DNA of 64,000 nucleotides from Cheilinus undulatus (taxonomy: Eukaryota > Chordata > Actinopteri > Labriformes > Labridae): contig NC_054877.1 of assembly GCF_018320785.1 (NCBI RefSeq), positions 34,246,151 through 34,310,150 on the forward strand, written 5' to 3'. The position numbers and the translations under genes are program-made. Below are positions 1-64,000 of this stretch, one piece after another. The notes under the pieces were generated by a model. That model was not told where the DNA came from. It saw only the letters and a program-made list of their open reading frames with translations, and did no database searches. Within the stretch, counting starts at the first letter, position 1, and the number at the start of each line of letters is the position of its first letter.

Positions 1-416
1 TGATCTTTTATCAGAGATTTTTTTCAGCCCATTGATCCGCTATTTCATTTTCCTGTTGCCAAATGTATTCAGCTCTTTCTTTTTTTTTTCACCCTTGGAA
101 AGCTAAGCCTGCAAGTTCTTCAAATAGTTCTGTATGTCTCTTCCAATGCCTTTTAAAAATGCCTATTGGCTGTTTCTAATCAGTACCCCTATTGACTGTG
201 TCAAACAAGCGCTCCCGGTTGCTGTGTAACAGTAGGGCTACTATTGGGGCTGTTTGAATGCAGCCTTTTTATCATTTGTGCCTATTTACCCAACATTGAT
301 GGCATCTCAAGCTTTTCCAAAAGAGAGGAATCCATTTTTTTATAGATTGATATTTTTTGCAAGGATAGTTTCAGAAAAAAATGAAGACATTAAAGATAAC
401 AGAGGGGCGCGTAAAC

Positions 417-422
417 TTTATT
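417..422 (-). terminator. Poly(A) signal of factor H-like gene 1
   Basis: AATAAA on the minus strand about 200 bp after the gene 1 stop codon. The same signal lies at the same distance in genes 2 and 3 within a conserved 3' flank, which supports its use. Confidence 0.55.
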
Positions 423-626
423 TTGTATGATTCATGTTAAAACTGCGTTTAGAGTTTCTATCGTAAGGAAAGAGCAGACTGTCAAAATCTCATTGATTTT
501 AAACAAAACAGGAAAAAATCTGGTTTAGAAAAGTGATAAATGTGTCATCATGTGTGTTTTAGAGCTTCTTTTCTGATGTAGGTTTTTCTTAAGCTTCCAT
601 CTTCATATTTTGTTGGCAGTCCACCA

Positions 627-826
627 TCAGTTCCACTTCAGACAGTATCCCTGATTAGAACACAATGAGTTATTTTACCAGAGTATTATTGAACTTGAAA
701 CATAGAACATGATCTTTAAAAATGTAACCCGAATCTGACAGAATAAATAAATGAGTTATCATGTGATTCTTTGGGAGGTTAATGACAGACTGATACTTAC
801 ATAATGGTGATCCCTTGAATTACAGC
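627..826 (-). CDS. Gene 1 C-terminal tail exons
   Basis: Two exons, 801-826 (26 bp) and 627-650 (24 bp including TGA). The last Cys codon of the CCP20-like module is split: T at the end of exon 2350-2511 and GC at the start of 801-826. The tail reads CCNSRDHHYGYCLKWN. Genes 2 and 3 keep the same exon sizes, phases, stop position and C-x9-C spacing, which argues that these are real exons. Confidence 0.75.
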
Positions 827-3800
827 CTAAAAACAACAAAACAAAACAGCAGCACATGAGAGGCATGTCATTACATGGGTGTTTTAAAAAAAAACTGTGC
901 ATGCAGACTTTTATGAATCAAATCATTATTGTCTGCTCATTCCTCTGCTATCCACACCCTCCATCTTTGTAAAACTTACTGCAACATAGTCATTATTTGC
1001 TGAGGTCAAGAGGGCACACAATGGTAAAGTGACACTGAGAGCCCCCTCTGCTGGCTGAAGGGCAAGCTAGCTCAGGCTTAATGGTGCCCTGATGTTGAGC
1101 AGCTCATTACAGTTAGAATATGATCTTTACCCCCTGGTTTGAATAAATGTCAACATTTTGACTTCAGAGTGACAGCCCTGGCTCACACCAATGCTGAGCC
1201 ATAGTGGAGGCCTACAGAAGTGGGGACCAGCTCCTGTACAAACAGGCCAGAAACCCACTAACGAAGGCCATCAGAGTGGCTTAGAGGAGAAACTCTGAGA
1301 AGCTAGAAAAGCAAATTCATAGCCAACAGCCTGTGGGAATGACCTTAAAAGCTTTTCCACCTGGTTTGAAAAGGATAAGGATATGCAAATCCTTAACATT
1401 ACTTAACATTCCTTATTAATCCCCATTTTTATTAATCGTTTATTTAATCTTTATTTAACCAGGAGAAAAAAACTCATTGACATTAAGTATCTCTTTTTCA
1501 AGAGTGTCTTAGCCAAGATAGACAGCAGAACAAAGTTACAAACAACCAATGAGTAGTCATACAAAATGTCACACCAGTACACTAAAAGAGAAACAGCAAG
1601 TATTTGTTAAGATTGACTACAATCAAAACACCTCACACAAAACATCTGCAGACAGATCTGACTGCCTCCATGTCAACCAAACTCCTCTTAAAAGCTTCCA
1701 ATGAGACCAGCTCCCTAATTTTTAGGTGTTTCTGTATCATTCCAGGCAAAGGGAGCAGCAAATTTAAAGGCCTTTTGGCCCAGTTCAGTTCTGACCCTGT
1801 GGACAGATAGAGATCAGAGATTTTAAGTTCCAGATTTCTTCAGATGTCGGTCAGAAGGTATGGAGGTAGAAGCCCAAGAACATTCTTGTGAATAAGACTA
1901 TGCCAGTTTTCTACATGAGGACAGAGAAGACCATCCCACACGCTCATGGCTGTTTAGCTGATTAGATATTTGTTTGATTGAGCAGTCAAACTGATTGTTG
2001 AGCTAGTACATGTGAAAAAGTGTATTGAAATAGTAGCAGTTAGAAGAAGAAATACATAGTTTTAGTTCTGTTTATGAGATCTAAGAGCACTGTTTATGGA
2101 AAATAAGTACAGTAAACAATGGAGGTTTATTTTTTTAGTAAAACTGTTATTAAATATTGAATCAAAACTTAAGTTCAGTTTCCCATCCTTTGTTTCCGTG
2201 TGTCTGTGTAATATTTTTGAAACCATTACACAGAAACAGATCGAATTTAATTCTTAAACCATGAAGCAAATATTCATGTACATCTGCTGACATCAAAATT
2301 TTAAATGAATAGCTTCATGACAAAATGTGAAAAAGAAACATGCACTTACAATTGGTGTAGGTTATTCTCCGATCAGTGCACGTAAAACGGCTTGTGTAGA
2401 GTCGCAAATTGCATGCAAACTCCTTCGTCTCTCCTTCCCTCACAAACTGTTTTCCAGTCTCCTGAAGCCCATTAACACTATACAGAGAAAGATCCAGAAC
2501 ACAGAAAGCCTCTGCAAACAGAAAAAAAAAAATACATTTTCTCATTTTCTGTTTTTGTATAACTATTTTGAAAACATTCAAAATGAAAAAGAAACAGCTG
2601 TATTGATTTGATTATACCTTTGCATTGGGGAAGTTCTGACCAGGTTTGATCGCTGTAACACGTCACAGTATCTGGACCCTCTAGTGTGTAAAAAGCATTA
2701 CACTGGTATTTCAAATGCATTCTGTGTTCTTGCACAAGAATACCATTTTGAATAACTGGAGCGACTCCACATTGGTCAACTGAAATCAAAACAGAGACTG
2801 ATTAACATTTTCAAAGAACATAGTAGAGTGACATATGTTCACAGCACAGCAAAACATCATTTCAGGGACCAGGTGATTTAACGGACAGTCACATTAGTTC
2901 CACCTCAATGCCTGTTTCAAGAAAGAGCAAAGGTTTGATAGAGATAGCATTTCCAATATGGCATCAGGGGCAGGCTGGCTAATGAGATGTTAGGTAAAGT
3001 TATAGAAAAACACAATATTTCATAATATTAGATAGTATTACAAATAGGTTATATGATTGGGTGGGTTTTGTTAGTTTGTTAGTTTGTTTGTTAGTTTGTT
3101 AGCAACATAACTCAAAAAGTTGTAGATGGATTTTGATGAAATTTTCAGGAAATGTCAGAAATGGCATAAGGAAGAACTGATTAGATTTTGGGACTGATCC
3201 GGATCATCGTCTGGATCCAGGAATTTTTTAAAGGATTCTGTACTATTGGGAGATAGGGCTAATGGTGGAGGTTTGCACTGTTACCACTTTACGCCAGGAG
3301 TTGGTGGACATGAGCAACTTCAATCCCAGCAGCATTTTGGGTGTGTTTCTATTCAAAGTTTTGGAGTTTATAGAGTTTGAAAGACGCACGTCTGGTCGAG
3401 ATATGAGTTGGAGTGTAACAGAGAAAGACGGCGAATTGTAGCGAGAATACTCACAATGCTGGGAGGAATAGAGGAATATTCACCCTCTGCCATGACTTCC
3501 AGTCATCCAGTGAGACCATGGGTGAGACTGTCAGTGCATCTGTTGGCACCAGTAGGCAATGCTTCTGCCATGACAGTCCACCCATTGCGAAGCCAATGCT
3601 TTGCCTCACCGCGTGTCCACCCCACCAGGGAGGGAGTAACCAGTGAATGCTGTGGAGGGGGGCACAGGGGGACGGATCCAGGAATTTTATAAAGGATCCT
3701 TCACTGTTGGGAAGTAGGGCTAATGGCGGAGGTTTGCGCTCTCTGAGTGCTTTTCTAGTTAGATAATATTACACAGCTCTATCTCCCCATACAACCAAAC

Positions 3801-6800
3801 AACCAGTCAGACCTAAACGCACTCACACAGTGTCTCGATGACATCAAATGCTGGATGGCTGAAAGTTTTTTACAAATGAATGAAAGCAAAACTGAAGTCG
3901 CTGTCTTTGGCCCCCCCCAGTGCTATAAAACTGGTATCTAGCAGCTTAAGTGATTTTTCACCTTCATCAAGCCCCAGGCTAAGAATATTGGAGTGATATT
4001 TGACTCTGCATTCACATTTGAAACCCAAGTAAAATCTGTGGTTAATAACAATTTCTTTCATTTAAAAACAATAGCCATATTAAAACCAATTCCTCTCCTT
4101 TAATGATTTAGGAAAAATTATACATGCTTTCATGTCCTCACGGTTGGATCATATTCTGGAATCAGCCAGACATCCCTCTCCAGACTGCAAATGGTACAAA
4201 ACACAGCAGCAAGGCTTCTCACTGTCTCTCAAAAAAGGGATTATGTCACCCGAATCTTACCCTCTCTTCACTGGCTTCCAATACAGTACAGGTTTGATTT
4301 TAAGGTTGCTCTGTTTGTGTTTAAAGCTGTAAATGGCCTGGCACCAGCTTACATTTACAACCTCCTCATCCCTTGTACTACTTCCAGCCCCATCAGATCC
4401 ACAGACATGGGACTTCTGGCTGTCCCTCGTTCCATTCATAAAACTTAGAGGGGACCAAGCTTTTGCAGTAAAAGCCCCTCAACTGTGGAACAGCCTCCCA
4501 CCCTCAATCAAGTCTGCCCCCTCCGTTGACTGTTTAAAGTCCCGTCTCAAAACGTATGTCTACAGTCTAGGTTTTGAGTCTGAAGCCCAGTGACCTGGTC
4601 TTAATATTTAACATAGCTCCAACAACTTCTATTTTTGTATCTTTTGTATCATTGAATATGACAGGGCCTAGTATGGTACTTTGTGGAACCCCTTTTATTA
4701 ATTAAACTTTCCTTTAAGCTGTCAGCAAGATAAAAAAAAAATAATAATGGTGAAGTTATACCAAGAAACACCAAGAATTTGATTGATTTACCTGGTATAA
4801 AAGTGGGTATACTATCAATAAATCCAGAGGTGGTAGAAGATCCTGTAAGACAGAGAGCAGATATACAAAATAAAGCTTTACAGACATGGACAAAATGCTG
4901 CAATATCACAGCTAATCACTAGGGCAATGTTGAACACAAAAGTTCAAGCCAAAACAACAAAACAGATGATTAAAAATGTCTGACTTTTACTGAAATTGCT
5001 GAGGAAATCTCATGATGGTCAAATTGTTAGTAACTACAAAGATATGATGTACTGTATATTAGCTCACCTGGGAACAGAGAAAGACTACTACAGAATGACT
5101 AGACAGCAAGGATGACAGGAGCAGCAACAAAAGAGTTGTGGTGATCCGTGTTAGACAGCGACCTCTACTGAATTCATTTTTCTACGCCTACCCCAGGTGC
5201 ACATGAGTGTGTAGGCCGTGATAGTTGTATCATCTAAATTGCATAGATTCATTTTCAAACATAAATGCAGCATACAGGAGCCTTAACTGTGAATGGTGTG
5301 AGCAGCACCAGTGTTTGGTAATTCATCCTTTTTTACATCTTCAAACATTGTTTTTTTCCCCAAATGACTGCATAATGGCTGATTAAAACATGTATAAACA
5401 GCACCAACTCAGAGATGCCACTTGTTCTGCAGCACATTCATGGGAGCAAATAATCCCCTTTTTGGGTGACTGCTGAAGTCAGCCCAACACATGGGTCTGT
5501 ATGTAACTGACTGACTGGTTGGTAACTGAATGACCATACTTTCAGAGACATACATACAGAGGACCTGCTTCAGCATGAGTATGTGATGGGGTATAGGGTT
5601 TCTTGTTGTGTGAATGCTTTTATACAATGCCTGCTAGTGGAGTGATTAGCTCAGACTTAGCCACAGTGACACTTTTGTCAGAGCTGGACAACGTGTCTTT
5701 AATAAAACGAGGGCAGAGAGCAACACAAAAAGCTTTCTGTGACAGAAGAGATGTTTTCGCTCTACTTCTGTTCTGCACATGCGCACAACGCAATTTGCCA
5801 CTCTGATTGGCCTGTCATGAATGTGACAGACAGCACGTTTGTCCAATCACCCTCTGAAGATTTTCTGAAAAGTCATGCGCTTCCCAAACTTTTTTTGGGA
5901 GCTTTCCCAGGCAAATGTCAAATATATTTATGAATTGGATATACGTATGAGTTGATCTGGTGTGTCAGGTTTGATGTTTCATGCTGTAAGGGCTTTATGT
6001 TTTTAACTTTTAGGACCCTTCAATTCTCAACCCACAGAGATAAGGGACAGCACAATTACACACCCAAAAAATAATCACTCTGCTAGAACACACAATTCAG
6101 TCAGGCATTTCAACTGGCATCCCAGATAATTGTGGTCAGCCATGCACTAGGTTTTTACGTAGTCTTGTTTAAAATCAGAAAATGTCTTTTTGACCTTTGA
6201 CCAGCATGTTTTTTCGTACTTTTTGTGGAAGACTCCCAAAATGCCATTTCTCTTGTGTTTGGCCATGAGAACAGATTAGAGTTTTCCAGCAGGTGACTTT
6301 TTCAGCCTTAATAAAACAAATTTTTGAATTGTAGGTGGTGGAAGCATTTCCTAAATTTGAGGCAACAGAAATACATTGGACACTGCTAAGGTTCATGCTG
6401 CATTATTTGCTGGTGGCCGATGTTTATCAGCAGGACATGTATCAGTCTTGACTGATGTGAAACTGCATTCATGCTCAAAAGCTGCGCTTATTCCACTTAC
6501 TGCATGTTGGGCCTTCAGTCCAGTTTCCAGCAATGCAGATGATGGATTTTTTACTCCCTGCATTCTCCACAGTGTATCCAACTTGACATTCATACTGAAG
6601 CTCTGAATCAGCAGGAAACACCTTCTGATATCTCTGACCAATGATGACCGCATGAGGGATTTTTGGGGGTACACCGCATGAATTGATACTGACTGTAAAA
6701 AACAAACACATCATCAGTGGGCGATTGCTTTAACAGGTGGCAATGAGGTCAGTGTAGTTATTGTAAGTTTCAAGAATAAAAACCTTTGATTTAATGTTAC

Positions 6801-8973
6801 ACAGACACATTTACAGAGCTAAGGTGTAAAGTGTCTGACTTACTCTCACACACAGGCACAGACGACCAGGCTCCATTCAAACAGATGGCTGTGGCGTGCA
6901 GGTTTTTCAGTTCATACCCCTCCTCACATGTAACCCTGATTGTGCTTCTATCGCGATACCAGCCAGTTCGTCTTTTATTATATTTTCCATTTGGTATCTC
7001 AAGGGAAAGACAGGCTTTTTCATCTGTGGGCAGAAGAGGGAATGTTTAAGATAGCAGCCTAAAATCTGTGGAGGAGGAGCTTATTACTTCAGACCGCTAG
7101 CATTAGCTTAGCCTCATTGATTGAGCCTTGAGCCACAAGCAAGGTAAACCAAGAAAACACAGATAAGATGTCAAATGCTAGGAGACAGCTAAAAACACAA
7201 GGACAGCTAAAGACTGAAGTACTGGAAGGCAAGCATCAGGTGTTAAACCATAGCCTGACTGACATGGACAAGTTTTGGCCCATTCAGTGAAATGTTGACG
7301 TGGAAAATATTGTTTCATGTTTCATAAATTGATTTGCAGGTATCTAACACTGAAATTTCAAGCTTTCTAAACTTACAGTGCACAAGCGTGGACTACACAG
7401 ATTACCCCAGGAAATGTGTCAACAGGAGTATTTATTTTGCATTAGCATTCCTCGAGTAAAACAGACTGTGGGTCGTTAGATGTAAAAGTTCTATAGACCA
7501 TAAGCTCCGCCTTCTCTATGCTAACAAATGGATCATGTGTCAGACTCAAAGTCGAAATACACACCAGAATTAATTTTTTCATCTGATAAAGATATTTATT
7601 ACTGTTTCTATTATGAAAGACTGTTCTGTTACACATTTTGTGTGCAAATCATCTTTTTTGGTAACGACATCTTTTGATTTTAGATGTTTCATACAATATA
7701 AAGCTATTAACACCATGACATCTGTCCTTGTGTGCACCATCTGTGACATTTTATCAGCGAGTTATATGTTTGTGTGTGTTGTCTGGTCCTTCAGCTGATC
7801 CCGGTTGTGCAGAATGGCCCTAAATTCAAAATATATCAGGGTCTGACACAGTTATTTTGGCCTCATTCCTGTCCATCTGGAGATGCCCAGAATACACGGT
7901 CCATTTGTATACAGCCTCTGATTTTGATGTGTTAGCAATACGCTTACACTACTGCAACATAGCATTTTTCATTTACAATTATAATTTTCCATGATACATT
8001 TTTATAGTGGATATATATCTTGTATATCCTTTTCAATTAGATTGAATTCTAATAATACCTCTTCTAAAAGCAAATATTTCAGATAATGTCCTGTTGACTG
8101 TTACTCTTGTATTTGATTGTTTATATATTATGTTTATTATTTTATTACATTTCTCAAACTGATTGTTAATGTTACAGTTGTTAGATATTGGGTTAAAAGA
8201 TGGTCTGAAACATGTTACATATAAAAAAAAAAATTGTTCTTACAAATAACTACATTCTGTAAACCAACTTCATACTGTACAACGATGTCAGGCAAACTCT
8301 AGCTAATGTTAACAGTGAAAGCGCGTCTGACCTCCGGCCTCCAACCCTTTTTGTTGGTTAATTTCTGCAATCCTGCTACTTTAATCTGTTCCAGTTAAAG
8401 CATTACAAGTAGAATTTTCTTTCAGTTTGGTGCTCAGGAATTATTTGGATGACCATTACAGCAAGAGGATAGAGACCAAATCTAACTGATTCAATGTAAA
8501 ATTGAGCAACATTTGCTAACAATGACACATAATCAATATAAAATGTGAAAGAGACATGCAGTTTGAGATGAAAACACCACTGTTGACTTTCCCATTCAGA
8601 TAAACCAGAACACCTTACCTATACATTGTGGCTCATGAGACCATGCTCCGTTCTGACATGTGCTTGTTGCCCACCATCCCTCCACTACTAGTTTGCGTCC
8701 ACTGTCACAGGTGTAAGAAATCTCAGATTCATGAGAATAACTTTCTTGTTCTGGGACAAAATAACCACCATCTAGACTGGGAGCAGAACAAGGCTGAGCT
8801 GCTCTTTGAGCTGGAAAAAAAGAAGAAAATAAATTACAACACTGAAATGATATTTAGGCATTAAATAGATTGTTTTATAGATTTTTTTATTGATGAAATA
8901 ATTTATCGTTCTTACCATAAAGTGCACCTGGAAGCCCAATAAGGAGAAGAAATACAAGATATCTCATTCTCAT
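627..8973 (-). CDS. Complement factor H-like protein, gene 1
   Basis: Secreted regulator of the alternative complement pathway by family resemblance; the function is inferred. Coding exons in gene order: 8916-8973 signal peptide, 8619-8810 CCP1, 6844-7023 CCP2, 6501-6692 CCP3, 4792-4842 linker, 2618-2779 CCP19-like, 2350-2511 CCP20-like, 801-826 and 627-650 tail. Together they give 1047 bp and 348 aa with no internal stop. Junctions are phase 1 except the last (phase 0), as expected for one-exon-per-CCP genes. The start is the first ATG of the sequence MRMRYLVFLLLIGLPGALYG, a clear signal peptide; a second ATG two codons later is possible. Each CCP has four cysteines and the Trp before the last one, but the CCP20-like module lacks that Trp, as the short fish form seems to. 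It is the shortest of the three paralogs and lacks the Gly-rich hinge. It could be named factor H-related; orthology to one mammalian CFHR is not claimed. Confidence 0.85.
1430..1930. repeat. Dispersed repeat in the gene 1 tail intron
   Basis: Starts near 'tttatttaaccagg' and holds phrases common in fish interspersed repeats. It is missing from the equivalent introns of genes 2 and 3, so it looks inserted. The family is not assigned. Parts resemble 3' regions of non-LTR elements, but I see no coding sequence. Confidence 0.35.
2350..2511 (-). CDS. Gene 1 CCP20-like exon
   Basis: 162 bp, phase 1-1. It reads AFCVLDLSLYSVNG and continues to ITYTN, with the last Cys completed by the next exon. 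It matches the start of human factor H CCP20 (PCVISREIMENY) in position and in the Cys after a short lead. The loop between Cys2 and Cys3 (NLRLYTSRF) differs from both other paralogs. Confidence 0.8.
2618..2779 (-). CDS. Gene 1 CCP19-like exon
   Basis: 162 bp, phase 1-1, beginning DQCGVAPVIQNGILVQ and ending WSELPQCK. It resembles factor H CCP19 (GKCGPPPPIDNGDI and WSEPPKCL) and stands next to a CCP20-like module, as in factor H. The exon and its introns are nearly the same in the patch copy of gene 2 (15854-16015), with one residue change, G to D. Confidence 0.85.
2990..4650 (+). mobile_element. CR1/L2-group LINE 3' fragment plus an unknown repeat, in a gene 1 intron
   Basis: Insertion between the linker and CCP19 exons, absent from the equivalent gene 3 intron. 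About 3060-3770 is a non-coding fish repeat with short TTAGTTTGTT tandems near 3064-3105. From about 3770 to 4640 the plus strand holds the C-terminal part of a LINE reverse transcriptase with phrases such as CLDDIKCWMA, QNTAARLL, LHWLPIQYRF, VNGLAPAYI and QLWNSLPPS. It is 5'-truncated and frame-broken. It lies antisense to the host gene. A copy of 2990 to about 4507 travels in the gene 2 patch. Confidence 0.8.
4792..4842 (-). CDS. Gene 1 Ser/Thr linker exon
   Basis: 51 bp, phase 1-1, encoding SSTTSGFIDSIPTFIP between CCP3 and the CCP19-like module. It has a good acceptor (cttacag) and donor (GTAAAT). Genes 2 and 3 have 57-bp versions. It probably forms a short flexible, possibly O-glycosylated spacer. 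Confidence 0.7.
4850..6490. other. Gene 1 intron between CCP3 and linker
   Basis: About 1.65 kb with no exon that I can support. The Gly-rich hinge exons of gene 3 have no counterpart here. Part of it (about 5640-6115) is a dispersed repeat; the rest is unassigned. Confidence 0.5.
5640..6115. repeat. Dispersed repeat, also at 59580-59945
   Basis: Shares with 59580-59945, in the same order, 'gcgcacaa', 'ggcctgtc..gaatgtgacagacag', 'agggctttat', 'ataagggacagcacaattacac' and 'aatcactctgc'. The copies are clearly diverged. No coding sequence was seen and the family is not assigned. Confidence 0.55.
6501..6692 (-). CDS. Gene 1 CCP3 exon
   Basis: 192 bp, phase 1-1, with CGVPPKIPHAVIIGQRYQ at the start and NWTEGPTC at the end. 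It has four cysteines and the conserved Trp before the last one. The acceptor is tttttacag and the donor GTAAGT. Confidence 0.85.
6844..7023 (-). CDS. Gene 1 CCP2 exon
   Basis: 180 bp, phase 1-1. Begins DEKACLSLEIPNGKYNKRR and ends NGAWSSVPVCE. It is a complete CCP with four cysteines. The acceptor is gcccacag and the donor GTAAGT. Confidence 0.85.
7024..8618. other. Gene 1 intron between CCP2 and CCP1
   Basis: 1595 bp with no exon found. The part near 7780-8470 is similar to the gene 3 intron at 36890-37110. In gene 2 about 1 kb of it is missing (its intron 22697-23245 is only 549 bp), so gene 2 has had a deletion here. Confidence 0.6.
8619..8810 (-). CDS. Gene 1 CCP1 exon
   Basis: 192 bp, phase 1-1. 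Reads AQRAAQPCSAPSLDGGYF near the start and SHEPQCIG at the end. It has four cysteines and a Trp in NGAW. The three paralogs are collinear here without gaps. Confidence 0.85.
8916..8973 (-). CDS. Gene 1 signal-peptide exon
   Basis: 58 bp holding the start codon and a typical signal peptide: basic start MRMR, hydrophobic core YLVFLLLIGL, small residues near the likely cleavage site. It ends in phase 1 with donor GTAAGA. The same exon occurs at 23535-23592 and 37605-37662. Confidence 0.85.
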
Positions 8974-9004
8974 TTGTTAGGAGTTTAATCTTAGCAGAGC
9001 AAAG

Positions 9005-9055
9005 AGCTCTTTTCAGATCAGGACACGTTAATGATTGCTGAGGACATTCCCCCTG
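9005..9055 (-). promoter_or_regulatory. Conserved upstream block of gene 1
   Basis: A short block just upstream of the ATG is nearly unchanged in all three paralogs. It holds GTTAATGATTGC (9027-9038), close to the HNF1 consensus GTTAATNATTAAC, followed by 'ggacattccccc', which on the minus strand is one mismatch from an NF-kB-like site. Factor H is made mainly in liver, so an HNF1-type site would fit. Binding is inferred, and the block could instead be in the 5' UTR or a first intron. Confidence 0.4.
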
Positions 9056-9800
9056 AAATTAAGAGATCTGCAGTAAACACTGAAACTGTGACTCTGGCAT
9101 CACACTGTTACTCTCTAGCACCCACACTGTTCACATGGAGCAGCAACATTGCAGACATACACAGGGAACAACACTGAAGAGTTACAGCTTTTAAAGACTT
9201 ATTTATAAGATTGTGCCTCATATTTATCTTTAAATGAGTCCTGGAAATGAATGAGAATTTCAGTCAGATTCTATACATGCTTTTACAAGCCATGTGAACT
9301 TACCAACATAGAAAACACATTCAGTGACTTTTAAATTATTTAGAGTTCGATAAAGTGAAAAATACTGTTTTCCTACTTTTGAATAATACTTTAAATGTTC
9401 TATTAAAGCTTGTGTTTCAACTCCAGTTTGGTACATTTCATGTATAACACAGCTTTTTGGGGTGATTTCTCCATGTTTGTCAAAGCAAACACACTTGAAC
9501 TTGTTTATAGTCCAGATTTCAACATGATTTCCTGGACTCCTGTGATCAGAGGTCAGCATTATGAAACACCACACACTTTGAGTGGAAAAGGTCAGGCTGG
9601 AGTACTCCACTCTGCTTCTCTCTAAACCTTCCACACTTTCATTCTGTCATCATTGATTTCTCAAACAGAGAAATGTAATAATGACTCTGAAAATTGCTAA
9701 GCTACTGTGAAAAAAAACTGACATTGGTAGCTGTTCTTTATGTAGTTATAATTTATTGGGGAAAAAGGAATATAGCACAGATCCTGGATTATTCAAGAGG

Positions 9801-11398
9801 ATCTGGCGGCAGACCTCTAGGGTTGGGCATTTCGGGCTCACCTGTTGCAGACCTCTACAATTGACCTATGGCTAAGTCCCGCCCTCAAACGCGAATCACA
9901 GTGCGTATAGCCACTCCAATACACTTGGACATCCTCTGCCTGGACGTCCATTGAAATGAATAGGAGAAAGTCAGTTTTCGTCCGGTTTTATGAGGCTTTT
10001 TTGAGACTTTAAGTTTAAAAATGGTCAAACAGTGTTCATGGGGTACATGCGACTCCAACACAAGGTATCCTGAGAGGCTGGGGGACGGAGTGTATTTTTT
10101 ACCCTTTCCTAAGCCAAATCTAAACCAAGAAAAGTGTCTTCTTTGGATAAAGGTTTTGCAGTAGACCACAACATCAACTCAACGTGGATAAAATTAATAA
10201 CATCTGTTCTAGGGTAAGCCAACATCGGATTTGAGGCAGCATATTGTCTCTTTGTTGGAAAGAAATATAAAGATATCTTTAACATAACGTTAGCTAAAGT
10301 TAGCCTAACGTTAGCTCCTAGCTGCGTTGTGTCTCGTTATTTGTTGGGAGTTCATTGGCATTTTTTTGTTCTAGTTTTTGTACTTTGATGATCGTACATC
10401 ATTGTTAGCTGTTGTCCAAAGGGCTTTAGTTAAACTAACGTTAACTCCTGGAGCTCAGCTTCATGAACTCATCTGAAAAAGCTGAGATAACAAAGGTTGG
10501 CAAACGTTATGCTGAATGATTCAATGTAAATACTGTAGCACCAAATTAACGGAGAGACACTCCTGGTAAAGATGGTAAAAAGACCTTCATTTTTCTCATA
10601 TTCTGAGCCAAAAACCTTAACTTCAGTGGCACTTTGATGCTGATCCTCTATCTTGTGGTCTGAGATTGTGATGGCAACGAGATGCGGTTTATCACGTTTG
10701 CACTGAGACCTGTAAATTTTGGCTTGTAACTGAGACCTTTTATTGACCTTCTCAACAATAAAATGATTACTATATCCCTCCAATGCGTAGTTTAGACCCT
10801 TTTGGTGACTTCTAGATGATATGTGATCTTTCTGTCTCCAAAAATCATCACTGGCCTCCTGTGAAATATCTCCTACTGTGACAGCTGCAGTAGCGTCTGT
10901 CACTGAATGGTCATTGTTTGTCCGAGTGAGTGGAGGGGGCATGGCTTAGCCATAGGTCAATTGGGCAACCCTGACCACGAGGCAGGAGGTGATGTGCATT
11001 ACCTTTTTTTATTTTTTATTTATTTTATTTATTTATTTATTACATAACCACAGTGACTTACTGAATGATGTATATTTTCCACTCTCTGTCAAAGGTTACT
11101 TAAAGTGGCTATTTTTCACAACAGCAGAAATGTATGAACAAAAATCAAAAACTTACTGAGAGAGATACATTTTTAATTTAACACACCACAAAATAAAGGA
11201 AAATCTAAAGAGGGTTTGGGTTAGGCACCGGGATCCTAAAGGTAAGGGTAAAGGTGAGGGGTAAGACACTACAAACTAAGAAAAAAAACCCAACAATGGT
11301 TAGTACATCACTTCCTGCCCCATGGTCGAGGTCACCTATCGTAGAGATCTGCAACAAATGAGCCCAAAACGCCCCACCATAGAGGTCTGCAGCCAGAT
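9801..11398. mobile_element. Palindromic MITE split by a THAP element
   Basis: Ends are long inverted repeats: left from 'atctggcggcagacctct' and right ending 'agaggtctgcagccagat'. The inner arms carry 'tttcgggctca' and 'gaggtcacctat' type phrases. The interior has degenerate TTAGGG-like runs (11208-11275). The undisturbed copy is 24347-24832 in unit B, about 486 bp. Here a 1.1-kb element sits inside the left arm. Confidence 0.7.
9861..10960 (+). mobile_element. DNA transposon remnant with a THAP zinc-finger exon
   Basis: 1100 bp with terminal inverted repeats TTGACCTATGGCTAAG at both ends. The MITE of unit B has an uninterrupted site at about 24407, so this is an insertion. At 10021 an ORF starts MVKQCSWGTCDSNTRYPERL with the C2CH/THAP pattern (CxxxxC, a later Cys and Trp). 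A one-base slip at a T run near 10155 moves the frame. The following frame reads CSRPQHQLNVDKINNIC up to a GTAAG donor at 10214. THAP domains are known in P and Kolobok-like transposases; which family this is I cannot say. No transposase core was recognised. Confidence 0.65.
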
Positions 11399-11627
11399 GT
11401 CTCTCAGATTATCACAAGCAAACTTTCAGGAAAAGGAATGTCATAACCCCAAGCTCTGAGCTCTAAGCTCTATAGGTTATTAACTCCTTTTATAGCCTTT
11501 ACAATTATGGTAGATGTCTACTGAATCTCATTCCAAGTGTGTATTGGTGAATCTGTTATTTCATTCTAATGAGGACTTTTATTTTGACTCTTGCAGCATT
11601 TTGACATGTACAGTAATCTTCTTTTAC

Positions 11628-11730
11628 CTGTGCAGCTTCTGTTGTCTTTATGGTAGCAAAACAGGATGCTGCTATGTCCATCACCAGACCCACTCAGACG
11701 AGGCAGAGTGTTTGTGAGAACAGCCTGCAG
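11628..11730 (-). pseudogene. Orphan exon-like module, unit A
   Basis: Flanked on the minus strand by an acceptor (gtgtctgcag) and a donor (GTAAAAG). It reads LQAVLTNTLPRLSGSGDGHS and then shifts frame relative to the unit B copy because of one extra base. I do not recognise the protein. It may be a relic of a neighbouring gene carried in the duplication. Confidence 0.4.
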
Positions 11731-13090
11731 CTGCAGACACACAGAGAGGTCGGGGAAATCTCAGGAACAAAGAGAAGTGAATATATTTAAGCTGTTCATT
11801 TTTAAACGTGTTGAGATGTTTTCATTCAAAATTGGTTATAAAATGGTAGATTTCCTGTTGGTTTTATGAAGTGGGTCCAAGAGACTTTTTTAGGCCCTGG
11901 CAAATTTCATAATTGAGGCGTAACAGGCTGCATGGGCTGATTTTATTACATTTTTCCCACACCAACATGAATACCCCAAATTATCTTCTAATGGCTTGAC
12001 TGGATCATCTCATCCGATTTATTGGCAGAAGAGTCTGAAGCCCTTCAAAAACCTACTTCCTGTTTGATGCCATAAAATGCATTGTTAGTGTAGTACTTCT
12101 CTGATAATAATCTGATGAATAGCAGAAAAATTGAGTAGATATTGCCTCACTTTGTGTTCTAAATGTCAGATGTTCCTCTCTCCTAAGGAGCATGAGCAGC
12201 AGTCACAGGGTGAGAGGAGCAGCTGGGTATGTGTGTGTCCATAAGTGCAGTCTGACAACAAGCATGAACGAAATAATGTTAGCTTGTTGAATAAGTGAGT
12301 GACGAGTGTTTAATAGTTATCATTTCAACATTAAGAGGCTGAGGCTAACCTGTGGCTCCTTTAGGATAAAAAGCAGAATCCCACTGTAGGAGTCTGTCAT
12401 TTAAATCATCCCCAGGCTGTTGTCATTAGTATGATCTTAAAGTGTGTATGTGTGCTTTTAAGGAGGGAGGCAAGGTACTAACATAAAAAATATCATTCTC
12501 ATTTATTAAAATAATTTATTATTTTTTCGTGTTTATTCTGTGGCATGTTCAAGTTATTTGATTTAACAGAACTCAAAACATGTAGTTTTCTTTTACCCTT
12601 TTTTTCTAAAATGCTAAGCCTGTACTTTCTTCTTGTTCATGTTACCTCATATGTGAAGCTACCGTACATAACACAGTTCTGTATGTCTCTTCTACCACCT
12701 ATTAAAACAATAAGAGAAGAATTACAAAAACATGTTAAAGAATAATTGTTCCTATCAGCGGTTTCTAAGCAGCACACCTATTGTCTGTTTGAAATAAGCG
12801 CTCTCATTTGCTGTATTAAAGCAGTGCTACTGTTGGGGCTGTTTGAATGCAGCCTTGTTATGTCTTTTTGAAAGCAGTGCTCTTATTGGCTGTGTAAAAG
12901 AAGAACTTGGGAAAAACAGTGCTCCTACTGTCTGCCAGAGATTGTTCTTATTCATGCCAATTGACTCACATTGATGGCATTTCAAGTTTTTCAATAAGAG
13001 AGGAATGCATTTTCATAATAGATTGATATTTTTTGCAAGGATTGCTACAGAAAATATTGAGACATTAAAGATAACATAGGGCACAAAAAC
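11731..13090. other. Non-coding spacer between genes 1 and 2
   Basis: AT-rich DNA repeated in the units near 25430-26500 and again near 28560-28810. No gene, RNA gene or clear mobile element was seen. Confidence 0.5.
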
Positions 13091-13096
13091 TTTATT
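13091..13096 (-). terminator. Poly(A) signal of factor H-like gene 2
   Basis: AATAAA on the minus strand about 210 bp after the gene 2 stop, in the same conserved flank as in genes 1 and 3. Confidence 0.55.
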
Positions 13097-13305
13097 CTGT
13101 ATGATTCATGTTAAAACTGCATTTAGAGTTTCTGTTGTAAAGAAAATGCAGACTGTCAAAAATCTCACTGTTTTTATATAAAACAGGAAAAAAATGTGTT
13201 TTAAAACAAAAGTGATAAATATGTCATCATGTGTGTTTTAGAGCTTCTTCTCTGATAGAGGTGTTTCTCAAGCTTCCATCTTCATTTTTTGTTGGCAGTC
13301 CACAA

Positions 13306-13506
13306 TCAGCTCCACCACTGACAGTATCCCTGAGTAGATCACACAATGGGTTATTTTACCAGAGTTTTACTAAACTTGAAACATAAAACATGATCTATAA
13401 AATGTAACCTGAATCAGACTGAATAAATAAATGAGTTATCATGTGATTCTTTGGGAGGTTAATGACAGACTGATACTTACATAATTGTGGTCATGTTGAG
13501 AACAAC
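13306..13506 (-). CDS. Gene 2 C-terminal tail exons
   Basis: Exons 13481-13506 and 13306-13329. The split Cys codon is completed by the leading GT. The tail reads CCSQHDHNYGYCQWWS then TGA, with the same C-x9-C spacing as in genes 1 and 3. Confidence 0.7.
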
Positions 13507-16500
13507 CTAAAAAACAACAAAACAAAGGTTTTAAAGGTCACATATTATGCACAATCCACTTTCAGTCTTTTCTTGCAAAAAAAATCCATTCCCTCTACCC
13601 CTCTTTCTCCACCTTTTGGAAAAAGGGGGGCCAAAACAAGCCATTCTCAGATTTTCCCCTCATGATGCCACGTGAGGAATTAGCCCCGCCCCCAGGTTCA
13701 GTTGGCCCTCGCCTCTTGGACGACAGGTCCGCCCTTCTAGCTACATCCATCAAGACACATCCATATCCTGAGAGGGCCGGGGTCAGTCAGCTAATAAACA
13801 TTTAAAGGCACAGACACAGAAACAGCTTGTTCTGAGAAGGGCTTAAACAGAGGGGGGTTTTAGAGATTTAAAAATCCAATACTGGACTATTTTTTCAGCA
13901 ACAAACTTCTAAGGTATGTTTTGTTGACCTCTGAGACCGATATAAACTTCTCTTAAAGGGGTAAAATGCATGACCTTAAAAGAAATTGTGCTTCTCTGAA
14001 AAGATAACTAAAAAGAACACATTTGAATGAATTCAGTCCAGTTTGGAGATACCAGCAGTCTAAAAATGAGTTTGTTGAATATTCTGAAACAATTTAGAGT
14101 CAAATAATGACCAAGCCAAGACAGGAGTGGAGTCTTATCTCTGAATGGCAGTTGTGTGTCTTTTATTTTGTAGTAACCTTATTTCAAGGTCTCAAGTCAC
14201 AGATAGCTGGATTTAGAAAAGGGGAAAAATTATTCTCATTTGGTGGGCTATCGAGGCCAGTTTATTTAGTCATGCTATTAATTTTGGAAATTATTTTACA
14301 TCTACCTTTATTATCAATTATGATAATCACTAATGGAAATGATTTATTTAGACTTTATCTTTTTCTTAAAATTTGATACAGAAACTTCAGCCCGTAGACT
14401 CTCCTGTCTCCTCCTCCATCAGCTGCACATCAGTACGCAGCTGATGAAGGAGGAGACAGGATTAAAGCTTACATGTTAAAGTTGAAAAAGATAGTTGTAA
14501 TCACTTCCAAGAAGCAGATAACATTGAAAAAAGGGAAATATGTCTCATTCTTTTTCCTTCTTCACTCTAATCAGGAAGCTACGATGGAGTATTAGGGCCA
14601 CACAAAGAGAAAGAAAAAAACAAGAATTAATTTTTTTTTAACATTACGAGAAAAAAGTTGTAATATTATGAGAATGAAATCATAATATTACGAGAATGAA
14701 ATCATAATATTACGAGAATGAAATCATAATATTATGAGAATGAAATCGTAATACTATGACTAAAGTAAAGATTGTCTGCCAGGGCGCCGCCTCAATTAAA
14801 ATGAGCAATGTTGAGCATGTTGTGAAGCTATACTTAAGTACTGGTTTCACAAATAAGGAAATACTTCATCTTTTGGCACATCAGCATCAAATTCTGATCA
14901 GAATCAGGACAATACTCCATCGTAGATCCGCAGCTCCGCGGCAGACTGTCTTGTAATATTTTACTCTCGTAATATTACGACTTTATTCTCATAATATTAG
15001 ACTTTTTTCTTGTAACATTACTATTTTTTCTTGTTACAGTAGGACTTTATTCTCGTAATATATGACTTTATTCTTGTAATAAAAAAAAAAAAATATATAT
15101 ATATATATTCTTGTATTTTTTTCTCTCTTCGTGTGGCCCTATTACTCCGTCCTAGGAAGCGCTGTACTCTAAGAGAATCCACAAGGAATTGAAGGCTGTA
15201 GGAGAAAAAAAATGTCATCAAAAATGCATTTTGGCCCAAAGAACTGCCGCTCCCTGGATACGCTCCTGTACTGTATTCTGTAAATCCTAAAGATGGTTGA
15301 GTGAGAAAATCCTTGCAGATAAACAGATTATGAAATACTCAGACCAGTCCATCTGAAAAATAAGTACAGTAAATAATGAAGGTTTCTTTATTTAGAAAAA
15401 CTGTAATTATATATAAATATTGAATAATTATGGTATGTGTGTCTATGTAATACTTTTAAAACCATTACAAAGAAACTGATTGAATTAGCTAAACTTTAAT
15501 CCATGAAGCAAATATTCATATACATCTGCTCAAAATTTTCAATTAATTGCTTTAAGGCAAAATGTGAAAAAGAAACATTAACTTACAATAGGTGTAGGTT
15601 ATTCTTCGATTTTTGCAAGTAAAATGGCTTTCATGGTATGGCCGAACACAGCTGACAACCTTCGTATTTCCTTCCTTCACCAATAGTTTTCCAGTCTGCT
15701 GAAGCCCATACACACGATACAGAGAAAGATCCAGAACACAGAAAGCCTCTGCAAACAGAAAAAAAAAAAACATTTTCTCATTTTCTGTTTTTGTATAACT
15801 ATTTTGAAAACATTCAAAATGAAAAAGAAACAGCTGTATTGATTTGATTATACCTTTGCATTGGGGAAGTTCTGACCAGGTTTGATCGCTGTAACACGTC
15901 ACAGTATCTGGACCCTCTAGTGTGTAAAAAGCATTACACTGGTATTTCAAATGCATTCTGTGTTCTTGCACAAGAATATCATTTTGAATAACTGGAGCGA
16001 CTCCACATTGGTCAACTGAAATCAAAACAGAGACTGATTAACATTTTCAAAGAACATAGTAGAGTGACATATGTTCACAGCAGAGCAAAACATGTTCGAT
16101 CATTTCAGGGACCAGGTGATTTAACGGACAGTCACATTAGTTCCACCTCAATGCCTGTTTCAAGAAAGAGCAAAGGTTTGATAGAGATAGCATTTCCAAT
16201 ATGGCATCAGGGGCAGGCTGGCTAATGAGATGTTAGGTAAAGTTATAGAAAAACACAATATTTCATAATATTAGATAGTATTACAAATAGGTTATATGAT
16301 TGGGTGGGTTTTGTTAGTTTGTTAGTTTGTTTGTTAGTTTGTTAGCAACATAACTCAAAAAGTTGTAAATGGATTTTGATGAAATTTTCAGGAAATGTCA
16401 GAAATGGCATAAGGAAGAACTGATTAGATTTTGGGACTGATCCGTATCATCGTCTGGATCCAGGAATTTTTTAAAGGATTCTGTACTATTGGGAGATAGG

Positions 16501-19500
16501 GCTGATGGTGGAGGTTTGCACTGTTACCACTTTACGCCAGGAGTTGGCGGACATGAGCAACTTCAATCCCAGCAGCATTTTGGGTGTGTTTCTATTCAAA
16601 GTTTTGGAGTTTATAGAGTTTGAAAGACGCACGTCTGGTCGAGATATGAGTCGGAGTGTAACAGAGAAAGACAGCGAATTGTAGCGAGAATACTCACAAT
16701 GCTGGGAGGAATAGAGGAATATTCACCCTCTGCCATGACTTCCAGTCATCCAGTGAGACCATGGGTGAGACTGTCAGTGCATCTGTTGGCACCAGTAGGC
16801 AATGCTTCTGCCGTGACAGTCCACCCATTGCGAAGCCAATGCTTTGCCTCACCGCGTGTCCACCCCACCAGGGAGGGAGTAACCAATGAATGCTGTGGAG
16901 GGGGGCACAGGGGGACGGATCCAGGAATTTTATAAAGGATCCTTCACTGTTGGGAAGTAGGGCTAATGGCGGAGGTCTGCGCTCTCTGAGTGCTTTTCTA
17001 GTTAGATAATATTACACAGCTCTATCTCCCCATACAACCAAACAACCAGTCAGACCTAAACGCACTCACACAGTGTCTCGATGACATCAAATGCTGGATG
17101 GCTGAAAGTTTTTTACAAATGAATGAAAGCAAAACTGAAGTCGCTGTCTTTGGCCCCCCCAGTGCTATAAAACTGGTATCTAGCAGCTTAAGTGATTTTT
17201 CACCTTCATCAAGCCCCAGGCTAAGAATATTGGAGTGATATTTGACTCTGCATTCACATTTGAAACCCAAGTAAAATCTGTGGTTAATAACAATTTCTTT
17301 CATTTAAAAACAATAGCCATATTAAAACCAATTCCTCTCCTTTAATGATTTAGGAAAAATTATACATGCTTTCATGTCCTCACGGTTGGATCATATTCTG
17401 GAATCAGCCAGACATCCCTCTCCAGACTGCAAATGGTACAAAACACAGCAGCAAGGCTTCTCACTGTCTCTCATAAAAGGGATTATGTCACCCGAATCTT
17501 ACCCTCTCTTCACTGGCTTCCAATACAGTACAGGTTTGATTTTAAGGTTGCTCTGTTTGTGTTTAAAGCTGTAAATGGCCTGGCACCAGCTTACATTTAC
17601 AACCTCCTCATCCCTTGTACTACTTCCAGCCCCATTAGATCCACAGACATGGGACTTCTGGCTGTCCCTCGTTCCATTCATAAACTTGGAGGGGACCAAG
17701 CTTTTGCAGTAAAAGTCCCTCAACTGTGGAACAGCCTCCCACCCTCAATGTAGTGTAGGTTATTCTTCGATTTTTGCAAGTAAAATGGCTTTCATGGTAT
17801 GGCCGAACACAGCTGACAACCTTCGTATTTCCTTCCTTCACCAATAGTTTTCCAGTCTGCTGAAGCCCATACACACGATACAGAGAAAGATCCAGAACAC
17901 AGAAAGCCTCTGCAAACAGAAAGAAAATACATTTCCTATTTTTGTATAACTATTTTGAAGCCATTCAAAATGAAAACGAAACTGCTGTATTGATTTGATT
18001 ATACTTTTGCATAGGGGAAGTTCTGACCAGGTTTGATCGCTGTAACACGTCACAGTATCTGGACCCTCTAGTGTGTAAAAAGCATTACACTGGTATTTCA
18101 AATACATTCAGTCTTTTTCCACAAGAACACTATTTTGAATAACTGGAGCGACTCCACATTGGTCAACTGAAATCAAAACAGAGACTGATTCACATTTTCA
18201 AATAACAGTAGAGTGACAAATGTTCACAGCAGAGCAAAATGTGTTGTAATTAATTACACACATTATTTTGTTTATCTGTAGTTTTCTTAATAAGTTAGAT
18301 CATTTCAGGGACCAGGTGATTTAACTGACAGATGGGTCACTGTAGCTGTTAGCCAAGCTGTCCACCTCTATGCCTGTTTCAGGATAGATCAAAGGTTTGG
18401 TACAGATAGCATTTCCAATATGGCATCAGAGGTAGGGTGGTGATTGGGAGGTTCGGGAAGGCTCATCATGACAGGAAACTGAAGGGTTGGTAGGTTTCTG
18501 AGTTTAAATCTTAAACTTACAACATGGAGAAAAGACAAGAAATGGGTGGTGGTGAATAACAAAGAATGAAAAAGGAGCAGAGTGTTAGCACAGAGTACAG
18601 TTACACTTGTGTGCAGCTTTGTCAGAGAGAGGCTGCTGATGACTAGTCTTGCTCTGAATTTTGAATCTGACAGGGCCTAGTGCGGTACTTTGTGGAACCC
18701 CTTTTTTTAATAAAACTTCCCTAGAAATTGTTAGCAAGAGAAAAAAAATAATGGAAAAGTTATACCAAGAAACACCAAGAATTTGACTGATTTACCTGGT
18801 ATGAAACTGGGCATATTCACTCTGTCATTTAAACCAGAGGTGGTAGAAGATCCTTGTCCAGCAGTCTATGTTTCTCCTGCAAACTGGGGCTAAGTTTCAG
18901 AATCAATGCGTATACAACTATGGTGTGTATGTAACACCTTAGACAAAAGACCAGGGCACCTGTGCATCCGAAAGACCCCTAAACTTCCCCAAAGCTGCCT
19001 CAAAAATGCCTGTAGGAGCCTGACTCAATTCAACCACATTCAAACCTATAGATACATCAAAACTGCTTTTGTATGTGAGATTTTAACACATTTATGACTG
19101 AAAAGGATTTTAAAAATGACTGAAAAGACATGAGGATGGTCTAGACAAGTCCTGATCAAAATTTTAAGACCAGTTGAAAAACTGCAAGAATTTACATTTT
19201 GCACTGTTGGATCTTAAGAAGGTTCTAAGTAGAGCTTCAAAATGCAAAAAGAAAAAATGGGAGTGAGACAAAAAAACATTTGTGTAAGCAATTTCTTGAA
19301 AACAACAATTTCACTGAAATAGGCTGTTCATCAGCTGATCAAAAGTTTAAGACCACACCTCAAAAAACCCTCAAAACAGAACTAAAAGTTTCGGAAAAGG
19401 GCTCAGTAATGAGTAGCTCCACCGTTCTTCTTGTTCACTTCAAAAATTTGTTTTGGCATGCTTGATGCGAGTGTTTCCAGGAGGCTAGTGGGAACGTTGC

Positions 19501-22500
19501 TCCAAATGATGAAGATGGATTCACAAAGGGCATCCACTGTCTGGAACTAGGGATGGGTAGCGAGTTTGGTACTTTTATAAGCACCAACCGAATTCCATCG
19601 GTACTACTTAGTACCGATTCACGTAAAATCAAACAGTACCATGTGTCGGTACCTAAACGCATCCTTGTGACTGTAAGACAGTGGAAGAGTTGTCAATTTT
19701 CCATGCCGGACGCGAATGCAGCATTGCACGCACGTGAGTAATGACGTCGGTAGCAGCTTAATGAATCAACAAAACAAACATGGTTGACCGGCAGCGGTTA
19801 AAGGTGGCACACGACTTTTGAAAATACGATGCAGGTTACGCTGCAGTATTTGTGACATGAAGTTCAAGATTTACTACAGCAAAACTTCTAACCTGAGGAA
19901 GCAGTGTGATGGTTGATGATTCAGATTGGCTCCCGCTGTTTCCTGCTTGTTCGCCTCTCTCTGCCTCTCAACCATGGAAATATAGTAAAGGGAAAATGCA
20001 AATTCTTGCAATTTTTTCATCTAGTCTTAAAATTTTGATCAGGAGTGTATATTCTATACAAGTCTGTACCTCCAACAGGTTGTCTGTCACCTCCTTGCCT
20101 CGTAGATCAACCATGTCCAGTATTTGGTCTGTCTACTCCATCTAAGTGAAGATTAAAAAGAAGATGAAATACACAGTATATATGCTCTAAGAGTGACTAG
20201 ATCTAGTGATGTTCTGGTTAGTCTTTAATGTTGAACAGATCAATGAACTACCTCCACTCCCAGTTCGTGTCCCACTGCCAGGAGATGTAGAATGGCCCCT
20301 GGATGATTTGGCTTCTTCTGGGCCACCGTGTCCAGCATCTGGTGTTGTTTGTTTGCCTGAATGGTAGCGCATTAGTTATGCAAACTAAAAACTGTAGAAA
20401 ATCAGTACAAAAAAATCAGGAACCCCTCTCCAAGACATGACAAATGCTTATGCAGCTTGCTGCTGTGAGCTGCCGTCTCTATTTGAAATAGCTCATCCAT
20501 AAGTCCACATGAAGATGATGAGCTGGAAGGGGAGGAGGCACTTTTCCAATTTTATCACGAGGCCAGAAATCTTTGAAAGAAATCTTTCAAAAACTTCTTT
20601 AAAACTAAAAATGCTATTGTGATTTATTTGACAAATAACAAGCTGAAATAAATAAATAGTCCTTTTTCACACATAATAACCAAAAACTTGATATTTTGTA
20701 TGGCCTCCTTTGGTTTTGATAAGAGCTTGCATTCTTGCTGGCATTGTTTTTATATAGTTTTCCACAGTCGCTTTTGTTATTGAGCTCCAAATAGTTTTTA
20801 GCTGTTCCCACAGACTTGCTTTAGATGAAATTTTTGTGCAATCAATCTTTAAATCTACTAAATCCCACATTTCTTCAACAGGATTCAAATCTGGTCTTTG
20901 ACTTGGCCAGTCCATCAGTTCCAGTACTCCAGATTCCTTTTTCTTGGTCAAATATATTAACATAACATAATATAGCATAACATTCAACCACTAAAACTAG
21001 TTTTTCTGTTCAGGAATGCAAGTCAATAAATACAAATTGACATATCAACCAAGAAATAATAATGTGCTTTACTATTTTTTCAGTTTTTTTGTAAATCAGT
21101 CAATTTGAAAATTCATGGATAATAATAATAATTATATTTTAGCATTAAAAATGTCATTTTAGTTAAAGAGCTTCTACATATTGGTGTATTAACCATTGCA
21201 GAAACATAAAAAATGATTTAGGTAATTACCAATGCTGTTAATTTAGGGCAGCTGTGGCATAAACCTTACTTTGGGTGGTGGCTTAATAAATTTGTTAAGC
21301 TCTGTATACTAAAAATTAGTGGAGGTTTAGGCTGAACCAACACACCTATGTCAGTTGAGGTCTTTTTCTTTATTTATCATCATTCTTTAAATGTAAGTGT
21401 GTTTTAAGGGCTAAAGTTTTTATTCCTTGGTCATCCTCAAACCTTAAAGTGTATCCAAAAGGACTGAAATCTCTTGTCTGAAAAGCATATTTAAATATCT
21501 AGCTAAAATGAATCTGTAAATATTGGCATATTGGTGAAAATCCAATATCCTGCATCCCTATCCACTTGTTGTGTACGCACCCAGCCAAGAGATGTCATTA
21601 GCTCTGCACAGTTAGGGGAGCAATCCCTCTTCTGGGTCCTGTTACAAATTGCTCCAATTACTTTTTTTGTGTGATGACTTTTTAATCATTTAAAAAAATC
21701 TTAATCTTGGCAGGTCAGGTTTCTAAGCTCCTAAGCCTGGCCTTTCTGTAATTCTTGCTGACCAGTGGTTTGCATCTTCTGCTGTAGCTTTTGTACTTTT
21801 TTCATGAAGTCTTCTGCAAACAGCAGATTGTGATACCTTCACTCCTGCTTTCTGGAGGTTGTTGCTGATGTCACTAAAATCTTTCCGTTATGTTACAAAT
21901 AATGCTATCTTCTAAGTTGTGTATCAGATATAAATGTAAATACCTTGAAATAAAGGCTGAAATGTTGATCTCTTGTCTCATATTCATCTCTTGATGTCAA
22001 AACCAAATGTTTTCAGTCTACAGCAAAAATAAATGAATTGGCCCCACTGTTTCTAAACTTTTTGAGGGGAGTGTATTTGCTGATTGCCCATGTTCACCAA
22101 CAGGGATCCACCAGGGGTTACTGAATAAAACTAAAGCATCAATGCTGCATAGCTCAGCACATAGTTCACTTACTGCATGTTGGGCATTCATTCCAGTTTC
22201 CAGCCATGCAGATGATGGATTTTTTACTCCCTGCATTCTCCACAGTGTATCCAACTTGACATTCATACTGAAGCTCTGAATCAGCAGGAAACACCTTCTG
22301 ATATCTCTGACCAATGATGACCGCATGAGGGATTTTTGGGGGTACACCGCATGAATCGATACTGACTGTAACAAACAAACACATCATCAGTGGGTGATTG
22401 CTTTAACAGGTGGCAATGAAGTCAGTGTAGTTATTGTAAGTTTCAAGAATGAAAACCTTTGATTTAATGTTACACAGACACATTTACAGAGCTAAGGTGT

Positions 22501-23592
22501 AAAGTGTCTGACTTACTCTCACACACAGGCACAGACGACCAGGCTCCATTCAAACAGATGGCTGTGGCACGCCGGTTTTTCAGTTCATACCCGTCCTCAC
22601 ATGTAACCCTGATTGTGCTTCTATCATGATACCAGCCAGTTCGTCTTTTATTATATTTTCCATTTGGTATCTTAAGGGAAAGACAGGCTTTTTCATCTGT
22701 GAGCAGAAGAGGGAATGTTTAAGATAGCAGCCAAAATCTGTGGAGGAGGTGCTTATTACTTCAGACCGCTAGCATTAGCTTAGCCTCATTGATTGAGCCT
22801 TGAGCCACAAGCAAGGTAAACCAAGAAAACACAGATAAGATGACAAATGCTAGGAGACAGCTAAAAACACAAGGACAGCTAAAGATTGAAGTACTGGAAG
22901 GCAAGCATCAGGTGTTAAACCATAGCCTGACTGACATGTACAAGTTTTGGCCCATTCAGTGAAATGTTGGCGTGGAAAATACTGTTTTATGTTTCATAAA
23001 ATGATTTGCAGGTATCTAACACTGAAATTTCAAGTTTTCTAAACTTACAGTGCACAAGCCTGTTCTACACAGATTATGCTCATTACAGCAAGAGGATAGA
23101 GACCAAATCTAACTGATTCAATGTAAAATTGATCAACATTTGCTAAAGATGACACATAATAAATATAAAATGTGAAAGAGACATGCAGTTTGAGATGAAA
23201 ACACCACTGTGGACTTTCTCATTCAGACAAACCAGAACACCTTACCTATACATCGTGGCTTACGAGACCATGCTCCATCCTGACATGTGCTTGTTGCCCA
23301 CCATCCCTCCACTACTAGTTTGCGTCCACTATCACAGGTGTAAGAAATCTCAGATTCATGAGAATAACTTTCTTGTTCTGGGACAAAATAACCACCATCT
23401 AGACTGGGAGCAGAACAAGGCTGAGCTGCTCTTTGAGCTGGAAGAAAAGAAATTACAACACTGAAATGATATTTAGGCATTAAATAGATTGTTTTATAGA
23501 TTTTTTTATTGATGAAATAATTTAGCGTTCTTACCATGAAGTGCACCTGGAAGCCCAATAAGGAGAAAAAATACAAGATATCTCATTCTCAT
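13306..23592 (-). CDS. Complement factor H-like protein, gene 2 (mosaic, partly decayed)
   Basis: Same family and direction as gene 1. Intact exons: 23535-23592 signal peptide, 23246-23437 CCP1, 22517-22696 CCP2, 22174-22365 CCP3, 20252-20356 hinge, 18796-18852 linker, 15854-16015 CCP19-like, 15587-15748 CCP20-like, 13481-13506 and 13306-13329 tail. Broken or doubtful exons lie between them: hinge exon 20070-20141 has an in-frame TGA, CCP19-like 18005-18166 has an in-frame TGA, and CCP20-like 17753-17909 has lost its donor. If the broken exons are skipped, which phase 1 symmetry allows, the product is 385 aa with no stop. If any is included the protein is truncated. Whether the gene is active is open. 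CCP3 has a fifth Cys (NECPTC instead of TEGPTC). Confidence 0.6.
13529..13980. mobile_element. MITE family 1, copy in gene 2 intron
   Basis: About 450 bp between inverted ends AAAGGTCACATATTATGC and 'gtaaaatgcatgacctt'. Related copies lie at 29261-29706 and 51307-51787. Genes 2 and 3 carry it at the same intron site just after the first tail exon. Gene 1 has the empty site near 880. Confidence 0.75.
14580..15153. mobile_element. Non-autonomous DNA transposon with 38-bp inverted ends
   Basis: Ends 'tacgatggagtattaggg' (left) and its near-complement on the right, flanked by the 7-bp direct repeat AGGAAGC (14573-14579 and 15154-15160). Unit C has a single AGGAAGC at 30448-30454 as the empty site. 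Subterminal runs of 'attacgagaatgaaatcata' in both directions form a long imperfect palindrome. A short plus-strand ORF (MSNVEHVVKLYLSTGFTNKE) resembles the start of uncharacterised fish transposon proteins. Confidence 0.75.
15587..15748 (-). CDS. Gene 2 CCP20-like exon, downstream copy
   Basis: 162 bp, phase 1-1, four cysteines once joined to the tail. It reads DLSLYRVYGLQQTGKLLV with the Cys2-Cys3 loop VRPYHESHF. It looks the same, base for base, as the upstream remnant 17757-17909, so one is a very recent copy of the other. Confidence 0.75.
15750..17752. repeat. Gene 1-derived patch inside gene 2
   Basis: Matches 2512 to about 4507 of gene 1 almost base for base: intron, CCP19-like exon, intron and the inserted LINE fragment. 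The left junction lies in sequence common to both genes, at the 5' end of the CCP20-like exon. The right junction is abrupt: LINE sequence '..cccaccctcaatg' meets 'tagtgtaggttattc' of the gene 2 CCP20-like exon at about 17752. About 155 bp of gene 2 CCP20 sequence flank the patch on both sides. Confidence 0.8.
15854..16015 (-). CDS. Gene 2 CCP19-like exon, patch copy
   Basis: 162 bp, phase 1-1, open and complete. Reads DQCGVAPVIQNDILVQ to WSELPQCK. It comes from gene 1 and differs there at one residue. It is the only usable CCP19 of gene 2. Confidence 0.8.
17753..17909 (-). pseudogene. Gene 2 CCP20-like exon, upstream remnant
   Basis: Keeps the acceptor and 5' part of the exon but loses the donor and the last codons, where the patch joins. 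Read straight on, the frame continues in antisense LINE sequence to a stop at 17635-17637, giving a 45-residue tail after TYT that contains a replacement Cys (TLRVGGC). Confidence 0.7.
18005..18166 (-). pseudogene. Gene 2 original CCP19-like exon with stop
   Basis: Length, splice sites and phase are kept, but codon CGA (Arg in gene 3, after VEED) is TGA here at 18108-18110. The last exon base is A instead of G, which weakens the donor. It resembles gene 3 (31095-31256) more than gene 1. Confidence 0.75.
18796..18852 (-). CDS. Gene 2 Ser/Thr linker exon
   Basis: 57 bp, reading SSTTSGLNDRVNMPSFIP. The donor is normal. The acceptor region was cut by a deletion of about 330 bp, judged against gene 3, which also removed the next hinge exon. 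What precedes the exon is now 'ggacaag' without a pyrimidine tract, so splicing here is doubtful. Confidence 0.45.
19144..20047. mobile_element. Tc1/mariner-type non-autonomous element with a hAT fragment inside
   Basis: Inverted ends of about 45 bp contain 'ctgatcaaaattttaagac' on both sides. TA dinucleotides flank it (19142-19143 and 20048-20049), and gene 3 has the empty site near 32738. At 19550-19912 it holds foreign DNA that starts 'agggatgggtagcgag' and encodes a BED-finger-like piece (YYSKTSNLRKQC), as in hAT transposases. Confidence 0.75.
20070..20141 (-). pseudogene. Gene 2 hinge exon 2 with stop
   Basis: 72 bp, the counterpart of gene 3 exon 32762-32833. Splice sites are kept, but a Gly codon (GGA in gene 3, GHGGS) is TGA here. 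Skipping it would keep the frame. Confidence 0.65.
20252..20356 (-). CDS. Gene 2 hinge exon 1
   Basis: 105 bp, or 87 bp (to 20338) with an alternative in-frame acceptor. Open, encoding KQTTPDAGHGGPEEAKSS then RGHSTSPGSGTRTGSG. Rich in Gly, Ser and Thr. Follows CCP3. Confidence 0.55.
20600..21305 (-). mobile_element. Tc1-like transposon remnant
   Basis: Minus-strand frame 20667-20987 shows the C-terminal DDE region of a Tc1-type transposase: WPSQRPDLNPVEEMWDL, and later KTKGGHTKYQVFG. The N-terminal part is missing. One end near 21305 is the complement of 'tacagagcttaacaaattta', matching the element end at 63563. The element splits an older hAT-like copy that is whole in gene 3. Confidence 0.75.
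22174..22365 (-). CDS. Gene 2 CCP3 exon
   Basis: 192 bp, phase 1-1. As gene 1 except for a few changes, the most notable being NWNECPTC: a Gly-to-Cys change giving an unpaired fifth cysteine close to the last one. Confidence 0.8.
22517..22696 (-). CDS. Gene 2 CCP2 exon
   Basis: 180 bp, phase 1-1, DEKACLSLKIPNGKYNKRR to NGAWSSVPVCE. Complete. Confidence 0.85.
23246..23437 (-). CDS. Gene 2 CCP1 exon
   Basis: 192 bp, phase 1-1. Reads AAQPCSAPSLDGGYFVPEQE to SRKPRCIG. Complete CCP. Confidence 0.85.
23535..23592 (-). CDS. Gene 2 signal-peptide exon
   Basis: 58 bp, MRMRYLVFFLLIGLPGALH, ending in phase 1 before GTAAGA. Confidence 0.85.
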
Positions 23593-23624
23593 TTGTTAGG
23601 AGTTCAATCTTAGCAGAGCAAAGA

Positions 23625-23672
23625 GCTCTTTTCAGATCAGGACACGTTAATGATTGCTGAGGACATTCCCCC
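23625..23672 (-). promoter_or_regulatory. Conserved upstream block of gene 2
   Basis: Same HNF1-like GTTAATGATTGC (23646-23657) and following 'ggacattccccc' as in gene 1. Confidence 0.4.
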
Positions 23673-24346
23673 TGAAATTAAGAGATCTGCACTTAACAAG
23701 TAAACACTTAAACTGTGACTCTGGCATCACACTGTTACTCTCTAGCACCCACACTGTTCACATGGAGCAGCAACATTGCAGACATACACAGGGAACAACA
23801 CTGAAGAGTTACAGCTTTTAAAGACTTATTTATAAGATTGTGCCTCATATTTATCTTTAAATGAGTCCTGGAAATGAATGAGAATTTCAGTCAGATTCTA
23901 TACATGCTTTTACAAGCCATGTGAACTTACCAACATAGAAAACACATTCAGTGACTTTTAAATTATTAAGAGTTTGATAAAGTGAAAAATACTGTTTTCC
24001 TACTTTTGGATAATACTTTAAATGTTCTATTAAAGCTTGTGTTTCAACTCCAGTTTGGTACATTTCATATAACACAGCTTTTTGGAGTGATTCTTCCATG
24101 TTTGTCAAAGCAAACACACTTGAACTAGTTTACATTCCAGATTTCAACAAGATTTCCAGGACTCCTGTGATTAGAGGTCAGCATTGTGAAACACCACACA
24201 CTTTCAGTGGAGAAGTTCGCTCTGAATTGCTTAGCTACTGTGAAATAAACTGACATTGATGGCTGTTCTTTATGTAGTTTTAACTCTGGAAATAGGTTAT
24301 TGGGGGAAAAAAGAAATACAGCGCAGATCCTGGATTATTCAAGAGG

Positions 24347-24832
24347 ATATGGCAACAGACCTCTAAGGTGGGGCGTTTTGGGCTCACCTGCTGCAGACCT
24401 CTACAATGGGGCAACCCTGAACCCGGGGCAGGAAGTGATGTGCATTACCCAGACTGGAACCACAGTGACGTACTGAATGATGTATATTTTCCACTCTCTG
24501 TCAAAGGTTACAGTAAGTGGCTGTATTTCACAACAGCAGAAATGTATGAATAAAACCAAACATTTATTGAGAGAGATACATTTTTGATTTAACACACCAA
24601 AAAGTAAAGGAAAACCTAAAGAGGGTTAGGGTTAGGCACCGGGACCATAAAGGTTAGGGTAAGGGTAAGGGGGAGGTAAAGTGGGTTAAATTAAAAATAA
24701 GACACCACAAACTACGGAAAAACCCAACAATGGTTAGTACATCACTTCTTGCCCCATGGTCGAGGTCGCCCATTGTAGAGGTCTGCAACAAATGAGCCCA
24801 AAACGCCCCACCATAGAGGTCTGCAGCCAGAT
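24347..24832. mobile_element. Palindromic MITE, uninterrupted copy
   Basis: About 486 bp. The arms contain 'ggggcgttttgggctca' and its complement 'tgagcccaaaacgcccc'. A TTAGGG-like stretch (24622-24670) lies in the loop. It is the reference for the split copy at 9801-11398. Confidence 0.7.
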
Positions 24833-25325
24833 GTCTCTCAGATTATCACAAGCAAACTTTCAGGAAAAAGAATGTCGCAATACCAAGCTCTATGCTATAT
24901 AGGTTATTTACTGCTTTATTAGCCTTTATGATCAAATACCAGAGTGTTAGAGCTCTAAATTTCATTCCAAGTGTGTATTAACGAATCTTTCTTTTTTTGA
25001 GTGTTATGTGGAAATAAATGTATTGGCACAAGAGGAAGATTCAGAAGCTTCACAGAGACAAGAAGACTGGGTTCTCTCTCAAGAATTTTACTTGCAGGTG
25101 CAGTCATCGACAAATGCACAGGCCAAAGACCAAGAATGCACACATTGACAGTCATTTATACACTTGACGCCCGATCCAGGAAGTCACCCCATGTGACCAC
25201 TTCAGTTCCATAAAAGTACTTTCCTTGACCACTATTTCTGGTAGGCTGCCAACTAAGCCAAACTTACTTTGTTACATCATTCCAATATAAAGCACAATAT
25301 TTTCTCACTAACAACAATCTTTTAC

Positions 25326-25427
25326 CTGTGCAGCTTCTGTTGTCTTCATGGTAGCAAAAAGGATGCTGCTATGTCCATCACCAGACCCACTCAGACGAGT
25401 TAGAGTGTTTGTGAGAACAGCCTGCAG
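25326..25427 (-). pseudogene. Orphan exon-like module, unit B
   Basis: 102 bp, 34 open codons between a pyrimidine-poor but valid acceptor (gtctctgcag) and a donor (GTAAAAG). Encodes LQAVLTNTLTRLSGSGDGHS then SILFATMKTTEAAQ. Protein family not recognised. No partner exons were found nearby. Confidence 0.4.
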
Positions 25428-26583
25428 CTGCAGAGACACACAGAGAAGTCAGGGAAATCTCACAAACAGAGAGAAGTGAATATATTTAAGCTGTTCATTT
25501 TTAAACATGTTGAGATTTTTTATTCAGACTTGTTAATAAAATGGTAGATTTCCTGTTGGTTTTATGAAGTGGGTCCAAGAGACTTTTTTTAGGCCCTGGT
25601 ATGGCCTTCCAAATTTCACAACTGAGGTGCAACAGGCTGCATGGGCTGATTTTATTACATTTTTTCCACACCAACATGAATATCCCAAATGATCTTCTAA
25701 TGTCTTGAGTGGATCATCTCATCCAATTTTCATGGCAGATGTGTCTCAAGCCCTTCAAAAACCCACTTCCTGTTTGATGCCATATAATGCATTGTCACAG
25801 AGACAGCTTTTGTTGCAGATCTGTGAGCTTTACATGATTAGACTGGGGTGGTATAAGGATGTTGGAAACCAATTTTGAGAGAGCTGTTTATGTCACACAC
25901 AGGCAGCTGATAAACTTTACTTTTGCTTAGCTTAGTACTTCTCTGATAATAATCTGATGATTAGTGGAAAAAATTGCAGTCTGACAACAAGCGTTAACAA
26001 AATAATGTTAGCTTGCTGAATAAGTGAGTGACGAGTGTTTAATAGTTATCATGTCAACTTTAAGAGGCTGAGGCTAACCTGTGGCTCCTCTGGAATAAAA
26101 TGATTATAAGAGGACATTATGAAAGCATTATATCACTATAAGAGTCTGTCATTTAAATCTTTCCCAGGCTGTTGTCATTAGTATGATCTTAAAGTGTGTA
26201 TGAATGTTTGTAAGGAGGGAGGCAAGGTAATAACATGAAAAATATCATTCTCATTTATTAAAATCATTTATTATTTTTTCGTGTTTATTCTGTGGCATGT
26301 TCAAGTTATTTGATTTAACAGAACTCAAAACATGTAGTTTTCTTTTACCCTTTTTTCTTTCTAAAATGCTAAGCCTGTACTTTCTTCTTCTTCATGTTAC
26401 TTCATATGTGACGCTACTGTACATAACAGAGTTCTGTATGTCTCTTCTACCACCTATTAAAACAATAAAAGAATTTAAAAAATACATTAAAGAATAAATG
26501 TTCCTATTAGCGGTTTCTAAGCAGCACACCTGCTGTCTGTATGAATCTCATTTGCTGTATAAAACCAGTGCTACTGTTGGGGC

Positions 26584-28555
26584 CAGGGGTGCTGCCAGGG
26601 ATTTTGGGCCCCATGAAAAGAAATCTAACTGGGCCCCCCCACAGCCGGCCATTAGGCTGGTGGAAAATTTTGATACCGTTTTACATAACTATGCATTTTA
26701 ATGATATTTTTGACTATCATTCCCATATTAGTGAAAAGAACAACATGACAGTTACTTGGTAGGGGAAACACTGAAACTAAAATGAAATTCATTTGGATTC
26801 AGTTATTTGCTGCAAGACTGATACTCTATAATCAAAAAGCCATCTCTTTCTTTAAATACTTGAACATAAAATTCTCTTAAAATTAATTACCTGAAAATAC
26901 AAAACTTAAATACAAAATAACCTCTTCCATTAAAATGAAATGTAATTATAATCTGTGGAGAAACAAATAAAATCTCAGCTAAAAACACCATCAAAAACAA
27001 AACGGCCAATTGCCTTTTATGATTTATTGTAATTTCAACATTATCATCTATAGAACAAGATACAACAAGCAAACAAGAAAAATACATAAAACTAAAAATA
27101 ATAATAATGATGATAAATAAAATCAGCAGCAGAGGTTAAACTAAGTGAAATAGGCTCACATTATATAGTATTTCCTATAATGTAATACCGTTTGTAATAG
27201 CATCATAATCACCATTTTAGGTGGCCTCACCATTTTGTTTTACTTAATGGTGTTTTCAGTGATTTGACCAAAAATGACAAAGGAAAATGTCATTTTACTA
27301 CCAATACTCCACTACTCACTGTCATCCTCTTGTAGCCCCACATGCAGGTCTAATTTTTCTCTAAAACTGTAGACTCACAGGTGATGTCATTAGATTTATG
27401 GTGAAATAATACATATATGAGGCTATATGGTTGTTGGTATTTAATCTTCTGATTTCCAGAAAATGAAAACATTTCTCTGATTGGATTGAGAGCAGTCACC
27501 CAGTCAGGGGGTGAGAGTCCCAAACTACTGACCAAACATTTTATTTCAGAGATAGCTGATGCTTTTTAAACCCTTAAAATCGTTCTGAAATAAATACAGA
27601 CTATAGACTTTTTATTTCAGAACTATTTTTTATTCTTTAATGTTTTTTCTCCATAATAATCAATTAATTTAACACACAGCTGCTCACCTCCTTCCTCAGG
27701 GGGTACCTGGGGACAGGGGGGACTGACAGACTGCTGCTGCTGCTCTTCTTGACGTGTCTGTTCGGAACACGCGTCATGTTTTAACTGACTGAATATGAAC
27801 AGAGCAGCTTGCTAAACATTTGCCTGCGTTGATTGTTTAACTAAAACAACAGTGAAATGTATAAATCCAGAGTTTTCTCCAGAAATATGAGCTTATATGG
27901 GGAGAAAAGTGAGCTAGCTTATAAAGTATGTATAACGTTAGGAATAGACAACAGGCTAATGTTCCATCACATGAACCACTAACAGACCCACCTTGCCTAA
28001 GAAAGAGCTGGGTGACATACTGTCGAGCGCAAAAAATTGCCATACTGCGACTGTCCACTTGAGGTTGGCTGCTGGAAAACCGGAAGTTCTGTCTGCACAC
28101 ATGTTAAACAGCCGGTTTTGACACACAAAATAAACTGGTTTACAGCCTGGTTCAAAATACCAAACGTGTCTCATTTGGATTATATTTAGGATAAACCTCA
28201 CTTCATGGTGATTGGCGCGTCTCATTTGATTGGCAGATAGCTCGGCAGGCAGAGGCTCCGTTCCTGTCACCGGAATGCCAGCTAGCAGGCTGACAGGAAG
28301 TCGCGCTTAGTTGATCCAAAGTTCGGTTGAGACCGTGATTTCAATATGGAAGCCTCCACGGATTGGCTTCAAAAGCCGTTTTATTTTTTTTATTTTTTTT
28401 TTTAATTGATACGTGTCCACCATACAATTATTCACAATACAATATATACAATTCACCCGTGTATATACAGTATATAAAAGCCGTTTTACTCCACCTATTG
28501 TAAGCAGATGACTGACGTCACACGGGGTTTGTCCAAATCTTTCTACAGTCTGTGG
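26584..28555. mobile_element. Composite insertion of 1.97 kb in unit C
   Basis: Flanked by the 8-bp direct repeat GTTGGGGC (26576-26583 and 28556-28563), which occurs once at the matching place in unit B (near 12832). The left end 'caggggtgctgccaggg' and the 8-bp target repeat suggest hAT. The right end does not mirror it, so the block is probably several nested elements. No transposase was recognised. Confidence 0.55.
28384..28475 (-). mobile_element. Short retroposed fragment with 13-bp target repeats
   Basis: 92 bp beginning with a T-rich run (a poly(A) tail on the minus strand) and flanked by AAAAGCCGTTTTA at 28371-28383 and 28476-28488. This is the mark of LINE-driven insertion. Source not identified. 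Confidence 0.65.
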
Positions 28556-28814
28556 GTTGGGGCTGTTTTAATGCAGCTTTTTTATGGCTTTTTGAAAGCA
28601 GTGCTCTTATTGGCTGTGTAAAAGAAGAGCTTGAGAAAAACAGCACTTCTTCTGTCTGCCAGAGATTGTTCTTATTTGTGCCAATTGACTCACATTGATG
28701 GCATTTCAAGTTTTTCAATAAGAGAGGAATGCATTTTTATAATAGATCGATATTTTTTGCAAGAATTTCTCCAGACAAAAGTAAGACATTAAAGATAACA
28801 TAGGGCACAAAAAC

Positions 28815-28820
28815 TTTATT
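28815..28820 (-). terminator. Poly(A) signal of factor H-like gene 3
   Basis: AATAAA on the minus strand about 185 bp after the stop codon, conserved with genes 1 and 2. Confidence 0.55.
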
Positions 28821-29003
28821 CTGTATGATTCATGTTAAAACTCTATTTAGAGTTTCTGTTGTAAAGAAAATGCAGACTGTCAAAAATCTCACTGCGTTTT
28901 AAAACAAAAGTGATAAATGTGTCATCATGTGTGTTTTAGAGCTTCTTCTCTGATAGAGGTGTTTCTCAAGCTTCCATCTTCATTTTTTGTTGGCAGTCCA
29001 CAA

Positions 29004-29204
29004 TCAGCTCCTCCACTGACAGCGTCCCTGAGTAGATCACACAATGGGTTATTTTACCAGAGTTTTACTAAACTTGAAACATAAAACATGATCTATAAAA
29101 TGTAACCTGAGTCAGACTGAATAAATAAATGAGTTATCATGTGATTCTTTGGGAGGCTGATGACAGACTGATACTTACATAATAGTGGTCATATCTATGA
29201 CAAC
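29004..29204 (-). CDS. Gene 3 C-terminal tail exons
   Basis: Exons 29179-29204 and 29004-29027. Tail CCHRYDHYYGRCQWRS then TGA. Same split Cys codon, lengths and C-x9-C spacing as genes 1 and 2. Confidence 0.75.
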
Positions 29205-32200
29205 CTAAAAACAACAAAACAAAACAGCAGCACATGAGAGGCATGTCATTACTTGGGTGTTTTAAAGGTACATATTATGCAGAATACACTTTTTCAGGCT
29301 TTTCTAGCAAGTAATGTGCCTGTGGCCTGTCCACAAAAGCCCATTCCCTCTCCCCCTCTCTTTCTCCACCTTTTGGAAAATGTGTGCTGAAACAAGCCAT
29401 TCTCAGATTTTCCCATCATGATGCCATGTGGGGAATCAGCCCCGCCCCCAAGTTCATTGGCCCTCGCCTCTTGGAAGACAGTTCCGCCCTTCTAGCCACA
29501 TCAATTAAGCCACATCCATATCCTCAGATGGGCGGGGTCAGACAGCTCATTAACATTTAAAGGCACAGACACAGAAACAGCTTGTTCTGAGCAGGGCTAA
29601 AACAGAGGGGGTTTTTAGAGATTTAAAGATCCAATACTGGACTATTTTTTCAGCAACAAACTTCTAAGGTATGTTTTGTTGACCTCTGAGACCGATATAA
29701 ACTTCTCAAATAATGAATGAGCGAAGAGAGGAGTCTCATCTCTGAACAGTAGTTGTGTGTCTTTTATTTTACCAGGGTGTTTTTCAACACTCTGGTAAAA
29801 TAACTAACTAGTGTAGTTACCTTATTTCAAGTTGTCAAGTCCCAGATAGCTGGATTTAGAAAAGGGGAAACATAATTCTCGTTTGGAGGGCTATCAAGGA
29901 CAGTGTCTTTAGATAAAGTCATGCTATTAATTTTGGAAATGATTACATCTCCCGTTTTAATCAATTATGATAATCACTGTCATCACCATTGTAGCTCAGC
30001 AGAGAAATATCACAGCTCGTATTTACACAAACAATAAGATCGGTCTTGTTATTATGTAGATATCCACTCAGAATAATTAATTTTCCAAATTCAACTCCTA
30101 TAGCCTTTTTTTTTTTAATCATAGATTTTCTCATAATCGCAGCTGGAGCCTTTTCAGAATGATATTTCTGTTTCCCCTTTTTCTAATATATCTGCTTCTT
30201 GGAAATGATTTATTTAGACTTGATCCTTTTCTTAAAATTTTGATACGGAAACTTCAGCCCGTAGACTCTCCTGTTTCTCCTTAATCAGCTGCACATCACT
30301 GCACAGCTGATGAAGGAGACAGGAATGAAGCTTAGGTGTTAAGTTTGAAAAAGATAGTTGTAATCACTTCCAAGAAGCAGATAACATTGAAAAAAGGGAA
30401 CTATATCTCATTCTGAAAAGGCTATCTTTTCCTGCTGCACTCTAATCAGGAAGCACTGCACTCTGAGAGAATCCACAAGAAATTGAAGGCTGTAGGAGAA
30501 AAATTTGTCATCAAAAATGCATTTTGGCCCAAAGAACTGCCGCTCCCTGGATACTTTCCTGTACTGTATTCTGTAAACCCTAAAGATGGTTGAGCGAGAA
30601 AATCCTTGCAGATAAACAGATTGTGAAATACTCAGACCAGTCCATCTGACACCAACAACCATGACATGTCAAAGTCATCAGATCAGCTTTCTTCATCATG
30701 CTGATACTCTGAACTTGAGAAGGGGGTCTTGACCAGGTCTACATACCTGAATGCATGGCTGTTTAGCTGATTTGATATTTGTTTTATTGAGCATTCAAAC
30801 TAGTTGTTAAGAAAATGTGAAAAAGAAACATGCACTTACATCTGCTGAAGGTTAATCTTCCATTAGTGCAAGTAAAACGTTTTTCCCAGTCTTGCCAAAT
30901 ACAGCTGAAAGACTTCGTCTCTCCTTCCTTCACAAACTGTTTTTCAGTCAACTGAAACCCATTCTCATGATACAGAGAAAGATCCAGAACACAGAAAGCC
31001 TCTGCAAACAGAAAAAATACATTTTCTGTTTTTGTATAACTATTTTGAAGCCATTCAAAATGAAAAAGAAACAGCTGTATTGATTTGATTATACCTTTGC
31101 ATTGGGGAAGTTCTGACCAGGTTTGATCGCTGTAACACGCCACAGTATCTGACCCCTCTAGTGTGTAAAAAGCATTACACTGGTATTTCAAATACATTCG
31201 GTCTTCTTCCACAAGAACACTATTTTGAATAACTGGAGCGACTCCACATTGGTCAACTGAAATCAAAACAGAGACTGATTAACATTTTCAAATAACAGTA
31301 GAGTGACAAATGTTCACAGCACAGCAAAACGTGTTGTAATTAATTACACACATTATTTTGTTTATCTGTAGTTTTCTTAATAAGTTAGATCATTTCAGGG
31401 ACCAGGTGATTTAACTGACAGATGGGTCACTGTAGCTGTTAGCCAAGCTGTCCACCTCTATGCCTGTTTCAGGATAGATCAAAGGTTTGGTACAGATAGC
31501 ATTTCCAATATGGCATCAGAGGTAGGGTGGTGATTGGGAGGTTCGGGAAGGCTCATCATGACAGGAAACTGAAGGGTTGGTAAGTTTCTGAGTTTAAATC
31601 TTAAACTTACAACATGGAGAAAAGAGGAGAAATGGGTGGTGGTGAAAAACAAAGAATGAAAAAGAGCAGAGTGTTAGCACAGAGTACAGTTACACTTGTG
31701 TGCAGCTTTGTCAGAGAGAGGCTGCTGATGACTAGTCTTGCTCTGAATTTTGAATCTGACAGGGCCTAGTGCGGTACTTTGTGGAACCCCTTTTTTTAAT
31801 AAAACTTCCCTAGAAATTGTTAGCAAGAGAAAAAAGTAATGGAAAAGTTATACCAATGCACACCAAAAATTTAATTGATTTACCTGATATGAAAGCGGGC
31901 CTATTATTTCTGTCATCCAAACCAGAGGTGGAAGAAGATCCTGTAAGATAGAGATCACATTTACAAAAAAAGAAGACACAACAAAAGGGATTGCTTCTAA
32001 ATTCTCCTTGACATGCTTTTTCAGATTCACAGTAAAAACATACCATGATTCTTTCTGAAAAATGAAAAAAGACTTTCAGACCTTTAACTACTGAAAGCTT
32101 CATCCATTCTACAATAATATCATGGGTAGCCACCTACCTCCACTAGCAGGCCCTGCCCCACTACCAGTAGGAGTAATGTGTCCACCAGCTGTTCCTCCTG

Positions 32201-35200
32201 TGGCATGTCCACCTTGTCCACTACCATGTCCTCCTCCTCCTGTAGAAATAATACAATATATTTGATGTACAGTCCATGTTTCTCCTGCAAACTGGGGCTA
32301 AGTTGCAGCAGACTAGGCAAGTCAGTCCTGTAACTCTCCTAAGCCCCAAGGTGTGAGCCACCTTAGCTTGTGGAGGTCGAGACTCCAATCCAGACAGCTG
32401 ATTATACCCAGGAGCAATCTGTGTGAGTTGTGTGGTTATCCCTCTTCAGGATAGAGGCAGCACTAGCACACTGTTCTTGTGACAGGACCTGCCCTAACTG
32501 AATCAATGCGTATCTGTGGTATGTACATAACATCTTGGACAAAAGACAGGGGCACCTGTGCATCCAAAAGACCCCTAAACTTCTCCAAAGCTGCCTCAAA
32601 AATGCCTGTAGGAGCCTGACTCAATTCAACCACATTTAAACCTATAGATACATCAAAGCTGCTTTCGTATGTGATATTTTAACACATTTATGACTGAAAA
32701 GGATTTTAAAAAATGACTGAAAAGACATGAGGATGGTTATATATTCTATACAAGTCTGTACCTCCAACAGGTTGTCTGTCACCTCCTTGCCCTGTAGATC
32801 CACCATGTCCAGTACCTGGTCTGTCAACTCCATCTAAGTGAAGATAAAAACATACATGAAATACACAGTATATACTCAAAGAGTAACTAGATCTAGTGAT
32901 GGTCTGGTTAGTATTTAATGTAAAACAGATCAATGAACTACCTCCACTCCCAGTTCGTGTCCCACTGCCAGGAGATGTAGAATGGCCCCCGGATGAGTCG
33001 GCCTCTTCTGGGCCACTGTGTCCGGTATCTGGTGTTGTTTGTTTGCCTGAATGGCACAACATTAGTTACGCAAACGGAAAACTGTAGGAAATCAGTACAA
33101 AAAAATCAGGAACCCCTCTCCAAGACATGACAAATGCTTATGCAGCTTTCTGTGGTCTGCTGCAGTCTCTATTTGAAATAGCTCATCCATAGGTCTACAT
33201 GAAGATGGTGAGCTGGAAGGGGAGGAGGCACTTTCCAATTTTATTATGTGGCCAGCCTTGAGGAATGAGACATGAGTTTCACCATTTGAAAGAAAGCTTA
33301 AACCCTTTAGAAGAGATGCTTTCAATTTTTTAGCCTTATATTAGTCTTTGCCCTGGGCCTCCCAGTGATGAAACCTGGCCCTGCCCACAGTCACCTTCTG
33401 CTCTCCCATACACATTGTGTGGTTTCACCCTGATTAATTTTATATTTTTGTTTTTTTCTTCTGCTCCGTTGACAATATTGATTATCAGCAGTACATTTAA
33501 GATAAGAAAAGATAACCATGTTTAGTCAAGTCTTGGTATTATGTTAGTCAACATGTGATCTGTGTGTGGAGGCTCATTGATGTTGATGCACATTGCACTA
33601 ATTGTCATAAAAACCCAATGTGGGAGAGCATCAGGAAGTGAGTGAGGAACACTATTAGAGCGAGGGCACAAAAAGCTTTTATTTGAACACAAGACAGCAC
33701 ACGTCAGTGAATGAACTCACTGAAGCACCACCTTTTATCTGCTATCTTTCTCTTATGTATGTTCATCTGCAGGGATGGACGATATCATTGGTCTGGTCTT
33801 GATATTGGCAGATATTAGCGTGAAACGTCAAATATTGGTATCGATAGATATCAAAATTTCTGCTGATATTTACATTGATTTTGCCTGTGTATTTCAGCGT
33901 AAATTTTGTCCATACTAAAAATTAGTGGAGTTTTAGGCTGAACCTGCACACCTATGTCAGTTGAGGTCTTTTTTTTATTATCCTCGTTCTTTAAACTTTA
34001 GTGTGTTTTTAGGGCTTAAGTTTTATTCCTTGGTCATCCTCAAACCTTAAAGTGTGTCCAAAAGGACTGAAATCTCTTGTCTGAAAAGCATATTTAAATA
34101 TCGGTATTGGCTAAAATGAATCTCTAAATATCAGCATATCAGCATATCGGATACCGGTGATAATCTAATATCCTGCATCCCTATCCACTTGTTGTGTACG
34201 CACCCAGCCTAGAGATGTCATTAGCTCTGCACAGTTAGGGGAGCAATCCCTCTTCTGGGTCCTGTTACAAATTGCTCCAATTACTTTTTTTGTGTGATGA
34301 CTTTTTGATCATTTGAAAAAAATCTTAATCTTGGCAGGTCAGGTTTCTAAGCTCCTAAGCCTGCCCTTCCTATACAGTGGTTTTCATCTTCTGCTGCAGC
34401 CTCTGTACTTTTGTTCTTGAAGTCTTCTGCAAACAGCAGATTGGGATACTTTCACTCCTGTTTTCTGGAGGTGTTTGCTGAAGGAATTGGCCTCTCTGTT
34501 CCAATACTTTTGGAGGGGAGTGTTTGTGTTGATTGCTCATGTTCATCAACAGAGCCACACCAGTGGTTTCTGAAGTTAAACTAATGCATTGATGCTGCTT
34601 ATCTCAGCACATAGTTCACTTACTGCATGTTGGGCCTTCAGTCCAGTTTCCAGCCATGCAGATGATGGTTTTTTTACTCACTGCCCCCTCCACAGTGTAT
34701 CCATCCTCACATTCATATTGAACTTCTGAATCAGCAGGGTACACCTCCTGAAATCTCTGGCCAACGATGACTGCATGTGGGACTTTAGGGGGCGTGCTGC
34801 ATGCATTGATACTGACTGCAAAGACAAACACATCATTAATAGGTGAGCACTAAAGGTGAGGATGAAGTCAGCTTCACTTCAAAAAAACAAAAGCTTAGAT
34901 TTTATGTTATTAAGACACACTTGTACAGCTAAAATGCAAAGGGACTGACTTACTCTCACAGATGGGCACAGAGGACCAGGCTCCATTTAAACACGTAGCT
35001 GTAGCGCTCCAGTTTTTCAGTTCATACCCATCCTCGCATGTAACCCTAATTGTGCTACTCTCGCCATACCAGCCAGTTCGTCTTTTATTATATTTTCCAT
35101 TTGGTATCTCAAGGGGAACGCAGGCTCTTTCATCTGTGGGCAGAAGAAGGAATGTTGAAGATATTAGATATTCGCAGAAGCTATAGCTTTCTTCTAACAT

Positions 35201-37662
35201 CTCCCATTTCGGCAAACAGGCTAACAATCCTAGCAGCATAATAAAAAAGCAAGTGCTTGTTTTGGGGAGCAGGTGGCCTAGTGGTTAAAGGTGCTCCCCA
35301 TGTACGTGGGCAGCTAGGGTTCGAATCCAGCCTGAGGCCCTTTACCACATGTCTCACCCCCACTCTTGACCCTGTTTCTGACTCTATCCACTGTCCTCCT
35401 CTATCTAATAAAGGCACAAAAATGCCCAAAAATAAATCTTAAAAAAACCCCAAAAACAAGTGCTTGTTTGACAGTAGACAAGTCAATAACCAAATCTGAA
35501 CCACCAAAGAAGTTCCTCAGATTTAAACCTGTATATTTTGTATGAATTGGAAACTGTGGTGATTTGTAATTTTTGGTCTTATTTTGTTAACTTCCTGTGT
35601 GACCACTTCCTGTGTGGAGTTTTTGTTCTCTCTTTACAGAGATTGGGCGTCTTCACCTGCACTGACTCTCCTCAATCCTGCACACCTGATACTCATCACT
35701 GCAATCACCACCCTGCTCTTAAGCTGTGCTCTGTGCCTTCACCAGTGCCAGATGATTCCCGCTTTCACAGTGGTATCGGCCAACTCCTAGTGCTTTCAGT
35801 GTTACTCTGAGTAATTTTGTAGAGATTTCTACTACGTGTGTTACCCTGAGACTAATCCTGCCTTCTCTTCCGTTTTTCCAGTGCCTCCACGAGCTGTCAG
35901 TGCTAGCACAATCTCTGCCACACTGCCGCACTCTCACTCCGGATTCACCAGCCTCCCCCCTCTTCACCTCACGCCTGGAGCTCTCACGTCCTTGGATTCC
36001 TCTCTCACCTCTGGACCTCAACCCCCCCCCCACTGCCTGTTTACCCTACAATAAATCCCTTTAACTGCTTCACTGTGTCCGGTTCTGCATATTGGGTCCA
36101 ACATTACAACCACAATCCACAGATCATTACAGGAAACATTTAACTTAATTGTTAGCAAAGACAAAGGGACTTGATCACAGAGTTAATAAAGAATGGACAG
36201 TTAGATAACTTTCCTTAAGAGAAGCAAGAGGAATCCCCCTGCCGACTGGCTGCAGTGTAGAGCTTTTGTAGACAGTCACTACTATAATGTCACTCATTAC
36301 ATGATGGACGTGCCACGGTAGATATTACTAGTCGACAAATTATTTAAGGTGTACTTGGGAGAAATTAAAGTACGTAAAAGAAACAAAATAGAATATGCCT
36401 AATTTAACACCAATTTTAGTGACCCGGTCAAACAAGGTAGTTCATACTCAAGGAGAAAAACTTGAAAAACTGATGAGGCATTTCTTCATGCACAGGCAGT
36501 GATGTTTATGCATAAAAATGCCTTGATGCCTATCTAGCTATCCAGGAGAATTCCTCTTTGTTTAGTTTTTTATTAAATGTCACTAATGCTCATCAGACCA
36601 CACAAAGAGACATCCGGACATTCTCTTTTTTTCTTTTTTCCAACATCTCATTCGTTTGAAAAGTTGCCTGTAAACCATAGGCCAGGGATGGGCACCCTTG
36701 GTACCAAGAGGGGCGCATTAATTTTATAGTCAATGCAAGAGGCCAAACTGTTACACATTATGGAAATTTTTTTATTAAAACTTCTATGATTACTAATAAT
36801 TCAATGAAAGTTTTGATTCAGTTTTTTTCCTCAAATGTCCTGTGACAGACTATGATTTATATCATGAATGATAGGGTTTTTATCACGCAATTTGTGTACG
36901 CAGTGTCCTTCAGCAGATCTCAATTGTGCAGACTAGTTCTAAATTCCCTATATGTCAGGAGATGACTAAAGCACACTCTCCATTTGTATACTGCCTCTGA
37001 TTTTGATGTGATAAGCTTATGCCACTACAGCCCAGATTGATAATTTATGTTAAAATTACAAGTAAAATTTATTTCAGTTCAGTACTTATGTACTTTTTAC
37101 AGCAAGATGATGAAGGTCAAATCAAACTGGTTCAATGAGGAAAAAAAAAACACTTTCTAACAATAACTGATAAACTGTCCCAGTAAGTTACAAACTGAGG
37201 ACTTTGTTGGGTTAAAACAAACATAAATGTGAAAGAGACATGCAGTTTGAGATAAAAACACCACTGTGGACTTTCTCACTCAAACAAACCAGAACACCTA
37301 CCTATACATCGTGGCTCGTGAGACCATTCTCCATTCTGACATGTGCTTGTTGCCCACCATCCCTCCACTGCTGGTTTACGTCCACTCTCACAGCTGTAAG
37401 TAATCTCAGATCCGTGAGGATAAATTTGTTTTTCTGGGACAAAATAACCACCCACCAGGCTGGGAGCTCTGCAAGGCCAATGTGCACTTTGAGCTGAAAA
37501 AGATGAATAAACAAAGTATGACTCTGAAATTTATTTATCTTTTAATAGTAAGATTTTAATAAAAAGATTGATTATTTATCAATAATATAATTTATCATTC
37601 TTACCATACAAGGCTGCGGGAAGCCCAATAAGAAGAAGAAATCCAAAGTATCTCGTTCTCAT
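29004..37662 (-). CDS. Complement factor H-like protein, gene 3, with Gly-rich hinge
   Basis: Exons in gene order: 37605-37662 signal peptide, 37302-37493 CCP1, 34954-35133 CCP2, 34624-34815 CCP3, 32942-33046, 32762-32833, 32138-32239 and 31884-31940 hinge, 31095-31256 CCP19-like, 30840-31001 CCP20-like, 29179-29204 and 29004-29027 tail. The total is 1332 bp, 443 aa, fully open. Approximate residues: signal 1-20, CCP1 20-83, CCP2 84-143, CCP3 144-207, hinge 208-319, CCP19 320-373, CCP20 374-427, tail 428-443. Secreted by signal peptide. A complement-regulating role at C3b/C3d is inferred from the C-terminal pair. The long disordered hinge is not a feature of mammalian factor H. The CCP2-CCP1 intron holds a SINE and a solo LTR. 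Of the three it is the most complete gene. Confidence 0.85.
29261..29706. mobile_element. MITE family 1, copy in gene 3 intron
   Basis: Same site and sequence type as 13529-13980; the far end is lost. Shared presence in genes 2 and 3 shows these two 3' regions share an ancestor after the split from gene 1. Confidence 0.7.
30840..31001 (-). CDS. Gene 3 CCP20-like exon
   Basis: 162 bp, phase 1-1. Reads DLSLYHENGFQLTEKQFV with the Cys2-Cys3 loop IWQDWEKRF and ends TFSR plus the split Cys. The 5' third matches genes 1 and 2; the 3' part differs strongly although the flanking introns do not. Confidence 0.8.
31095..31256 (-). CDS. Gene 3 CCP19-like exon
   Basis: 162 bp, phase 1-1. DQCGVAPVIQNSVLVEEDR to WSELPQCK. 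Complete. Confidence 0.85.
31884..31940 (-). CDS. Gene 3 Ser/Thr linker exon
   Basis: 57 bp, phase 1-1, SSSTSGLDDRNNRPAFIS. Acceptor cttacag (rebuilt on the minus strand), donor GTAAAT. Confidence 0.7.
32138..32239 (-). CDS. Gene 3 hinge exon 3, Gly-rich
   Basis: 102 bp, phase 1-1. GGGHGSGQGGHATGG followed by TAGGHITPTGSGAGPASG: nearly half glycine, with His, Ser and Thr. The counterpart in gene 2 is deleted. Acceptor tttctacag, donor GTAGGT. Confidence 0.7.
32762..32833 (-). CDS. Gene 3 hinge exon 2, Gly-rich
   Basis: 72 bp, phase 1-1. Reads GVDRPGTGHGGSTGQGG then DRQPVG. Acceptor tcacttag, donor GTACAG. Gene 2 has a stop here. Confidence 0.7.
32942..33046 (-). CDS. Gene 3 hinge exon 1
   Basis: 105 bp with the outer acceptor (gccattcag), or 87 bp to 33028 with the inner one (caacaccag); both keep the frame. 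Encodes KQTTPDTGHSGPEEADSS then GGHSTSPGSGTRTGSG. Confidence 0.65.
33773..34178. mobile_element. hAT-like non-autonomous element
   Basis: Ends 'gcagggatggacgatatca' and 'atcctgcatccctat' are rough inverted repeats. The interior is rich in 'gatat' and 'cggtat' phrases usual in fish hAT MITEs. The unit B copy (about 21310-21565) was split by a Tc1-like insertion. Confidence 0.55.
34624..34815 (-). CDS. Gene 3 CCP3 exon
   Basis: 192 bp, phase 1-1. INACSTPPKVPHAVIVGQRF to NWTEGPTC. Complete. Confidence 0.85.
34954..35133 (-). CDS. Gene 3 CCP2 exon
   Basis: 180 bp, phase 1-1. DERACVPLEIPNGKYNKRR to GAWSSVPICE. Complete. Confidence 0.85.
35261..35452 (+). mobile_element. tRNA-derived SINE
   Basis: The head resembles a tRNA with A box (tggcctagtgg) and B box (ggttcgaatcc) and is followed by a non-tRNA body and an A-rich 3' end (aataaatcttaaaaaaacc). 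It sits in the CCP2-CCP1 intron of gene 3, antisense to the gene. Confidence 0.8.
35555..36114 (+). mobile_element. Solo LTR fossil
   Basis: About 560 bp with ends TGTGGT and ACCACA. It holds a poly(A) signal (aataaa, near 36050) and a T-rich tail region. No internal coding part is next to it, so it looks like a solo LTR of a retrovirus-like or Ty3/gypsy-type element. The family and age are uncertain; it is absent from the paralogous introns. Confidence 0.45.
36650..36800. repeat. Possible hAT element end
   Basis: 'ccagggatgggcacccttggt' resembles a common hAT terminus. The other end was not found. Confidence 0.3.
37302..37493 (-). CDS. Gene 3 CCP1 exon
   Basis: 192 bp, phase 1-1. AQSAHWPCRAPSLVGGYF to SHEPRCIG. 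Complete CCP; the most diverged CCP1 of the three. Confidence 0.85.
   Translation of the reverse strand, partial: LKVHIGLAELPAWWVVILSQKNKFILTDLRLLTAVRVDVNQQWRDGGQQAHVRMENGLTSHDV
37605..37662 (-). CDS. Gene 3 signal-peptide exon
   Basis: 58 bp, MRTRYFGFLLLIGLPAALY, ending in phase 1 before GTAAGA. The second ATG of genes 1 and 2 is ACG here, so the first ATG must be the start; this supports that choice in all three. Confidence 0.85.
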
Positions 37663-37687
37663 TTTGTCAGGAATTAAATCTTTACAG

Positions 37688-37745
37688 AGCAAAGAGTCCT
37701 TTTCAGATCAGGACACGTTAATGATTGCTGAGGGCATTCCCCCAA
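37688..37745 (-). promoter_or_regulatory. Conserved upstream block of gene 3
   Basis: Keeps GTTAATGATTGC (37717-37728) and 'gggcattccccc' although the surrounding DNA has diverged from units A and B. This is the best argument that the block is functional. Confidence 0.4.
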
Positions 37746-38497
37746 AAAGTTAAGAAATGTGAAGTAAACACTGAAACTTTGACTCTGACATCATGCTCTT
37801 ACTCTCAAGCCCTCACACTGTTCACATGGAGCAGCAACATCGCAGAAACACAGGGGGTAAAACACAACTAAACTGTGTTGTGACAGAAGATGTAAATAAG
37901 TTTTCTGACTGACAGATAAAAAATGTTATTTTTAAGGATTGTGTTTCAACTCTATCTTGGTATTTTATTTTGTATAAAACACAGCAGCAAACATTGCAGC
38001 CTTTTGGAGTGTTTCCTCCATGTTTTTCTTACCAAACACTTCTATTTGTTTACAGTCCAGATTTCAAAATGATTTCCCGGACTCCTGTGATCAGAGGTCA
38101 GCATTATGAAATAACAAACAGCTAGTGGAAAAGTTCAGGCTGGAGTACTCCACTCTGCTTCTCTCTGCACTTTCACTGTCTCATCAGCAAAATCAGTCTC
38201 ACCTGCCGTGGAAAAACGGACATTGATAACTGTTCCTTCTGAATTTATAACACTGGAAATAAGTTGGTAAGAAAAAAAGAATGAAGTACAAATTCTGGAT
38301 TATCACTATAAAGCAAGCTTAGTGAAAAAAGACTGGCATTATACAATGCTCTGCGCTTATTGGGTCTGGCCTCAGACCAAAGATCTCAGACCTGATTCTT
38401 TTGCAGATTTCTTGCAGACCACTATGGTGAGACCCCGCCTCTGTCAGAATGGCAATACAAGCTGAAAGTTTCAAAACAAAATTGTATTAAACTTCTG

Positions 38498-38540
38498 GTT
38501 AGGGTTAGGGAAAGGGTTAAGGTGAGGGTTAGGGTACCAA
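38498..38540 (+). repeat. Degenerate TTAGGG tract
   Basis: Several TTAGGG/AAGGGTT units in about 40 bp. Similar runs lie inside the palindromic MITEs at 11208-11275 and 24622-24670, so this is probably the remains of the same MITE. Confidence 0.5.
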
Positions 38541-38629
38541 AAGTAAAAGCTCAAAAATAGCAAAACATGTAATAAAATCGAGTGAATCGTCTGCTTACAG
38601 GAAACTTTCCCCTCATGAAAACACAAAAA

Positions 38630-38810
38630 CTCAGCTAACGTAGCAAAGGCTAAAGCTAACGTTAGCTTTAGGAGCTAGGTAGATAATGCAGATATGTAGA
38701 TCATGTAGCTAAATGTAAAATTAACAAAGCTACTTTAGCTACATAAGCTACGAAGGTAGAGTAGTTATATAACTAACATAGCTAAAGCTAAAACAAATTG
38801 AAGCTGTGCT
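38630..38810. repeat. AGCTAA/GCTAACGTTAGC-rich stretch
   Basis: Short palindromic words (gctaacgttagc, tagctaa, agctac) recur many times over 180 bp. No gene seen. Confidence 0.5.
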
Positions 38811-38934
38811 ATAAGAGATGCAATGGTATCATAAATTTCACAGTAATGTGGTGACAGAAGCCTCTCAATACTGTTGTGAACATGTGACGGCTTCAAACGA
38901 TAGGTCTCGGAGCATAAAGTGTAGTTTTTTTTGT

Positions 38935-39990
38935 GGAGCAGGTTTTATTTTTCGTGTTGGAAGAAAAAGCAATGACCCAGACCCAGTTTTGTTGCTGGCT
39001 GCTTCAGGTATCCTTTCAAAATCTCCACGTATCTTTCTTTCTTCATGATTCCTTCCACCTTGATGAGGTTTCCAGTTCCAGATGCACTGAAGCATCCCCA
39101 CAGCATAATACTCCCACCACTATGTTTCTCCAAACATCACCAATGTCTCTGTGGCCAAAGAGCTCTAGTTTGGTTTCATCTTACCAAAGGACGCTCTTCC
39201 AGTATTCATAATCCTTCTCCAGGTTGTCCTTATACTTCAGTCTGGCTTGAAGGTGTCTCTTCTGCAGAAGGGGAGTTTTTCTTGGTCTGCAACCTCACAG
39301 TCCATTCCTGTGCAGGGCTCTAGTGATGGTCTTCTTTGAGACTACAGTTCCTGATTTGGCTGAGTCCTTCACTAGTGTCTTGTCAGTTGTTCAGGGGTCT
39401 TTAGACACATCTGTCACTAGTGTTCTTTCCAGAGTCTTTAAAATCTTTCCCTTCCTCTGCCAGGCTTGTTTTGGACTGTGTGGAACTCATTGAACTTCTC
39501 GATTATACTTCTCACTCCAGTCCTCGACACTTGGAAATGCTTCGATAACTTCTTATATCCTTCTGCTTTGTGAGCATCAACAATTATTTTTCTCAAGTCT
39601 GAACTGATTTCTTTTGGTTTTGGCATAGTGCCTTCCCAAGTGACTGTGTGTATACTGTGTGTAAAGGTGGAAATAACCCTTGGTTTTAACGATTCTACAG
39701 GCTTTGAGCATTGCAAAGTTGAGGCACATCCTTGACTTACAGTAGTTTTTGCAATGGCACGACTAAAAGGACAGTTCTAAAGGGGGCTAATAATTTTGAC
39801 CCTGGTAGTTTTTGGTTTGAGCGAAATAACTTTGTTTCTGTGTGCAAAATAAAATAATGTAAGCTTTCAAAATAAAACCAGGATGTTTGGAAAAGTTGTA
39901 CTAAAAACTCCTATCTTTAACAGCACTTAGAAAATACTGAAATTTTCATATGGGGGCTAATAATTTTGTCCTTATGTGTACTTCTACAAT
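38935..39990 (-). mobile_element. Tc1-like transposon, truncated
   Basis: The minus strand holds a Tc1-type transposase in broken frames. The start is at 39624 (MPKPKEISSDLRKIIVDAHK with the N-terminal helix-turn-helix). The DDE core includes HSGGSIMLWGCFSASGTG near 39130 and QHEK near 38945. The C-terminal end with the last acidic residue is missing. The transposase-start end has 'gggggctaataattttg' twice (about 39783 and 39954), the likely terminal repeat and its inner copy. Confidence 0.8.
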
Positions 39991-40679
39991 AGGTCCACAC
40001 ATAATTTCATCCTGGATTAGACATCAGACCTTTATTCTGTTTTAATTATGAGATGTTGTTAAGACTGTAATGTTAGCAGTGTGGTTATTTGTTCATTAAT
40101 AGAGTTGAATTAAAAAAGAAAAAGACATAAAATGTTGATCCAGCAAATTATGTCACATGTGTTCTGATAGAGGCGGCCTCTCACATGAGTGATCTGGCCT
40201 CTTCCTTTTTCATCCTTACAAATCATATACAGAGCTCTGCATCTCTGCATCATTTATGCATAATTTTAATGCCTGAATAGCAACGCTTAGATAAATAATG
40301 ACAGGACAACACTACTCTACAGGTGTGTCAGTAGTGTTAATATTTTTCTTTAGCATTTGAAAAAAACCTGAAAAAATACAAGCAATCAATAGACAAAAAT
40401 GAAAACACTTGATTGTGTGTCATGAGATTGTCCAGTTATTTCATCATGTAGTAATCAATTAAAAAGAAAAAACATAATAAAATAACAGAAGGATAAACAG
40501 TATTTTGTGTGATTGACAAGCAAACTTTATTTAATATAAAGTTATATAAACACATCACATAGCATGTGCAGAGACACAGAATTGGCCAACACAGCGAGAT
40601 ACATGCTTATATACTGTCATCCTAGAGTGACAGAGTTTTATAAGGTCGCTTTACAGAAAAGTGGAAAACAAGACAACAA

Positions 40680-40975
40680 AAACGACAAACACTAAGTTGA
40701 GTGTATGCAGGGGGGCAGGTTTAGGAGAGACTGTACGCTGTGGTGAACAGGTGGTGCTTGAGGAGTTTTTTTAAATGTGAGGATGGAGCATTGTGGATGT
40801 TTTCGGGGAGGGTGTTCCAGAGGATGGGGGCTGTAGTTCTGAACGCTCTGTCTCCATAGGTATGAAGTTTGGTGGTGGAAGCAGTGAGGAGGCCAGTGTC
40901 TGAGGACCAGAGGCTCCGGGTCGGGGTATATGGATGAAGGAGGTCAGAGAGGTACCGAGGAATAGCAAGAATAAC
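40680..40975. repeat. Dispersed fish repeat
   Basis: A block with phrases widespread in fish genomes ('ctgtggtgaacaggtggtgctt', 'ctgtctccatagg', 'ctgaggaccagaggctccgg'). Likely a LINE 3' region, antisense. No reading frame recognised. Confidence 0.4.
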
Positions 40976-41199
40976 TTACAAAAATTTCTAGTATTTTCAT
41001 ATCTGGATGAGATAGTGTGGATTTTTATTCAGATTGAAAAGACTTAATGTGCCTGATACAGACTAAATGATTGAATTAAAGAATGCAGAAATGAAACTGC
41101 ATTTTGGGCTCCATAAGAGGGAGAAGACAGTAAAAAAAAATTGTAACTGACTCAGGGCTTGAGTTACCTCTTTTTCTGGAACAGGCTTGAGCTACCTCT

Positions 41200-42483
41200 T
41201 CAGTTTGAGATACCTCCCTCTGAAACAGAAAACTCATTTTCCCTCATTTCAGAATATGCAGACAAGAGGTTTACACTAAACCTGCTTAATGAAACTGCTC
41301 TTGATCTCATCTTGTCAAAGCATGCATTGTGTTTAGTGCTTTGCAAGAGACGCCAGTATTTGAGTATTTCATCAGGACGAAAGCCATGTGATGTTACGAG
41401 ATGGCTGTACCTGCAGCTGGAATAAGACACCCGCCAGTTGTGGAATAGGACTGGACTGGGTGGAGGAGTGGGCTTTACACCAAGCTTGGCCAGACATAAT
41501 CCCACATACACATCTTCCAGATGAATGTGAGGAATATTCAGTGATGCTTGGTAGAGTTTTGTTGCCAAGTCTCCTGAGAAGACATAACCAGTCCCAGAGC
41601 AGAAGGTGGGATACCTGTTACCAGGGTACAGCTCAGGGGGCATGTACCATTTATTGTTTCTGTCTCGGAATGGTGTTTGGTTTTCCAAAATATGACCTGT
41701 GAAGTAATCTGTCTTGGGCTTTATTTTTGGTCGGAGTACACTGTGAATGAGGTACTCAGTGTTGACGAACATGTCGCTGTCTGTCTTCATAACATAGCTG
41801 ACTTGTGGGCAGTGTAACGCCACCCAGTTCAATCCCATCAATATCTTAATGGTCAGGTTGTTGTAGGTATCGCTGAAGTCCTGCTGGATGATATCATGAT
41901 GCCTGTTACTCTCTGCTTCAAGCATCTTCTGCTGCAAAACTCCACCATTTTTTCCAAGCAGAAACAGCCGAATGAAACCTGGAGCCAAACTTTCATTTCC
42001 CCATGTCTGTCGAATGGCGTTTCTGGCTTCCTCTTGCCGAGCCTCTGTGGTTATCAGCAACACCAGAAATGGTGCCTGTCTGCTCTGTGAACATTTTTCG
42101 GGCTCATTGATGATATAAGCATAAGGCCCAGGGGTGATATTGTCTCCGTGTTCTCCCTCCACAGTGACTGCCATGGTGGTTTTAACGTCAGGCACTTCCT
42201 GAGGCGACTGGGCAGCTTCCTTTTGTGTGCTGATGTTGGCAATGGTGGTCTGAGGACTGATAGCCAGCCTAGTTTCGGGTATTTGATGACTCACGTTCAG
42301 TTTGGTTTTTGTGGTGTTTAGTTTATCACCCCAAAACAACTTAGGAATGTGCCTGAACTCCAGTCCTTCTCTGACAGTAGGCTGATTTGCTTGTTGAACC
42401 AAGAAGAGCAGCACTACCAGAAGTGACAGGAGACAGAAGAGATATTTCATGAATGAATGGCAGTGATGTCTTTTCCACTGCAT
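41200..42483 (-). CDS. Beta-1,3-galactosyltransferase 2-like, copy 1
   Basis: GT31 family enzyme of the Golgi that transfers galactose from UDP-Gal onto GlcNAc in a beta-1,3 link, by similarity to B3GALT2. 427 aa, one coding exon as in B3GALT2. Type II membrane protein: short basic start MQWKRHHCHS, membrane segment about 14-30 (YLFCLLSLLVVLLFL), Ser/Thr-rich stem to about 120, catalytic domain from YAYIINEPEKC. Motifs: AIRQTWGNES (156-165), metal-binding DSD in KTDSDMFVN (233-241), EDVYVG (323-328), WRVSYSSC (350-357). The start was chosen because human B3GALT2 begins MLQWRRRHCC; the upstream in-frame ATG at 42658-42660 would add 59 residues that lack homology. A 3' splice acceptor at 42702 marks the likely exon edge. 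The 39 residues after HNAC are unlike copy 2. Confidence 0.9.
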   Translation of the reverse strand: MQWKRHHCHSFMKYLFCLLSLLVVLLFLVQQANQPTVREGLEFRHIPKLFWGDKLNTTKTKLNVSHQIPETRLAISPQTTIANISTQKEAAQSPQEVPDVKTTMAVTVEGEHGDNITPGPYAYIINEPEKCSQSRQAPFLVLLITTEARQEEARNAIRQTWGNESLAPGFIRLFLLGKNGGVLQQKMLEAESNRHHDIIQQDFSDTYNNLTIKILMGLNWVALHCPQVSYVMKTDSDMFVNTEYLIHSVLRPKIKPKTDYFTGHILENQTPFRDRNNKWYMPPELYPGNRYPTFCSGTGYVFSGDLATKLYQASLNIPHIHLEDVYVGLCLAKLGVKPTPPPSPVLFHNWRVSYSSCRYSHLVTSHGFRPDEILKYWRLLQSTKHNACFDKMRSRAVSLSRFSVNLLSAYSEMRENEFSVSEGGISN

Positions 42484-42893
42484 GGTTACAGCAGGACTGA
42501 TCCACTCAGAGAGTCGGCTTATCTCCAGCAGCTCCTGAGCTGGCCTCAATTCCTTAGAGGTAAAGGAAAGTGTATTCGGTTTGTTGTCTAAAGAGCTGTT
42601 ACATGCAGATGATTTCTCATTTCTAACTGTCCAAATCTCTGTGCTTGCTTTACAGTCCAACAGTAGGGTAGGAGTCCACTCTGATGTTGCACATCCATTA
42701 CCTGGGAGACAGAGAAGAAGATATTCATGAGCAATGGGATGGACAGTTAAGTCTAAAAGCGGCTCTCAATTTGCTGCAGTGGCAGGGTGGCCATTGAAAT
42801 GTTTTGAAGAATCCCTGAATAGTCTGTCAACACCCGAGGACCATTGGGGGGGCTGTCACAGATTAACAATTGTTAATCATTAATATAATATAA

Positions 42894-44279
42894 TACGGAA
42901 GAGGATTAGGGACACCCAAGGAGAAAATGATTTTGGGTAACTCGAGAATAAAGTCGAAATTTCAAGAATAAAGTTAAAATACAGTTTCAAGATTAAAGTC
43001 GTAATGATGAGAAAAAAGTCAAAACTTGCTGTTACAGTCTTAGACACTGTGTGTTTATGTGCTGAAGAGAAAGAATCTCAGTATAGTTTCACATTTTCAT
43101 CGAAGGCGTAAGGCATTTTGTGGAGGCAGTCAGGATTCTCTGTTATTGTCTTAAATACTCATACATTGACAGAAGAGACATAACAGTTCTCATCTCTTTT
43201 CCTCTTCCTCTCTGTCTGATCACCTGTAGAGATGCATATGATTTTATCATGATACTTGGGTCCCAATTCAATATCATGGCGATTTTAAATATTTTGCAAT
43301 ACAGTGAGTATTGCGATACTGTATATTGCGATCTATACCATTTTTTTCAACCGTTAAGCTGATTTAACATTAGTCTTACCCTCATGTTGCAGTATTTTAT
43401 TTTCATGTAGCACTTCTTGCAAACCTCACATGTCATGTCCGTGTCATTCGTGCCCTGCTTTCAGCCTAATGTCCTTGCCCTGGTGCTGCCATGTTTGTTG
43501 TACTAACTTTTTCCTGCTCTATTACGGTCACCTTTGACCTTTGCTAACCTCACTGGACAAATATTTTTCCACATATTTTTCCATTATTTTAGACTTCAGT
43601 TCATATTGGAATGAATTTGAAAAAAATCGATACTTGGTGGACGAGACGAGACGATATATCACCACACAAAATATTGCGATGCTATGCTGTATCGATTTTT
43701 TCTCCCACCCGTACTAAACAACGTCAACGACATTTCTGAAGCGAAGCATGGAGGTGCTGCATGAATGCAGCAATGACAACATATGGTGATTTTTATTTCT
43801 AAATTCCATACAAAAATCTAATGTACATGGTAGTGGTTTAAACATAAACTGTTATGGATCGGTTAACCGATCCTAACATCAAAGGTCTGTGCATCGGTCT
43901 GTGGAGCCTTGGATCGGTAAAGATGTAGCATGAATCAGTCTTTATACTGATTTTAACATTAGAGATCGGTTCACTGAGCCTCTGCTGCTTGTTATCAGAG
44001 CTCTTTCCTCTAGCTCTGGGTCAGCATCTCTAATCTCGAGCCACCCATGGTGACCTTACCTTAGAACAAGAATTGCATTAGCTATAGGTGCTCTATAGGT
44101 AACTAGATGTTTTTCACTGGTCATCGCCGAAGGAGTGATACTGAGAAATGTCTGCTCGTCTGTATCGTTTGGAGAATGAGATGTAGTATAACGGCATCAC
44201 ATAAATCTCACCTGTAGGGATGGCAGAGCTAAATTTTAGCAAAGATTCTAATGCTAAATGTAGCACAAACAGACCTGAA

Positions 44280-44318
<39 letters not shown>

Positions 44319-45427
44319 CTTTACTTGTAGAGCACCTTTAAAAACAGAGGTTTACAAAGTGCTTTGACAATAAGCAGAATCACAGTTACAACAAAGCACC
44401 AAACACAAATAAACACTCTTCGTAGTTAAAACTCGGGAACTCTCCAGTCATCACCATAACCACAGCCCATTTTATTCACAGGCGTTACAACTGTAATGTG
44501 CTACTGAGAGTGACTGATTGGGTGACATAATTAATACGCCTGAGCCCACTGATGTGATATTAAACAGAGGATTTTACTGAGCTAGAGATCATTTGATCTC
44601 TCCAGAAAACATGAGAGGTGTAGGTATAGAGAGCAGAGATAACAAGGTTTAAGCAACATGTTGACCAAATATTCACATTAAGAGTAATTATGAAAATTTG
44701 ATATAAAGTTTTTACTGTCATCAGGATTAATAAAACCAGGGAAGTAACAATTACAGAAGAACAAAGATTTATGTACAAGTAAAAACTTATTTTAATATTT
44801 ATCTCCAAACTAATTCTCAAAGTGAGACATCAGAGCAGCTGTGTGTGATAAAAACTTCATTTCTTAAACAGAATTTCATAATGTTTACACAGAAGGCCTG
44901 GGATTTAGTCTATCTGATAAATGAGCTCAAAGACACTTAGACTATTGTGAAAATATCTTGTTTGCCCATTTTTTCTCATCTTTGTTGAGATAAAGGTTAT
45001 TTTGATCCCATTATCGATTTGTACTGATTTGTACTTTGGTATTTTAATGAATCGTCAGTGAATGAATTGTCTGTGAATCAAGATTTGATCAAAAAGGTCT
45101 TAGGGAAGAGAGATTCACACCCCTAGTACATCGTGTACATTGCATTTTGCAGGTGAAATTTTCACACACAGTACTGTTAACTAGAGTTTCCAACTGAAAC
45201 ACGTGCCAAAGTGTTCCTTTTTTAAAACATTTTGTCATTTGCAGCAAACTGTCCATGATCAATTTTTCGTGTCATTTTGACTTTGATCTCAGCATTGTAT
45301 TTTAACTTTATTCTCTAGCCTCAACTTTATTCTTGAAATTCGGACTTTATTCTTGTCATTTTGACTTTAATCTTGACTTGCTCATTATTTTATTCCCCTT
45401 CACTGGTGTCCCTAATCCTCTTCCGTA
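42894..45427. mobile_element. DNA transposon of 2.5 kb with inverted ends, no transposase seen
   Basis: Ends 'tacggaagaggattaggg' and its complement, followed by subterminal 'agaataaagtcgaaat' type runs in both orientations (42950-43020 and 45290-45380). The end and run types resemble the 574-bp element at 14580-15153, so they look related. The interior holds a hAT-like stretch with 'tattgcgata' words (43240-43700), an AAT microsatellite and no recognised protein. Confidence 0.65.
44280..44318 (+). repeat. (AAT)n microsatellite
   Basis: About 13 AAT units followed by 'actttacttgtagagcacc', the usual partner of such tracts at LINE or SINE 3' ends in fishes. Confidence 0.85.
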
Positions 45428-46760
45428 ATACATTACTCCAAAAGTTTTGTATTTCTATTTTGCTAATTTCATTTTACATTAAAATCAGGAGCTAGCATTC
45501 ACCACTGCTTAGATTAATGTTTTGCATCTAGCTATTTTATTTCTCCACTTATATTATTTAATATGTAATACACTACAAATTGTAACAAGCATGGCAGGAA
45601 AATGCCACAAGATGGAACAATACACTACTGTTAGATATAGCGTCACTTCTTTTGTTGGACAAAAGGACAAGAGAGGAGTAAGTTCAGTTCTAGGCTCAAA
45701 CTTTAATCCAATGACCATGTGTAAGGTAAATACTCGGCCGAGTGTCTCCTTCTCTTGTCATGCAGGATCAAGGAAGAGAGACGATTTCCGGATGTGTGTA
45801 ACATTTATCTTCACAGAGAAGGAGGAGCTCTGTCAGCGCAGTATTCTCTATCCGCCCCCTCCTTCTTGGGTGCAGAGGAGAGAGAGTAACACTCACGGAG
45901 CTGCTGAAAATAGTACAAACATAACTATATGGCAAAATACTATGTGTACGTTAATGTAAACGTATGTGACCTTCTGTGTCATGGCCTATCTGTTTATCAA
46001 ATGTACAGACAGTTTACCAAACTGTCTGGATCCTTGTGACCATTATTTCTAGGCAAAGACACTGCTTTATCAATGCATTGTGTGTCAACCTTAGCAATAT
46101 TTTACAGTACACTGTAGTGTAGCTGCATTGTCTGCACTGTCTATAGTTACATCTCAGCTGACACCAGTTTCTGGACTCCTTTATGCAGCGTTACACTACT
46201 TTATAACAAGTCCTACCCAACTTTACCTAACAAGACACCAAACCACCCATATCAAGGCTGATGCAAAAAAAAATGGTGCAAAATGGTATACAAATTAGTG
46301 CTTGACTGATAAATCAGCCAGCCAATTAATTGGTTCATTATATCCTATCAAATGTAATTGTTATCGGCCAAAGTGCAGAGAATATGACTTGGTTGATCTT
46401 AGACATGATGACTGTGCTCTGTTTTTTATCCAGTAGAGGGCACTACAACTCTTTTCATGTCACATGCTTCATTTTACCTCCTTTCGGCAGAGTGAGCTAG
46501 GGCCCAGTGCAGCTTGGCTGAGCATCAAACTTGTTGGAGAGAACAGTTTGCCTCAGTGGTAAGTGTGAAATAAAAAATAATGCCATAAGGTTCCTGTTTC
46601 AGTTGACCCCACTTGACTATGGGTCATGTGTGCCTCATTGTGTCAGTCACCCTTTTGTTAGTAAGCTGAAGTTATGATAACCTAGCTTAACATTTTTCAG
46701 CTATAAACTTAACCGACACAGTGAACGTAATGGTGCAGTATCTCACAGTAGTTTTATCCT
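45428..46760. other. No gene recognised
   Basis: An open frame at 45522-45959 has no domain that I know and no splice context. Otherwise AT-rich unique-looking DNA. Confidence 0.4.
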
Positions 46761-46761
46761 C

Positions 46762-47110
46762 AGGCTGCATAGCGGCGCAGGGGTTAGCACTGTTGCTTCA
46801 CAGCAAGAAGGTCCCTGGTTCACCTCCTGGTCAGGGCCTTTCTGTGCGGAGTTTACATGTTCTCTCCAAGTACTCCAGCTTCCTCCCACCACCAAAAACA
46901 TGCTTTTTAGGTTAATTAATCACTCTAAATTGGCTGTAGGTGTATGAGCGTGCCTGGTTGTTTGTCTCTATATGTCAGCCTGCGATTGACTGGCAACCAG
47001 TCCAGGGTGTACCCTGCCTCTCGCCCAATGACAGCTGGGATAGACTCCAGCCCCTCAGCAACCCCAAATGGGATAAGTGGTGTAGAAAATGGATTGATGG
47101 ATGGAATATT
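46762..47110 (+). mobile_element. tRNA-derived SINE, V-SINE-like
   Basis: The head 'ggcgcaggggttagcac' and 'tccctggttcacctcctgg' are A- and B-box-like. The body has 'ctttctgtgcggagtttaca', 'cagggtgtaccctgcctctc' and 'gctgggatagactccagcc', and it ends 'aatggattgatggatgg'. This is a very common fish repeat type. Confidence 0.75.
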
Positions 47111-48099
47111 ACGCTCATTCAGGCAGTGGCATGCTGCCACCCAAGACCAAAGGAAATTCAGGCGATTAGAGTGACGACCAGCGGGGGTAAATTAAAATTG
47201 AATTGAATTTATATCTTTATAACACGTGTTTGACTACATTCCAAGAAATCAGAAGCGGCTATCTGTTTTATTTATGAATTGGTAAAAAAAAAAAAAATGT
47301 GTGCAAAAACGTAATTGGCCGATATATTGGTAACATGAACTTTTTCCTCGTATTAGTACAGCATCTGCCCCAAAAATCCATTCCAGTCGAGCTCTAGTAC
47401 AAATCAAGACAGTTAATGTTCCTGTTTTATTTTTGATGCTCTCAAGCCATTTCAGTCGTCTCCAAACCCCCTACTGTAACAGATCAATATTCAACATAGT
47501 GACTAAGTAACTTCTAGCTAGACATACAACACAGAAAATTATCATTACTTCACACTTTCTTCTCTTTGTCCACTAGTGGGCTCCAAACACCAAGAAAGTG
47601 GCCTTAATAATGTCTGATTAACCTGCAGATCAAAACAGGATTCAATTAGAATATCAGTGGCTGTTTCCTGGATCTCACATCTAACCGTTTTGTCTGCCCA
47701 CCCTCACATGAACTTGTCGCACACCACTACTGATTGCACATGTACATTTGCTGCAAAATAGAAAACATAGGCAGTTTAATACACTGTTAAGTCAGCACCA
47801 GTTAAACCCTGATACCCACTCTGTGTGTCAGACCAAATAAAGTCACATTTTTTAATTTGAGGCCTGCAACATGTTCTATGAAAGCTGGCACTGGAGTATG
47901 TTTATGCGCTGTGTTACATTACCTTTTCTTCTAACAACACTCTGTAAGCGTCTAGGAATTGAAAGCCATGACTGCTTAAGTATTGACAGTGTAACTATTG
48001 GGAGATTTGTGGTGTGCTCAAACAACACCTGAAACATTCCAAAGGTAAACAGGTTAATAGGTGATAGTACCATGATTGGGTGTAAAAGTAGCCACCCTG

Positions 48100-50330
48100 A
48101 AAGGCACATGTCAGATCAGGTACATGTGGGAGCATGTGGTGTTTCATCACTTGGCCACATCTGCCTTGGCCTAGTTCTGCTCAAGCCTCTTGATGGCCTG
48201 CCAGGCCCCAGCCCCATTTCCACAGGTATCCTCCTAGCTGACCCCTCCATGACTCACACAGCCGCCCTAAAGATCTGGTCCAGCCCATTGGGTCCCAGTA
48301 TGTGATTAGCTGTGTTCAGACCTGGGAAAGTGCACCAGGTACCTTTAGAAGCAAAGCTGCTGCTCCCATATCCAGTAGCTGATATCTCCTATCCGAAGAG
48401 ATAGGAAGTATCAGCGAAGAGAAGTCATCACAGAAGAGTCCAGCCAGTGTCTCTGACCATGAGTCAGCATCCAAATCTCTGGCTGATCTCATCCTTGCAG
48501 TCGATTGATTACACTGCCAAGGTACAGTAGGTGAACTGCCCCACAACTTCTACGTTCTTACCATCTACAGACACTGATTTGATGGCAGCAAACCCTCTTG
48601 ATTCCAGGGCATTGCCAAATGCCTGGGCCTTTGTTTTGGACCAAAGTCCAGTTCAGTGATCTGGGTATCGCTACAAACAAATAACATCTAATTGCCCATG
48701 TTACCCACCACATTATCCAGTCCATACAGGTAGTGAAGAGCGTAGGGGCTTAGATGTACCCAGGATGACCGATGTCCAATCTGATACATCTAGATTCAGC
48801 CTCCCAGGGGCACTTCAGCCACAAATTTTAGGGTCACTAGTTAAGAATTTGGCATTCCTGAAAAACCCTGCAGTCCCTGAGCAGCCTCTAGCATCTGCCT
48901 ACAAGTACATGGTCAATCTCCTTCTTCGTGACACCATCATTGACATACTAAGTCCAGCGCCACAAATCAAGGCTCTGAAACCACACTCCAGCAATCCTTA
49001 AGCTCTGACTGCAGGCAAACTCCAGAGCATTCAGGAGCTTTCATCTCGTTGTCCAGAGCTGTATGGACCAACGCATGCCTTGTAAATCTCCCTGCCAGTG
49101 CCAGTGGTAGCACTGAAGTCCCCAAGAACGACCGAAGCATGTACTCCTGGGGACCGAATCCACCACTTAGGCCGGCCACACACTACACAATTTTTTAAAT
49201 CTGGAACGATTTTTAAACTGTGAGAGACCACAGACTTCAGGATAATTTCCAAAGATTTTTCCTCTTTAATCCTCTGAAAGCACACAGTGGACGACTCAGT
49301 CAGACTGTCAGATCACTGGAGACTACACACCTGCCGACCTGCCTACGACCTTGCGTGATCACATGACTTCAGAAAACAAAACAAAACATGGATGTCTGTC
49401 GATACCGTCTTGCTGTGTCTCCACAGTAGGCTGTCCTGGCATGTGTTACAGGTGAAGCAAAAATCATAATACAAAGGAAAGACTCATGGCTGAAATTAAG
49501 TTAAAGTTGTGTTCATGGTTGTGAGTGGTGAAAGTACATATGATCTGGCTGTGACACTAGCTGGGATTTTGGAGGCTACGACGCGATTTGGAGCAGTAAA
49601 ACAATTGTGTTGACACCACACACACGCAGGCTACTCAGACAAACAGTCGTTTGCGACAAGGCTCCTCTCGGGATACGCCCCCATGATCGTCAGGGGAGGC
49701 AAATCTTGCCCCAAATCGGGCTTAAAATCCTGTAGTGTGTGGCCAGCCTTAGGGTAGTCTGGTGTCAAATGCTTTTTTTTCAGAGAGTCCACTCACCCCT
49801 GTTGGTGAAAAGACAGCGACGAATGAGACTGAGCTCAATGAATGGTCCAGTGTGGTGCGCAGTAAATGCTGATTGACAGGCCTTACCTCCGATTTCAAGG
49901 GGCCAGTCACCCTTTGGTGTGTCATCCATCAGCGCAGCCAGACCAGAATTAGATGTATCCACCCACACTAGACTTAGCAGTGCCAGGGTCGGACAAGGCA
50001 GCAACAGCAATCCCAAGCCGAATTCCCTTGACATCGCAAGAGTCCTCCTGAAGAGAGGTTACAGTCCAGGTGCTGACAAAGAAGGGCTGCCTTGACTTGA
50101 GTCGAAACAGTTGCTAAATCAGTCAACAACACCTCAACACCACCAGCAACGTTCAACCAACCTGAACGCTTGTTGGACCGGGATTCCCATCTCATCCGAC
50201 AGAGAGGGTCCCAAGGTCTTCACCTCTCTGCCTTCATGTGACGTGCAGCGCGTCTAACGGCTGCAGCATCAGGAGTACCAACCCTACCCAGATCTTTCAT
50301 TCATAGGTGTTTACGTACAATGTCGTTCAA
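48100..50330 (-). mobile_element. Non-LTR retrotransposon fragment, endonuclease part
   Basis: Minus-strand frames hold an AP-endonuclease-like region: VVLGDFSATTGTGREIYKA, then GSWFQSLDL and KKEIDHVLV. Broken by stops and by a MITE at 49170-49748. The clade is not settled. No ORF is intact. Confidence 0.65.
49170..49748. mobile_element. PIF/Harbinger-type MITE nested in the LINE
   Basis: 579 bp, inverted ends GGCCGGCCACACACTACA and GGCTGGCCACACACTACA (complement of the right end), flanked by the 3-bp target repeat TTA (49167-49169, 49749-49751). It interrupts the LINE endonuclease region, so it is younger than the LINE. Confidence 0.8.
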
Positions 50331-51300
50331 GTGTGTGGGGGTGCGAACTAGGCCCTGGGGCTCTGGAGGCAGCCTTTCAGCTGCATAAGCAACTACCGTA
50401 AACCACATTTTTTTTGCGTGAATTTAGATTGACCTAAAACTGGATGGCAGATCAAATGAGAAACACAAGACTGCAAATGATTAAAATTCTCTGAAAAAGT
50501 GCTACAGAGCACATTTACTGTTCTGTCAGATGTAAATTATTTATAACAATGAAAAATTCAATTAACCACATTTTATTTTTTGACATTTTAAGCACATTAT
50601 TTTGTCCTCTATGTAATACTGAGTATCTGAAATGCTGGATGGTAATATGGAAAATAATTCTAGAGTTTAGATGTAATCCGAGCTCCACAGAGGTGAATAT
50701 TTGACCTTATGAGTAAATGAAAAAAACCCTATTGATCAGGTGTCTAATAATGGGTATAATCTCGGTTTGTACCTACCAGGCTCATTTCACCAGAGGAGAG
50801 GAAAAAGCAGGACATCCAGTGAGACAATGACGATTTACTTCAGAGCACACATATCAGATCCAGCCTGAGGGTCAGACTTTAAGGATCAGTGTGGCATATC
50901 AAACCGTTTATCAGGATCTTAAACTGGCTCCACAGGACTGCTGAGTACTATTAAAGCTTGTCTCCTCCTTTATAACAGATTGAACTGATATAACCTTCAG
51001 TTCCAGCAAAACATAACGTGACAAGATTACTACCCGAGGATGTAATGTAAGATAGTCTGCCCTCCTTGTGCCAAACATGAACAGTTAATTAACAAGATTA
51101 AAAATACATCTATAGAATAGCTAATGTCTGTTAAACCTTTATTTGTCCCAAATGTTCCATTTTTCCATGACATAGAACAAATGTACAAAAGAAGTATAAG
51201 CAGTCAGATTAGGACTCATGCAGAGGTTTTGAAACACCCTGTGTTGCTGTAAGCTAACATAAACCAGGCCAGTGCAGAGACCATTAAAGAGGCAGGTGTT
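50331..51300. other. Spacer with a candidate 5' non-coding exon
   Basis: About 50777-50900 on the minus strand could be an untranslated exon: it ends GAGCCTG before GTAGGTACA and resembles 55192-55320. The function is inferred only from this similarity. Confidence 0.3.
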
Positions 51301-51306
51301 CAAAGT

Positions 51307-51787
51307 AAAAGGGACATATTATGCAAAATAACTTTTCTAGGCTTTTCTATCAAAAATATGTGCCCCTGGCCAGTCCACAATCCCCCCAAGAATCAGAAAC
51401 ATCAATTCCCTCCTACCCTCTCTTTCTCCTCCTTTCGGAAAATTTGTGCTGAAACAAGCCGTTTTCAGATTTTCCCCTCATGATGTCATGTGTGGAGTTA
51501 GCACCACCCCCTGGTTCAGTTGGCCCTCCCCTCTTGGAAGAAAGTTTTAACCTCCTCTCCTGAGAGGAGGATCAGAAGAGCCACGTTAGAGGGGTGGGTT
51601 CAGACAGCTCAGTAACATTTAAAGCCACAGACACAGAACAGCTTGTTTTGGGCAGGATTTGGGGTTTTACACATGCACAAATTCAAAACTGGAGTGTTTT
51701 TTTAGCAGCAAACTTCACAGGCATGTTTTGGGGACCTCTGAGACCGATATAAACTTGTCTTAAAGGGGTAAAATATGTGACCTTTAA
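51307..51787. mobile_element. MITE family 1, third copy
   Basis: Starts 'aaaagggacatattatgc' and ends 'gtaaaatatgtgaccttt'. The interior matches 13529-13980, including 'agaccgatataaactt'. Confidence 0.75.
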
Positions 51788-52639
51788 AAAGAGCCACATG
51801 GAGCTTCAACTATAAGTAGATTAATCAAAAAGCTGATCGGAAAAAAATAATTGCACAATATGTTGATGAATAATTCATTTAAATTTATTGTTTAGACATT
51901 TTTTTAAGGAAATTGTAAAATATTTGCTGGTTCTAGCTTATTAAATCTAAAATCTAAGCTGTTAGTTTTTTTCCTGGTCATTTACTAAAGTCTCAGTGTG
52001 AGTTTCATCAGGCAAATTCCCCATCTTGTAAAGCTCCAATTCACATCATTTGTTTTATCAGACTGTACCACATTTCTTAATTAGATAAAGAGCAAAGAGC
52101 CACACTGAAAGATTTCCTTGATGGATAATATGGTTTTACTCATGGTGGTTTGGGTGGGTGGGGAGGCACTGCGCTAGAGCTAGAGCACTGGCTCCAAACT
52201 GCTATAGTAAGTGGGTTCTCATTTAATTCTCCAGAATTGAAAGTTGGACTTAATATGTCATATGTCATATGTAGTTTAGTGTGCAACAGTGCTTGAGGTT
52301 TGGCAGTGGTGTTGCTGTAGACAGTTATACTCAAAACATGCAGGTCAAACAGACTTAAAGCCCGCACCCCAACATCAATTTGACTTTGGAGCATCAAATG
52401 AGGAAACATAGATACTTTCCTGTTGCCTTTTTGGTAAAACCCAAAATAATTTTCTGTCTTGAGTTTGAAGAGGGCAGGAGACTTTCAGAGTTTAATTTTT
52501 TTTTGGCCTGTATGTGTAAATAAAAGTTAAGAAAGAAGTTCCTTTCTCATAGCCCTGCTAACACATACCAGCACTGTTGGAAAATTAGTTAGTTCTATTT
52601 ATTTTAATAGCAGTGGCGTAAAGTGCCATGGCGAAACAG

Positions 52640-53065
52640 AGTAGAGCGAAAACATCCTTTCTGTCACGGAAAGCTTTCAGTGATGCTCTCTGCGTTCGTT
52701 TGACTTAAGACACATTGTCCAGTTCAGACCAAACCGCCGCTGCGGCTAAGTCCAAGCTAATGACTCCACTAGTAGGTCTTGAATACAATCACTCACAACA
52801 ACTAACCCTTTCCCCCATAACTATCACACACTGATGCCAAAGCAGGTCGGCAGAAGAGGGAAGACATTGTTTTCTGTTGTGGAAGGCTACCGTGTTGCTC
52901 TCAGCACTTGTTTTAATAATGAAATGCTTTGAATTTCTGACAAAAGCACTGCTGTGGCAAAGTCAGAGCTAATCGCTCCACTAGCAGCCATTGTATCCAA
53001 GCATTCACACAACAAGTAACCCTTTACCTCTTCACTATCACAGAGTCATGCGGAAACAGGTCAGC
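52640..53065. repeat. Diverged 205-bp tandem duplication
   Basis: 52650-52855 and 52856-53060 share, in order, a 'cagcagaagag..aca' start, 'gctctc', 'ctgctgtggcaaagtc..gctaat', 'ctccactag', 'acaacaa.taacccttt' and 'actatcaca'. Coding content not recognised. Confidence 0.5.
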
Positions 53066-55060
53066 AGAAGAGTAAAAGGATCTTTGCCAACATAAAAAGC
53101 TTTTAGGGTTTTTTTATTCTTTATTTCATACAGAGATGTGGTCAAGTTCTGGTAAAAGGACGCAATGCTAACGCTATATCTGAGGTATTAAGAGAAGTGG
53201 AGGCAGCCATTAGAGGGCTTTCATTACAACTAAACCCAACTCTGTATGGTGTTACTGAAAGTAGCATCATTCACTCAGTCACCCAGTCAGTCAGTCACTA
53301 ATAAAAACAGACAGACCCATCTGTAGGGCTGACCTCAGTGGTCAGCCAATAAAAGTGATGATGATAAAATCACCACAAGAGTAGTAACAACATATGAGCA
53401 TTCACATTTCAAAGCACATTTTGCACAATTTAGTTCATTGTGCATAAAAAAATGATAATTTCCTAAAGCCTGTCTAAACAAGTGCATCATTAACTGACTT
53501 TTAAAATTCCCTGTGGTGCACAGAAATCCCTCATCCATCTGTGTGTTGCACCTGCATCTGGCATGTTATAGATGACCTCAGGTGAATAGTTATCATGTGA
53601 CATCAACTTCCAGCTGCCAGTTTTTTAAATTTCTAACAAAATTATTTATTTTTTTCTTATGGGGCAAAAACAGGTTTTATACATGCCCCTTCAAAATTGT
53701 ATTACAGATAGGTTCCACTTTTCCTAAGAATGTATTATCAACAGTAAGAGTATAATTGAATAATTTTAACTTACAGACAGCAGGTGAATTTGAATGAACA
53801 GAGTATATAATTACCTGTACTGTTGCAGTGCTGCAAAGAAACAAGATGAGCACCTGAAAATGCAGGCTTTTTTAACTCTGCAGGATCAGAATCCAGGAGA
53901 GCTGTTTATTTAAACGAGGAGGCTTGAAAATAGGACTCTTTGGTCAAAAGGTAACTGTACTGTCAGAAAAAGAAGCATCGCTATACTGGCACCCTCCAAC
54001 AGGCACAGGAGTCAGAGATCATCTACAAAGAAACACACATGGTGTACTTCTGTTACTTGAGCTCATGCTTTCAATCTCATTGACCATGATATTTAACATT
54101 TACATCTATCAACCGTCACTGACTTAAACACACAGCAATTAAAACACTTTAAACACACCTTGTAGCTAAACATTAAGAGTTCAGTGTGTACTTCTTGCTC
54201 TGACATAGATATCAAAACTTCACAGACTGTTTCCTTGTATGTTGCATGGCCAACACCTGAGGAGGTGAGTCATCCCCAACAGCCTCATCAGTCACACTGG
54301 GCCAGATCCACTAAAGGACTATGCTGCTGTTGAGTGAAAATAAGAGAAAAAGACACCATGCAATCCACAGAGGGTGACACATGCAAACAGCTATGCAAAG
54401 CACATAGCGTGGGTGCGTCTGTCTCGTTTGCAAGCATGTAAATGAGAGAGTATTCAAGCACTTGTTTATTACCAAAGATTCAAGATTCTGATCGACAAAG
54501 AATAAGCACAAAGATTAGCCCTTATTTAGTGCTTGCTATTTTTACACCATATCCACATAAAATGTTTACACTATTTGCATGAATTTTACCACAGCTGCTT
54601 CAAACGAAGTGGCTGACTGGCTGAGGCAGCAGGGTGAAGTTTTTCCTTGTATTCCTTGATTCATAACGCTGATGTGCTCGTGACCTATTGGCCAGCAGTT
54701 CGGTTATATAATTAAACTTAAGGGATTCTCTCAGCCACAGACTCCAGGGTATTAACCACATGTCATCAGTTTTGGCCATGCATGATTATAAGCATTAAAT
54801 GTAATCCACTGACCGATGAAAACTGCCTGATAATGACGGGGGTCACATCAGTAAGAAACACAAGATTAAAATTCTGTAGGATGTTCATAAACAACTACTA
54901 ATTCTCAATTTAGATCAGCATTATATTTTTGATCTTTTATAATTAAATTATTTAGAATAAGAAACTCAGTCTGAAGTAAATTTGTGGGACCTTTATGAGA
55001 ACATGTTTTTTCCCTCTGAATATCTAAAATGCTTGGCGATATTTTGGGTGAAATGTACCA
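53066..55060. other. No gene recognised
   Basis: About 2 kb of AT-rich DNA with only short chance frames on both strands. Confidence 0.4.
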
Positions 55061-55191
55061 AACTCTCAAGTACATAATTTGACCCCTGCATCTACTATGT
55101 CAATATTTGCAGCTCTGATCTGATGAAATATGACACCCTAACATTAAAAGTCAGTTGTATAATAATGGGTTAAATTGTTGTTTGCACATAC

Positions 55192-55320
55192 CATAGGAGA
55201 TGAAGAAGCAGGGCATCCAGTGAGACAATGAGGAAAGATTGGATCCAGCCTGGTGGCACAACTCTGTGCATCAATGTGCCATACTGAAGCGTTTATTAGC
55301 CTCTTCAACTCGCTCAGCTG
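55192..55320 (-). other. Candidate 5' non-coding exon
   Basis: Minus strand ends CTCCTATG before GTATGTGC, a good donor. It is similar to 50777-50900 ('gcatccagtgagacaatga', 'ccagcctg', 'gtgtg.catatc..accgttta'). It could be an alternative untranslated first exon of the galactosyltransferase at 41200-42483. Confidence 0.3.
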
Positions 55321-55670
55321 GGATAGTTAGTAATTTGAATTTGGTTCCCTTTTTCATACTGATGTGGCTTTCAGTATCAGTTACCAATACAATAGGCTTT
55401 TGTCTGTTGACCCATAATCAGAGTGGCAAGTATTAACATTTTTTCATGAAAAAATGTGTGTGTTTATATGTATAAAAGATAAAAAAGTAAAATCACCAGG
55501 CTGGTGATGCCACTTTTTAACCGTTTTCTCCCTCTTAAGTTCATAATCTTACATTCAAATAAAACAGCCAGTTTTGTACATCACAACTATCACCACAAGC
55601 TGAGAGACCAACAACTGTCCTGCCAACTAGCAGGAGAAAACAGAAAAGAGATGAAACAGCTTGTGGACTT

Positions 55671-55671
<1 letters not shown>

Positions 55672-55716
<45 letters not shown>
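55672..55716 (+). repeat. (AAT)n microsatellite
   Basis: About 15 units, followed by 'atcttgaatttatatagccc', a common end of fish retroposons. Confidence 0.85.
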
Positions 55717-55739
55717 TCTTGAATTTATATAGCCCCTTT

Positions 55740-57500
55740 CAAGAAACCCAAGGACGCTTGAACAAAATAGAAAATCTCCAATGTCTGACAAGAGGACAGT
55801 TAAAGTTTTGATAATGGAGACTTATTGAGGCAGTTGTTCACCTTTATTAAGCTGTAAAGAGAGTAAAAAAAGCATATTTTTGATAACGGGAGAGAAGAGC
55901 TGATACATATCTTGAGCATGATCACACTGCTCCAAAATGGCTAGACTTCATGGCCTTAGCTCTTATCCTGCCAGGCTGAATGGTCCCTCACAAAACTTCC
56001 TAACTCTGCTGCATGAAACTGCATCCTATGTCTAGTATGGGCGGAGCTTAGATCAACTGACTCTTTCCAGAGTTGAACTAACACTATAACTCCAACAATA
56101 AAAACCATTTCACTCAGAATGGAGTTAAAAAATGCACTTTGGGAGTTAAAGTCACCTCTGAAATGTTTAACCTGGATTCCTAAATAGTCCAGTCTTTTTA
56201 ATTTTAATTTTAATTCTTTGCTGTTTTAGGATGTGATGTGACATCATTTTCTCTGTGTGCTACTGTGTAGTCAACAAAGATGGGAAAAGTACAAGACTAT
56301 TGAACTCAAGTAAAAGCACAGTTACTCACTTTAAAAGTTACTTAAATAGAATACTGATTACAAAAGTACACAAAAAACTTACTCAATTACAGTAATTTGA
56401 GTAAATGTTATTAGTTGTTCTCCATCCTTGCTCCACAGATGGCTTAGTGAGAGACTGAGTCATTGCTTTTAGGTTACTCATGCAGTTCTGAGCCATGTTT
56501 GTCTGAGTTATGAGCTTAAATGTGTTTTTTTTCTGAATAATTTAAACACTTAAGTCGTGTGGTTTCTTTCCCACTCGGTTCACATCATTATTACCAGATG
56601 CAGGGTTCACGTCCTGTTAATGTGGTGAAAATATCCTTTTCGACACCCCATTCCTTCATGTTGTAGTGTTGTAAGGAAGTACATCAAATATTTACACTTC
56701 TTGTACAAACCACGCAATAATCATACTTAAGTACACGTACCTTCAAGCTAAAAATAGAAACAGTTGGAAAACAAGTCTATGTAAACACTGATCCATGACT
56801 TCCAGTAGCATCACAGACCACTGTTTACTGAAAGGTAATATAATGGTTGTTAATGAAAATGACAGTAATAAAACACAGACTCCCCTGCAGTCTCAACACT
56901 GTAACTTGATCAGTTTTATTGGACATTAACTGTGACTTGTCTCAACATGAGCCAACAAGTGGAAATTTATTTTTCTAGCACATTCAAAAACAGCAGCAGC
57001 TGACTTAAGTGTTGCACATAGAGGAAGAACAAAATTCACATAGAATACTAAAGAAAAAATGCAAACAACCATGAATGAGACAGTATACATACAAACATTC
57101 AAAGCTCGGTTATATTTCAGAAAGGATTTATAGTCATGTTGAATGCTGTTTATCCTAAAGGCCTTTGCACACTGAGACTGTTTTTTTTTATCTGGATTTT
57201 TTGCATGTTAAAAAACAAAATTAATATCAAGTTGTTCACCCAGAAACTTTCATCCGTCACTTTAGCGGAACAGGTTTGATTTTATGCAAATTTTTTATTC
57301 AGTCCAAGTCATTTTTACTTTTACTTTAACCACTGTGGTTTACCTGTGGTTTACCTGTGTGCTACTGTATGATTTTGTCTGTTAACAAACTTCAATAAGC
57401 AAATGCACCATACTGAAGACACAAGTTAATGGATGTCAGACTTTCTAATACACATTTATTCAGTAGATTGTCAAGAGCTTAAATAATGAGTAAAGGTAAT
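55740..57500. other. No gene recognised
   Basis: Low-complexity and unique-looking DNA; nothing coding that I can support. Confidence 0.4.
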
Positions 57501-57529
57501 TAAAACAATTTGTGTACTAATATGAGGTG

Positions 57530-58120
57530 TTCTGTTCAAATGGGAGAAACGGAAACCAACTTTTTCTCCCAAAGTCAAACAGATCTGCAGTCTCAGCCCC
57601 ACCCTGTTTAATATTTTCATCGATGAATTTGCTAACTCTCTGGAACAATCAAACATACCTGGTGTCACCCTCTCTGACTCGGACATTAAATGCCTCCTGT
57701 TTGCATGTAATCTGAAAATGCTGGCTCCATCCAAGGAGGTGTTACAACACCAACTTGATCATCTGCAAAACTTCTGTCATACCTGGGCCCTGACTGAAAA
57801 TTTGGATAAAACTAAAATTCTGATATTCCAGAATTTATCCAGAGGTCAGGGAAACCAACTGTGATTTACTTTAGGATCCACAGACGTAGAACACACACAT
57901 GCATACACTCATTTTGAACTAAAAATCACTCACACAGGAAATTTTAATCTGGCTGTGAATGAGCTCAGAGAGAGGGAAAGAAGGGGTTTTTATTTAATTA
58001 AGATATTCTTCAAATATTAATTTACCAATCAGAGCCTGGCTCCAAATCTTTAAATCAGTAATTAAACCAATATTACTATATGGTAGTGAAATGTGGGGTC
58101 TTCTTACAAATCTAGGGCTG
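57530..58120 (+). mobile_element. Non-LTR retrotransposon reverse transcriptase fragment
   Basis: The plus strand shows SLSPTLFNIFIDEFANSLE, then SDIKCLLFACN (a worn YADD box), TWALTENLDKTKILIF, and further on THFELKITHTGNFNLAVN in pieces. 5'-truncated and frame-broken. A different family from the LINE in genes 1 and 2. Confidence 0.75.
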
Positions 58121-59570
58121 TCCTGCAGTCTGTACTGTAAGGTGAGCTGAGCCTCAGGATCAGCTGGCTGAGGGGGCTCTTCTCCAGGAGCTCATTTTTG
58201 TCACGGTTGTCATTTTCATCGTTGTCCTTTTCACCATGGTCAATATTTTTCCTGTCTTCAACATTTTTTACATCATCACGTTTTTTTATTCGCCATTTTT
58301 CCTCATTTCAGTCTGAACCCAGATCATTTTGTGAAAAAAAATTTCAGCATACGAATACTGTTAGTCTTTTTAGGCTCACAGGTAGTGGCCATATTGAACT
58401 TGCAAGAAGAAGAAAAGAAGAAGAAAAAATTTCATGTTCTGTTGACATAAGTTGTTATTTGTTAACAGTTTTTGGCGAGCAAATATATGAGGTGAAGAGG
58501 GGTAAACGCTGTGGTCTTTTTGCCCGGTAATAAAAAGAGGTAACAAAGATTTTAGCATTTGATGATTGACTTCATGTTAAAAATCTCAACTCCTCAATCA
58601 CCGAGACAATCATGGCAGAGCAGAGAGGAGGAGCCTCAAGAGGTTACATAAGAGATGGGTGTGGTTATTGTCTTCCCTTTGTCCTTGAGCCTGCTTGGTC
58701 CATGCTGCCACAGCACTTAAGTAAGTTTGTTTGAGGAATTATTCCACTTTTTACTTTGTTTGCCAAATAAGTGCATCTTTTTAATTCTGTTTGTCACTTT
58801 TGACCAAAGGTAGAAGCTTGTTTATGACTGGTGAAAACACAAAGAAGACCTAGAGACCTAGAATTGTTTGTCTACTTTAAAGGACACAAATGAGTGAGTA
58901 AATTTCCTACCTGAGTTTAAAGAGAAGAGTTTATTTTGACACAGTGTACTAATTTATGTTTGTTTAACAGGAAGCTGAAGCAATTCCTCACTCCTTGTGG
59001 AACTTAATGGATGCATAAATGAATGTAAGTTAATTCTTGTTAGCTTTAATTTAATAGTGAAATGTGCATGGTAATGTTTTGATTTATTATATCTGTTTTG
59101 CACAGAAAATCATCCATCCTCTCATCTTCAATAAATGGTTGATCTGACCTCTGGATCCATGTGTTTAAATGTGCACCCCACCTAGAGGTTCAATGAGCTA
59201 GCATCAATTGAAATACAATTGGCCACTAATTCAATTTAGTAACAGTTTTCACACTTCATGTAGAAGTAATTTCAATATTAGCATGTAAAAATGTTTTATT
59301 TTGGTCCAGTACCATCTTTCACCCATCATTTACAAGACACACATAGTAGATCTCTAATAAGTACAAAAAAAGGTCTTATTAAAACACAATTTATTGTTTA
59401 ATATAAAAAATAGCTTGTACATAAAGTTTGCAGTAATTATAATCACCACAGACTTTCTCCTTTGTATAAAATCAGCAGGTAGACTTCTAGGTGACCTTTT
59501 ACACACACATTTAGGTTGAAGTTCACATTGCCCCTTTCACACAAGCACTATGGATTCACCATTAACGATC
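58121..59570. other. No gene recognised
   Basis: Short T-rich frames near 58198-58530 lack any domain; the rest is AT-rich. Confidence 0.4.
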
Positions 59571-59579
59571 TACGGCAGC

Positions 59580-59945
59580 TGCAGCGTGTCAGCTCAAGAG
59601 TAGCGCATGCGCACAACCTAATTTTGCCTTGTCTAGGCTAAATAGTCTCCGGTTGGCCTGTCCTGAATGTGACAGACAGAACGTTCATCCAATTACCTTT
59701 TGAGAATTTTGAGTCCTACCCTACCCAGACGCTTACTATGGGAGCTTCTCCAGATGAATGGGAAATATATTCATGCGATGGATCCAGGAAACAGTCTATC
59801 TGGCATGTCAGGTTAGCTGTTTACTGCTGACAGGGCTTTATCTTTTAAACTGTTGGGATCCCTTAATTCTCGACCTACAGACATAAGGGACAGCACAATT
59901 ACACACCCCAAACACCAATCACTCTGCCAGAATTCAGTCTTATAA
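59580..59945. repeat. Dispersed repeat, partner of 5640-6115
   Basis: Diverged copy of the repeat in the gene 1 intron, in the same orientation. Confidence 0.55.
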
Positions 59946-60222
59946 AAGAAGTGTATGCAGTGATTCTTCTCTCTGTATTTTCTTAAAAAGGACATTTTAT
60001 GGACATCAGAGTTTTTGCAGCATTGTGACGCTCTCATCACTCAACACTGAAATTAGAGAGACTTAATGTCTTAGAGAAATTACAAATCCACCCATATCTA
60101 GTTACGAGTAGAGTGCAGGGGTACAAATGAATTATAACAGAAAATTTGACTAAAGACATGAGGAGCTGGTTTCTCCTTGCTCTAGGTGTTTGCATGTATT
60201 CTCTTTGTCTGGTCTCGATTGC

Positions 60223-61407
60223 TTACGTTGTGATGTTGCATGCATTGTGTTTAGTGCTTTGCAAGAGACGCCAGTATTTGAGTATTTCATCAGGATGAAA
60301 GCCATGTGATGTTACGAGGCGGCTGTACCTGCAGCTGGAATAAGACACCCGCCAGTTGTGGAATAGGACTGGACTGGGTGGAGGAGTGGGCTTTACACCA
60401 AGCTTGGCCAGACATAATCCCACATACACATCTTCCAGATGAATGTGAGGAATATTCATTGATGCTTGATAGAGTTTTGTTGCCAAGTCTCCTGAGAAGA
60501 CATAACCAGTCCCAGAGCAGAAGGTGGGATACCTGTTACCAGGGTACAGCTCAGAGGGCATGTACCATTTATTGTTTTTGTCTCGGAATGGTGTTTGGTT
60601 TTCCAAAATATGGCCTGTGAAGTAATCTGTCTTGGGCTTCATTTTTGGCTGGAGTACACTGTGAATGAGGTACTCAGTGTTGACGAACATGTCGCTGTCT
60701 GTCTTCATAACATAGCTGACTTGTGGACAGTGTAATGCAACCCAGTTCAATCCCATCAATGTCTTAATGGTCAGGTTGTTGTAGGTATCGCTGAAGTCCT
60801 GCTGGATGATATCATGATGCCTGTTACTCTCTGCTTCAAGCATCTTCTGCGTTGTTACTCCCAGCGCTCTGTAATTAATTCCAAGCAGAAACAGATGGAA
60901 AAATCCTGGTGCCACGCTCTCGTTTCCCCATGCCTGTCGAATGACATTTCTTGCCTCCACTTGCTGAGCCTCTGTGGTTATCAGCAACACCAGAAATGGT
61001 GCCTGTCTGCTCTGTGAACATTTTTCAGGCTCATTGATGATATAAGCGTAAGGCCCATAGGTAATATTGCCTCTGAGTTCTCCTTCCGCACTAGCTGCAA
61101 AAGTGGTCTGAACACTGGGCAATCCTTGAGGTGAGGGGGCAACCTTCTTCTCCTGTGAGCTGATTTTGGCAACAGTGGTCTGAGAATTAGATGTCATTGC
61201 TGACATTTGCAGGCTCATGTTTCGTTTGGTTTTTGTGGTGTTTAGTTCATCACCCCAAAACAACACAGGATGGTGTATTAACTGCAGTCTCTCTCTGACA
61301 GTGGGCTGATATTTTTGTTGACCCAAGAAGAGCAGCACTACCAGAAATGAGAGGAAACAGAAGAGGTATTTGCTGTATGAACGGCAGTGGCATCTTTTCC
61401 ATTGCAT
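60223..61407 (-). CDS. Beta-1,3-galactosyltransferase 2-like, copy 2
   Basis: GT31 family, 394 aa, same design as copy 1: MQWKRCHCRS, membrane segment at about 14-30, stem, catalytic domain from YAYIINEPEKC. Keeps DSD in KTDSDMFVN and EDVYVG. It differs at IRQAWGNES, where the family almost always has RxTW, and has three extra residues (NYRALGVTTQ for NGGVLQQ). It stops soon after HNAC (HNACNITT), 33 residues sooner overall than copy 1. The second half is nearly identical to copy 1 and the stem is diverged, suggesting recent conversion or strong constraint on the catalytic part. The acceptor at 61625 marks the exon edge. Upstream exons lie outside or were not found. Confidence 0.9.
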   Translation of the reverse strand: MQWKRCHCRSYSKYLFCFLSFLVVLLFLGQQKYQPTVRERLQLIHHPVLFWGDELNTTKTKRNMSLQMSAMTSNSQTTVAKISSQEKKVAPSPQGLPSVQTTFAASAEGELRGNITYGPYAYIINEPEKCSQSRQAPFLVLLITTEAQQVEARNVIRQAWGNESVAPGFFHLFLLGINYRALGVTTQKMLEAESNRHHDIIQQDFSDTYNNLTIKTLMGLNWVALHCPQVSYVMKTDSDMFVNTEYLIHSVLQPKMKPKTDYFTGHILENQTPFRDKNNKWYMPSELYPGNRYPTFCSGTGYVFSGDLATKLYQASMNIPHIHLEDVYVGLCLAKLGVKPTPPPSPVLFHNWRVSYSSCRYSRLVTSHGFHPDEILKYWRLLQSTKHNACNITT

Positions 61408-61629
61408 GGTTACAGCAGGACTGATCCACTGAGTGTCTGCTTATCTCCAGCAGCCTCTGACCTGGCCTTGGCTCTTAGGGTAAAGGGAAGTGTATTTGAT
61501 TTGTTGTCTCAAGAGCTGTAACCTGCAGGTTATATCAAATTTCAAACCGTCCAAACACTGTTGTTACTTCACAATCCAGCAGCAAGACAGGAGTCCACTC
61601 CAGTGTTGCACATCTCGTGATAACCTGTG

Positions 61630-63560
61630 AGAAGAAAAACAATAAAACACAGGTCACGCATTTCTAATTACCCTCAGTTTGTTTTTTTGCGCTTGAAACT
61701 GCTTTATTTATGAGAGTGCTGTCATATACTTTATCAGTTTGATAAAGTTATTGCTCATGAATGAAAAATTTCTCATTTAGTGTTTTCCTCCTTTCTGTGT
61801 TTTTTGGGGGTCCATACGGTGCAGGCTCTGGTCAAATTTTTTTCCAGCATGGTCAATGTCAGCGTTTCTAGCATTTATTATTTGCAGTCTGTTTGCAGCC
61901 AAACTGATGTGTTCTGTTCCACAATCTCCAACATACTACTAAAGAAAGTTTTTTCATTTTGCTCTAGCTGATGCTAACCTGATAAGGCAGCTGCTTATAG
62001 GTGGGAAATGCTGGTACCACTTCTTTTTTTTATTTTTTAGATGAGATACTCCTATGGGGATGCTCCTCTCTGTTTAATTTATATTAAATTGTGACTTCCT
62101 GAAACTTACTGTTTAATTGCTGCAGCATTTTATGCATGTTGTTTAAACTTGCTTATGGGATTTTAGATACCTGTTCATGCAGATATTACACCATATTATG
62201 TTTATGTAAAGAAAAAAATTCTAAGGGTAAATGATTTTTTTTGCGCAACATTTTTCTTTATTTGTTGTCTTGGCGCTTTATTTTAGCTGTTGGTTTTGAA
62301 ATTCTACCTACTTTATTTAATGGTCAGATGAGATTAAAGCTGCTTATAAAAAGTGGTTTCCAGCCAGGTCAGAGGAGAGACCTTTGTTGCAAACCCACAT
62401 CACACACGGCTCATGGATTTCCTTGTACAACATCTGTAAGTGATGCATGATGTATTACTGATATAAATGTAGCCACTGATGTGGTCAAACTAATCCCCTT
62501 TGCTTTAGGACTCTGCTCAGTTAATAAGGGAACACATCACAGTGCATTAAGAGAGTATTCAGACCCCCTTCACTTTTTCAGTGCAAAACACATGAAAGCC
62601 TGCTTGGAGTTTGCAAAAAGCTCCATATAAAAGACAAGTGAGCTTTCATTTGGAGTTAATAGGTATTGGAGCCAGCTATCCTCCATACTCCAGAGGTTCC
62701 GCTAACTCAGCTGCCTCTTCTCTATGCCCTCCCAGTTCATCCACTGTCCCTGTTTAGCCTGAGCCACAGCCTTAGTTCACCCTAGTACTACCTCTTGTCT
62801 ATGTACCTGCTCCACTACCAGCTTCCTTCCATCAGTAGGATCTTCAGGCTGGTTTGCCTGAGCCAAGCCCCAGGCCTCCCTGGCCTAACTGAACATTGTC
62901 TACAATCTCTGTATGCCCAAGAGCTGCCTCTGCCTCCCGTACTGCCTGTCCTGGGCTCCATTTTCTCCCTCTAGTTGGAGTTGGAACCACTAACTTTGCT
63001 ATCTTTGCTCCCAGATTACAACAAAGAAAGAGATGAAACACATAAAGCTGCACAACACATAGACTAAGCAAATTTAAATCAGTATTGTAGGTGTTTTTAC
63101 CTGACCAAAAAGAGTAGAAGTAGGAGTAGGTCTCTAATAGCAACACTAATAAAAATAATAAAAATAAAAAATTCACGATGTCATTGTGAAAACAGAAAGG
63201 CACAAAAATAGTGTAAAAATAGAGCTTTTTCAAAAAAGATCCAAGGGGAGGAACCCCAACACCCCTGTAGCGGTTTGGGCTTGGTCCCAATAGGCCCAAT
63301 TAGATTAGATTAGACCCTCTTATCTTTGCACATTTGTAGGCTGAAATTTCAAAATCAGATCTCTGCAGGAAAAAAATATTTGTATAATATGTATATATTT
63401 TACCATGCAACATGTGAAAAATAAAATTCTATTGCAGGCTTTTGTAAGTCTTCATTACTTCATCTACAGTGCCAAAATGGCTCGGATTTCACCTGATGGC
63501 AGTTCTAGTATGAAGTCGGTTTTTTGTATTAAAAAAAAAAAAAATTCAGATTCACAGTGA
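61630..63560. other. No gene recognised
   Basis: Mostly AT-rich. A minus-strand frame at 62844-63299 starts GLLGPSPNRYRGVGVPPLGS, which looks like repeat-derived sequence. No RNA gene seen. Confidence 0.4.
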
Positions 63561-63562
63561 AG

Positions 63563-64000
63563 TACAGTGCTTAACACATTTATTAGACCACCTGTCATAT
63601 TTGTCTCAAAGACCATCCAGCATCATGAAGAACTTTAATCCGGACTCTTTCATTTTCAGTGAGCTCTCCATGTTTTACCATTTTGAACAGGAATGAGGAA
63701 TTTCAAACTGAATTCACCCAAATTTGAGCCGGCTCACTGAGCTTCTCTGAGAAGTCACAAATGAATCAAGCATAACATTCAACCACTTAAACTAATTTTT
63801 CTTTTCAGGAATACAAGTAAATAACTTTAATTTGACATATTAATCAAGAAATACTAATGTGCTTTACTATTTTTTTAGTTTTTTGTAAATCAGTCAATAT
63901 GAAAATTCATGGATAACAATAATAATTATATTTTAGCATTAAAAATATCATTTGGGTTAAAGAGCTTCTACATATTGGTGTATTAACCATTGCAGAAACA
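63563..64000 (+). mobile_element. Tc1-like element end, cut by the window
   Basis: Begins 'tacagtgcttaacacatt', the same end as the remnant at 20600-21305. 63771-64000 repeats 20966-21200 closely. It continues past the window. Confidence 0.7.

Follow-up and report, generated by a model that had tools for sequence, protein, structure and literature searches.

The window, i.e., the whole 64,000-nt stretch of Cheilinus undulatus contig NC_054877.1 that was analyzed, contains three factor H-related genes of five CCPs each on the minus strand, located at ∼2–9 kb (gene 1), 15–24 kb (gene 2) and 30–38 kb (gene 3). CCP exons are present in these genes and in the gene to their left. The tandem CCP (sushi) modules were detected with Pfam PF00084 above the cut-off in all four CCP-containing queries; in the CCP19–CCP20 query the match covered CCP19 only (22–53), and CCP20 gave no match. 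The same query (3–109) was aligned to human factor H 1090–1210, which scored highest (36.3 bits) among the 16 stretches of that chain, and the alignment spanned the length of the C-terminal recognition module. A hydrophobic exon with a Met start and a phase-1 donor was found in genes 1, 2 and 3, these signal peptides being called by hydrophobicity rather than by a dedicated predictor. Two open frames at 41–43 and 60–61 kb resemble what we take to be beta-1,3-galactosyltransferases. Linkage of teleost cfha with b3galt2 and neighboring genes is described in the accessible part of one study (PMC7768046).

Gene 2 is a mosaic, with a gene 1-like 5′ part and a gene 3-like 3′ part. On the minus strand, its signal-peptide exon (23592–23535), the exons of CCP A (23437–23246), B (22696–22517) and C (22365–22174), and linker exon L1 (20252–20356) are all open. 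Linker exon L2 (20070–20141) carries an in-frame TGA and has splice sites as in gene 3, and linker exon L3 (18796–18852) is open with a degraded acceptor tract (7/17 pyrimidines, compared with 11/17 in gene 3 and 13/17 in gene 1). As the preliminary description had stated, gene 2 has two CCP19–CCP20 pairs: an old one with CCP19 at 18166–18005 and CCP20 from 17909, and a new one with CCP19 at 16015–15854 and CCP20 from 15748. Gene 1 carries CCP20, CCP19 and a repeat at 2348–4508, the repeat continuing to ∼4628, and gene 3 carries its CCP19–CCP20 at 30838–31256 (both on the minus strand); the gene 3 CCP19 is the closest relative of the old CCP19 of gene 2.

The insertion in gene 2 comprises 2,161 bp, namely a near-copy of gene 1 between direct repeats of 170 bp that match exactly and stem from gene 2's own CCP20. 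When 15750–17752 was aligned with gene 1 2512–4508, the near-copy proposed earlier (to about 4507) was recovered at 99% identity, with 16 mismatches in 2,026 columns; the last mismatch is the junction base, so the divergence amounts to 15 substitutions (0.74%), plus four indels. The flanks, previously described as ∼155 bp that look identical, are indeed identical without a single mismatch, but they are 170 bp long (15592–15761 and 17753–17922). The left copy holds most of the new, complete CCP20 exon and the first intron bases, and the right copy lies in the old CCP20 and ends before the last cysteine. The gene 1-derived segment (15762–17749) extends up to gene 1 position 4508 and includes CCP19, introns and part of the interspersed repeats. 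A Pfam search with the open frame of the segment's interspersed repeat, presumably a LINE, returned no family. The fresh pair had been attributed to gene 1 as a whole; it is instead a hybrid, given that the coding sequence of the new CCP20 lies to the left of 15750 and is gene 2's own, and gene 1 contributed only CCP19 and its surroundings.

The two junctions are of different kinds. On one side, 45 bp (15717–15761) are identical in gene 1 and in both gene 2 copies, within a block that is also identical in gene 3, and the switch lies somewhere inside this tract. On the other side (17746–17759), the repeat ends in CAAT (17746–17749), followed by GTA (17750–17752) and then by the GTGTAGG of gene 2, and native gene 2 has CAAT and AG ahead of GTGTAGG. 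CAAT is thus present in both parents, but three extra nucleotides intervene and there is no clean microhomology. The direction of copying proposed earlier, from gene 1 into gene 2, is well supported, as the repeat of gene 1 has native sequence on both sides and the gene 2 copy is cut inside the repeat. Among 10 other aligned copies of the repeat, five end at 4628, four within 4625–4639 and one at 4428, and the gene 2 copy already ends at the position corresponding to 4508, ∼120 bp before the end common to nine of the ten. Gene 1 has retained its own copy of the segment. Nine of the 15 substitutions are derived in the gene 2 segment and five in gene 1 (one was unassigned), so the segment and the gene 1 copy have evolved separately.

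The old pair bears several lesions. The TGA noticed earlier in the old CCP19 (18005–18166, minus strand) is in frame at 18108–18110, a position occupied by arginine codons in genes 1 and 3. Its donor, missed in the preliminary description, has also lost the G at the last exon base, and its pairing with U1 is weakened from -5.7 to -1.8 kcal/mol. All three genes, and their neighbor on the left, have the native GTAAGT overlapping the last CCP20 cysteine codon, and the CCP20 exon is possibly the terminal one. The old CCP20 (17743–17909, minus strand) was said to have no donor; its last cysteine, stop codon and 3′ end are indeed lost, but it has gained a strong GT ∼10 nt past the junction (17743). 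The pairing of this cryptic donor (-8.2) is stronger than that of the native CCP19, CCP20, L1 and L2 donors, and among all donors scored, those of CCP19, CCP20 and L1–L3, only the L3 donors (-8.3) were stronger. Use of the donor at 17743 would insert a frame-breaking exon of 167 nt into gene 2.

In the new pair, the CCP19 exon (15854–16015, minus strand; 162 nt, phase 1-1) is of the gene 1 type and open, with a donor like that of genes 1 and 3, and the CCP20 exon, read to its last cysteine codon (15585–15748, minus strand), is of the gene 2 type and open. It is possible, judging from frame and splice sites, that this pair is spliced in. The earlier proposal that it can be spliced while the damaged pair is skipped was borne out insofar as every internal exon tested has a length divisible by three and skipping leaves the frame open to CCP20, through its last cysteine, but L2 with its TGA must be skipped too. 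The four doubtful exons (L2, L3, the old CCP19, and the old CCP20 with its cryptic donor) can be combined in 16 ways, of which only two reach the last cysteine of CCP20.

Mutation counts suggest that the old CCP19 was damaged ahead of the patch. In 360 ungapped columns, the old copy shows nine unique changes plus the TGA, and the new copy one unique change. Under a constant clock, the probability of at least two disabling changes arising in the old CCP19 after the patch was 0.001–0.005, compared with ∼0.09 if the exon drifted over the whole old branch (at the old-branch intron rate of 6/168); both values rest on few changes and an assumed constant rate, and gene conversion can distort them. 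At a single column, 18232, the new copy sides with the old one rather than with genes 1 and 3.

CCP20 itself contains a variable island. The first 32 bases of the exon are identical in genes 1–3, and of the last 132 bases, counted to the last cysteine codon, 95, 96 and 98 are identical in the three gene pairs; the comparisons made of the neighboring intron and CCP19 gave 94–97% identity. The dN/dS ratio of CCP20 was 3.47 for genes 2 and 3, and 1.56 and 0.84 for the other pairs. One-sided tests on the three gene pairs (0.05, 0.32 and 0.70) did not demonstrate positive selection on CCP20.

The patch is probably a recent and unidirectional insertion of gene 1 sequence into gene 2, most likely in one event, by template switch. 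A nascent strand in gene 2 CCP20 would have moved to gene 1, through the shared 45-bp stretch at one end and, at the other, four imperfectly matching bases in the gene 1 repeat; ∼2 kb of gene 1 would have been copied, with a return 170 bp out of register, by which most of gene 2's own CCP20 would have been duplicated. A fold-back region was seen at 14579–15155; its role as a fork-stalling trigger is only a thought.

Repair by template switching had been proposed before, and this type of origin is well supported, with one junction homologous and the other near-microhomologous, but a crossover followed by a deletion gives the same product. The 0.74% divergence could be allelic, and gene 1 sequence from this or the other haplotype might have been misplaced into gene 2 during assembly; this is improbable, as the copies each carry derived changes of their own, the window has no ambiguous bases and lies in a contig of 50.6 Mb, and the join, located within a repeat and containing extra bases, resembles a repair product. 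That retrotransposition took gene 1 sequence along with the repeat was considered because the segment ends in an interspersed repeat, and was rejected as having practically no chance of being correct: the introns are kept, there is no tail, and the cut in the repeat is on the side where the copies share their end. Truncated insertions are usually cut on the opposite side from this repeat copy, and a flanking duplication of 170 bp is far too long for the usual target-site duplication.

The more serious competitor, still distinctly less probable than a template switch, is a route in two steps: an unequal crossover of gene 1 with gene 2 in their CCP20 regions (∼13.2 kb duplicated), then a deletion of ∼11.1 kb, closed by end joining, that reached from the repeat interior to the border of the second CCP20. 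This route would yield the same product, exchanges happen at this locus, given that gene 2 is a mosaic, and the crossover of a human CFH/CFHL1 hybrid maps close by, to the intron that separates exons 21 and 22, according to the part of that report available (PMC1626556). Nevertheless, the route is less parsimonious, and no remnant of the intermediate was found: a CCP20 search of the assembly, which did not pick up the left gene's more diverged CCP20, gave four matches, all explained by genes 1–3.

Whatever its origin, the patch may be without consequence. There is roughly an even chance that gene 2 is a decaying pseudogene, or encodes a short three-CCP protein ending in L2, a reading that concerns function and is compatible with either origin. 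It is favored by the TGA in L2 between good splice sites, the TGA in the old CCP19, the degraded L3 acceptor and an extra cysteine in CCP C. Between genes 1 and 2, moreover, dN/dS from the signal peptide to CCP C is 1.06 (15 nonsynonymous and four synonymous changes), giving no sign of constraint on the 5′ half of gene 2. Against it, open frames and GT/AG splice sites are present throughout the signal peptide, CCP A–C, L1, and the new CCP19 and CCP20, although the absence of stops says little given that few changes have accumulated.

In the functional reading of a template switch, the damaged CCP19 and tail-less CCP20 would now precede, in gene orientation, a complete module made of the gene 1 CCP19 and gene 2's own divergent CCP20, the sole holder of the last cysteine and stop. 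With the damaged exons skipped, as the weak old CCP19 donor and the phase of the annotated exons would permit, a secreted five-CCP protein would be encoded. That the dead recognition end of gene 2 was in this way re-armed in a single repair event, with the neighbor's intact CCP19 brought in and its own highly divergent CCP20 kept, is put forward tentatively, as a rather unlikely outcome. If true, the switch point at the edge of the divergent stretch would mean that shared exon edges allow a damaged module to be replaced while the gene's own predicted binding surface is kept, and transcripts using the new pair would make it an example of repair by addition, not replacement. The before and after modules lie adjacent, their junctions can be read and a rough clock is available, which makes it possible to test in relatives whether damage or patch came first, and the locus is a clear small example of reshuffling in a factor H-related cluster.

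Factor H clusters are well known for gene conversion and hybrids, reported mostly from human disease; with the terms searched, no insertion of the gene 2 kind was found among the hybrid and conversion literature. As in the human CFH/CFHR hybrids and in CFH–CFHR1 conversion in aHUS, which can transfer SCR20 changes according to the accessible portion of PMC10894998, sequence has been exchanged between neighboring factor H-family genes at the C-terminal end. In the human cases, however, the gene end is exchanged or genes are deleted, whereas gene 2 gained a second module and kept the old one, with a 170-bp duplication and a junction at the CCP20 exon edge. The same portion of that source describes a CFH/CFHR3 hybrid formed by microhomology-mediated deletion and FHRs with duplicated dimerization domains, in which CCP exons are likewise reshuffled; those are deletions or N-terminal domain duplications, and gene 2 received a C-terminal module patch from a paralogue. 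Short microhomology or imperfect microhomeology with small extra bases at the joins is also known from FoSTeS/MMBIR at PLP1 gains, as described in the available part of PMC6902434, but one gene 2 junction lies in a 45-bp identity tract and ordinary homologous invasion can explain that half. Finally, the loss and recovery of IRGM (PMC12747553, in the part accessible) resembles gene 2 in that a damaged immune gene was given an open reading frame again; in IRGM a mutation restored the coding sequence, whereas in gene 2 a second module, of putative function, was placed beside the dead one.

Three genes were found on the minus strand of the window (C13:34246151-34310150, in an assembly of 1.17 Gb and 46 contigs). 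Gene 1 runs from 8973 to near 2.3 kb, gene 2 from 23592 to near 15.6 kb and gene 3 from 37662 to near 30.8 kb. All three contain CCP exons A, B and C and a CCP19-CCP20 pair, besides a signal-peptide exon and linker exons. The CCP19-20 module could be aligned along its length to the C-terminal module of human factor H, and the cut-off of the Pfam sushi model was passed in 4 of 4 CCP-containing queries, in which the model gave no match to CCP20 itself. Further CCP exons, of a gene to the left of the window start (the left gene), are located near -2.3 to -4.5 kb (A-C) and near -23 kb (CCP19-20). CCP-C of gene 2 (22174-22365) has an extra cysteine, presumably unpaired, in place of the glycine of genes 1 and 3. 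Two long open frames that are about 87% alike in DNA (41200-42765 and 60223-61440) resemble beta-1,3-galactosyltransferases. Linkage to b3galt2 has been described for teleost cfha genes (PMC7768046); together with the genome size, this would point to a bony fish as the source of the window.

When 15718-17749 of gene 2 was aligned with 2481-4508 of gene 1, the two differed by 15 substitutions over roughly 2,025 columns and by four indels (a sixteenth listed mismatch, the junction base, was left out), which bears out the near-copy of gene 1 reported in the preliminary description. On either side of this segment lies a direct repeat of gene 2 (15592-15761 and 17753-17922); the CCP20 flanks are identical, as had been proposed, but by alignment they extend over 170 bp rather than about 155 bp. 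The computed probability of zero differences in 170 bp was 0.28 at the segment's divergence. The left switch occurred somewhere within 45 bp (15717-15761) that gene 1 has in common with the two gene 2 copies. At the right join, the gene 1 repeat ends in CAAT and is followed by GTA and then by GTGTAGG of gene 2, which in native gene 2 is preceded by CAATAG. The gene 1 copy of the repeat is longer and extends to about 4628, an end found in 5 of 10 other aligned repeat copies (in one case in a second piece), the remaining copies ending at 4625-4639 (4 of 10) or 4428 (1 of 10). The gene 2 copy, cut at the equivalent of 4508, is short compared with this fuller copy, and gene 1 is therefore the donor of the segment.

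Two repeats adjoin each other at 3046-3772 and 3773-4628, one with internal repeats and the second with an open frame that resembles the end part of a reverse-transcriptase protein. The repeat with internal repeats gave 5,309 genome candidates at first look, a count that covers the rest of the query too. A large imperfect fold-back, rich in simple repeats (14579-15155; outer arms of 62 nt, 79% complementary), sits about 440 bp from the insertion.

With outgroup states taken from the other repeat copies, from gene 3 and from the old gene 2 copy, the derived state was assigned to the segment for 9 of the 15 substitutions and to gene 1 for 5, with 1 of uncertain polarity; of the nine assigned to the segment, one is backed by 5 of 6 copies, and in three others a single row dissents or is gapped. 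Judged from these derived changes on both sides, the segment and gene 1 copies have evolved independently, and this speaks against a mere duplicate in the assembly. A CCP20 protein search of the assembly gave four matches, all in genes 1-3, and missed the left gene's more diverged CCP20, so it is no proof that further copies are absent.

Comparison of 200-base pieces with genes 1 and 3 revealed that gene 2 (15100-24200) is a mosaic that resembles gene 1 in its 5' part and gene 3 in its 3' part, the two meeting near 22.0-22.2 kb. The pieces from 22.2-24.2 kb were 94-99% identical to gene 1, and 70-91% to gene 3 where gene 3 matches. Outside the patch, pieces between 15.0 and 22.0 kb that match gene 3 were 85-99% identical to it, except for 79% in 15601-15800, which holds CCP20; 15401-15600 was without a gene 3 match, as were several pieces in the interval 19.2-21.2 kb. 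About 480 bp of a gene 2 intron (18258-18740), adjoined by more diverged sequence, is near-identical to gene 3 (from 31348) and is likely a recent conversion tract. The final 132 bases of CCP20, as far as the last-cysteine codon (gene 1 2348-2479, gene 2 15585-15716, gene 3 30838-30969), showed only 72-74% identity for any gene pair; the exon's first 32 bases were identical across all three genes, and the nearby intron and CCP19 comparisons gave 94-97%. This variable stretch is a sharply bounded island in the C-terminal domain. The homologous junction of the patch lies at the island's edge, so that gene 2's own CCP20 was left in place.

In the damaged (old) pair, CCP19 is interrupted by a TGA at 18108-18110, in agreement with the preliminary description, and arginine codons stand at this site in genes 1 and 3; the last base of the old CCP19 exon is also altered (computed U1 pairing from -5.7 to -1.8 kcal/mol). 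In the open (new) pair, a single nonsynonymous change separates CCP19 (16015-15854) from that of gene 1, and CCP20 is gene 2's own sequence. The supposed CCP20 donor overlaps the last-cysteine codon in genes 1, 2, 3 and the left gene, and AATAAA occurs within 216 bases downstream in genes 1, 2 and 3 and can also be seen in the left gene. Exon 23 is the last exon of human CFH. Given AATAAA, and given that human SCR20 changes are located in that exon (PMC1626556), these genes may end with CCP20 as their terminal exon. The old CCP20 stops short of its last cysteine; if CCP20 is terminal, the old copy would lack a stop and poly(A) signal, rather than the donor whose loss had been suggested.

The order of damage and patching was analyzed by four-way comparison of the old copy, the new copy, gene 1 and gene 3 over 360 ungapped columns (162 CCP19 exon, 30 CCP20 exon and 168 intron). 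The old copy carries 9 unique changes (3 in the CCP19 exon and 6 in introns), with the TGA as a tenth, against 1 in the new copy and 3 in gene 3. Eleven columns group old and gene 3 apart from new and gene 1, and two are outside any simple split, namely the TGA site and 18232 (old and new alike, against genes 1 and 3). According to the segment's own clock, 0.05-0.10 disabling changes would be expected in the old CCP19 after the patch, and the probability of two or more is 0.001-0.005, or about 0.09 if the intron rate along the entire old branch (6/168) is used. These figures favour damage to the old CCP19 before the patch, with the caveats that the changes are few, that gene conversion may interfere and that the rate is taken as constant.

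The internal exons tested have lengths in multiples of three and phase 1 ends. A form joining the signal peptide, A, B, C, linker exon L1 (20252-20356), new CCP19 and new CCP20 is open as far as the last cysteine, so the new pair could be read with the damaged pair skipped, as proposed, but linker exon L2 (20070-20141) must be skipped too, given an in-frame TGA additional to that of the old CCP19. When L2, L3 (18796-18852), old CCP19 and old CCP20 (with a cryptic donor) were combined, the last cysteine was reached in 2 of 16 combinations only, with none of the four or with L3 alone. Rescue of gene 2 is thus possible on condition that L2, old CCP19 and old CCP20 are all skipped. Alternatively, gene 2 may simply be decaying: the splice sites of the TGA-bearing L2 look like those of gene 3, the junction created a strong donor-like AGG/GTGGGA at 17743 (-8.2 kcal/mol) that, if used, yields a 167-nt frame-breaking exon, and dN/dS between genes 1 and 2 from the signal peptide to CCP-C was 1.06.

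Gene conversion, crossover hybrids and microhomology-mediated deletion have been described in the human CFH/CFHR genes (PMC1626556, PMC10894998), imperfect microhomology joins in replicative rearrangements (PMC6902434), and the recovery of an immune gene that had died, IRGM (PMC12747553). Among the papers listed in our literature search, no report of an insertion like that of gene 2 was found.
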